NCBI GenBank assembly: GCA_947172415.1
Contig: OX359200.1
Span: 64,501 to 128,500, forward strand
Length of the DNA: 64,000 bases
Source of the DNA: Chondrosia reniformis
Taxonomy: Eukaryota; Porifera; Demospongiae; Chondrillida; Chondrillidae
Direction of reading: 5' to 3'
Shown: one piece after another, positions 1 to 64,000 of the stretch
How positions within the stretch are numbered: the first letter of the stretch is position 1
Layout: the number at the start of each line of letters is the position of its first letter
Made by a program: the position numbers and the translations under genes
The notes under the pieces: model-generated
Seen by the model: only the letters and a program-made list of their open reading frames with translations
Database searches by the model: none
Told to the model about the DNA's origin: nothing

Positions 1-61
1 TATCGCGATAATCAGCCACTGATTGCAAATGGCGGCTCTGTAACTGTAATTGTGAGCTCCG

Positions 62-3000
62 ATGATAGCAGGTACAGTGTCGCTTTCCTAGCGGTTGCAT
101 AGCCATGCTACTGCAGAGCTCTGGTCGTCTCCTGTAGATCCGAAGGACCCGAAGGTGTATGCCTTTTCGGACAGCTTCGTGGAGTCCGATCCCGTCTCGC
201 AGGACTACAAGAAGTACAGGTCCCACCACACGCCTCTGGTCGTAGACAACGGTAGCGGTTACTGCCGCGCCGGATGGTCCACAGAAGATACTCCGCGTCT
301 TGTCTTTAGGAACGTTGTCACAAAAGTGCGCACTAAAAAGGTATTTCAGCACCATTTACTCTATGCTACGTAGTATAGAGTGATTTAATTAGCCTCTACC
401 CTCCTGTGTGCTCCTGCCCCCGTCCCCGTCCCCCAGAGTGACAGCGACATGCTGTGCGTTGGAAATGACATAAAGAATTTAGAGACTGTTCGCTCCTCTC
501 TCAAGTCGCCTTTCGACCACAATGTTGTGACCAACTTCTCTTGTCAGGTTTGTGGCTGCATGGCTAAGCAGTCACGTGCACATCACGTGTCTGCTGTTCA
601 CTTAGGAGCACGTGCTAGACTATGTGTTCTACCACCTTGGACTGGGAGCAGAGCCTCGTGTGGTCCATCCCATAGTACTCACAGAGGCAGTCTGTAATCC
701 ATCTTACTGCAGGTCAAGTAAGTGACATCCATCGATGCACACATCCCCCCACCCACTTATTCATTCTTCAGATACATCGGAGCTGCTCTTTGAAGGCTAT
801 GGTGTCCCCAGTGTGGCCTATGGAATAGATGCTATGTATTCTTTGCTGTATAATGCATCACTTCAAGGTAGCCACAATATGGTCTCACACAGTAATGTAT
901 CCCTAAAGTATTATTCCCCTCCCCCTCCCCCTCCCCAGGCCTCTCCAGGGATGATGCTCTTGTGATCAGCTGTGGCCACCATACTGCGCACGTTCTGCCT
1001 GTTGTGGGAGGACGACTGGACACTCAGTACTGCAAGCGGATCAACTTGGGAGGAACTCACATGATCGTGTACATGCAGAAGCTGGTTCAGCTGAAGGCTC
1101 CCACATTGCAGCACCTCATTACTCAGAGTAGGGCTCAGGTGAGTCCCCTCCCCCTAGCCTGCCTCCCCTCCCCAAGCCTGCCTCCCCTCCCCTAACCTGC
1201 CTCCCCTCCCCCTAGCCTGCCTCCCCTCTCCCTAGCCTGCCTCCCCTCTCCCTAGCCTGCCTCCCCTCCCCCTAGCCTGCCTCCCCTCCCCCTAGCCTGC
1301 CTCCCCTCCCCCTAGCCTGCCTCCCCTCTCCCTAGCCTGCCTCCCCTCTCCCTAGCCTGCCTCCCCTCCCCCTAGCCTGCCTCCCCTCTCCCTAGCCTGC
1401 CTCCCCTCTCCCTAGCCTGCCTCCCCTCTCCCTAGCCTGCCTCCCCTCTCCCTAGCCTGCCTCCCCTCCCCCTAGCCTGCCTCCCCTCCCCCTAGCCTGC
1501 CTCCCCTCCCCCTAGCCTGCCTCCCTTCTCCCTAGCCTGCCTCCCCTCTCCCTAGCCTGCCTCCCCTCCCCCTAGCCTGCCTCCCCTCCCCCTAGCCTGC
1601 CTCCCCTCCCCCTAGCCTGCCTCCCCTCTCCCTAGCCTGCCTCCCCTCCCCTATCAGTGCTCTTATATATTACATGTTGTATATACTTTTATAGGAATTG
1701 GTGTACAGTCATTGCTACTTTGCTGGTAACTATGGCGATGAGCTGGGTGAATGGGAGAAAGGAAATAGAGAGAGCTTTGTTAGGAAAGTGCAACTGTCAT
1801 TTTTTAAGGCAAGTCTCTTTGGCCTGTCCGGGGCAGTTGACCATATAGTCCTCTTATTAGAGTGCTCTGGAGAATGCCCCAGATCCCTTGAAGGATTTAA
1901 GAGACTCTGAAAGGAGGAAGAAGGCCGGAGAGAGATTAAAGGAATTTAACAAGAAGAGAAAGGCAGAAAAGGTACATAATATTGTCACATGACCTGATCA
2001 TGTGACCTTATCACATGACCTTATATGGAATATATATATAGCTTCTTGAATTGCAAAAGAGACTGAAAGAGTTAAGTGTGTTGTTAGCCTTACAAGAGGA
2101 GGACCCTGACAGTTTTGAGGTGGGCAGGTTCACTGTTAATATCTAGCAGCTGTGACAGTACAATCTTCACAGGATGCAATGGAGGCTTCCGGTTTTGCTA
2201 GTTACGAAGCAATTCTCAAAGAAGTGTCCAACACAAACACTGCCATCTCCAAGTTAAGCTTGTCTAAATCAGCCACAAAGTGCAGCGAGGAGTTTCCCAT
2301 AGAAGAGGCAGTCAGCGAGGAGTGGCTGGAGAGCATTAGAGCTCGTAAGAAGGAGCTACAGACAAAGAGACAAGAAAGACAGCTTCATCACAAGGAAATG
2401 TCACAGCGAAAGAGTGCAGCTTCTCACAAGAGAATGAAGATCATCTCTCAGCTGGCAGACGACACCATCACAAGTAACTGCCAGTGCACCTGCAGTGGAA
2501 TGTCAGTAACTGTGTTATCTCCTCTCTGCAGAGAAGGGACGCAAACCCACAGAGGACACTTTCGGGATGAACGATGAGGACTGGGCAGTCTACAGGGAGA
2601 TTGTGAGTCGGCTGTAGTGCAGGTATGTTCTCTCTAAGCTGCCCCTCCCCTCCCCCCTGATAGAGTAAGGATGGAGGAGGGTCTGAGAGCGAGAAGGATG
2701 AAGCAGAGCTACAGGAGATTGACAAGATACTAGAGAAACACGACCCAAAGTTTAAAAAGGTTTCAGTTCAGTACTCTGAGAGGAATGCAAACCAGTTTTT
2801 CCTTGGTCTGGAGAGGAGTAGGTAGGCGTGGCTGGGAAACTAACCTGATCAGGCCATGTAAATGGTGTGCTTCTAATAGAGTTCCAGAGATTCTGTATCA
2901 GCCCAGCTTAATAGGAATGGACCAGTGTGGTCTCGCTGAGACCATTCAGTGTGTTCTGCAGTCCTATCCAGCTGATGTGCAGCAGAGGATGGTTAATGTA

Positions 3001-3381
3001 AGATAATCAAACCACAAGTGTTTCCAGCCCACATGCTGTATTGTGGTTTATGTAGAATGTGTTTGCAACTGGTGGTCCCACACTGACTGAAGGATTTAGG
3101 GAGAGACTGGCTCAAGAGGTCTTGGCTATACGACCTTTCAACTCCCCATTCACTATCAACTGCGCTAGTAAGTACTCCACAACCACAACCATTTCAATTA
3201 CCACCAGATATATAATGCATTAGATGACAAACTGCTGGACGGCTGGAAGGGAGCTGCAAAATGGAGCAGAGGATTGGACAACAAGCAGTACTTTATCACG
3301 AGATCCGAATACCAGGAACACGGAAAAGACTTCATTAAACCTTTTAACTCATCTAACCCTTACACCAAACTTCACGTCTAA
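62..3381 (+). CDS. ACTR5: Actin-related protein 5 (INO80 complex subunit), 15 exons
   Basis: ARP5 is a nuclear actin-fold subunit of the INO80 chromatin remodeller. Joined exons: 62-71, 117-340, 437-547, 606-717, 772-867, 939-1138, 1695-1808, 1861-1971, 2042-2119, 2173-2473, 2532-2602, 2664-2821, 2880-2997, 3056-3167, 3224-3381, giving 657 aa in one frame (human about 607). Recognisable ARP5 blocks in order are [59 protein letters not shown], a lysine/arginine-rich coiled insert, [35 protein letters not shown] and the C-terminal [13 protein letters not shown] block. The start is inferred: the first 10 nt, followed by a 45-bp GT-AG intron, gives the only in-frame ATG. Intron 7 (1809-1860) has a GC donor. 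Intron 6 is swollen by a minisatellite. The family call is secure; the first exon is less so. Confidence 0.93.
1146..1652. repeat. 20-bp intronic minisatellite (CCTAGCCTGCCTCCCCTCCC)
   Basis: About 25 tandem copies of a pyrimidine-only-like 20-bp unit fill ACTR5 intron 6 (1139-1694). Copies vary mainly at one C/T position (CCCC versus CTCC). The strand asymmetry is strong. The array accounts for this intron being about ten times longer than its neighbours. Confidence 0.95.
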
Positions 3382-3466
3382 AAAAGCCTTTTCAGGTCGT
3401 ATAATGGGAGCTGCAGTGGTATTGCGTAATCAGGCACGTGAGGTTTTCCCCAGGTGTTGTACCCAA

Positions 3467-4397
3467 ATGCTGCTCCGAATAATACTTCTGGTAGTTCTCA
3501 TTCGAGGAGAAGCGCTCGACTGGAGGTCTATCGCGAATGGAGCAAAGAACTTTGGGAAGAGTCTAAAAGATAAGGCAACAAGTCTTTTTGAAGGGGAAGA
3601 CGCGGTTGTGTCGGATGAAGAGAACCACTGCGAAGCGGAAAGCTGTGCATCTTTATCAACTGATCATTCGGCGTCAAACAATCAGCTCTCCAAATCCAAA
3701 TCGCTGACTGATTATCTGAAAAGCGTTTCATTTGGCGCTGGAAAGTTATTGAACGATGCGGCCAAGAAAGCTTACGATTCCGTCAGCGATGCCTTCGAGA
3801 GTATGAAAAGTGCCGTAAAAAGTGCATTTCGTGAAGAGTTTTCGGACCTTTTACAACCTTTTCTGCCAAATTTATCAAGTCCTGGTAGGTTGTATGTATG
3901 AGACACACTGGTGTTGATTGTGATCATTTCCACTTACATTCTGTTCAGGTAAACTACTGTTGAAATCGATTTGGCTCCTTCCGGAGGTCGTGAGGGATCT
4001 GGTATTGCTATTCGTGGCTGCAGTGTTGACTGTCCTTATATGGAAGTTTATCGGAGTTTGGTTCAGCCTGGCATACGTTGCAGTAGTGTATGTATACTTT
4101 AGAGCAATGGGGTCCTATGGAGTGCTTGAGACGGGGGTGCGGCTGGTGGAGGCGTGTCTGATGGTGGTCCACCTGGCCCTCCAGTACCCGCTCCTCTCTG
4201 GAATGATTATTGTCAGTTTACTAGTAATAGCCTGTTGTTGGCCAGTCTACACTTGGTGGTACAGTCGCCGTCTGCAACAGCGTCAAGCAGAAATGTACCG
4301 AATGATTGTCAACATCAACAGTGTGGTTATGGACGTGCAGCAAAAACAGAACGAGTTAAAGGAACTGGTACAGAAGTTAAAGAATGTAAACAGTTGA
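3467..4397 (+). CDS. Unrecognised multi-pass membrane protein, 2 exons
   Basis: I do not recognise this family. Exons are 3467-3884 and 3949-4397, giving 288 aa; an in-frame upstream ATG at 3404 would add 21 aa. The 3467 start is preferred because it begins directly with a hydrophobic signal-like stretch (MLLRIILLVVLIRGEA) and leaves 85 bp after the ACTR5 stop. After the signal comes a Ser/Glu-rich linker, then an amphipathic alanine/lysine helix of the apolipoprotein/perilipin type (about residues 75-130: GKLLNDAAKKAYDSVSDAF). Next are two broad hydrophobic regions (roughly residues 150-185 and 200-240, probably three to four membrane passes). A short C-terminal coiled coil (QQKQNELKELVQKLK) ends the protein. 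The gene converges on the next one, with 24 bp between stop codons. A role in the secretory or endomembrane system is inference only. Confidence 0.75.
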
Positions 4398-4421
4398 ATA
4401 TTTGTTTGTCATATTTTTATT

Positions 4422-5456
4422 TTATATAATGTGTATATTTATGTACAGAGAGCTCAGAATCAGTAATGCCAGTGCATTGTCAGCGCTGATGGTGCTGCTC
4501 CTACTAGTCACTTCCCGTCCTACCAAGATCTGCGTAGGGAGGTGGCTGGAGTTGTACACTCCGTGGGCCACCATGATGTGCCTCCGTCCGCCCTCCGCTG
4601 CGAACCCGTTTAGTGTTACCACTCCATTGCCTAGCTTGAAGGCCTCCACTGAGTTCACAATGTCAAAGTACCCCTACCAATGGGATGAGGTAACAATTGA
4701 GTTGCCATTAGAGAGGTAGTACGTGCTAGTCCCTGTACCTTTAGCTGTAGTGAGACCCCTGGTTCCAAGTCTATTTCTCTACCAGTGTTGTAAGCCACCC
4801 CCAGAGCAAGCTGAGCTACACTTTCACTCTTTGAGCCATCAACATTTGTGCGGTTGTACAAGCCGTACAAGTTGATACCTACATCATGTAATTATAGCAG
4901 TATATAGTACCACTCCCTCTCAGAAGCCCCGCCCACCTCTTTCCGTAGTGTGCTCTTCACTCCAGAGTGCATTGACAAAATACAATTTGCTAAACTCCTC
5001 TTGAATGTCGTCCTTGTCAAACACCACAAAGTTATGGGCTGGGCCCTTTTCCTTCTTCCTTCTGCTCAGAACCATCAGCGCCTCACTCCCCGCTGTCACT
5101 GCTGCTTGCAGAAACCCGTAATCCACCAGACCGTCCACTGCAGCTGCACATACAGACTTGCTTTATGTCTCGTCGACATGTACACCTCCCGCATGTCACT
5201 CACTGTCTGTAACTTCTCGTTTAAACTGCACAATAAAGTCTTCGTGCTGCTCGTATACTATGTCGAGAACTCGCTTTTCTCCGTACTTTAATCTGTTTAT
5301 AGAATCCTCTTCAAATGTAACGAAAGCATTTACGCTTGTGTTAGGATACGCGTTGACGACCGTAGTCGTCACAACAAATCGGTTATCGACCCTCAGCGCG
5401 CTCTCCGCTCCTCTGGAGACCACAAAACTTGCAAAGAAGAGCAGCAAAGCTGACAT
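4422..5456 (-). CDS. Unrecognised secreted or GPI-anchored protein, 4 exons
   Basis: Exons on the minus strand are 5456-5204, 5143-4937, 4878-4739 and 4673-4422, with phase-consistent GT-AG joins, giving 283 aa. It starts with a clear signal peptide (MSALLLFFASFVVSRGAES). The central part is beta-rich-looking and carries several potential N-glycosylation sites (NTS, NRT, NSS). A basic patch (SRRKKEKG) sits near the middle. The extreme C-terminus is a small-residue stretch (SRSSTISAD) followed by about 15 hydrophobic residues running to the stop. That could be a GPI-anchor signal or a tail anchor. I cannot assign a family. It is divergently arranged with the MRH-like gene; their start codons are separated by 55 bp, so co-regulation is possible. 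Confidence 0.72.
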
Positions 5457-5511
5457 TGCTCCGGTAACCTGCTAATGATATTCATGGCAATACAAAACCA
5501 CGTGATTGAAA
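5457..5511. promoter_or_regulatory. Bidirectional promoter gap (55 bp)
   Basis: These 55 bp separate the minus-strand start codon at 5456 from the plus-strand start codon at 5512. Both 5' UTRs and the shared core promoter must lie here or overlap the coding exons. It contains a CACGTG E-box core at 5499-5504. No TATA box is evident. Confidence 0.6.
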
Positions 5512-6671
5512 ATGGCTGGTCGAGGGAGAACGGTAACGTTGGCTTGCGTCATATCTTTACTGAGTTTCCAGCGACTCTCCAACGCTCAGCATAATGCTCA
5601 GTGTCAGAGTAAGTCTTAAAGAGTAATCTAATTCGGATACTTTAAGTGTTAACCATCTTGTGGTAGGTAATACTTTTGTAGCCGTGGATAATACGATCCT
5701 GAAGAGACCTGATGGAGATGGAAACTTTTATTCTTTGTCTACATCTCAGTCACGGACTGTGTCGCTATTGTATAACTTTGCTGGTCCATGTGAGACTTCC
5801 CATGATAGATTACCTGACGGTACAGATGTGTCCAGTACTTGTAAACTTGTTTTCGATTGTACTGGCTCAAGCAGTACTTGGAATGTTGAAACGGCTACTC
5901 TGCCATCAGATATATCATCACATAAATATCCATTTCAATGGGTTACTGCCTGTGGAACAGTCGTTTTAACATATTTGGCAGGTAAGTATCGCTTGTGAAA
6001 TGTGATTGTATTTAGCAATGTTGTATTTTTGGTATGTGTTTTAGGAGCTGAGGTGCAACCGTCTGACCTTTATAATTTTGAAGGATTTCAAGCATGTCCT
6101 GGAGGAACAACAGCTACCCCACAGACTCATCCAGCTACTTTATCAACTACTGTTCCATCTCAGCTGCCAGGTACAACCAGTAACATTCTTGTGCAAAACT
6201 ATATATATCTCATTTGCATCTCTTTCCTTAGGGTTAAACCCTCTAATTTACACTGTGATAGCAGTGACCTTGCTGGGGGTAGCAGCTGCGGTTGCTATGG
6301 TTACCTGCTGGATCAGGCACCGTCGTTCCATGCAGCGTAGAAGGGAGTACCTCTTTGGAAGGAACTACTTGGAGTATATGGGGGAGGGAGACTTTACCAC
6401 CCTCACCTCCACACAACTGCTCATATCAAACCAAGAGGCTCCGCCCACTTACCAGCAGAGTGAAGAAATAGAGAACAGACTGCGAACAGACAATGACGAC
6501 GAGCCCCCACCCCTCCCCCCTAGGAACATATCCCGGGTCGCCCCAGGGACCACGGATACAGTCCTCCCACAGCCTGAACCAAATGAGGATGACCTCCCGG
6601 AGAGTGAACGGACTCCTGAAGAGAGACGCCATTTTGTGTTGGATGAAGCGCTACAGACCTTGCTTTTGTGA
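5512..6671 (+). CDS. Type I membrane protein with MRH-like luminal domain and PPxY/proline-rich tail, 4 exons
   Basis: Exons are 5512-5608, 5667-5981, 6045-6170 and 6232-6671, giving 325 aa. A signal peptide (about residues 1-25) is followed by a roughly 110-residue cysteine-bearing domain. Its end pattern (CKLVFDC, then FQWVTACGT) resembles the mannose-6-phosphate-receptor homology fold, where C-x-F-x-C and F-x-W-x-T-x-x-C segments form the core. A Thr/Pro/Ser stalk leads to one transmembrane helix (about 184-205), then a basic stop-transfer (RHRRSMQRRRE). The cytosolic tail holds a PPTY motif (about 249-252) that fits NEDD4-type WW domains, and PPPLPPR (about 270-276) that fits SH3 domains. 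A cargo-receptor role in the Golgi/endosome pathway is inference. The MRH assignment is from pattern only, and I cannot place all sugar-binding residues. Other cysteine-rich receptors remain possible. Confidence 0.72.
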
Positions 6672-6798
6672 CGTTAAATTATACATTTGTGAATAGTAAT
6701 CGATTAACAATCTTTATTTCAAGTGTTTGTCTATCTGTTACTTTTTGATTAAATTATCTTAATATACCGCATGATAATAACGTGATTTGATTGTGAAA

Positions 6799-8368
6799 AT
6801 GGCTGGTCCGTCAAGCGATATGAAGGCGTTTAGGGAAGTGTTTAGCAAGGCAAGGAATATTGCTGTGTTGAGCGGTGCGGGGATCAGCGCTGAGAGCGGC
6901 GTGCCGACATTCCGAGGCGCCGGCGGATACTGGCGAATGTATCAGGCGCAAGATTTGGCTACTCCCGAATCGTTTCACAGCAATCCTTCTTTGGTTTGGG
7001 AGTTCTACAGTTACAGGAGAGAGACGGTACTCTCCAAGCAGCCGAACCCAGCCCACACGGCCATAGCGGAGTGCGAGAAGCGCTTGAAACAGCAAGGACG
7101 CACAGTTACTGTTATCACGCAGAACATCGACGAGCTGCACAAGCGAGCTGGGTCGGAGAGAGTGGTAGAACTGCACGGTCGGTCCTGCATGACGTCAGAA
7201 TCTATAATTATATAAACTATATTTACATTTTATTAGAGATGTCTCCCCTCCCCCCTCCCCTGGGGTATATGTTTAGGTTCTCTGTTCCGTGTTCGCTGCA
7301 CCGAATGCAAGCACATTTGGGAGGACAGGAGCAGTCCAATAGCTCCAGCTCTAAAGGACAAAGGGTAAACTGAGACATGACCTAGTGTTGCACTCTGTGC
7401 CATGTGGCTCTCCAATGAATGTAGTGCACCTGACCCATCCACTCCTGATGCAAGGATACCTCTCCCAGAGCTCCCAAAGTGAGTATGATACGGCAGCCAT
7501 CCCCCACTCCACACTACTCCCATCCCCGCTCCACACTACTCCCATCCCCCCTCCACACTACTCCCATCCCCGCTCCACACTACTCCCATCCCCGCTCCAC
7601 ACTACTCCCATCCCCGCTCCACACTACTCCCATCCCCGCTCCACACTACTCCCGTCCCCGCTCCACACTACTCCCATCCCCGCTCCACACTACTCCCATC
7701 CCCGCTCCACACTACTCCCATCCCCGCTCCACACTACTCCCATCCCCGCTCCACACTACTCCCATCCCCGCTCCACACTACTCCCATCCCCGCTCCACAC
7801 TACTCCCATCCCCGCTCCACACTACTCCCATCCCCGCTCCACACTACTCCCATCCCTGCTCCACACTACTCCCATCCCCGCTCCACACTAGGTGTGTAAA
7901 GTGTGGAGCACTAGCTCGTCCGGATGTGGTCTGGTTTGGAGAGTCTTTAGATTCCAACATTCTCAAGCAGACAGATGACATCCTAGCTTCGTGTGACCTT
8001 TGTCTTTTGGTGAGAGAGCCACCATGCTCAGCAGAACTGGTGTGAGACCTTCTTCCCCTCCGTAGGTTGGTACGTCCTCTGTAGTGCAGCCAGCAGCAGC
8101 GTATGCACCTGCTCTTGCTGCCAAAGGAGTACCTGTTGCAGAGTTTAATCTTGAACAAACCCCAGTCACCCAGCTAATGATGTGAGCACTGATCAGACAC
8201 ACCCACCCCAGTCAGACACACCCACCCCAATCAGACACACTATGACCTCACTACACTATATATACAGTACAAGTTACATAATTTAGGTATCACTTTCATG
8301 GAAAATGTGGAGAATTGATTCCTCAAGCACTTGGGAAACATGAACAAGAGAATACAGAATGTCACTAG
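6799..8368 (+). CDS. SIRT5: NAD-dependent lysine deacylase, sirtuin 5
   Basis: SIRT5 removes succinyl, malonyl and glutaryl groups from lysine using NAD. Exons are 6799-7177, 7277-7364, 7425-7478, 7892-8009, 8066-8181 and 8287-8368, giving 278 aa (human 310). Visible features are the Rossmann NAD motif [19 protein letters not shown], the acyl-pocket Tyr/Arg pair in FYSYRRE (a SIRT5 hallmark), [12 protein letters not shown], the catalytic His in VELHG, a zinc ribbon with two CxxC pairs (CTEC and CVKC), [19 protein letters not shown] and a C-terminal [11 protein letters not shown]. The protein starts at [11 protein letters not shown], equivalent to an internal position of human SIRT5, so no mitochondrial presequence is encoded by this start. 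An unseen 5' exon or alternative promoter could supply one. Intron 3 is expanded by a 22-bp minisatellite. Confidence 0.95.
7503..7889. repeat. 22-bp intronic minisatellite in SIRT5
   Basis: About 17 nearly perfect copies of CTCCACACTACTCCCATCCC plus CG fill SIRT5 intron 3, and the final copy supplies the 3' splice site (CACACTAG). Copies are almost identical, with single substitutions at about 7650 and 7856, which points to recent expansion. Confidence 0.95.
8185..8240. repeat. Short tandem repeat, CAGACACACCCACCCCA-like, about 2.5 copies
   Basis: A unit of about 20 bp (cagacacacccaccccagt) is repeated two to three times in the last SIRT5 intron. It is small and probably a by-product of replication slippage. 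Confidence 0.8.
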
Positions 8369-8431
8369 ATACAACTACAGCAAAAGAACAATATAAATTT
8401 ATAATTTCATTTAGCAATTACAGATGACAGG

Positions 8432-9101
8432 TCACTTTTTGTTACAGCATCCGTCCCCATTCTGTTGCTCAGGAGTAGTAGTTTTCCTTCTGTTTGACTT
8501 GGGACAAACTATGTCAGCAATTTGTTGAAACATTTCCATCACTTGGTCGCCACTTTTAGCAGACACTCTGAACACCATGCTGCTGTCTATATCGTTATTA
8601 CTGGCCCACTGGGCCGCGGTAGAGCTGTCCACACACTTGTTACTAGATACATTAGAGAGGTCAGTCTTATTGCCAACGATTACTCTGATGGTATCCCTCA
8701 CGACGGCCACGTTGTCGAGCCAGTTGTTTAAGCCAGTAAAGGACTCTTCATCGTTTATTGCGTACACAAAGATTATGGCACGAGCTTGTCTGAAGTACGT
8801 GGGCGGTAGAGTTGACTGGTATTTCTCCATTCCTGCCGTGTCGTACAGGGTAATCTGGGACATTAATACAACATTAGCAGTTAACACTAAACAGTAGACT
8901 TGTAGTTGACCTTACCTGCGATCCGTTATCAAATATTTTAGTAAACAGAGCATCTCTCTGTTTCATTACTACCTTTTCAGCATCTTCATGAAACTTTCCC
9001 TCTTTGAGTCGGAGAAATAAACTAGTTTTACCGACATCAACGTGGCCAATTAGCACTACTTTGTCTTTGACCTCTGCTCCGTTGGTATTCTGGGCAGCCA
9101 T
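8432..9101 (-). CDS. Divergent Rab-like small GTPase, 2 exons
   Basis: Exons on the minus strand are 9101-8916 and 8854-8432, giving 202 aa. The G1 loop is GHVDVGKTS (residues 19-27), G3 is DTAGMEKY, G4 is GNKTDLS and G5 is VSAKSG. The C-terminus carries a CC pair five residues from the end (CCNKK), which fits Rab-type geranylgeranylation. The switch I region lacks the usual Thr-containing effector sequence of canonical Rabs, and G3 has Met where Rabs have Gln (AGQE to AGME). The gene is therefore a Rab-superfamily member, but I cannot assign a named subfamily. Altered GTP hydrolysis or effector binding is inference. It is head to head with HELLS, with 92 bp between start codons. Confidence 0.85.
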
Positions 9102-9193
9102 TTTAGGGAAAGTCCCGAACCACCGTCTTTAGCGCATGCGCAGTGAGCACTCCAGCATAGAAGCCGCCTGGAACGTGACAATTTCGCGGCAGA
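9102..9193. promoter_or_regulatory. Bidirectional promoter gap (92 bp) between Rab-like gene and HELLS
   Basis: This is the whole interval between divergent start codons. It contains a GCGCATGCGC palindrome (about 9133-9142), a common core of NRF1-type sites in animal bidirectional promoters. The element is visible; its use is inference. Confidence 0.6.
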
Positions 9194-12100
9194 ATGGAAA
9201 ATGCAAGTAGCAGCTCGACCAGGTCCATCAGTCCAGTCGACAGCATCTCCTCAATGGAAGCTTCAGAGTGCAACAGTGTAGAGAACATGGACAGTAATGC
9301 AACTGCAAAGTTAAATGTTGAAGAAGAAAGACGTTACAGACGACTGCAGCATCTCTTGGAAAAGTCCAGCATTTACTCAAAGTTTTTGCTACAGAGAATG
9401 CAAAATCAAATAGAACACGAAAAGGAAGAAAGGAAAAAGGTGGGAAGGCGGCGGAAGACTGCAGTTAGCACTGAACAACAGCCAACTAACCCCGACAAGA
9501 AGGAATTTGGTTTGAGGGCCAAGAGAAAAGCGTCAGGTGACGTCTCTCCCAAGTCGTCTGCTCCTCGGCCGAAGCGTAAGAAGCAAGCTACTCAGGAAAG
9601 CTACAAAATGCAGGACTACATCAGCAACGAGGCAAGTATCTGGACAGCTGGAATATCACGTGATAGTCACGTGACTACTATTTCTAACTAGGGCCAACTC
9701 ATAAAAAAGTCCACAGAAAACCATAACAGTAATGAGAATATGGATCCGTGTGAGGAGGAAAAGACAAGTAAGTTGGTGTGTCCGCCGCACTGCTCCATCT
9801 GTCACTAGTCCCCTCTGTAGGAATGTTTGAGGGAGTTGAGGTCTCGTCTCGTCAGCCAAGGCTGTTTACTGGCGGTATAATGAGGGACTACCAGTTGGAT
9901 GGAATGGAGTGGCTAAAGGTACTGACAGCTCACTTTGGTAACTGGTTAATGTAGAGTGTCTCTGGTGCAGGTCCTCTGGGAGAACGGGGTCAACGGCATA
10001 TTGGGAGATGAGATGGGGCTGGGCAAGACCATTCAGTGTATAGCTCTGGTGGCCCTGCTAATGGGTAACGGAGTGAAGGGGCCATTTCTAGTCGTTGGAC
10101 CTCTCTCCACGCTCAACAACTGGGAGTCAGAGTTTAAAAGATTTGCTCCTACGGTAAGGATGGCGGCTAATGAGGGCCATGCCTTTCACTTGTCCTGTGT
10201 GTCCATTAGGTGCCCACGGTGCTGTACCACGGGTCCATGGATGAGAGGGAACTACTGAGGAGGAAGCACTTGACCTCTTTGAGTAGGAAGAAGGCTCTGG
10301 AGGAGAGAAGTGGCCCTGTGGTCATCACCAACTTTGAGACTTGCATGGCAGATGTGAAGTACCTGTATCACCAAAATTGGAAATATATCATTTTAGATGA
10401 AGGCCACCGTATTAAAAACATGAATTGTAAACTAGTTAAAGATTTAAAGAAGTTTAATGCAGAAAATAGATTATTACTGACTGGGACACCGCTGCAAAAC
10501 AACCTGTCTGAACTGTGGTCACTACTAAATTTTCTATTACCAGATGTCTTTGATGACCTGGAATGGTACGTGCAATCCTCTCTCAATGATACAGTGTCAT
10601 AGCTTGCATCTCCCTCTCTCTCTCTCTTTCTCTCTCTCTGTGCGTGCATGTAGTTTTGAGGAGTACTTTGACTTTACCTCAGTGGGAGACCAGACTGGAA
10701 ATGAAAAGATTCTTGCTCAGGAAAGAGAACAGAATGTTTTATCAACACTTCATCAGGTACTTCTCATCTGATGTCTGGTTGGTTGCTATGGAAACACTGA
10801 CCTCTGACTGTAGATTCTGACTCCATTTCTGTTGAGGAGACTGAAGAGTGATGTAGAGCTGCAAGTTCCTCCTAAAAAGGAAGTCCTGGTATACGCCCCC
10901 TTGTCCCCTGTCCAACTCAAACTGTACAAGGCACTCTTGGAGAATGCATTTACTGGTGGGCTGAGAGGCATGCACACCATATAAGGTAATGCCTTGTGTG
11001 CGCACCATATAAGGTAATGTCTTGTGTGTACAGCCCCTCCCAAAGAGGAAGAGGTAACGTCTCTGGCAGGACAGGGAAGAGGCAAGCGCAAGTGTACAAA
11101 AAGAGCTGAAATGGCAATCAAGTATGTCAGCTTTATCAGACAGTGTGTCCCAATCTTCAAGTTGCAGTAACATACGTACTTAGGATCCACCAGAATGAGG
11201 GACTTGTTCAGAAGCTGTTGCTTGGAGATGTTCAGTATGACGATTTGGTTCCTACTGAGGTGGTGAAGCAGAAGTGAGTCTCAAGCTTGCTAGCTAGTAT
11301 GTGCTCCTTCACTGCAGTACCCATTTCTCAGGGCACGTAGCTCAGTGTTCAATCTGAAGCTGGCGTCAATGATGATGATGTTTAGGAAGTGTGTTAACCA
11401 TCCCTACCTGATCGAGTTCCCACTGACTGAGAAGGGAGAGCTGAGGGTGGATGAGGACCTGATCAGGGGAGCGGGGAAGATGCTGCTGTTGGACAGGATG
11501 CTGCCCAGTCTGCTGCAGCTCGGTCACAAAGTAGGTCTGCTGCATTGAAGTGGCTAAATGAGTAGTGTCTACAGCTCATCTCCTCCCAAAGGTACTGGTG
11601 TTCTCGCAGATGACAATGATGCTGGATATAATTGAGGACTATCTAGAGATTAGGAGCTACAGGTATAGTCGGCTGGATGGTACAATGTCGCTCGCCATCC
11701 GACAGCAAGAGATGAAAAAGTTTAATGAAGATCCAGATTGTGGAATTTTCCTTGTAAGCACCCGAGCTGGAGGTCTGGGTATCAACTTGACAGCTGCTGA
11801 TACTGTCATTATTTATGACTCAGATTGGGTAGGTTAGCAGCTCCAAATGATGCACACCTCCCAATAGCTTGTGTTGCATCTTGTAGAATCCTCAGGCTGA
11901 CCTGCAGGCCCAAGATCGGTGCCACCGGATAGGACAGACCAAACCAGTGATGGTATACAGACTTGTGACGGCCAACACAATCGATCAAAAGATTGTTGAG
12001 ACAGCAGCTGGCAAAAGGAAACTCGAAAAGATGGTGATTCACAAGGGTAGGTCCAGCCGTGTCATGTCTGATGTGATATTCAGTGTGTAGTTCATCTGTT

Positions 12101-12342
12101 ACTGTGCAGGGCTCTTTAAGGGTCACAACCAAAAGGCCGAGTTGCTCACTTTGGATTCGCTGCGAGAACTGTTGGAGTCAATGGATCATGATAAGGTCTT
12201 TGAATCTGCTGGTAGTGAGGGAGTCATTTCAGATGAGATGCTAAAAAGACTCCTTGATCGATCCATGTGTACTGACCAAACTGAGAACGAACCGATGGAT
12301 GAAGAAACTGCTTCATTTTCAGTGCTTCAAACAACCACTTAA
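9194..12342 (+). CDS. HELLS: Lymphoid-specific helicase-type SNF2 ATPase, 13 exons
   Basis: HELLS/LSH is a nuclear SNF2-family remodeller that promotes DNA methylation and heterochromatin. Exons: 9194-9631, 9692-9767, 9821-9918, 9971-10153, 10210-10565, 10654-10756, 10814-10955, 11034-11121, 11184-11273, 11332-11530, 11592-11828, 11887-12046, 12110-12342, giving 800 aa (human 838). The N-terminal coiled coil contains [15 protein letters not shown], a HELLS signature. The ATPase domain starts at [17 protein letters not shown]. Motif I is DEMGLGKT and motif II is [53 protein letters not shown] and [13 protein letters not shown] follow. The DEGH form of motif II (not DEAH) matches HELLS. Exon 1 ends with a GC donor (GAG|GCAAGT). 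All joins preserve frame. Confidence 0.96.
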
Positions 12343-12431
12343 TATAAACTTCACTTATTAACTGTTTTACTGTTATTTGTCAAGTGATTGTCATGAATAT
12401 GCTAAAGTCATGAATATAATTATCTCCCAAA

Positions 12432-13646
12432 ATGGAGTGGCAATCTGTTCCTACTCTGGAGCCAGGTGTGACCATAGAAGCCAACGTCTGGTACGAGATA
12501 CCAGTGGGCGTGGTCGGGGAGAGGGTGGGTCCCTCTTTGAGTTACTTACCAGAGACTGATGGTGTGGTTCTGGTTGGAGGAGCAAACTCTGAAGGTCCTT
12601 TGGGAGACGTCTTTCTGCTGGACTGTGGTAAGTGAACAACAGCCCCAAGCTGATGAGATTAACTAGTGAATACCTTGATTTAGAGTCACTGGCTTGGAGA
12701 GAGTTGAAATCTGCATCCTTTCCAGCGAGATATGAGCATGCAGCGATTGGAGTAAGGGACAGGCTGGTTGTGTTTGGAGGTGCCAGAGCAGAGGGTCCCT
12801 TGAGTGACACTTGGAGGTACAACTTTGGTAAGCTGGCCGACTGACAGTATCATGTGCTGTCACAAGCATGCCTGTTTGCAGGAAAGGAGGAGTGGTCAGA
12901 GGTCAAGGCATCAGGGAACTCCCCCTCATCTAGAACTCTGCATGCAGCTGGTGTGTACAAGGAGGCCTTGGTTGTGTTTGGAGGTGGAGAACGTGGGTCT
13001 ACCCCAGTAAAGGATTTGCAGGTATACAAGCTACCTATTCAAAATGAAAAGTGGGAGGAGCTACCGGTCAAGGGCACACCCCCTTCCCCAAGACAAGGAC
13101 ACAGCTGCTGCAGCTTAATGTCAGAACTGTTTGTGTTTGGTGGAATGTCTGACCAGGAAGTGTTTGGAGATCTCTTTGCCTTCTCCTTTGGTATGTCATA
13201 CAAGTAGCATTGCTCACACAGCCTATGTACTAGTTGTGTCATGCAGATGAGTTGCTATGGAAACAGCCACAAATGTCAGGTAGACCACCTTGTCCGAGGG
13301 CAGCTCATGGGTGTGTTGCTAGAGAGAGTGAAATGTTTGTGTTTGGAGGTCTAAGCATGCAGGGTCCCTTGAACGACCTTCACGTGATGAGCAAGCACGG
13401 AGGTGAGTCGTTAGCAGTAGCTACATCATCAGCAGATGCACCCTTCCGCTCTCCTCCTCAGATGTGCTGCAGTGGAGCCAGTTGGAGGCACATTGTGCTC
13501 CCTCTCCACGTCTGGACATGGGGATATGTAGAGCACCCATTAGGTCACAGAAGAAAGGGGAAGACCCTAAATATATTATTCTGATATATGGTGGTGTTGA
13601 CACAAATGGACAAATATTTGATGACTGTTATGCAATTCTTATCTAG
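12432..13646 (+). CDS. RABEPK: Rab9 effector protein with kelch motifs, 5 exons
   Basis: RABEPK (p40) is a kelch beta-propeller protein linked to Rab9-dependent endosome-to-Golgi transport. Exons are 12432-12627, 12684-12827, 12882-13190, 13247-13402 and 13462-13646, giving 329 aa. Six kelch-type blades are visible, each ending in a hydrophobic-GG pair (VVLVGGANSEG, LVVFGGARAEG, LVVFGGGERGS, LFVFGGMSDQE, MFVFGGLSMQG, LIYGGVDTNGQ). The opening residues (LEPGVTIEANVWYEIPV) and the FGGGERG blade match the RABEPK family rather than generic kelch proteins. It lies 89 bp downstream of HELLS in the same orientation. Introns are all 53-59 bp. Confidence 0.9.
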
Positions 13647-13730
13647 TGTTATGCAATGTTAGCCATTGGTATGTGACTATTCTGTAATTCCACATCAGCA
13701 TATAAATAACCTACAATGAGGGAGAGGGTA

Positions 13731-16651
13731 TTAAAGAGGAGAGGGAAAGAGGTAGCTGGGTTGGTGAATACCTTGCTTTCTTGCCTCAGAATGCCAGACC
13801 ATTCTCTGCTGCACTTGTAAGGCTTTTGCTTCCTCCTTGTGTCGCCTGCTCATCTGACACTGCAACAACACACCAATGTTACACCTCTGTTGCTATGGTA
13901 ACTGCATATATTAAAGGGGTACCTTCAAAGAGTACACTTTGTCCCAGATGTCTGTCAAACAACTCTCCAGGAGGTGCTTCTGTCTGAGGTCCTCCTCCAC
14001 TGTGCCTGTCTCTCTGCCAACCTCACCTTTCTCACTTTGGTCATACGTGACTTTATTTTGTGTAACTGTCTGCCATCCCTTCAGCTTCTCCAAAAGGTAG
14101 CTGCAGACTGTGGGGGGCGGGGCACATTGCATAACTTTAAAATGGCTCCTCAGCAGCTCATCCTCCAGATGCAACTGAAGCCTCTCCTAATATGGAAGAA
14201 GTGACACCATTGAAAAGAACTAAAGAGTTGACACAGTCAATTTACTTGTTCAAGAAGCACTTTTACTTCCAAATTTCTCCTTTCTCTTTCCTGAGTAGCA
14301 TAGAGCTCTCGCAGACTGACAGGTACTGGTGGCACAAGTGACTAAAGTGATGCAACAGATGTTCATCCAATGGGAGTGCACTCTCATAGCACTGCTCACC
14401 TGCGGGTCTCTGAGGGGCTGGCTGGAGAGCTGGTCTGAAAGGTACTGCTTGTTCACTGTCAGATAATTGTGCAGTTTGCCTTCTCCTGTCAGAGAAGGGA
14501 CTTTGTAGGACTTCCTCAACATGACCACTTCAGACTGGACCACTGGACGATACCGCTTCTTTACTGGCTGCCATGGCAACAGAAAGAGGGTAAAGGCCAC
14601 ATCACTATACTATCAAGGATATCTGCGTAACTCACAAGCGAGGAGCACTGATCTACATAAATACAAAATAGTTTCTCAAAATTGGGTCAATTCAATGTAA
14701 TATTGTCTAACCTCGGCATCTCTTTCCACTTCCGTCTCCTCTGGTGTGTCGTGGGCTTGTAGTGGGAACATGTGACTTGGACTTGACACTTTTATTACTC
14801 CCTGTCACAGAGTCATGGCTTGTTGCTATGGTAGCAAGGGAAAAGAGTGCATCACTTGTAGAAGTAGCAGGACTGATGGTGGGCGGGGTCATCTTGGTGG
14901 GTGGGGTCATCTTGCCGGGTGTACGGCCACTGCTGATGTACTTGGTAAAATTCAGTGATATAGGTAAGGAGGAGGGTGAGGAGGTGGGCGTGGCCTGGGT
15001 CGGACTGGCTTTCTTGTGGGCAGGAGAGGGAGAGGTGGTCTTGTGCTGTGGGGACTCAGAGGGACTGCAGCTCATGTATGAAGACCCTTCGGCTGCCTGT
15101 AGCAGACACTCCAACGGACTCCGGAAGCCTCCGGTGGGTGTGATCACATGAGGGTCATGTGACAGTGAGGACTTAGGGGAAGCCCCTTCATCCTGGCTGG
15201 GGATAGCTGGTCCACAGTAGGTATGGTCACTTGGAATGTGGAGGCTGAGACGCGAAGGGGACTTGGCTTTGTAGGAGGGGACAGTCTTGGTCTCCATGGA
15301 TACCTTCTTGGATGTCAAGTGATCAGTCTTTACTGGGTCACTCTTCTTTTCACTGACAGTCTCTTCATCACTGGGGACTTTCCCTTCAGCAGTTGTGTCA
15401 CTATTAGCTGGAAGAAGTGGTGCAGTGTGTTGCTCATGTGATCCACTCTCCAAATTAGGCTCTTTGCCAGCTCCTCTGTCAGCAAGGCGCTCATGCTCTG
15501 GGGTCCCTTGGTCATCGACCTGATCCACATTCACTTCATCCTCAAGAGCAGCGGGATTGCTATCATCAAAGAGCTGCTTTACTTGAGGGGGCTTTCCCTT
15601 CCTCTGGACCACATCAAGAGGCAAGGAGACAATTAGTGAGGTACAGGTAGGGTCCTCCTCGCAAGGCAATTTAAACTTCTTTTTAGGTGTCTCCATCTTG
15701 GCATGTTGAATGGTCTTCCTTGGGGAGACTCGGAGCTGTCCCACATCACCTGGGTCTCCCTTGCCTTGCAAAATGGCTATCATTCGACTGTCCTGATCCT
15801 CTTTGGCCACTGAGAGAGGTGAGATGTCCTTTGAGTTTGCCCTGTCAGGGTCGCTGCCATGTTTGACCAGAATAGAGGCAATCTCATAATGGCTGCACTG
15901 CACTGCATCCAGCAGCACAGAAGTATTGTGGTACCCCAAGATGTTAACAGAACTGCCCTTCTCCAACAAGTACTGTACCACTGCCAGATGGCCGTGGTTC
16001 ACTGCCTCGTGCAAGGGTGTCCAAGCTGGAATAGGTACATTTGCAGTAAGATCAGCAAGGCTAACTGATATACAACTTACAAGCATTATCAACAGCATTC
16101 ACATCAGCTCCTTCACTTAGCAATGAAACCACAGCTTTCATATCGCCACGGATACAGGCACAGTGAAGTAGTGTTTCACCTACATACAAATCAATGTACG
16201 CGTGTATCTGTTACCATATCCCAACTGACATATGCTTCACCTCTCTCATTCCTTTTGCTCATTCTACCTCTGCTGGGCAGGGAGGGGGTCTCTTTGGGGG
16301 AAATCCCTTCAATTAGGGCACCTGGGCTAGCTACTGGCGACGAGAGCTGCATAGCCAAAGCCAACTGTTGTCTTTCCGTCAAGTGAGGCTTGATAGTAAG
16401 GGGCGTGGTCGAGGAGGCATGACGGTGCTTTTTTCTCTTCCGTACTGTCGACGTGGTGACTGGTGTAGCCACTTCTTCTTGACAAGGAACCTCGGCGCTC
16501 TTGGTACCACCAGATTCAGCAATCGCAGAAATGTCTGAAGAATCCTTCATCTAAAACAATTGAAAAGGAATTTTCACATAATCTCGTTATGAGTTGAAAT
16601 GCTAGCAACTATTGCAGCTCTCAAATTTACCTCGGGGTTGGTGGCCGCCAT
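13731..16651 (-). CDS. ANKRD11/12-like ankyrin-repeat co-regulator, 8 exons
   Basis: Exons on the minus strand: 16651-16631, 16550-16241, 16179-16081, 16025-14712, 14652-14636 (17 nt), 14567-14400, 14186-13923, 13859-13731, giving 773 aa. An N-terminal LTERQQLALAMQ block and KRNERGET lead into about four ankyrin repeats (TLLHCACIRGDMKAVVSLL, TPLHEAVNHGHLAVVQYLL and on), the same order as vertebrate ANKRD11/12. A long Ser/Thr/Pro-rich disordered region follows. The C-terminal RRHKEEAKALQVQQRMVWHSE corresponds to the conserved ANKRD11/12 tail. The protein is far shorter than vertebrate ANKRD11 (over 2600 aa) because the middle is reduced. A role in histone-deacetylase-linked repression is by family analogy. 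The last exon is taken to its TAA, although GAG|GCAAGA near its end could be another GC donor. Confidence 0.87.
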
Positions 16652-16857
16652 TTTCTTTTAAAGTAACGATTCTCTATTGTATTTGATTGTCGATATTAAT
16701 CGTACATTGTAATATGCTATTATAGTCGTAGACTTTCAGTATAATATACTTATAAGCTTTGCCATAGAAACCAATAAACTTTAAATTATCATATGGACTT
16801 CCATTGACTTTTATTGGACTGAAATCCATTATTACACACACAGACACATCTAAGTAG

Positions 16858-18201
16858 CTACAGTGACTGATAGGAGGAGAGAACATGTTCTGTTTCCAAT
16901 AGAGCATCTATGAAGGTATCTTCTTCTAACCCATACCGGAGGTACTGGTAAAGGAAGGCCTTTGTAGAGTACTTTTGTGACACACGAGTACACAATGAGT
17001 CCAGCAGGCCTACCAGACCCTGTCCATTGTACAGCACTGCACCTGACTTTTCATAGCCATTCATCTTATGTGGATGGCAGAATGTTGACAATCCCTCTCC
17101 AGTCGGAGAGAGAGCACTAAACAGATCGGGATTAGTGAAGGAGGTGACGTCCACCTGAGGGGCCAAGGCTCCTCTCAAGTGAAGGGACACTGCCAAGTTC
17201 CTGTTTGTCTTGTAGAGAGGACATCTGGTTGTCTCAGATGGCAGTGTAGCAGACCAGTTGAGTCCCTCTTCCAAAGCAGTCGCAGTTACCAGCATTTGTC
17301 GGAGATGCTTGAGCAGGCCAGGCCACGTGTAGCTGCTGAACGCCTGAGAGGCCTCGGGCACCTGTGGGATGCTTGCAAGAGAGAGGAGCTTGTACTGAGG
17401 ATGAGCTACAAGGTGACTGATTACATCACCAAAGTGAAAGGATCGTGCACCACTCCATGGGGAGCTAAGGGAATTCCCCCTTTTTGTTGCTGGTTGTAGT
17501 ACACTTGCTAGCTCATGGCAAATAACTTTGTTAATACTGCCAAAGGAGATTTGCTTCAAGTTTAACAGTTTAGAACATATTTTGTGCATGTCATCATTTG
17601 AAATGACTAGCACAGCATCAGAAGAAGAATGTAACTTTGAAAGTGTCAAGATTGTATTGTAGTCTTGCACAATCACTTCTCCACTAGAGTATGGCCAAGT
17701 AATCTGATTGGCTACAAAGCAGTGACTGTAGTTGTCTTGCAACAGCTCAGTAACATATGTTCCTACTCCAGAGCCTGTTCCACCCGCCACACTCATGAGC
17801 ACCAGAAAGGAGCCAAAGCGGTCGCACTGTTCCAACTGTCTCTGAACCATATCCAGGACACTATTCTCCATTGCGGGGGCGTGCACACAGTAGCCATTTC
17901 CCCAATTGTTACCAGAACCTCTCGTTTGACTGTATACGCACTTCGGATCGTATTGAAGAAAGCTACTTCGGGACTGTTCCAAACACTGTTGAATCACTTT
18001 ATGTTCCATGTCTATCAAAATAGCTCGCGCTGTCAGCTTCTTACGACTCGAATCTTCGATAAAGAACCTGTTAAGAGAAATACTTTCATAATCCAAGTGC
18101 CCAGACGTTCTGGCTGACGTGCAGTCGTTTAATATTGTTCTACTCAAACGATTGCCAATTTGATTCCCGCATTGTCCTATCTGTATGCAAACCACTGCCA
18201 T
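16858..18201 (-). CDS. TUBD1: Delta-tubulin, intronless
   Basis: Delta-tubulin is needed for triplet microtubules of centrioles and basal bodies. This is a single 447-aa open frame starting MAVVCIQIGQCGNQIG. The tubulin signature GGTGSG (about residues 138-143) lies in MSVAGGTGSGVG. Delta-specific segments are RGSGNNWGNGYCVH, NQITWPYSSGEVIVQDYN and KQISFGSINKV. The length matches the family (human 453). No intron interrupts it, unlike most neighbours. An upstream in-frame start would add nine residues before the conserved Met, but the tubulin N-terminus fixes the start at 18201. Confidence 0.95.
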   Translation of the reverse strand: MAVVCIQIGQCGNQIGNRLSRTILNDCTSARTSGHLDYESISLNRFFIEDSSRKKLTARAILIDMEHKVIQQCLEQSRSSFLQYDPKCVYSQTRGSGNNWGNGYCVHAPAMENSVLDMVQRQLEQCDRFGSFLVLMSVAGGTGSGVGTYVTELLQDNYSHCFVANQITWPYSSGEVIVQDYNTILTLSKLHSSSDAVLVISNDDMHKICSKLLNLKQISFGSINKVICHELASVLQPATKRGNSLSSPWSGARSFHFGDVISHLVAHPQYKLLSLASIPQVPEASQAFSSYTWPGLLKHLRQMLVTATALEEGLNWSATLPSETTRCPLYKTNRNLAVSLHLRGALAPQVDVTSFTNPDLFSALSPTGEGLSTFCHPHKMNGYEKSGAVLYNGQGLVGLLDSLCTRVSQKYSTKAFLYQYLRYGLEEDTFIDALLETEHVLSSYQSL

Positions 18202-18540
18202 AATGGAGAAAGATATAAAGGAAACCACAAGTCTTTGGTAAAGTTGTAAATAGCTACTACAAATACTTTCAACCTACCTATTCAGAGTGACATTCTACTC
18301 ATTATAAATTGGTAATGAGGTTTGTAGACAAATTAGCTTTACGATATTCGGATAATAGTACATAATCGCAGAGCTGTTTCATTTCCATTACATTTAACAT
18401 TAGTGACTACTTTGTGTGCTGATTCACGAATGGTAGCTACAGTTCGTCAACTATACTATTTGCGTTAATAATTACAAATTTATAATCTATATTCAAGCAT
18501 ACATTGCAATTTTAAAACTAATTACTAAAATATTTCATAT
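18202..18540. other. AT-rich intergenic DNA upstream of TUBD1
   Basis: The stretch is AT-rich with no convincing exon, RNA gene or full satellite monomer. The TUBD1 promoter is presumably at its left end. The right end grades into the first, partial satellite monomer. Confidence 0.6.
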
Positions 18541-18680
18541 CATGGCACTGTCAAATGCAAAGATATGAAGCTGTAACTTGGTTTCAGCATTCACAGACAT
18601 GTATGAAACAGGTCCAGTGAGTTATTGAAATTTTTATAAATCTTTACATTTGCCCTATCTCTCACTATACATTAATTTCG

Positions 18681-19741
18681 TATATATATGCCAGGTAATT
18701 GCTTAATGTTAAAAATGGCCGACCCTAAGAAGTATAAACAAATTCAGTACCATGTATATATAGATCTGATAGACTAGAGCGCTTTCAAAGATTTCTTCTG
18801 AGCATAGATATGCACTGTGTAGTAGGTGACTGTTTGTGAACTAGTTATCTATCCATATGTACTATATGGATGTCGCTTAAAGTGAAATTTCGTCAATCGA
18901 CGGCCAACGAAACTCCAAAGAAAAAAAGTTGGACCATACCGAACGCTACCATCCACGACGCTCAGAGGCCGGGATCGGTGGTAACGCTCTGCCGAGTTGA
19001 GCTTTGGGTGTCACTTGCGTGAGAAGAACCAGTTCTTCTCGATATGGCCGACTCATATGAATCCTAAGATATCAGATGCCAATCCCACATACGTGGAACC
19101 CCCCCGAAATCCGGATTATTGGTGAGCACGTCTCTATGGCACCAACCGATTAGGAGACAGCTTCAGAGTCTAAGCGCTACCAACCTCTATGGGAACCGCT
19201 ACCACCATAGAGATGTGTCCAGGTAGGCCTACTTTATAAGGTTTTTTGCCTCTATTTAAACAACAAAATTTCCAAAGAAAACGGTTGTGGTTGGCGCTAT
19301 TCCATACTTAAGAATAGGGTATTTGCGAGAAAAATATGGTCCAATTATTTCTCGTTAATTACAGATCAGGGCATCGTTTCAAGCAATTTTGCACATATAC
19401 TCCGTATTTGTGGTCCATCTCGAAACTGGAGAAACTGGATAAAATCCTGTGTGTGTCTCCATAGGCCGAGGAGAACGGCTTTTCCGGTCCCATGTAGAAA
19501 CGATTTTAGCGAGAGGTGTTCCGATATAAACGATTAATACTACAAACAGACACACTCAATCTCAAGTGCTGTAAAACGATAATGGCTGCTGACTTCTATA
19601 TAGATACCTTCTGATAGCTGTGTTTGGACTGTCTGTGTGTTTCTAGTTGGCCCCAGGTATGTAAAATGTTTTAGACTCAGGAGTTCCGATATTGTGTATG
19701 AAATTATCGGACGATATATATGTACTATATAGAAATTTCAT
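18681..19741. repeat. Interspersed 1.06-kb unit, copy 1
   Basis: This reference copy starts in TATATATGCCAGGTAATTGC and ends in ATATAGAAATTTCATG. Inverted repeats are at 18851-18871 (ATCCATAT/ATATGGAT), 18960-19002 (bulged), 19021-19040 (GAGAAGAACCAGTTCTTCTC), 19108-19117 (AATCCGGATT), 19126-19139 with 19205-19218, and 19297-19317. It is distinctly less AT-rich than the monomers. No open frame of note and no recognisable transposon termini or target-site duplication were seen. Confidence 0.9.
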
Positions 19742-21598
19742 GTGTACATTTAATTCAGTTCTGTAACCTGTCAAATTGATATATATGAAGCTAAAACTTG
19801 GTGTCAACATTTACAGACATGTATGAAACAGGTCCAGTGGGTTATTGAAATTTTTATAAATCTTTACATTTGCCCTATCTCTCACCATACATTAAATTGG
19901 TATACCAGTATTGTAATGTACATTTGGCTCTGTAACTCTGCCAAATGGAAAGATATAAAGCTGTAACTTGGTTTCAGCATTCACAGACATGTATGAAACA
20001 GGTCCAGTGAGTTATTGAAATTTTTATAAATCTTTACATTTGCCCTATCTCTCACCATACATTAAATTCATATACCAGTATTGTAATGTACATTTGTCTC
20101 TGTAACTCTGCCAAATGGAAAGATATAAAGCTGTAACTTGGTTTCAGCATTCACAGACATGTATGAAACAGGTCGAGTGGGTTATTGAAATTTTTATAAA
20201 TCTTTACATTTGCCCTATCTCTCACCATACATTAAATTGGTATACCAGTTTTGTAATGTACATTTGGCTCTGTAACTCTGCCAAATGGAAAGATATGAAG
20301 CTGTAACTGGTTTCAGCATTCACAGACATGTATGAAACATTTGCTGTGGGATTTTGAAATTTTTATAAATCTTTACATTTGCCCTATCTCTCACCATACA
20401 TTAAATTGGTATACCAGTATTGTAATGTACATTTGGCTCTGTAACTCTGCCAAATGGAAAGATATGAAGCTTAAACTTGGTTTCAGCATTCACAGACATG
20501 TATGAAACAAGTCCAGTGAGTTATTGAAATTTTTATAAATCTTTACATTTGCCCTATCTCTCACAATACATTAAATTCGTATACCAGTTTTGTAATGGAC
20601 ATTTGGCTCTGTAACTCTGCCAAATGGAAAGATATGAAGCTGTAACGTGGTGTCAACATTCACAGACATGTATGAAACAAGTCCAGGGGGTTATTGAAAT
20701 TTTAATAAATCATTACATTTGCCCTATCTCTCACCATACATTAAATTCGTATACCAGTATTGTAATGGACATTTGGCTCTGTAACTCTGCCAAATGGAAA
20801 GATATGAAGCTGTAACGTGGTGTCAACATTCACAGACATGTATGAAACAAGTCCAGTGGGTTATTGAAATTTTTATAAATCTTAACATTTGCCCTATCTC
20901 TCACCATACATTAAATTCGTATACCAGTATTGTAATGTACATTTGGCTCTGTAACTCTGTCAAATTGATATATATGAAGCTTAAACTTGGCGTCAACATT
21001 CACAGACATGTATGAAACAGGTCCAGTGGGTTATTGAAATTTTTATAAATCTTTACATTTGCCCTATCTCTCACCATACATTAAATTCGTATACCAGTAT
21101 TGTAATGTACATTTGGCTCTGTAACTCTGCCAAATGGAAAGATATGAAGCTGTAACTTGGTTTCAGCATTCACAGACATGTATGAAACATTTGCTGTGGG
21201 ATTTTGAAATTTTTATAAATCTTTACATTTGCCCTATCTCTCACCATACATTGAATTGGTATACCAGTATTGTAATGTACATTTGGCTCTGTAACTCTGC
21301 CAAATGGAAAGATATGAAGCTGTAACTGGTTTCAGCATTCACAGACATGTATGAAACAAGTCCAGTGGGTTATTGAAATTTTTATAAATCTTAACATTTA
21401 CCCTATCTCTCACCATACATTGAATTGGTATACCAGTATTGTAATGTACATTTAGCTCTGTAACTCTGACAAATGGAAAGATATGAAGCTGTAACTTGGT
21501 TTCAGCATTCACAGACATGTATGAAACAAGTCCAGTGAGTTATTGAAATTTTTATAAATCTTTACATTTTCCCTATCTCTCACTATACATTAATTTCG

Positions 21599-22660
21599 TA
21601 TATATATGCCAGGTAATTGCTTAATGTTAAAAATGGCCGACCCTAAGAAGTATAAACAAATTCAGTACCATGTATATATAGATCTGATAGACTAGAGCGC
21701 TTTCAAAGATTTCTTCTGAGCATAGATATGCACTGTGTAGTAGGTGACTGTTTGTGAACTAGTTATCTATCCATATGTACTATATGGATGTCGCTTAAAG
21801 TGAAATTTCGTCAATCGACGGCCAACGAAACTCCAAAGAAAAAAAGTTGGACCATACCGAACGCTACCATCCACGACGCTCAGAGGCCGGGATCGGTGGT
21901 AACGCTCTGCCGAGTTGAGCTTTGGGTGTCACTTGCGTGAGAAGAACCAGTTCTTCTCGATATGGCCGACTCATATGAATCCTAAGATATCAGATGCCAA
22001 TCCCACATACGTGGAACCCCCCCGAAATCCGGATTATTGGTGAGCACGTCTCTATGGCACCAACCGATTAGGAGACAGCTTCAGAGTCTAAGCGCTACCA
22101 ACCTCTATGGGAACCGCTACCACCATAGAGATGTGTCCAGGTAGGCCTACTTTATAAGGTTTTTTGCCTCTATTTAAACAACAAAATTTCCAAAGAAAAC
22201 GGTTGTGGTTGGCGCTATTCCATACTTAAGAATAGGGTATTTGCGAGAAAAATATGGTCCAATTATTTCTCGTTAATTACAGATCAGGGCATCGTTTCAA
22301 GCAATTTTGCACATATACTCCGTATTTGTGGTCCATCTCGAAACTGGAGAAACTGGATAAAATCCTGTGTGTGTCTCCATAGGCCGAGGAGAACGGCTTT
22401 TCCGGTCCCATGTAGAAACGATTTTAGCGAGAGGTGTTCCGATATAAACGATTAATACTACAAACAGACACACTCAATCTCAAGTGCTGTAAAACGATAA
22501 TGGCTGCCTACTTCTATATAGATACCTTCTGATAGCTGTGTTTGGACTGTCTGTGTGTTTCTAGTTGGCCCCAGGTATGTAAAATGTTTTAGACTCTGGA
22601 GTTCCGATATTTTGTATGAAAATATCGGACGATATATATGTACTATATAGAAATTTCATG
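21599..22660. repeat. Interspersed 1.06-kb unit, copy 2
   Basis: Nearly identical to copy 1. Differences include GGCTGCCTAC for GGCTGCTGAC near the right end and CATGTACATTT for CATGTGTACATTT at the right junction. Downstream monomers match those after copy 5 at a constant offset of 11470 bp. Confidence 0.9.
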
Positions 22661-25196
22661 TACATTTAATTCAGTTCTGTAACTCTGTCAAATTGATATA
22701 TATGAAGCTAAAACTTGGTGTCAACATTCACAGACATGTATGAAACAGGTCCAGTGGGTTATTGAAATTTTTATAAATCTTTACATTTGCCCTATCTCTC
22801 ACCATACATTAAATTGGTATACCAGTATTGTAATGTACATTTGGCTCTGTAACTCTGCCAAATGGAAAGATATGAAGCTGTAACTGGTTTCAACATTCAC
22901 AGACATGTTTGAAACATTTGCTGTGGGATTTTGAAATTTTTATAAATCTTTACATTTGCCCTATCTCTCACCATACATTAAATTCGTATACCAGTATTGT
23001 AATGTACATTTGGCTCTGTAACTCTGCCAAATGGAAAGATATAAAGCTGTAACTTGCTTTCAGCATTCACAGACATGTATGAAACATTTGCTGTGAGATT
23101 TTGATATTTTTATAATTCTTTACATTTTCCCTATCTCTCACCATACATTCAATTGGTATACCAGTATTGTAATGTACATTTGGCTCTGTCACTCTGCCAA
23201 ATGGAAAGATATGAAGCTGTAACTTGGTTTCAGCATTCACAGACATGTATGAAACATTTGCTGTGGGATTTTGAATTTTTTGTAATTCTTTACATTTGCC
23301 CTATCTCTCACCATACATTAAATTCGTATACCAGTATTGTAATGTACATTTGGCTCTGTAACTCTGCCAAATGGAAAACTATAAAGCTGCAACTTGGTTT
23401 CAGCATTCACAGACTTGTATGAAACAAGTCCAGTGGGTTATGGAAATTTTTCTAAATCTTTACATTTGCCCTATCTCTCACCATACATTAAATTCGTATA
23501 CCATTATTGTAATGTACATTTGGCTCTGTAACTCTGCCAAATGGAAAGATATGAAGCTTAAACTTGGTTTCAGCATTCACAGACATGTATGAAACAGGTC
23601 CAGTGGGTTATTGAAATTTTTATAAATCTTTACATTTGCCCTATCTCTCACAATACATTAAATTCATATACCAGTATTGTAATGTACATTTGGCTCTGTG
23701 ACTCTATCAAATGGAAAGATATGAAGCTGTAACTTGGTTTCAGCATTCACAGACATGTATGAAACAAGTCCAGTGGGTTATTGAAATTTTTATAAATCTT
23801 TACATTTGCCCTATTTCTCACCATACATTGAATTGGTATACCAGTATTGTAATGTACATTTAGCTCTGTAACTCTGCCAAATGGAAAGATATGAAGCTGT
23901 AACTTGGTTTCAGCATTCACAGACATGTATGAAACATTTGCTGTGGGATTTTGAATTTTTTGTAATTCTTTACATTTGCCCTATCTCTCACCATACATTA
24001 AATTCGTATACCAGTATTGTAATGTACATTTGGCTCTGTAACTCTGCCAAATGGAAAACTATAAAGCTGCAACTAGGTTTCAGCATTCACAGACTTGTTT
24101 GAAACAAGTCCAGTGGGTTATGAAAATTTTTCTAAATCTTTACATTTGCCCTATCTCTCACCATACATTAAATTCGTATACCATTATTGTAATGTACATT
24201 TGGCTCTGTAACTCTGCCAAATGGAAAGATATGAAGCTTAAACTTGGTTTCAGCATTCACAGACATGTATGAAACAAGTCCAGTGGGTTATTGAAATTTT
24301 TATAAATCTTTACATTTGCCCTATCTCTCACAATACATTAAATTCGTATACCAGTTTTGTAATGTACATTTGGCTCTGTAACTCTGTCAAATTGATATAT
24401 ATGAAGCTTAAACTTGGCGTCAACATTCACAGACATGTATGAAACAGGTCCAGTGGGTTATTGAAATTTTTATAAATCTTTACATTTGCCCTATCTCTCA
24501 CCATACATTAAATTGGTATACCAGTATTGTAATGTACATTTGGCTCTGTAACTCTGCCAAATGGAAAGATATGAAGCTGTAACTTGGTTTCAGCATTCAC
24601 AGACATGTATGAAACATTTGCTGTGGGATTTTGAAATTTTTATAAATCTTTACATTTGCCTTATCTCTCACCATACATTGAATTGGTATAACAGTATTGT
24701 AATGTACATTTGGCTCTGTAACTCTGCCAAATGGAAAGATATGAAGCTGTAACTGGTTTCAGCATTCACAGACATGTATGAAACAAGTCCAGAGGGTTAT
24801 TGAAATTTTTATAAATCTTAACATTTGCCCTATCTCTCACCATACATTGAATTGGTATACCAGTAAAGTAATGTACATTTGGCTCTGTAACTCTGACAAA
24901 TGGAAAGATATGAAGCTGTAACTTGGTTTCAGCATTCACAGACATGTATGAAACAAGTCCAGGGGGTTATTGAAATTTTTATAAATCTTTACATTTGCCC
25001 TATTTCTCACCATACATTGAATTGGTATACCAGTATTGTAATGTACATTTAGCTCTGTAACTCTGACAAATGGAAAGATATAAAGCTGTAACTTGGTTTC
25101 AGCATTCACAGACATGTATGAAACAAGTCCAGTGAGTTATTGAAATTTTTATAAATCTTTACATTTGCCCTATCTCTCACTATACATTAATTTCGT

Positions 25197-26258
25197 ATAT
25201 ATATGCCAGGTAATTGCTTAATGTTAAAAATGGCCGACCCTGAGAAGTATAAACAAATTCAGTACCATGTATATATAGATCTGATAGACTAGAGCGCTTT
25301 CAAAGATTTCTTCTGAGCATAGATATGCACTGTGTAGTAGGTGACTGTTTGTGAACTAGTTATCTATCCATATGTACTATATGGATGTCGCTTAAAGTGA
25401 AATTTCGTCAATCGACGGCCAACGAAACTCCAAAGAAAAAAAGTTGGACCATACCGAACGCTACCATCCACGACGCTCAGAGGCCGGGATCGGTGGTAAC
25501 GCTCTGCCGAGTTGAGCTTTGGGTGTCACTTGCGTGAGAAGAACCAGTTCTTCTCGATATGGCCGACTCATATGAATCCTAAGATATCAGATGCCAATCC
25601 CACATACGTGGAACCCCCCCGAAATCCGGATTATTGGTGAGCACGTCTCTATGGCACCAACCGATTAGGAGACAGCTTCAGAGTCTAAGCGCTACCAACC
25701 TCTATGGGAACCGCTACCACCATAGAGATGTGTCCAGGTAGGCCTACTTTATAAGGTTTTTTGCCTCTATTTAAACAACAAAATTTCCAAAGAAAACGGT
25801 TGTGGTTGGCGCTATTCCATACTTAAGAATAGGGTATTTGCGAGAAAAATATGGTCCAATTATTTCTCGTTAATTACAGATCAGGGCATCGTTTCAAGCA
25901 ATTTTGCACATATACTCCGTATTTGTGGTCCATCTCGAAACTGGAGAAACTGGATAAAATCCTGTGTGTGTCTCCATAGGCCGAGGAGAACGGCTTTTCC
26001 GGTCCCATGTAGAAACGATTTTAGCGAGAGGTGTTCCGATATAAACGATTAATACTACAAACAGACACACTCAATCTCAAGTGCTGTAAAACGATAATGG
26101 CTGCTGACTTCTATATAGATACCTTCTGATAGCTGTGTTTGGACTGTCTGTGTGTTTCTAGTTGGCCCCAGGTATGTAAAATGTTTTAGACTCTGGAGTT
26201 CCGATATTTTGAATGAAAATATCGGACGATATATATGTACTATATAGAAATTTCATGT
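25197..26258. repeat. Interspersed 1.06-kb unit, copy 3
   Basis: Carries CCTGAGAAG where copies 1, 2, 4 and 7 have CCTAAGAAG. Its right-end hairpin is perfect: CCGATATTTT at 26201-26210 and AAAATATCGG at 26216-26225. Confidence 0.9.
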
Positions 26259-27772
26259 GTACATTTAATTCAGTTCTGTAACCTGTCAAATTGATATATA
26301 AGAAGCTAAAACTTGGTGTCAACATTCACAGACATGTATGAAACAGGTCCAGTGGGTTATTGAAATTTTTATAAATCTTTACATTTGCCCTATCTCTCAC
26401 CATACATTAAATTGGTATACCAGTATTGTAATGTACATTTGTTTCTGTTACTCTGCCAAATGGAAAGATATAAAGCTGTAACTTGGTTTCAGCATTCACA
26501 GACATGTAGGAAACAGGTCCAGTGGGTTATTGAAATTTTTATAAATCTTTACATTTGCCCTATCTCTCACCATACATTAAATTCGTATACCAGTATTGTA
26601 ATGTACATTTGTCTCTGTAACTCTGCCAAATGGAAAGATATGAAGATGTAACTGGTTTCAGCATTCACAGACATGTATGAAACATTTGCTGTGGGATTTT
26701 GAAATTTTTATAAATCTTTACATTTGCCCTATCTCTCACCATACATTAAATTGGTATACCAGTATTGTAATGTACATTTGGCTCTGTAACTCTGCCAAAT
26801 GGAAAGATATAAAGCTGTAACTTGGTTTCAGCATTCACAGACATGTATGAAACAAGTCCAGTGGGTTATTGAAATTTTTATAAATCTTAACATTTGCCCT
26901 ATCTCTCACCATACATTGAATTGGTATACCAGTATTGTAATGTACATTTAGCTCTGTAACTCTGCCAAATGGAAAGATATAAAGCTGTAACTTGGTTTCA
27001 GCATTCACAGACATGTATGAAACAGGTCCAGTGAGTTATTGAAATTTTTATAAATCTTTACATTTGCCCTATCTCTCACCATACATTAAATTGGTATACC
27101 AGTATTGTAATGTACATTTGTCTCTGTAACTCTGTCAAATGGAAAGATATAAAGCTGTAACTTGGTTTCAGCATTCACAGACATGTATGAAACAGGTCCA
27201 GTGGGTTATTGAAATTTTTATAAATCTTTACATTTGCCCTATCTCTCACCATACATTAAATTGGTATACCAGTATTGTAATGTACATTTGGCTCTGTAAC
27301 TCTGCCAAATGGAAAGATATGAAGCTGTAACTGGTTTCAGCATTCACAGACATGTATGAAACATTTGCTGTGGGATTTTGAAATTTTTATAAATCTTTAC
27401 ATTTGCCCTATCTCTCACCATACATAAAATTGGTATACCAGTATTTTAATGTACATTTGGCTCTGTAACTCTGCCAAATGGAAAGATATGAAGCTGTAAC
27501 TGGTTTCAGCATTCACAGACATGTATGAAACATTTGCTGTGGGATTTTGAAATTTTTATAAATCTTTACATTTGCCCTATCTCTCACCATACATTGAATT
27601 GGTATACCAGTATTGTAATGTACATTTGGCTCTGTAACTCTGACAAATGGAAAGATATGAAGCTGTAACTTGGTTTCAGCATTCACAGACATGTATGAAA
27701 CAAGTCCAGGGGGTTATTGAAATTTTTATAAATCTTTACATTTGCCCTATTTCTCACTATACATTAATTTCG

Positions 27773-28833
27773 TATATATATGCCAGGTAATTGCTTAATG
27801 TTAAAAATGGCCGACCCTAAGAAGTATAAACAAATTCAGTACCATGTATATATAGATCTGATAGACTAGAGCGCTTTCAAAGATTTCTTCTGAGCATAGA
27901 TATGCACTGTGTAGTAGGTGACTGTTTGTGAACTAGTTATCTATCCATATGTACTATATGGATGTCGCTTAAAGTGAAATTTCGTCAATCGACGGCCAAC
28001 GAAACTCCAAAGAAAAAAAGTTGGACCATACCGAACGCTACCATCCACGACGCTCAGAGGCCGGGATCGGTGGTAACGCTCTGCCGAGTTGAGCTTTGGG
28101 TGTCACTTGCGTGAGAAGAACCAGTTCTTCTCGATATGGCCGACTCATATGAATCCTAAGATATCAGATGCCAATCCCACATACGTGGAACCCCCCCGAA
28201 ATCCGGATTATTGGTGAGCACGTCTCTATGGCACCAACCGATTAGGAGACAGCTTCAGAGTCTAAGCGCTACCAACCTCTATGGGAACCGCTACCACCAT
28301 AGAGATGTGTCCAGGTAGGCCTACTTTATAAGGTTTTTTGCCTCTATTTAAACAACAAAATTTCCAAAGAAAACGGTTGTGGTTGGCGCTATTCCATACT
28401 TAAGAATAGGGTATTTGCGAGAAAAATATGGTCCAATTATTTCTCGTTAATTACAGATCAGGGCATCGTTTCAAGCAATTTTGCACATATACTCCGTATT
28501 TGTGGTCCATCTCGAAACTGGAGAAACTGGATAAAATCCTGTGTGTGTCTCCATAGGCCGAGGAGAACGGCTTTTCCGGTCCCATGTAGAAACGATTTTA
28601 GCGAGAGGTGTTCCGATATAAACGATTAATACTACAAACAGACACACTCAATCTCAAGTGCTGTAAAACGATAATGGCTGCTGACTTCTATATAGATACC
28701 TTCTGATAGCTGTGTTTGGACTGTCTGTGTGTTTCTAGTTGGCCCCAGGTATGTAAAATGTTTTAGACTCAGGAGTTCCGATATTTTGTATGAAATTATC
28801 GGACGATATATATGTACTATATAGAAATTTCAT
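27773..28833. repeat. Interspersed 1.06-kb unit, copy 4
   Basis: With its downstream monomers this copy repeats copy 1 at a constant offset of 9092 bp for about 1.7 kb. It shares rare variants such as GGTCGAGTGGG (20172 and 29264). Confidence 0.9.
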
Positions 28834-31800
28834 GTGTACATTTAATTCAGTTCTGTAACCTGTCAAATTGATATATATGAAGCTAAAACTTGGTGTCAAC
28901 ATTTACAGACATGTATGAAACAGGTCCAGTGGGTTATTGAAATTTTTATAAATCTTTACATTTGCCCTATCTCTCACCATACATTAAATTGGTATACCAG
29001 TATTGTAATGTACATTTGGCTCTGTAACTCTGCCAAATGGAAAGATATAAAGCTGTAACTTGGTTTCAGCATTCACAGACATGTATGAAACAGGTCCAGT
29101 GAGTTATTGAAATTTTTATAAATCTTTACATTTGCCCTATCTCTCACCATACATTAAATTCATATACCAGTATTGTAATGTACATTTGTCTCTGTAACTC
29201 TGCCAAATGGAAAGATATAAAGCTGTAACTTGGTTTCAGCATTCACAGACATGTATGAAACAGGTCGAGTGGGTTATTGAAATTTTTATAAATCTTTACA
29301 TTTGCCCTATCTCTCACCATACATTAAATTGGTATACCAGTTTTGTAATGTACATTTGGCTCTGTAACTCTGCCAAATGGAAAGATATGAAGCTGTAACT
29401 GGTTTCAGCATTCACAGACATGTATGAAACATTTGCTGTGGGATTTTGAAATTTTTATAAATCTTTACATTTGCCCTATCTCTCACCATACATTAAATTG
29501 GTATACCAGTATTGTAATGTACATTTGGCTCTGTAACTCTGCCAAATGGAAAGATATGAAGCTTAAACTTGGTTTCAGTATTCACAGACATGTATTAAAC
29601 AGGTCCAGTGGGTTATTGAAATTTTTATAAATCTTTACATTTGCCCTATCTCTCACCATACATTAAATTGGTATACCAGTATTGTAATGTACATTTGGCT
29701 CTGTAACTCTGCCAAATGGAAAAATATGAAGCTGTAACTTGGTTTCAGCATTCACAGACATGTATGAAACAAGTCCAGGGGGTTATTGAAATTTTTATAA
29801 ATCTTTACATTTGCCCTATCTTTCATCGTACATTAAATTCGTATACCAGTATTGTAATATACATTTGGCTCTGTTACTCTGCCAAATGGAAAGATATGAA
29901 GCTTAAACTTAGTTTCAGCATTCACGGACATGTATGAAATAGGTCCAGTGGGTTATTGAAATTTTTATAAATCTTTACATTTGCCCTATCTCTCACCATA
30001 CATTAAATTGGTATACCAGTATTGTAATGTACATTTGGCTCTGTTACTCTGCCAAATGGAAAGATATGAAGCTGTAACTGGTTTCAGCATTCACAGACAT
30101 GTATGAAACATTTACTGTGGGATTTTGAAATTTTTATAAATCTTTACATTTGCCCTATCTCTCACCATACATTAAATTGGTATACCAGTATTGTAATGTA
30201 CATTTGGCTCTGTAACTCTGCCAAATGGAAAAATATGAAGCTGTAACTTGGTTTCAGCATTCACAGACATGTATGAAACAAGTCCAGGGGGTTATTGAAA
30301 TTTTTATAAATCTTTACATTTGCCCTATCTTTCATCATACATTAAATTCGTATACCAGTATTGTAATGTACATTTGGCTCTGTTACTCTGCCAAATGGAA
30401 AGATTTGAAGCTTAAACTTAGTTTCATCATTCACAGACATGTATGAAATAGGTCCAGTGGGTTATTGAAATTTTTATAAATCTTTACATTTGCCCTATCT
30501 CTCACCATACATTAAATTCGTATACCAGTATTGTAATGTACATTTGGCTCTGTAACTCTGCCAAATGGAAAGATATAAAGCTTAAACTTGGTTTCAGCAT
30601 TCACAGACATGTATTAAACAGGTCCAGTGGGTTATTGAAATTTTTATAAATCTTAACATTTGCCCTATCTCTCACCATACATTAAATTGGTATACCAGTA
30701 TTGTAATGTACATTTGGCTCTGTTACTCTGCCAAATGGAAAGATATGAAGCTGTAACTGGTTTCAGCATTCACAGACATGTATGAAACATTTACTGTGGG
30801 ATTTTGAAATTTTTATAAATCTTTACATTTGCCCTATCTCTCACCATACATTAAATTCGTATACCAGTATTGTAATGTACATTTGGCTCTGTAACTCTGC
30901 CAAATGGAAAAATATGAAGCTGTAACTTGGTTTCAGCATTCACAGACATGTATGAAACAAGTCCAGGGGGTTATTGAAATTTTTATAAATCTTTACATTT
31001 GCCCTATCTTTCATCATACATTAAATTCATATACCAGTATTGTAATGTACATTTGGCTCTGTTACTCTGCCAAATGGAAAGATTTGAAGCTTAAACTTAG
31101 TTTCATCATTCACAGACATGTATGAAATAGGTCCAGTGGGTTATTGAAATTTTTATAAATCTTTACATTTGCCCTATCTCTCACCATACATTAAATTCGT
31201 ATACCAGTATTGTAATGTACATTTGGCTCTGTAACTCTGCCAAATGGAAAGATATAAAGCTTAAACTTGGTTTCAGCATTCACAGACATGTATTAAACAG
31301 GTCCAGTGGGTTATTGAAATTTTTATAAATCTTAACATTTGCCCTATCTCTCACCATACATTAAATTGGTATACCAGTATTGTAATGTACATTTAGCTCT
31401 GTAACTCTGCCAAATGGAAAGATATGAAGCTGTAACTTGGTTTCAGCATTCACAGACATGTATGAAACAAGTCCAGTGGGTTATTGAAATTTTTATAAAT
31501 CTTTACATTTGCCCTATCTCTCACCATACATTAAATTCGTATACCAGTATTGTAATGTACATTTGGCTCTGTAACTCTGCCAAATGGAAAGATATGAAGC
31601 TGTAACTGGTTTCAGCATTCACAGACATGTATGAAACATTTACTGTGGGATTTTGAAATTTTTATAAATCTTTACATTTGCCCTATCTCTCACCATACAT
31701 TAAATTGGTATACCAGTATTGTAATGTACATTTGGCTCTGTAACTCTGACAAATGGAAAAATATGAAGCTGTAACTTGGTTTCAGCATTCACAGACATGT

Positions 31801-33068
31801 ATGAAACAAGTCCAGGGGGTTATTGAAATTTTTATAAATCTTTACATTTGCCCTATCTTTCATCATACATTAAATTCGTATACCATTATTGTAATGTACA
31901 TTTGGCTCTGTTACTCTGCCAAATGGAAAGATTTGAAGCTTAAACTTAGTTTCATCATTCACAGACATGTATGAAATAGGTCCAGTGGGTTATTGAAATT
32001 TTTATAAATCTTTACATTTGCCCTATCTCTCACCAAACATTAAATTCGTATACCAGTATTGTAATGGACATTTGGCTCTGTAACTCTGCCCAATGGAAAG
32101 ATATGAAGCTGTAACTTGGTTTCAGCATTCACAGACATGTATGAAACAGGTCCAGGGGGTTATTGAAATTTTTATAAATCTTAACATTTGCCCTATCTCT
32201 CACCATACATTAAATTCGTATACCAGTATTGTAATGTACATTTGGCTCTGCAACTCTGCCAAATGGAAAGATATGAAGCTGTAACTTGGTTTCAGCATTC
32301 ACAGACATGTATGAAACATTTGCTGTGGGATTTTGAAATTTTTATAAATCTTTACATTTGCCCTATCTCTCACCATACATTAAATTCGTATACCAGTATT
32401 GTAATGTACATTTGTCTCTGTAACTCTGCCAAATGGAAAGATATGAAGCTTAAACTTAGTTTCAGCATTCACGGACATGTATGAAATAGGTCCAGTGGGT
32501 TATTGAAATTTTTATAAATCTTTACATTTGCACTATCTCTCACCATACATTAAATTGGTATACCAGTATTGTAATGTACATTTGGCTCTGTAACTCTGCC
32601 AAATGGAAAAATATGAAGCTGTAACTTGGTTTCAGTATTCACAGACATGTATGAAACAAGTCCAGTGGGATTTTGAAATTTATATAATTCTTTACATTTG
32701 CCCTATCTCTAACCATACATTAAATTCGTATAACAGTATTGTAATGTACATTTGGCTCTGTAACTCTGCCAAATGGAAAGATATGAAGCTTAAAGTTGGT
32801 TTCAGCATTCACAGACATGTATGAAACAAGTCCAGTGGGTTATTGAAATTTTTATAAATCTTTACATTTGCCCTATCTCTCACCATACATTAAATTGGCA
32901 TACCAGTATTGTAATGTACATTTGGCTCTGTGACTCTATCAAATGGAAAGATATGAAGTTGTAACTTGGTTTCAGCATTCACAGACATGTATGAAACAGG
33001 TCCAGTGGGTTATTGAAATTTTTATAAATCTTTACATTTTCCCTATCTCTCACTATACATTAATTTCG

Positions 33069-34130
33069 TATATATATGCCAGGTAATTGCTTAATGTTAA
33101 AAATGGCCGACCCTGAGAAGTATAAACAAATTCAGTACCATGTATATATAGATCTGATAGACTAGAGCGCTTTCAAAGATTTCTTCTGAGCATAGATATG
33201 CACTGTGTAGTAGGTGACTGTTTGTGAACTAGTTATCTATCCATATGTACTATATGGATGTCGCTTAAAGTGAAATTTCGTCAATCGACGGCCAACGAAA
33301 CTCCAAAGAAAAAAAGTTGGACCATACCGAACGCTACCATCCACGACGCTCAGAGGCCGGGATCGGTGGTAACGCTCTGCCGAGTTGAGCTTTGGGTGTC
33401 ACTTGCGTGAGAAGAACCAGTTCTTCTCGATATGGCCGACTCATATGAATCCTAAGATATCAGATGCCAATCCCACATACGTGGAACCCCCCCGAAATCC
33501 GGATTATTGGTGAGCACGTCTCTATGGCACCAACCGATTAGGAGACAGCTTCAGAGTCTAAGCGCTACCAACCTCTATGGGAACCGCTACCACCATAGAG
33601 ATGTGTCCAGGTAGGCCTACTTTATAAGGTTTTTTGCCTCTATTTAAACAACAAAATTTCCAAAGAAAACGGTTGTGGTTGGCGCTATTCCATACTTAAG
33701 AATAGGGTATTTGCGAGAAAAATATGGTCCAATTATTTCTCGTTAATTACAGATCAGGGCATCGTTTCAAGCAATTTTGCACATATACTCCGTATTTGTG
33801 GTCCATCTCGAAACTGGAGAAACTGGATAAAATCCTGTGTGTGTCTCCATAGGCCGAGGAGAACGGCTTTTCCGGTCCCATGTAGAAACGATTTTAGCGA
33901 GAGGTGTTCCGATATAAACGATTAATACTACAAACAGACACACTCAATCTCAAGTGCTGTAAAACGATAATGGCTGCCTACTTCTATATAGATACCTTCT
34001 GATAGCTGTGTTTGGACTGTCTGTGTGTTTCTAGTTGGCCCCAGGTATGTAAAATGTTTTAGACTCAGGAGTTCCGATATTGTGTATGAAAATATCGGAC
34101 GATATATATGTACTATATAGAAATTTCATG
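33069..34130. repeat. Interspersed 1.06-kb unit, copy 5
   Basis: It has the CCTGAGAAG and GGCTGCCTAC variants, like copy 6. Copies 5 and 6 with flanking monomers form a 2068-bp tandem duplication. Confidence 0.9.
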
Positions 34131-35136
34131 TACATTTAATTCAGTTCTGTAACTCTGTCAAATTGATATATATGAAGCTAAAACTTGGTGTCAACATTCA
34201 CAGACATGTATGAAACAGGTCCAGTGGGTTATTGAAATTTTTATAAATCTTTACATTTGCCCTATCTCTCACCATACATTAAATTGGTATACCAGTATTG
34301 TAATGTACATTTGGCTCTGTAACTCTGCCAAATGGAAAGATATGAAGCTGTAACTGGTTTCAACATTCACAGACATGTTTGAAACATTTGCTGTGGGATT
34401 TTGAAATTTTTATAAATCTTTACATTTGCCCTATCTCTCACAATACATTAAATTCGTATACCAGTATTGTAATGTACATTTGTCTCTGTAACTCTGCCAA
34501 ATGGAAAGATATGAAGCTTAAACTTAGTTTCAGCATTCACGGACATGTATGAAATAGGTCCAGTGGGTTATTGAAATTTTTATAAATCTTTACATTTGCA
34601 CTATCTCTCACCATACATTAAATTGGTATACCAGTATTGTAATGTACATTTGGCTCTGTAACTCTGCCAAATGGAAAAATATGAAGCTGTAACTTGGTTT
34701 CAGTATTCACAGACATGTATGAAACAAGTCCAGTGGGATTTTGAAATTTTTATAAATCTTTACATTTGCACTATCTCTCACCATACATTAAATTGGTATA
34801 CCAGTATTGTAATGTACATTTGGCTCTGTAACTCTGCCAAATGGAAAGATATGAAGCTTAAAGTTGGTTTCAGCATTCACAGACATGTATGAAACAAGTC
34901 CAGTGGGTTATTGAAATTTTTATAAATCTTTACATTTGCCCTATCTCTCACCATACATTAAATTGGCATACCAGTATTGTAATGTACATTTGGCTCTGTG
35001 ACTCTATCAAATGGAAAGATATGAAGTTGTAACTTGGTTTCAGCATTCACAGACATGTATGAAACAGGTCCAGTGGGTTATTGAAATTTTTATAAATCTT
35101 TACATTTTCCCTATCTCTCACTATACATTAATTTCG

Positions 35137-36198
35137 TATATATATGCCAGGTAATTGCTTAATGTTAAAAATGGCCGACCCTGAGAAGTATAAACAAATT
35201 CAGTACCATGTATATATAGATCTGATAGACTAGAGCGCTTTCAAAGATTTCTTCTGAGCATAGATATGCACTGTGTAGTAGGTGACTGTTTGTGAACTAG
35301 TTATCTATCCATATGTACTATATGGATGTCGCTTAAAGTGAAATTTCGTCAATCGACGGCCAACGAAACTCCAAAGAAAAAAAGTTGGACCATACCGAAC
35401 GCTACCATCCACGACGCTCAGAGGCCGGGATCGGTGGTAACGCTCTGCCGAGTTGAGCTTTGGGTGTCACTTGCGTGAGAAGAACCAGTTCTTCTCGATA
35501 TGGCCGACTCATATGAATCCTAAGATATCAGATGCCAATCCCACATATGTGGAACCCCCCCGAAATCCGGATTATTGGTGAGCACGTCTCTATGGCACCA
35601 ACCGATTAGGAGACAGCTTCAGAGTCTAAGCGCTACCAACCTCTATGGGAACCGCTACCACCATAGAGATGTGTCCAGGTAGGCCTACTTTATAAGGTTT
35701 TTTGCCTCTATTTAAACAACAAAATTTCCAAAGAAAACGGTTGTGGTTGGCGCTATTCCATACTTAAGAATAGGGTATTTGCGAGAAAAATATGGTCCAA
35801 TTATTTCTCGTTAATTACAGATCAGGGCATCGTTTCAAGCAATTTTGCACATATACTCCGTATTTGTGGTCCATCTCGAAACTGGAGAAACTGGATAAAA
35901 TCCTGTGTGTGTCTCCATAGGCCGAGGAGAACGGCTTTTCCGGTCCCATGTAGAAACGATTTTAGCGAGAGGTGTTCCGATATAAACGATTAATACTACA
36001 AACAGACACACTCAATCTCAAGTGCTGTAAAACGATAATGGCTGCCTACTTCTATATAGATACCTTCTGATAGCTGTGTTTGGACTGTCTGTGTGTTTCT
36101 AGTTGGCCCCAGGTATGTAAAATGTTTTAGACTCAGGAGTTCCGATATTTTGTATGAAAATATCGGACGATATATATGTACTATATAGAAATTTCATG
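35137..36198. repeat. Interspersed 1.06-kb unit, copy 6
   Basis: This is the duplicate of copy 5 at an offset of 2068 bp. Its one notable private change is CATATGTGG for CATACGTGG near 35546. Confidence 0.9.
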
Positions 36199-38562
36199 TA
36201 CATTTAATTCAGTTCTGTAACCTGTCAAATTGATATATATGAAGCTAAAACTTGGTGTCAACATTCACAGACATGTATGAAACAGGTCCAGTGGGTTATT
36301 GAAATTTTTATAAATCTTTACATTTGCCCTATCTCTCACCATACATTAAATTGGTATACCAGTATTGTAATGTACATTTGGCTCTGTAACTTTGCCAAAT
36401 AGAAAGATATAAAGCTGTAACTTGGTTTCAGCATTCACAGACATGTATGAAACAGGTCCAGTGGGTTATTGAAATTTTTATTAATCTCTACATTTGCCCT
36501 ATCTCTCACCATACATTAAATTCGTATACCAGTATTGTAATGTACATTTGGCTCTGTAACTTTGCCAAATAGAAAGATATAAAGCTGTAACTTGGTTTCA
36601 GCATTCACAGACATGTATGAAACAGGTCGAGTGGGTTATTGAAATTTTTATAAATCTTTACATTTGCCCTATCTCTCACCATACATTAAATTCGTATACC
36701 AGTATTGTAATGTACATTTGGCTCTGTAACTCTGCCAAATAGAAAGATATAAAGCTGTAACTTGGTTTCAGCATTCACAGACATGTATGAAAGAGGTCCA
36801 GTGGGTTATTGAAATTTTTATAAATCTTTACATTTGCCCTATCTCTCACCATACATTAAATTCGTATACCAGTATTGTAATGTACATTTGGCTCTGTAAC
36901 TCTGCCAAATAGAAAGATATAAAGCTGTAACTTGGTTTCAGCATTCACAGACATGTATGAAACATTTGCTATGGGATTTTGAAATTTTTATAAATCTTTA
37001 CATTTGCCCTATCTTTCATCATAAATTAAATTCGTATACCAGTATTATAATGTACATTTGGCTCTGTAACTCTGCCAAATGGAAAGATATGAAGCTTAAA
37101 CTTGGTTTCAGCATTCACAGACATGTATTAAACATTTACTGTGGGATATTGAAATTTTTATAAATCTTTACATTTGCCCTATCTTTCATCACACATTAAA
37201 TTCGTATACCAGTATTGTAATGTACATTTGGCTCTGTAACTCTGCCAAATGGAAAGATATGAAGCTTAAACTTGGTTTCAACATTCACAGACATGTATGA
37301 AACAGGTCCAGTGGTTATTGAAATTTTTATAAATCTTTACATTTGCCCTATCTCTCACAATACATTAAATTCGTATACCAGTATTGTAATGTACATTTGG
37401 CTCTGTAACTCTGCCAAATGGAAAAATATGAAGCTGTAACTTAGTTTCAGCATTCACAGACATGTATGAAACAGGTCCAGTGGGTTATTGAAATTTTTAT
37501 AAATCTTTACATTTGCCCTATCTCTCACCATACATTAAATTCGTATACCAGTAATGTAATGTACATTTGTCTCTGCAACTCTGCCAAATGGAAAAATATG
37601 AAGCTTAAACTTGGTTTCAGCATTCACAGACATGTATGAAACATTTGCTGTGGAATTTTGAAATTTTTATAATTCTTTACATTTGCCCTATCTCTCACCA
37701 TACATTAAATTCGTATACCAGTATTGTAATGTACATTTGGCTCTCTAACTCTGCCAAATGGAAAGATATGAAGCTGTAACTGGTTTCAGCATTCACAGAC
37801 ATGTATGAAACATTTGCTGTGGGATTTTGAAATTTTTATAAATCTTTACATTTGCCATATCTCTCACCATACATTAAATTGGTATACCAGTATTGTAATG
37901 TACATTTGGCTCTGTAACTCTGCCAAATGGAAAAATATGAAGCTGTAACTTGGTTTCAGCATTCACAGACATGTATGAAATAGGTCCATTGGGTTATTGA
38001 AATTTTTATAAATCTTTACATTTGCCCTATCTCTCACCATACATTAAATTCGTATACCAGTAATGTAATGTACATTTGGCTCTGTAACTCTGCCAAATGG
38101 AAAAATATGAAGCTGTAACTTGGTTTCAGCATTCACAGACATGTATGAAACAAGTCCAGTGGGTTATTGAAATTTTTATAAATCTTTAAATTTGCCATAT
38201 CTCTCACCATACATTAAATTCGTATACCAGTATTGTAATGGACATTTGGCTCTGTAACTCTGCCAAATGGAAAGATATGAAGCTTAAACTTGGTTTCAGC
38301 ATTCACAGACATGTATGAAACAAGTCCAGGGGGTTATTGAAATTTTTATAAATCTTAACATTTGCCCTATCTCTCACCATACATTAAATTGGTATACCAG
38401 TATTGTAATGTACATTTGGCTCTGTGACTCTATCAAATGGAAAGATTTGAAGTTGTAACTTGGTTTCAGCATTCACAGACATGTATGAAACAAGTCCAGT
38501 GGGTTATTGAAATTTTTATAAATCTTTACATTTGCCCTATCTCTCACTATACATTAATTTCG

Positions 38563-39622
38563 TATATATATGCCAGGTAATTGCTTAATGTTAAAAATGG
38601 CCGACCCTAAGAAGTATAAACAAATTCAGTACCATGTATATATAGATCTGATAGACTAGAGCGCTTTCAAAGATTTCTTCTGAGCATAGATATGCACTGT
38701 GTAGTAGGTGACTGTTTGTGAACTAGTTATCTATCCATATGTACTATATGGATGTCGCTTAAAGTGAAATTTCGTTAATCGACGGCCAACGAAACTCCAA
38801 AGAAAAAAAGTTGGACCATACCGAACGCTACCATCCACGACGCTCAGAGGCCGGGATCGGTGGTAACGCTCTGCCGAGTTGAGCTTTGGGTGTCACTTGC
38901 GTGAGAAGAACCAGTTCTTCTCGATATGGCCGACTCATATGAATCCTAAGATATCAGATGCCAATCCCACATACGTGGAACCCCCCCGAAATCCGGATTA
39001 TTGGTGAGCACGTCTCTATGGCACCAACCGATTAGGAGACAGCTTCAGAGTCTAAGCGCTACCAACCTCTATGGGAACCGCTACCACCATAGAGATGTGT
39101 CCAGGTAGGCCTACTTTATAAGGTTTTTTGCCTCTATTTAAACAACAAAATTTCCAAAGAAAACGGTTGTGGTTGGCGCTATTCCATACTTAAGAATAGG
39201 GTATTTGCGAGAAAAATATGGTCCAATTATTTCTCGTTAATTACAGATCAGGGCATCGTTTCAAGCAATTTTGCACATATACTCCGTATTTGTGGTCCAT
39301 CTCGAAACTGGAGAAACTGGATAAAATCCTGTGTGTGTCTCCATAGGCCGAGGAGAACGGCTTTTCCGGTCCCATGTAGAAACGATTTTAGCGAGAGGTG
39401 TTCCGATATAAACGATTAATACTACAAACAGACACACTCAATCTCAAGTGCTGTAAAACGATAATGGCTGCTGACTTCTATATAGATACCTTCTGATAGC
39501 TGTGTTTGGACTGTCTGTGTGTTTCTAGTTGGCCCCAGGTATGTAAAATGTTTTAGACTCAGGAGTTCCGATATTTTGAATGAAAATATCGGACGATATA
39601 TATGTACTATATAGAAATTTCA
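38563..39622. repeat. Interspersed 1.06-kb unit, copy 7
   Basis: The rightmost copy. It has one private change, TTCGTTAATCGAC for TTCGTCAATCGAC near 38775. Its right-end hairpin is perfect, as in copy 3. Confidence 0.9.
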
Positions 39623-40857
39623 TGTACATTTAATTCAGTTCTGTAACCTGTCAAATTGATATATATGAAGCTAAAACTTGGTGTCAACATTCACAGACAT
39701 GTATGAAACAGGTCCAGTGGGTTATTGAAATTTTTATAAATCTTTACATTTGCCCTATCTCTCACCATACATTAAATTGGTATACCAGTATTGTAATGTA
39801 CATTTGGCTCTGTAACTCTGCCAAATGGAAAGATATAAAGCTGTAACTTGGTTTCAGCATTCACAGACATGTATGAAACAGGTCCAGTGGGTTATTGAAA
39901 TTTTTATAAATCTTTACATTTGCCCTATCTCTCACCATACATTAAATTGGTATACCAGTATTGTAATGTACATTTGGCTCTGTAACTCTGCCAAATGGAA
40001 AGATATGAAGCTTAAACTTGGTTTCAGCATTCACAGATATGTATGAAACATTTGCTGTGGGATTTTGAAATTTTTATAATTCTTTACATTTTCCCTATCT
40101 CTCACCATACATTAAATTGGTATACCAGTATTGTAATGTACATTTGGCTCTGTAACTCTGCCAAATGGAAAGATATGAAGCTGTAACTTGGTTTCAACAT
40201 TCACAGACATGTATGAAATATTTGCTGCGGGATTTTGAATTTTTTGTAATTCTTTACATTTGCCCTATCTCTCACCATACATTAAATTCGTATACCAGTA
40301 TTGTAATGTACATTTGGCTCTGTAACTCTGCCAAATGGAAAACTATAAAGCTGTAACTTGGTTTCAGCATTCACAGACATGTATGAAACAGGTCCAGTGG
40401 GTTATGGAAATTTTTATAAATCTTTACATTTGCCCTATCTCTCACCATACATGAAATTCGTATACCAGTATTGTAATGTACATTTGGCTCTGTAACTCTG
40501 CCAAATGGAAAGATATGAAGCTGTAACTTGGTTTCAGCATTCACAGACATGTATGAAACAAGTCCAGTGGGTTATTGAAATTTTTATAAATCTTTAAATT
40601 TGCCATATCTCTCACCATACATTAAATTCGTATACCAGTATTGTAATGGACATTTGGCTCTGTAACTCTATCAAATGGAAAGATATGAAGCTAACACTTC
40701 TTATCAGCATTCACAGACATGTATGAAACATTTCCTGTGGGTTATTGAAATTTTTATAAATCTTTACATTTGCCCTATCTCTCACCATACATTAATTTCG
40801 TATACCAATATTGTAATGTACATTTGTCTCTGTCAAATGGAAGGATATGATATATAA

Positions 40858-41454
40858 GTGCATAAGAAATATATTGATAGCCTTCTACATAAATGGTATC
40901 GGATTTATTATACCTACTCATGTCGATATTGTAATAAATTTACCTTCATACGTAAAGTTCATATAATCTGATTTGGCAAGATGTGAAACTAATACTTGAT
41001 TTCAGTATTCATGACACATATATTAAGCATGTGCAATGACTGTTTAGAATACTCATGAATAATCCAGTGTTTTCCAAGCGGTTGTTAGAGACATAACTTA
41101 AGTTAATAAAAATGTTATTGCTTTACATCAGTTAATTTAACAGTTTCGAATAAATTAAATGTTACAAGTTAATGTTATTTGTTACTTATTTTCGTCTGGA
41201 AAGCTTCATTATTCTCTTGGAAGTTGATCTACTCTGTGTTCTCAACACATTTAGTGGAATACTCACTATCAGCTACAGAAGGAGACAGACTATCAAGTCA
41301 CCAAAGGCCATTACATTACCACTTACAGTTTGGGGCTTTCCCATATTCTTGGGCAGCAATGATCGCTTAATTGTTAGCTTCAAATCAGCAGTCTACATAC
41401 ATACAGAGACAAGTATATGTACACAATCAAGGTTGTCTTGTCATATTGAACCAC
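40858..41454. other. Intergenic DNA right of satellite, containing a decayed monomer
   Basis: No gene is seen. From about 40965 to 41070 the sequence follows the order of a satellite monomer at low identity (GGCAAGATGTGAAACTAATA, then CTTGATTTCAGTATTCATGA). This suggests a relic at the array edge. The remainder is AT-rich with CHD 3' flanking sequence. Confidence 0.55.
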
Positions 41455-50907
<9,453 letters not shown>

Positions 50908-51509
50908 TCTGTGTGTCAACTAAATGAATAAAAGGTTTAATATAATATGTCAGCTTAGCGAGAGCCAGTTTCACTAACACTACAGGAGCTGTGAGCTTAG
51001 AAAGGGACACATAAAAGCTTTGTGCGCCAAACTGACGTACAACTCCTACCGAGCTTGACCGCCGCCACCACAGTGCCCTAAAGTTTAAGTGACGGCATAA
51101 ATACTCAGCCTTATATTGCTTTAAGAGAGGCTAAAAGAGGACGAATTTCATAACATTTAGAAAATGGTAAACCGTCAGCCATTTGAGTGGAAAAATATTC
51201 CCAACAAATTCTATCTAAAAAATTTCGCCAATAAACTTTAGGAACCCTTTCATACAACGCTACCCCGTCCTCTCCAGCAGACAGCTCCCCATTTTGTATA
51301 GATACGCCCTGTACTTACCCAATGAAAACGTAATGGAGTCTTTCAAAGAGGGTCGCCTCAACTGGGACTGAAAACCGACAAGGCATGGGAAGGTGTGGTC
51401 TAGTGACGTCTCCACGTCACCTGACAAGTTGCGCAATCACTATTTTGTACATACAGCATCGGCAAAAAGGGTTAGGGTTGCGCAATCAGTATACAATATA
51501 AAAGATGCA
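50908..51509. promoter_or_regulatory. CHD upstream region and 3' flank of GuK-ELMO gene
   Basis: No coding sequence is seen. An acceptor-like ATTCATTTAG lies just upstream of the CHD ATG on the minus strand, so the CHD 5' UTR is probably spliced and its promoter lies further right. GCGCAATCA occurs twice (about 51432 and 51479). The rest is unremarkable. Confidence 0.5.
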
Positions 51510-54500
51510 CTAAGTGGAATTGGTTATTCGAGATAAACTTGTAAATTTGAATGCAGGATCAGTTACAGTTGCTTGACTTGCTGCACTCTTCCTCCACTGT
51601 GCTAACGCCTCATCCAGCTGCTGAATGACCTGACTCACACACTTCTTACAGTGCAGCTCTGTTCTGTGCAATAGCTGTCCTACCTCCTTCCTGCTCCTTC
51701 CTTGCCTGCGGTACAGCTCATAGTAGTGGTACAGTGTGGCAGTGTAGAACCTACTTACCACAGTGATGCATGCCCCTTCATGATGGCACTCCCTTGTCAG
51801 GTAGCCCTCTCTCAGAGCACTCATTGCAATTCGAGTAATGTTAATAGACAGAACACAGAATGGAAAGCTACTCTCATCAGCTTGGGAGAGCTTGTAAACC
51901 TTGTGAGCTAGGGCTAGTCGGTCCGGGCTGTCCACCAAATAAATTAGATGCAGTAAGCTCAGGAGGCCAGTAGCCCTGAGGTCTGTGGCAGGGTCTGAGC
52001 CTTGGAAGCCAATCTGCTCCCAGTGGGGACCAAATCGAGGGCAGTCAACACCCTCAGCCCTTCCAGTTACTTTCTTGTAAATGGTTTGTAGCATGTTTGA
52101 GTGGAAGGAGTCGCTGTAGTCCAGTTTGCATTGAGCCAAAGCAAAGACCAGGTCCCTCTCATGTTTGAGGTCTCTGCCGGAAATCTGTGGAGGACCAAAC
52201 AGCTTGTGAGTCACACCTTTCATCCCTTGATACCTCACTATAGGCTGAATTGACTGCAGTTCAGTCGCTAAGTTCTTTTTCTGGTAATGTTGCAGACATT
52301 CAGCAAAGGTGACAAACGGTGTATACTGTCTGCGTGTGCCTGAGCGACGAGAACATGTGGGACTCATCTTAACTTCAGGGACAGCGTCCCAGCTAGATTT
52401 GACTGCTAGATACACTGCATCATTGTGTGGCATAGTCTTCTCAATGTAGGTAATGGCCTCATGCTGCAGGATGGAGTACACCTCAGGGCCAACCTGTAGA
52501 ACCATGTGGGGTTTTAAGGAATCAAGGAATTCACTTGCTTCCCCAGAAGCTGTCTCCAGGAGAATATACTTGGCATTCAGGCCAAGCTGGCTCATCTGCC
52601 AGGCTCCTTCAAAGGACAGTACTAACACAACACATGGATGTCCCTTCTGTCTGGCTGCCTGGACGGACTGGTAGGATGTCCCAAATAAGGTGCTGCTGCC
52701 CTTTTGTCCTGATCTGAGGGTAGGAGTGGAGGGTGTGGTTGGCAGGGATGCCATGTCCTTCAAGTAGCCCAGCTTGTTATGCCAGGTGCGCTGTTTGACC
52801 ATGACTGGATTGTATGTCTCCCTGGCCTCACTGTTAGGATGCAAGAAAGTAAACTCAGCAAATTCTCTATTCTGTATCATCTCCTCAGCCCTGTCCATTG
52901 TGATAAAGTGAAAGTCTCTTCCATCGTGTTCATAGTCAAAGGGAGGTCTTGTGGTATGTTGAACTACCTTGCTGAACAGGGTAGGGGAGTCTGCCACCAT
53001 TTTGTCCACAAGAGAGTTCTTTCCACTCCCTGCCTTTCCACAAACTATAATGGTCTGCTGTTCATTGTCCTCGGGCTCTAGGGAGAAACTGGAGGACAAG
53101 GAATCCAATCTACTGGGCAAACCATTCATGAGGGAAGGGGAGGTGGGTGTGGCATCAGGTGTATCCAGGTTCACAGTTGCAGTCAAATGGTTGTTCTCCA
53201 GGTTGACATAATCCACAGACTGTTTTGTGTTGCCTATGTTTACATAATCTGTCAAAGTGTCCTTCTTATTAACTTTAAGTGATTCTCCCACTGATTTATC
53301 ACTCTGTTGGCTGTTTGTGTGAGCAAGTTGAAGATCCACAGAGCTCCAAATATCATCATAGTCATTAGCAGAAAAGTTGAAGTCAAACTCATCATTTTCT
53401 TGTAAATCTTGGTGAACCTTCATCATCTCTGCATAAGCCTTGTCTGCATCCTCTAATGTGTTAACACTTACCCTATCTGGATCAACATAGGCATCCGGAG
53501 AGTGGCTAGTTGGGAGGGGCGGGGCATCCTGCTCTGGAGAGTGGCTAGTTGGGAGGGGCGGGGCATCCTGCTCTGGAGAGTGGCTAGTAGGGAAGGGCGG
53601 GGCGTCCTGCTCTGGAGAGTGGCTAGATGGGAAGGGTGGGGCATCCTGCTCCGGAGAGTGGCTAGTTGGGAAGGGTGGGGCATCCTGCTCCGGAGAGTGC
53701 CTAGTTGGGAGGGGTGGGGCGTGTGGCTCCAGATAGTGGCTAGTTGGGAGGGGCGGGGCGTGCGGCTCCGGAGAGTGGCTAGTTGGGAGGGGTGGGGCGT
53801 CCTGCTCCAGATAGTGGCTAGTTGGGAGGGGCGGGGCGTCCTGCTCCGGAGAGTGGCTAGTTGGGAGGGGCGGGGCATCCTGCTCCGGAGAGTGCCTAGT
53901 TGGGAGGGGTGGGGCATGCGGCTCCAGATAGTGGCTAGTTGGGAGGGGCGGGGCGTCCTGCTTCAGATAGTGGCTAGTTGGGAGGGGTGGGGCGTGTGGC
54001 TCCGGAGAGTGGCTAGTTGGGAGGGGTGGGGCGTCCTGCTCCAGATAGTGGCTAGTTGGGAGGGGCGGGGCGTCCTGCTCCGGAGAGTGGCTAGTTGGGA
54101 GGAGTGGGGCGTCCTGCTCCGGAGAGTGGCTAGTTGGGAGGAGCGGGGCGTCCTGCTCTGGAGAGTGGCTAGTTGGGAGGGGTGGGGCGTCCTGCTCTGG
54201 AGAGTGGCTAGTTGGGAGGGGTGGGGCGTCCTGCTCTGGAGAGTGGCTAGTCGGGAAGGGCAAGAATTCTTGCTTCACAGGAGAACTTGTACTGCCACTC
54301 TCACTGCTCTGACTAGATCCATCCTCAGATAAAACTATGCCAAACAGGTCTTCATTGTGGCTGTCTCGCGGTGCAGCTAATTCCTGCAGGTTCACGTAGT
54401 CAGCGATTCCCTGGTGTGTCGCGCTGGTTGAATCTCTCCCAGTACCATCGACACTTTCGCTACGAGCAATCTCTTCCTGCAAGGTAAACACTTCTTCATC

Positions 54501-54539
54501 AGATTCGAAACTATCAAACGAAGAAGAAGAGCTGCTCAT
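51510..54539 (-). CDS. Guanylate-kinase-like / ELMO-domain fusion protein, intronless
   Basis: A single 1009-aa open frame. The N-terminus is acidic and Ser-rich. Residues about 93-346 are 19 copies of a 13-residue Pro-rich repeat (SHSPEQDAPPLPT). Three YVNx motifs (YVNL near 47, YVNI near 431, YVNL near 443) fit the Grb2 SH2-binding consensus. A guanylate-kinase-like domain (about 495-720) has P-loop GKAGSGKNS, HTTRPP, HDGRDFHFITMDRAEEMI and LFGTSYQSVQAARQKG. An insertion of about 40 residues separates the last two. An ELMO domain (about 788-960) contains GPHWEQIGFQGSDPATDLRA, which retains the Arg characteristic of ELMOD-type Arf/Arl GAPs. I know no standard gene with this combination. GTPase regulation downstream of tyrosine kinases is inference. 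It is divergent from TTC27, with 49 bp between start codons. Confidence 0.88.
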   Translation of the reverse strand: MSSSSSSFDSFESDEEVFTLQEEIARSESVDGTGRDSTSATHQGIADYVNLQELAAPRDSHNEDLFGIVLSEDGSSQSSESGSTSSPVKQEFLPFPTSHSPEQDAPPLPTSHSPEQDAPPLPTSHSPEQDAPLLPTSHSPEQDAPLLPTSHSPEQDAPPLPTSHYLEQDAPPLPTSHSPEPHAPPLPTSHYLKQDAPPLPTSHYLEPHAPPLPTRHSPEQDAPPLPTSHSPEQDAPPLPTSHYLEQDAPPLPTSHSPEPHAPPLPTSHYLEPHAPPLPTRHSPEQDAPPFPTSHSPEQDAPPFPSSHSPEQDAPPFPTSHSPEQDAPPLPTSHSPEQDAPPLPTSHSPDAYVDPDRVSVNTLEDADKAYAEMMKVHQDLQENDEFDFNFSANDYDDIWSSVDLQLAHTNSQQSDKSVGESLKVNKKDTLTDYVNIGNTKQSVDYVNLENNHLTATVNLDTPDATPTSPSLMNGLPSRLDSLSSSFSLEPEDNEQQTIIVCGKAGSGKNSLVDKMVADSPTLFSKVVQHTTRPPFDYEHDGRDFHFITMDRAEEMIQNREFAEFTFLHPNSEARETYNPVMVKQRTWHNKLGYLKDMASLPTTPSTPTLRSGQKGSSTLFGTSYQSVQAARQKGHPCVVLVLSFEGAWQMSQLGLNAKYILLETASGEASEFLDSLKPHMVLQVGPEVYSILQHEAITYIEKTMPHNDAVYLAVKSSWDAVPEVKMSPTCSRRSGTRRQYTPFVTFAECLQHYQKKNLATELQSIQPIVRYQGMKGVTHKLFGPPQISGRDLKHERDLVFALAQCKLDYSDSFHSNMLQTIYKKVTGRAEGVDCPRFGPHWEQIGFQGSDPATDLRATGLLSLLHLIYLVDSPDRLALAHKVYKLSQADESSFPFCVLSINITRIAMSALREGYLTRECHHEGACITVVSRFYTATLYHYYELYRRQGRSRKEVGQLLHRTELHCKKCVSQVIQQLDEALAQWRKSAASQATVTDPAFKFTSLSRITNST
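53496..54262. repeat. 39-bp coding minisatellite (19 copies) in GuK-ELMO gene
   Basis: Nineteen in-frame 39-bp copies encode SHSPEQDAPPLPT variants (SHYLEQD, SHSPEPH, RHSPEQD). A block ending in the order SPEPH, YLEPH, RHSPEQ occurs twice, so the array has its own higher-order duplication. Every copy keeps frame, implying selection on the protein. Confidence 0.95.
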
Positions 54540-54588
54540 CACTCACAGGGGGCGTGTACTTAGGGAAATCCCCTCTCTGTCCACAAAA
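54540..54588. promoter_or_regulatory. Bidirectional promoter gap (49 bp) between GuK-ELMO gene and TTC27
   Basis: Only 49 bp separate the divergent start codons. There is no TATA box. Shared or overlapping initiation is implied by spacing alone. Confidence 0.6.
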
Positions 54589-57500
54589 ATGGTCAACGTG
54601 CTCCGATCGCACCTTGCCATCGATCCCGAAGTTGTTTTAAAAAGAAGAAAGGACATCTTATTTGTGTCCCTCAGCGACGAATGTGGTAACACTCAGTGTA
54701 CTTTCGTGCGTCTTCGTTTCAGCTGTCTGCTATTCTTTAGGAGACCTCCAAATGTACGGCCGATCTGTGCTCGATCGACTTCTGAAAGAGCGCTGTGATG
54801 TAATAGAGATATGCGCTGCTCTCTTGAACGAGTTCTGTATGCTCAACTGGACAGGCCCGAAGCAGGCAGCGCCGCTTCGTAAACAGATGGATCTTCCAAT
54901 CCCTCAGACACACTGGGTTAGTTAGAAGGTCACGTGACCACAGGTGACCCCAGTAACACTTTAGATGTGGCTGCTTCATTTTGCAGGATGGGTGGAATGA
55001 GACTGCACAGAAATGTCTTTCAGAGAGTGGAGAGGTGTGCGTGCCTGTTAATTACCTTTTTAGCTCAATCATACGAGTGACCACTGCTTCCTTAGGACTT
55101 CTACGCATTTGCCTCAGAGCCAATTTTGTTGTATTTAGCCAAGCTCATATTGCAGAACAGCAAAGATCATGTTAACAAGCAGGTTACTGACTTATAGGGG
55201 CTTTGAGTGCATTGAAGACTTACAGCGCTTGCTTTATAGGAATGGTCGTTATGGTGCATGCGTTGTCTGTTAGCACAGCAAAAGATGCTATCAGAAGCTG
55301 TCTCAACTCTCTGGGAGATTGTCAAGGGCTTGTTAGGTATTGTGTGCAGTGTGTTGGGCTGGCCGTGATTGACAGCTCTATGTGTGTTCCTCTTAAGGGT
55401 CTCTGGAGGAGCTTGTTCGAGAGGAGAAGAGTGCTCTATCAGATTCACAGAAAAGCGAGGTTCTCCTCGAGATGGGCACTGCAGCTCTGATGTACCTTGA
55501 TTATGACAAGGCACAAGTGAGCCGTGAAGCACGTATATCTCACTAGTGATACATCCTGTGCTGTGATACACACAGAAGTACATACTGGAGGCTCAGGAAC
55601 TTTCCGGAATTAAAGCAGAGTTAACAGGTACATTTGCCTTGCAATTCATTAAGGAGCTAACTAACTGACTAAAATAGACTTATGTACTTACGGAGCTAAT
55701 TGTACAATCAAATATGTTTAGCTTTCTTTTGCAAAGTGACGAGTATAAAGTGTTTACTGTTTATGCACAATTTGTATGATCACACGAGTTGAATATACAT
55801 ATTGTGTTATTGTCATCTCGCAAAAGGTGTGCTGGGAAAGAGAACGAAATTCCAAGAAAACGAGATTGCACAATTGGTATTGAATGTTGCACAATCAGAT
55901 AAAAATGGTACAAACAGTGAACCACCAGCCTCTTTGCTACCCAAGGTAAGCTAGTGTCACGCCTCCCTCCTCTTCTGCCACACCTGCTCCACTTCAAAGG
56001 GTCTATCCATTCCCTGCATGACCCACAGAACGTACTTCTCAACGATGACACTGTTTTGGATAAAATAAAGTTTTCTGACAATTCTTCAATTGTCTTACCT
56101 CACAGCCCACTCCAGCAAGCAGCAGTATTGAGCTACTGGTTAGCCCCGCCACCCACCCACGAGTACTGATGTAATGTGTTTTTTATATACATGTAGTTAT
56201 TGGATCAAAAAGTCAGCTCCAGGTGAGAGACTTAAGACTGAAGAGATTGAAGCTCATCTGAGAGTATGTTTACATGCATTTATTTAATACATAATTAAAG
56301 GGTTCTCCTCATTTGTAGAGTATCTTTAATAGGCCAATGAATTGGGCCATACAATCAGCTGCATTATTTCTACGTTGCACTATTGAGAAAGATCGTCGCA
56401 TCAAAGTTGAGCGCTCTCTGTCGCAGCTGCAAGAGCTAGTCGATCAGTTTGCTTCTCCCAAACCTCCAGCCACAGAGAGACTCGACCACTTTTACTGCAG
56501 CAATATGCCACTTCATTGGGTTCTTGAGGTATATGCAGAAAGGTGTCCCTTCATTGAAAGCTTTAGAGCTTGTTCTACTGCAGAAGGAGTTGGCAAGTCA
56601 TTTAGAGTCACTGGGATGCCATTCAAGTGCAGTAGAAGTGTATGAACGTTTGCACCTCTGGCAGAATGTCATCCAATGCTACACCTCCATAGGACGGCAT
56701 GCTAAGGTGGGCGTGGCTCAGTGGGTGTGGCTCAGTGGGCGTGGCCCAGTACTCTTGTGGATCTCTCTTTTATAGGCAGAAGGTATTATCAGAGAACAAC
56801 TCAAGATCAAAGAATCTCCATCTCTGTGGTGTTGCCTGGGTGATGTCACCAAGGTAACAGTTGCATAAGGATTTATAACAGGAATGCTAACTGCATGTTG
56901 TGCTCTCTAGGATGAGCAGTACTACCTGAAGTCGTGGGAGGTGTCGGGAGAACGGTACTTTAAAGCAATGACATCACTCGGCATGATGTACCTCAGAGAA
57001 AAGAAGGTTGTTTTACAAGACACAGTATTTAGTATACTAGACACACTATAGTATACTAGACATACTGTATAGTGTATACTATATGCACTATTAGTTGTAC
57101 TGATATTATTCTGTTCAAATTTTAGTTTGCTGAGTCAGCAAAATGTTTAAAGAAGTCAGTAAACATTAATTTTATTCAAGTGGGGGTGTGGTTTGCCTTG
57201 GGACACGCCCACAGTCAGCTGGACAAATTCCAAGAGGCAGCCGCTGCGTATCATAACTGTGTCACACTGGAGCCAGAGGTAGGAGCTAGTGTGGGTGGTC
57301 TGTTTGTGAGTCTTTAGTGCATCCTTACACTGCAGAATGGAGAGGCTTGGAACAATTTGGCGGCCATGTTTATTAAGCTTTCAAACAAGTAAGTGAAGTG
57401 GCCACTTCCAAGCAGCCATCTCATTTGTGATACTTTCCCTGACAAAGGACAAAAGCTCATAGTATATTACAGGAAGCTCTAAAAAGGAATTTTGAAAGTT

Positions 57501-58559
57501 GGAAAATTTGGGAAAACTACCTTTTAGTGAGTCGCTAGTAGGTTTTAAGAGCATGTACAGACAGTTTCCATTCCAAATTCAAAGGTGAGTATGGATGTTA
57601 GAGCCTTTGGTGATGCCATCACAGCCATTAACAGACTGATGGATCTCAAAGACAAATACTGCGACACGGAGGTCAGTCCTGACATGTGTTGATATGGTCC
57701 TCTCTCTACTCGAGTACATGTTTGTCATGTCTATAGCTGCTGGGTCACTTGGTGTCAGCTGTAATTGAAGAGGAGCAAAACTCGTCTCATCGATCTGGTA
57801 TGTTTGTGATAATCACCTGATGGTCATGTGACCACCATATATTCATTACTCCTCTAACAAATTGTGCCTTCCAGCAAGCGGACTGTACAAGTCTTTGGGA
57901 GAGCTACTGCAAAGAGTCCAATCAGAGGTACTTTGCCATCCATTTACTGAATGTAATATGAGAGCTTCTTTGCTGGCCTGCAGGTGAGTACCAATCAGGA
58001 AGTGTGGAGGCTGTGTGCAAGGTATCACAGAAGTGCAAGTGACCTGGCCAGCCACAAGGAGGTACAATACATTAGGTTACCTTTAGATCACCACTGACCC
58101 CTGACCCCTGACCCCTCTGTACAGGGGCTGCACGACCTACAGAAGGCCCACAGACTGTCCAAGCAGGAGGAAGGTTGGGAGAGAACAGTGGAGGGAATAC
58201 AGAGCATGCACACACTGACACTAGAATACTGTCAAGGTGGGTGTTGGCACAGTTTAGCAGTGAAAAGATTACTTGTACAATATTCTCTTGTCTAGTGTGT
58301 TATGAGGTGTGTGGAGAGGCAGAGGAGGGGACCTTTAAGAGGCAATGCCTCTCCTCCCTGAAGCTTGCAGTGCAGGGAGTCATTGGAAGGATTAAAGTAT
58401 GGAACTCGTATCTTTATAATTTTGTGTATATAAAAATATATATTTCTGTAGAGATTTGGACTGGATGATAATTCTATTCCAGAATCAATCTCGAAGGTAA
58501 AAAGTGAACTTGAAGCAGAAATAGAAAATATTAAACTGAAATTGGAAAAAGTGAACTAA
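54589..58559 (+). CDS. TTC27: Tetratricopeptide repeat protein 27, many exons
   Basis: TTC27 is a conserved TPR protein. The first exons are 54589-54685 and 54723-54916 ([26 protein letters not shown]). Later exons give [58 protein letters not shown] (a strong TTC27 match), [34 protein letters not shown]-type sequence, then the TPR region ([78 protein letters not shown]). The last exon ends [13 protein letters not shown] and stops at 58559. Introns are 45-100 bp. Exon edges between about 55190 and 55330 were not fully resolved. It converges on PRDX5 with about 107 bp between stops. Confidence 0.88.
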
Positions 58560-58666
58560 AGATGATGAACCTGTCACATAATAAATCTATGTGCCTATGA
58601 TGTTATTTAAAGAATGTTAAGTGAATATCTGCTCCTAATTCTCGAGAGAACTGCGTTGCGCGCGGA

Positions 58667-59221
58667 CTAGAGTTGGTCCAATATTTTTTCTGCCAAAGTG
58701 CACGTCAAACCATATCCATCTGGTTCGATATTCAATGCAGTGACGCGGCCATCCTTCACAACCATCGAGTAACGCTTGGAACGTATTCCTCCCAAAACTC
58801 TCGCATCCACGGTTAAGTCTACTGCTTTGCTAAACTCTGCATTCGTGTCAGCCAGCATGCGCACTTTTCCTTCAGTTTTGTGCGCCTCTCCCCAAGCGGA
58901 CATCACGAACGGGTCGTTAACGCTAACACACGCCACCAGATCGACTCCTTTGTCCTTAAACTTCTGAAAGTCCTGTATGTATCCGGGAAGGTGAGTCTTG
59001 CTGCATCCAGGAGTAAAGGCACCAGGGACAGCGAACAAGATGCCAGTTTTTCCTTTAAAAAGTTCCAAAATATTAACTCTGCTTTCGTTACTTCCTTCAT
59101 CCAGTTCGATAGAAGGAAGCTCGTCTCCAACTTTGATTGGCATTCTTAACAGTCTGCTTGAGGAAATGGAGCGTCTTACCAGTCTCAGCATTATACGCAT
59201 ATGGGCGCTTATTAGCCGCAT
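58667..59221 (-). CDS. PRDX5: Peroxiredoxin 5, intronless, with N-terminal presequence
   Basis: PRDX5 is an atypical 2-Cys thiol peroxidase reducing H2O2 and peroxynitrite. A single 184-aa frame begins with a basic, Ser/Leu-rich, acid-free presequence (MRLISAHMRIMLRLVRRSIS) typical of mitochondrial import. The mature part starts at PIKVGDELPS. The peroxidatic Cys is in PGAFTPGCSKTHLPG, the resolving Cys is in GLTCTLAEK, and a third family Cys is in LVACVSVND. Downstream in-frame Mets at 59200 and later could give a shorter or non-mitochondrial form. It is intronless and is head to head with RPRD1, with 20 bp between start codons. Confidence 0.96.
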   Translation of the reverse strand: MRLISAHMRIMLRLVRRSISSSRLLRMPIKVGDELPSIELDEGSNESRVNILELFKGKTGILFAVPGAFTPGCSKTHLPGYIQDFQKFKDKGVDLVACVSVNDPFVMSAWGEAHKTEGKVRMLADTNAEFSKAVDLTVDARVLGGIRSKRYSMVVKDGRVTALNIEPDGYGLTCTLAEKILDQL

Positions 59222-59241
59222 TCCCTAACTTACAAAGAAAA
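59222..59241. promoter_or_regulatory. 20-bp gap between divergent PRDX5 and RPRD1 start codons
   Basis: If both first ATGs are used, only 20 bp lie between coding sequences, so each transcript's 5' UTR and promoter must extend into the other gene's coding exon. Use of the PRDX5 Met at 59200 would widen the gap to 41 bp. Confidence 0.55.
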
Positions 59242-60955
59242 ATGGCAACCACTCCATTCTCAAGTTCAGTACTAGCTACGAAGCTGAAGGAGCTACAGAA
59301 CACGATTCATAGCATACAGACACTATCACTATGGCTTATCCATCACAGAAGACACGCAAAGCATGTTGCGGACATATGGATGAAAGAGTTTCAGCGTTGT
59401 AAGTGGCGCCTAAAGCGTACCCCCTATAGTCATTTGAGGATTAAATGGATCGTGTACGTGTGATTGTCTCCATTTTAGTAAGCGGGTCAAGGCAGCTAGC
59501 TTTAATGTATTTAGCTAATGACGTCATTCAGAACAGCAAGCGCAAAGGGCCAGAATACGGAGTGGAGTACGAGAGGGTCCTGCCGAAAGCTTTCAAGGTC
59601 GTTCACAAGTGAGTTATCAGGTATGCATATCCGTTACGTGTCTAGTGGTAATGGTTGGCGATGCAGGAGTCGTGATCATCAAATCAAGAAAGCAGTTCAT
59701 CGAATGTTGAATGTCTGGGAACAAAGAAATGTCTTTGACGAGCTCTTCATTAATGAACTAAGAGTTGTTCTTGGTGAGTCACTCTTGATCCATCCATCCA
59801 TCCATCCATCCACCCACCCATCCATCCATCCATCCACCCACCCATCCATCCACCCATCCATCCATCCACCCACCCATCCATCTATCATCTATCCATCTTC
59901 TGTAGGTGATGATGTAAAAACTGAGGAAATTGAGGCCAAGAAATTAAAACTTGAAAGAGCACTCTCTTTGGAAGAAATTCCTACTGAAGTAAAGCCTCCA
60001 GATGTAAGTTCTTATACTGTAAACCTCTCTTGTACCCTGTAGGTAGACCCTTGTACCCTATACATATGTCTACGTATGTCTACTTATGTCTATACGTATG
60101 TCTATACGTATGTCTACGTATGTCTACGTATGTCTACTTATGTCTACGTATGTCTATACGTATGTCTACGTATGTCTACGTATGTCTACGTATGTCTACG
60201 TATGTCTATACGTATGTCTACGTATGTCTACGTATGTCTACGTATGTCTACGTATGTCTATACGTATGTCTACTTATGTCTACGTATGTCTACGTATGTC
60301 TATACGTATGTCTACTTATGTCTACGTATGTCTATACGTATGTCTACCAAAGTTTCAATGCAAGTCACCTATATTGTACCATGTAGGTAGAAAGTATGTT
60401 AAAGAGAGTTAGTATTTTATTTAATATGGAAAAGCAACAAAAGAATTTAAAAGTTCAACAGAATATTGATGCCACTTACTCGGTTGTCATGGCAACAGGA
60501 AGTACTGCAAACATAACAGGTATGCACTCTGTAACTACATAGGGTAGACCTAAGGGTTGAGCGACATCTCTTTGACACAGAGCCATCCGAAGCTGAGCGC
60601 TTGTTTAAACATGTTGATGAGCTAGTTGTAATGTTGTCTGAGCAGCGTTCAGCGCTCACTGAGAGGGTCACAGAAAGGGAGCACTTGGACACTCAACTGA
60701 CGACATCTATACATCACCACAGGAAACAGGTGAAGAGCTCTGAACACACTCTTGAGGTATGTACCTTCTGCCAAACACTCCGAGTGTCTACTAATTAGCG
60801 CCACTCTTCCATATTAGGAAACAAAGCAAAAACTGGAAAAGGTCAATTTGCTAAAGGAAGATTTGAAGGTTCACTTGGGTAGACTTCCAGACTTGTCTAA
60901 ATTGACCTCTGTCGAGTTTGCACCGTTACCAGCAGTGGGAGAGCTGTTCAATTAA
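59242..60955 (+). CDS. RPRD1: RPRD1-type CID-domain protein (RNA polymerase II CTD-binding), 7 exons
   Basis: RPRD1A/B (yeast Rtt103-like) bind the RNA polymerase II C-terminal domain through a CID and recruit a CTD phosphatase. Exons are 59242-59398, 59479-59608, 59667-59773, 59906-60003, 60387-60519, 60581-60756 and 60818-60955, giving 312 aa (human RPRD1B 326). The CID shows [31 protein letters not shown] and [14 protein letters not shown]. The C-terminal coiled coil contains [18 protein letters not shown] and ends LPAVGELF, like the human tail. Introns 3 and 4 carry a tetranucleotide array and a TGTCTACGTA minisatellite. The call is at RPRD1A/B family level. Confidence 0.94.
59789..59894. 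repeat. (CCAT/CCAC)n tetranucleotide array in RPRD1 intron 3
   Basis: About 26 units of CATC and CACC in mixed order fill the intron between exons ending 59773 and starting 59906. Confidence 0.95.
60066..60346. repeat. 10/12-bp minisatellite (TGTCTACGTA and TGTCTATACGTA) in RPRD1 intron 4
   Basis: About 26 units alternate between a 10-bp and a 12-bp form, the latter with an extra TA. The order of forms is irregular. The array occupies most of the intron at 60004-60386. Confidence 0.95.
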
Positions 60956-61050
60956 TGTGCAGTGCATATTATTGTATATACCGAACGGGCGACTATTTCA
61001 ACCGAACTGCAAAAGGCGTCTATCAATACGACAGTTAAAATGGCGGTAAA

Positions 61051-64000
61051 ATGAAACACGCAAAGAAACACTACAAAAGGAAACATCGTCACAGAGTCGC
61101 TGAAGAAGCGTATGAATATAGTGATTCGCAGGACAGATACGCGACAGGCGGTTAGTCGTCGTACGATCTAGTTAATCGTCATGTGTCGATGTTCCATTTT
61201 ATCAATAGAGAGATCTGAGGAGTTGAAGATATCTTTGTCCATTCGCTACTCAAAGGACGGCTCCAAATATAGAGTGCTTGGACATGCTAGCTCCATCTCC
61301 GCGGAACAGCCGACGACTAGTATAAAAATTAAGTTACAGAAACCTCGAGTGGGTTTAACAGTCGAGCAGCTCGAGCATGAAGAGCTGAGCAAGAAGAAGG
61401 GAAGGAAACATAAAAAGAAGAAGCGTCCTCATAAGTCACCTGTTAAAGAGAGCCAACCGGAGGCGCTGCCGGCAGAGGTTGGGTACGATGCTGACTTGGA
61501 GATGAGTATGGATGTATCCCTCCCATTGAAGGCACTGAAGAGGAACACTCAACAAGTGTCAGAGAGAAGAACAGTTGGGGGGAAGCATGTGACCGCACCT
61601 CATCCAGCTGGGGACACGCCCATCAGTCCAGTGGAGAAGAAGAGAAAGAAAGCACTCAAAGATGAGAGCCAGGATAGTGAAGTGTCAGATCTGGATATTG
61701 AAGACAGTGTTCCCTCAATCTTCCTCGGTAAGTTTCCAACCAAATGTGCTTTGTGTTCAATGGTTGTGTCACACTGTGTACGTGTGTCTGCTGTGTACGT
61801 GTGTCTGCTGTGTACGTGTGTTTGCTGTGTACGTGTGTTTGCTGTGTACGTGTGTCTGCTGTGTACGTGTGTCTGCTGTGTACGTGTGTTTGCTGTGTAC
61901 GTGTGTCTGCTGTGTACGTGTGTCTGCTGTGTACGTGTGTCTGCTGTGTACGTGTGTCTGCTGTGTACGTGTGTCTGCTGTGTACGTGTGTCTACTGTGT
62001 ACGTGTGTCTACTGTGTACGTGTGTCTGCTGTGTACGTGTGTCTGCTGTGTACGTGTGTCTGCTGTGTACGTGTGTCTGCTGTGTACGTGTGTCTACTGT
62101 GTACGTGTGTCTACTGTGTACGTGTGTCTGCTGTGTACATGTGTTTGCTGTGTACGTGTGTCTACTGTGTACGTGTGTTTGCTGTGTACAGAGGTGGACA
62201 TGGTGGAGGCATATAAATCTTTTTTACATAACATTCACGGAATGATACAGAGGTTAGATGTTGGGTGTGCATCATTTGGAAGAGATATGTGAACATTAAT
62301 ATTCTGTTCCTTCAGGAGAGATCTTGGAGGTATATTTTCTGAGCCAGTGACAGAAGAGATCGCTCCGGGATACTCAAATCTGATATCCCAGCCAATGGAC
62401 CTGGCAACCATGTCAAAGAAGATTGATGACAACTTGTACCCTTCTGTGAAAGATTTTAGGGTAAAACCCTTTCATTTGCATGTCATGTGACTTGGTGTCA
62501 GTTGGCTGTGCCATGTGTTTAGGACGATCTTGTGCTGATGTGCAAGAATGCAATGACCTACAACACGACTGACACTATATATTATCAGGCAGCTCACCAG
62601 TTCCTGGCAGTGAGCCTGAGGATCATGATAACAGTGAGACCTGACTGAGTGAGTGGTCTGGTGTTTCACTTGTCAACTGACCGTGTTGCTTTGTCTCCTC
62701 AGGAGCTGGAGGGTCGACCAGACATTTTACAGCGTTTTGGTGGTATACCAGAAATGGAGACCTCTTCAGAGTTCCCAATAAAGCCCACCAATGTCAAGAT
62801 CAACACTAAAAAACCGTTTGTCTGTCAATATAGTCTCAAAATGTTAAAAAAGATATATGCACAGAGAGATGGGTTAGTCTTGGCAAGCCAGCATGTTCCA
62901 GAGGTAGCCATTTTGTTCTTATTAATTATATATAGGCAGATCCATGAACGTCTAAAAGTTAAGGTTCCTCCAGAGCTTTGTCAGGAAGTAGCTGAGGTTG
63001 TCATGGAAACTGATTCCAGCTCTATGCATGTTGGAGATTGCTCAGAAAAGTGTCAGTGGATGTACTTGCCGTCTGATGAGGAGTACAAAATGGAGGTTGA
63101 ACACATGATAGGCAGTCTAATGGAAGGGCTGGAGGAGGGAGACCAAGAAAACATGGCTACCTACTGCTTTCTGAACAAGAGTGAAGGAGGCAGGGTGACT
63201 ACAAATATCATTAACCCTGATGGTGTAGAATGTGAGGAAGTGTTTGTATCTCTTAATAGTCAATATACGTATGTCCCTCTTCTGCTCTGTATAGGTAAGT
63301 CTATCGATCTATCTGTCCTGAACACAAAGATCCAAGAGGGCAATCACGCTACCTACCTCCTGGAGACGGAAGATAGCAAACTGAAAAGTAGACCCATACC
63401 ATACATGATGTATGGGCCCTATGGCTCATTCTCCCCAGTATATGATTCAACCTTTGCCACTTTGTCAAGAATGGACAGCGACCTCCTGTACTCCACTTAT
63501 GGAGATGACACTGGAGTGAGCTATGCTCACAGGTTAGTGTAAATATTTCAAGCATACGAGTACAGGAATGTTTCTGACCTGTAGATTCCTTTAGTGTCCA
63601 CATAATTGAGAATTCTTTCCCTCTCTCCGCTGTTCATGTCTGTTCATATCCAGCCTTAGTCAGTTTGTTGAAGGAACAGGATCGTTTGTGATGGAAATGG
63701 CCAACTCAATGTTGAACACTCTCACTTGTAAGAGACATCACAGTCTTATGCAAAAGTTAAAGAAAGACAAAGGTCAGCCAGAAGGGGAGGTACCTTCAAG
63801 TGACAAGCCGGTCACAAGAGAAGAAGCTCCTGCAAGTTCAACTGTGATAATTCCTAAGTTGGAAACTATTCAAACTGCTACACCAGTGATTATACCAGCT
63901 ACAGAGGTAGCTCCCATCTCTACAGAGGTAGCTCCCATCTCTACAGGGACAGCTCCCATCTCTACAGTGGCAGCTCCCATCTCTACAGGGACAGCTCCCA
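61051..64000 (+). CDS. BRD7/BRD9-like bromodomain protein, 3' end beyond window
   Basis: BRD7 and BRD9 are acetyl-lysine readers in PBAF and ncBAF complexes. Exon 1 is 61051-61150 (MKHAKKHYKRKHRHR, like the BRD7/9 N-terminus) and exon 2 is 61209-61727, Lys-rich. Then comes EVDMVEAYKSFLHNIHGMIQ, and the bromodomain core RDLGGIFSEPVTEEIAPGYS, PMDLATMSKKIDDN, NAMTYNTTDTIYYQAA. The Asn-Thr in TYNTTDTIYY is in the acetyl-lysine contact position. Downstream, YSTYGDDTGVSYAH then LSQFVEGTGSF match the conserved BRD7/9 region (YSAYGDETGVQ in BRD9). From about 63898 the coding sequence becomes a 21-bp tandem repeat (EVAPIST-type), still open at the window edge. The gene is truncated by the window. I cannot separate BRD7 from BRD9. 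Confidence 0.9.
61780..62190. repeat. 17-bp minisatellite (TGTGTACGTGTGTCTGC) in BRD7/9-like intron 2
   Basis: About 24 copies of a 17-bp unit with C/T and G/A variants. The last copy contributes the acceptor (TGTGTACAG). Because 17 is not a multiple of three, all frames cycle, and the array is non-coding. Confidence 0.95.
63898..64000. repeat. Coding 21-bp repeat at window edge in BRD7/9-like gene
   Basis: Units of the form ACAGAGGTAGCTCCCATCTC plus T encode TEVAPIS/TGTAPIS. At least five copies are visible and the array continues past the window. Confidence 0.85.

Follow-up and report, generated by a model that had tools for sequence, protein, structure and literature searches.

Each of the seven near-identical units embedded in a 170-bp satellite of the sponge Chondrosia reniformis probably carries, on its minus strand, a gene for a structured non-coding RNA of ~305-340 nt with an snRNA-type promoter, likely transcribed by RNA polymerase III (Pol III). 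Judged from the sequence, these units would be more than anonymous hairpin DNA, and each reads as a complete snRNA-type gene. The window analyzed is the whole stretch of 64,000 nucleotides of contig OX359200.1 (positions 64,501 to 128,500). A structured non-coding RNA had been among the roles proposed in a preliminary description of this DNA, and it is supported, though on the opposite strand and on grounds other than those given there: promoter boxes at fixed spacing, a T-run and a conserved body.

The satellite array bearing the units spans positions 18545..40850, with no strand assigned (its outer edges were placed by eye and are approximate; the TRF row is 19760-40833), and contains, all on the minus strand, unit 1 (18676..19750), unit 2 (21594..22661), unit 3 (25191..26265), unit 4 (27768..28842), unit 5 (33064..34131), unit 6 (35132..36199) and unit 7 (38558..39625). 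In pairwise comparisons within the window, across 1068-1075 bp, units 2-7 each shared 99.44-99.91% identity with unit 1, confirming the presence of seven near-identical units of ~1.06 kb within the satellite. Among the seven, 9 of 1060 ungapped columns are variable and the mean pairwise difference is 0.4%, against a mean of 6.5% among 66 monomers of exactly 170 bp from the same array (80 were found, and the 14 of 169 bp were omitted); the earlier statement that the units vary less than neighbouring monomers thus holds. The unit/monomer junctions also match their earlier description, and the inverted repeats named there were all found in the unit by eye. The repeats GAGAAGAACCAGTTCTTCTC and AATCCGGATT and the pair GCACGTCTCTATGG/CCATAGAGATGTGT lie within the predicted RNA, the hairpin ATCCATAT/ATATGGAT lies past its terminator, and CTATTC/GAATAG and CCGATATTTT/AAAATATCGG are upstream of its promoter.

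The minus strand of each unit displays a proximal sequence element (PSE; AACCACAAYCGTTTYC), a TATA box (TWTAAATAGARG), an RNA body of ~305 nt and a T-run. In unit 1, the PSE AACCACAACCGTTTTC is located at 19277..19292, the TATA box TTTAAATAGAGG at 19249..19260 and the predicted RNA at 18921..19231, with T7 at 18921-18927 and an inferred start at 19230/19231. The corresponding minus-strand elements (PSE, TATA box and predicted RNA with its T7, in that order) are at 22195..22210, 22167..22178 and 21839..22149 (T7 21839-21845) in unit 2; 25792..25807, 25764..25775 and 25436..25746 (T7 25436-25442) in unit 3; 28369..28384, 28341..28352 and 28013..28323 (T7 28013-28019) in unit 4; 33665..33680, 33637..33648 and 33309..33619 (T7 33309-33315) in unit 5; 35733..35748, 35705..35716 and 35377..35687 (T7 35377-35383) in unit 6, whose RNA has one base unlike the other six; and 39159..39174, 39131..39142 and 38803..39113 (T7 38803-38809) in unit 7.

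Promoter spacing was scored in 52 units, many of them near copies of one another. The TATA box precedes GTAGGCC by exactly 28 nt in 52/52, and a script placed the PSE exactly 60 nt from GTAGGCC in 51/52; the remaining unit, L033, was too close to its locus end for the script and showed the same distance when read directly. The sequence between PSE and GTAGGCC occurs in 14 distinct versions, every one of 44 nt. A run of at least four T follows the RNA body in 49/52 units by script; L013 and L033 were missed because the base beside their runs (T7 and T6, respectively) is changed, and L016 is cut off by its locus end, so that the T-run is present in 51/51 testable units. Transcription would start from this external promoter, with the PSE near -62 and the TATA box near -30, and would end at the run of T, the exact start being inferred. 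Two other readings of the unit were discarded. One was a plus-strand reading, with a conserved block as PSE and GGTTTT after the core as terminator, which was dropped because the motif derived from U1/U2 genes sits on the minus strand; the other was a protein-coding unit, as the longest ORF in or around unit 1 has 58 aa (ORFs of at least 40 aa were scanned), and the core shows 1-, 2- and 5-base indels between subfamilies.

The PSE motif searched in the units was taken from the U1/U2 genes of this genome, in which [AG]ACCACAANNNTTT begins at -56 or -57 in 13/13 matches. In the RNase P RNA gene (L061, C6:7092698) the PSE motif is accompanied by ATAAATA at an offset of 33 nt, the same offset at which the units carry [AT]TAAATA (TTAAATA in the window), while the U1/U2 matches that have a TATA element (6/13) show TTTATAA at 27-28. 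The PSE-to-TATA spacing of the units is thus that of the RNase P RNA gene, and 5-6 nt longer than that of the TATA-bearing U1/U2 genes. When one mismatch at most was allowed, 43 PSE-like sites were found outside the units in 329,267 bases, and the RNase P site is the only one with [AT]TAAATA at 28-40 nt. In the part of the window that does not belong to the array (40.4 kb), the motif AACCACAANNNTTT has 5 exact occurrences where 0.02 would be expected; being frequent here, it is by itself no proof of an snRNA promoter. A PSE at fixed distance, a TATA box near -30 and a T-run are the features of Pol III type 3 genes found in the sequence, and the predicted gene probably belongs to this promoter class, which would make Pol III rather than Pol II its reader. 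RNase P is the single comparator behind the Pol III assignment, because U6 (L039) and MRP (L060) have a TATA element and, by eye, no such PSE. The RNase P RNA gene shares with the units the PSE-like motif, the offset of 33 and a T-run after an RNA of ~300 nt; it differs in being a single match in the genome search and in belonging to a known family, whereas the unit RNA belongs to none and its words occur ~880 times.

Conservation along the unit follows these predicted parts. In an ungapped comparison of 29 units from 26 loci, mean difference was 6.1% in the PSE, 7.5% in the TATA box, 9.2% from TATA to the start and 1.4% in RNA nt 1-137, against 31.1% in the spacer between PSE and TATA; boxes and spacers differ in their variable columns (29 units, Fisher p = 0.007). 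The region -110..-61 differs by 40.1% in the same ungapped comparison, a figure inflated by indels; in an alignment of 18 units, the stretch immediately preceding the PSE shows a difference of 23.1%. The RNA body is conserved far above its flanking sequence. The 29-unit comparison omits L011, L015, L017, L021, L026 and L027, neighbours in clusters already sampled, as well as L033, too close to its end. The 18 aligned units were hand-picked, the decayed fragment L055 being omitted, and their RNA segment ends at 18929, with the T-run counted in the following segment. In the alignment of 31 distinct rows, window unit 1, given one T short, represents the identical L027 copy.

The uniformity of the core could also reflect recency instead of selection, if the unit were a selfish, functionless passenger whose core had recently spread through older units by gene conversion or unequal exchange. 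The near-identity of units inside a cluster is consistent with this, as is the existence of chimaeric units such as L013, which follows one subfamily in part and another elsewhere. Nevertheless, a conversion tract is unlikely to coincide with the PSE, the TATA box and the T-run, or to skip a 16-nt spacer that differs by 31% in sequence and yet keep its length invariant in 52/52 units, and we regard the passenger as an unlikely explanation. For the RNA gene that we favour, gene conversion could still be part of the source of uniformity, and the copies would be kept alike by selection on the RNA together with exchange between copies (concerted evolution).

The predicted fold of the RNA comprises three closed domains that begin at nt 1 and stop immediately short of the U tail, and its stability is mild (z -1.85, with 3/100 shuffles equally stable). 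The compensatory changes in stems anticipated in the preliminary description were not borne out, covariation not being clearly above controls: double changes occur in 1/106 predicted pairs (2 cells), the covariation score was reached by 26/500 shuffles, and the number of double-change pairs by 218/500. Minor alleles at paired columns preserve the pair in 13/25 cases, the expected fraction being 0.195 if every kind of change is counted and 0.585 if only transitions are, which gives no clear signal. The RNA varies too little for covariation to be informative. Variable columns make up 23/212 of the paired and 19/93 of the unpaired columns (p = 0.03), and 5/7 indel groups fall in unpaired columns, both figures being read against a structure drawn from the same alignment.

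Genome searches allowing up to 3 mismatches yielded 876 matches for an RNA interior word, 891 for an RNA 5'-end word, 758 for a PSE word and 351 for a block in the unit's far part, compared with at least 1-7 matches each for U6, U1, U2, MRP and P RNA; unit RNA words thus have more than 100 times the matches of each splicing RNA searched, the splicing RNA counts being lower bounds. The unit is present on several chromosomes (six contigs among 40 scored matches), and exact matches to one 50-mer on chromosome 1 alone fall, by hand count, into 21 groups separated by over 50 kb; the centromere element considered earlier is disfavoured because the copies are so dispersed. Relative to the satellite, 35 of 47 scored copies are oriented as in the window, 11 are reversed and 1 is undecided.

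This spread over several chromosomes in both orientations, together with a hairpin near one unit end, would also be expected of a non-autonomous transposable element, perhaps rolling-circle, that targets the satellite. We consider such an element very improbable, given that conservation lies in the middle of the unit rather than at its ends, that all fetched stretches (2-10 kb) containing a unit contained satellite as well (~50 of ~880 copies), and that array edges at three loci, read by eye, share no common end and begin at differing monomer phases. Those fetched stretches showed no copy standing alone with shared ends and target duplications, and the dead transposon suggested earlier is likewise disfavoured. 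In searches for relatives elsewhere, one exact 29-mer gave 0 matches in viral contigs and one exact 28-mer gave 0 in prokaryote genomes.

Satellite DNA is usually taken as passive; here, a satellite appears to house hundreds of candidate promoters and genes for one RNA in a sponge, and its arrays may have been the vehicle of amplification. As a working guess from this analysis, the RNA would be needed in bulk rather than in a locus-specific role, as 5S rRNA and spliced-leader RNA are. Tentatively, the units may represent a new class of Pol III RNA that is abundant and has ~880 near-identical genes inside a satellite on many chromosomes, which the satellite amplifies and homogenises. Feedback of such an RNA on the chromatin of the satellite is conceivable, as is a bulk role (spliced-leader-like or ribosome-related). 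Pairing between RNA and satellite was discarded, the longest exact antisense match being 7 nt. If expressed, the units would offer a clean system for studying how an RNA gene present in many dispersed copies is held uniform by selection, and would also test whether satellites spread by carrying useful genes.

A known RNA in disguise, namely a sponge 7SK, spliced-leader RNA or telomerase RNA, was also weighed. 7SK would fit the promoter class and size, and spliced-leader RNA the copy number. Searched against Rfam at E values up to 1, 5 kb of sequence gave no match, 7SK included, and the core by itself gave just two short pseudoknot matches, both far under the cut-offs (E 0.26 and 3). 7SK has paired GAUC in its 5' hairpin, and the window RNA has a single GAUC, at nt 256; in the longer form L054 it occurs twice, each time in the 3' part. 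Simple word scans detected no Sm-like word in the window RNA, AAUUUG being present in the insert that two longer forms carry, and no A or B box of a SINE; moreover, the promoter and flanks belong to the repeated unit, contrary to SINEs, whose upstream sequence is not copied. No circular permutation of the telomere-template word CCCUAA was present in the window RNA or in two longer forms. No Rfam hammerhead matched, and CUGANGA is absent from the window RNA. We regard a disguised 7SK, spliced-leader or telomerase RNA as highly unlikely, even though excerpts of one report describe a trans-spliced leader of ~37 bp in a glass sponge (PMC10282587).

The units resemble multi-copy 5S rRNA and spliced-leader RNA arrays, which combine a uniform transcribed part, a variable spacer and hundreds of copies. 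However, the promoter of 5S genes is internal, and spliced-leader RNAs are shorter and bear an Sm site; neither fits the unit. No description of the present satellite or RNA appeared among the open-access papers listed. The closest precedent, as far as the excerpted sources go, is newt satellite 2, considered together with salamander retrozymes, a satellite reported to have its own snRNA-type promoter; its ~330-bp repeat itself holds a hammerhead ribozyme besides the promoter and is reportedly transcribed by Pol II (PMC2220036, PMC7229834). In the sponge, by contrast, the predicted gene is a distinct unit of 1.07 kb lying between 170-bp monomers, and it has a TATA box, a T-run and no ribozyme match. 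A schistosome satellite is described in part of the same literature as having a functional Pol III promoter, as predicted for the sponge units, but with hammerhead ribozymes, going by how the cited paper is titled, of which none matched in the unit (PMC2220036). In Hymenoptera, an unexpected animal telomerase RNA was, according to excerpts of its report, recognised through a type 3 promoter with PSE and TATA, the route followed here, although the unit RNA has no TTAGGG template (PMC9841428). TTAGGG repeats occur in the sponge genome.

The units in the window are a real feature and, judged by their sequence, are best read as a putative, highly amplified family of snRNA-type RNA genes lying within the satellite, with gene anatomy, spacing, conservation and number of genomic matches all directly observed. 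The seven window units (18676-39625; 1068-1075 bp) had been described as near-identical and as inserted at one fixed place within more variable 170-bp monomers, and both statements were borne out. Unit 1 was 99.4-99.9% identical to the other six and only 9 of 1060 columns varied among the seven, versus a mean difference of 6.5% among 66 monomers of exactly 170 bp; the position within the monomer was the same in all seven. The promoter and RNA (372 bases) held only one of the nine variable columns, and six of the seven units had the same predicted RNA, which was also found in one copy from an inverted cluster on the same contig (C12:165-183 kb). This second cluster of the window subfamily, about 60 kb past the first, spans C12:164825-183485 and comprises four inverted units with 98-99% identity; the window itself covers C12:64501-128500.

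The promoter was defined from the snRNA genes of the same genome (117,379,552 bases in 15 contigs), in which seven U1 and six U2 matches were found. In all 13, [AG]ACCACAANNNTTT begins 56-57 nt upstream; one locus, L046, was excluded from motif building, being a weak U2 match whose upstream sequence duplicates that of L041. The resulting U1/U2 weight matrix located the proximal sequence element (PSE) in the seven window units, on the window minus strand, and in the units of the fetched loci, and downstream of it lies a TATA box, T[AT]TAAATAGA[AG]G. Relative to GTAGGCC, a word near the RNA start, a script placed the PSE start exactly 60 nt upstream in 51 of 52 units, and reading the sequence of the last unit gave the same distance; the TATA box begins 28 nt upstream in all 52, over 14 distinct intervening sequences, many of these 52 units being near copies of one another. 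The 43 PSE-like sites outside the units, which include those of U1/U2, yielded just one with [AT]TAAATA within 28-40 nt, that of the RNase P RNA gene, and there the box offset of 33 equals that of the units; TTTATAA occurs in 6 of the 13 U1/U2 matches at an offset of 27-28. The U6 and MRP genes have a TATA box, and a unit-type PSE was not found in them by eye. Whether Pol II or Pol III transcribes a gene is said to depend, in insects and plants, on which boxes are present or on how far apart they lie (PMC9841428), a logic that we apply to the 5-6 nt difference in PSE-TATA spacing between units and those U1/U2 genes that have a TATA box.

The predicted RNA of window unit 1 runs on the minus strand from about 19230, a start inferred from the RNase P gene, for which the start was itself deduced from complementarity between the two ends, down to a T-run at 18921-18927; the T-run is present in all 51 testable units. 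In an ungapped comparison of 29 units from 26 loci, the PSE differed by 6.1%, the spacer between the boxes by 31.1%, the TATA box by 7.5%, the TATA-to-start segment by 9.2% and the first 137 nt of the RNA by 1.4%. An aligned comparison of 18 units was consistent with this, with 23.1% upstream of the PSE, 6.2% in the PSE, 32.5% in the spacer, 7.9% in the TATA box, 0.4-3.9% in the RNA (compared in three parts), 6.2% immediately past it and 12.5-14.6% further on. Conserved boxes, a free spacer and a quiet body are, as a sequence pattern, what a gene leaves behind, and a conversion tract, the alternative source considered for this alternation, would hardly produce it.

From 49 copies, 31 distinct RNAs (309-341 nt) were obtained, with a common predicted structure in which three closed domains span nt 1 to the U tail. 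The fold counts as a prediction because its stability is modest (z -1.85) and covariation in its stems, the compensatory changes proposed as a check in the preliminary description, was not clearly above controls. The structured non-coding RNA suggested there is favoured as a predicted snRNA-type gene, by boxes, spacing and conservation, the structure itself being predicted only. The 14-bp stem pair and a second pairing exclude each other, and the predicted fold adopts the second, with CUCUAUGG paired to the nearer CCAUAGAG. None of the Rfam families fits the unit RNA. A spliced-leader RNA is retained as a less likely alternative, as the glass sponge Aphrocallistes vastus is reported to trans-splice a leader of about 37 bp (PMC10282587); against it, the window RNA contains no Sm-like word.

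Beyond the window, a DNA search (best 40 of 968 candidates scored) placed units on C1, C7, C10, C12, C13 and C14. The fetched loci comprised 20 stretches 7-10 kb long and 10 from C1 that were 2-2.5 kb long; wherever a unit was present, the same stretch included satellite, and three loci (L023-L025) had neither. Alignment of units between clusters showed a nearly constant central part with diverged flanks on both sides. With up to 3 mismatches, a 50-mer inside the central stretch had 876 genomic matches (441 + 435), a 42-mer taken from the unit's far part 351, a promoter word 758 and an RNA-start word 891, with 0, 0, 1 and 0 matches for the respective backwards controls; these are word counts, not numbers of complete units. 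Among the 100 exact 50-mer matches listed, 70 lie on chromosome 1, where they form 21 groups separated by more than 50 kb and leave the interval from 2.99 to 5.68 Mb empty; the other 30 are on chromosome 2, all inside its first 0.57 Mb. A longer form, whose RNA carries about 20-33 inserted nt, had 113 matches to its word. Decayed relatives occur in L055 and L036, in the latter as an inverted partial unit (about 218-581) directly abutting a complete one, and suggest an old family whose copies do change when not under selection. Of 47 units, 17 (in L009, L011-L018 and L020-L022) have the telomere repeat TTAGGGTTAG at their far satellite junction, which falls 532-543 nt past the RNA start; this word is absent from the window.

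As a general consideration on the role of the RNA, high gene number usually accompanies RNAs required in bulk. At each unit, a PSE-binding complex and TBP would recruit Pol III, yielding an RNA of about 305 nt ending in a U tail; the satellite arrays would carry the gene, unequal exchange would amplify and homogenise it, and selection on RNA and promoter boxes would purge most variants. A beetle satellite paper notes a functional Pol III promoter in a schistosome satellite and an snRNA promoter in newt satellite II (PMC2220036). Unlike these, the putative sponge gene is a separate unit among short monomers, in both orientations, with body and promoter boxes more conserved than their surroundings. 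No description of this 170-bp satellite or of the unit RNA was found in the searched open-access literature.

Outside the array, AACCACAANNNTTT, the PSE motif, had five exact matches in 40.4 kb of the window versus 0.02 expected (3009, 3180, 18222 and 43462 on the plus strand, 45845 on the minus strand). Since it is over-represented there, it could also serve other genes, perhaps as a general promoter element of Chondrosia reniformis. An ATG ORF at 3224 is preceded by two of these sites, at distances of 44 and 215 bp; one further site lies within an ORF that appears helicase-like by eye, and another is close to the start of an uninterrupted tubulin-family ORF (16858-18228, minus strand; 456 aa; Pfam Tubulin), whose start and the satellite array are separated by about 320 bp. 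U6 also has a weaker match in the genome (G000:C8:5459986-5460088; 52 bits), perhaps a pseudogene. The window also contains minisatellites of 17-39-bp units, with about 18-26 copies each, at 1144-1651, 7497-7890, 49979-50572, 53494-54261 and 61774-62189.
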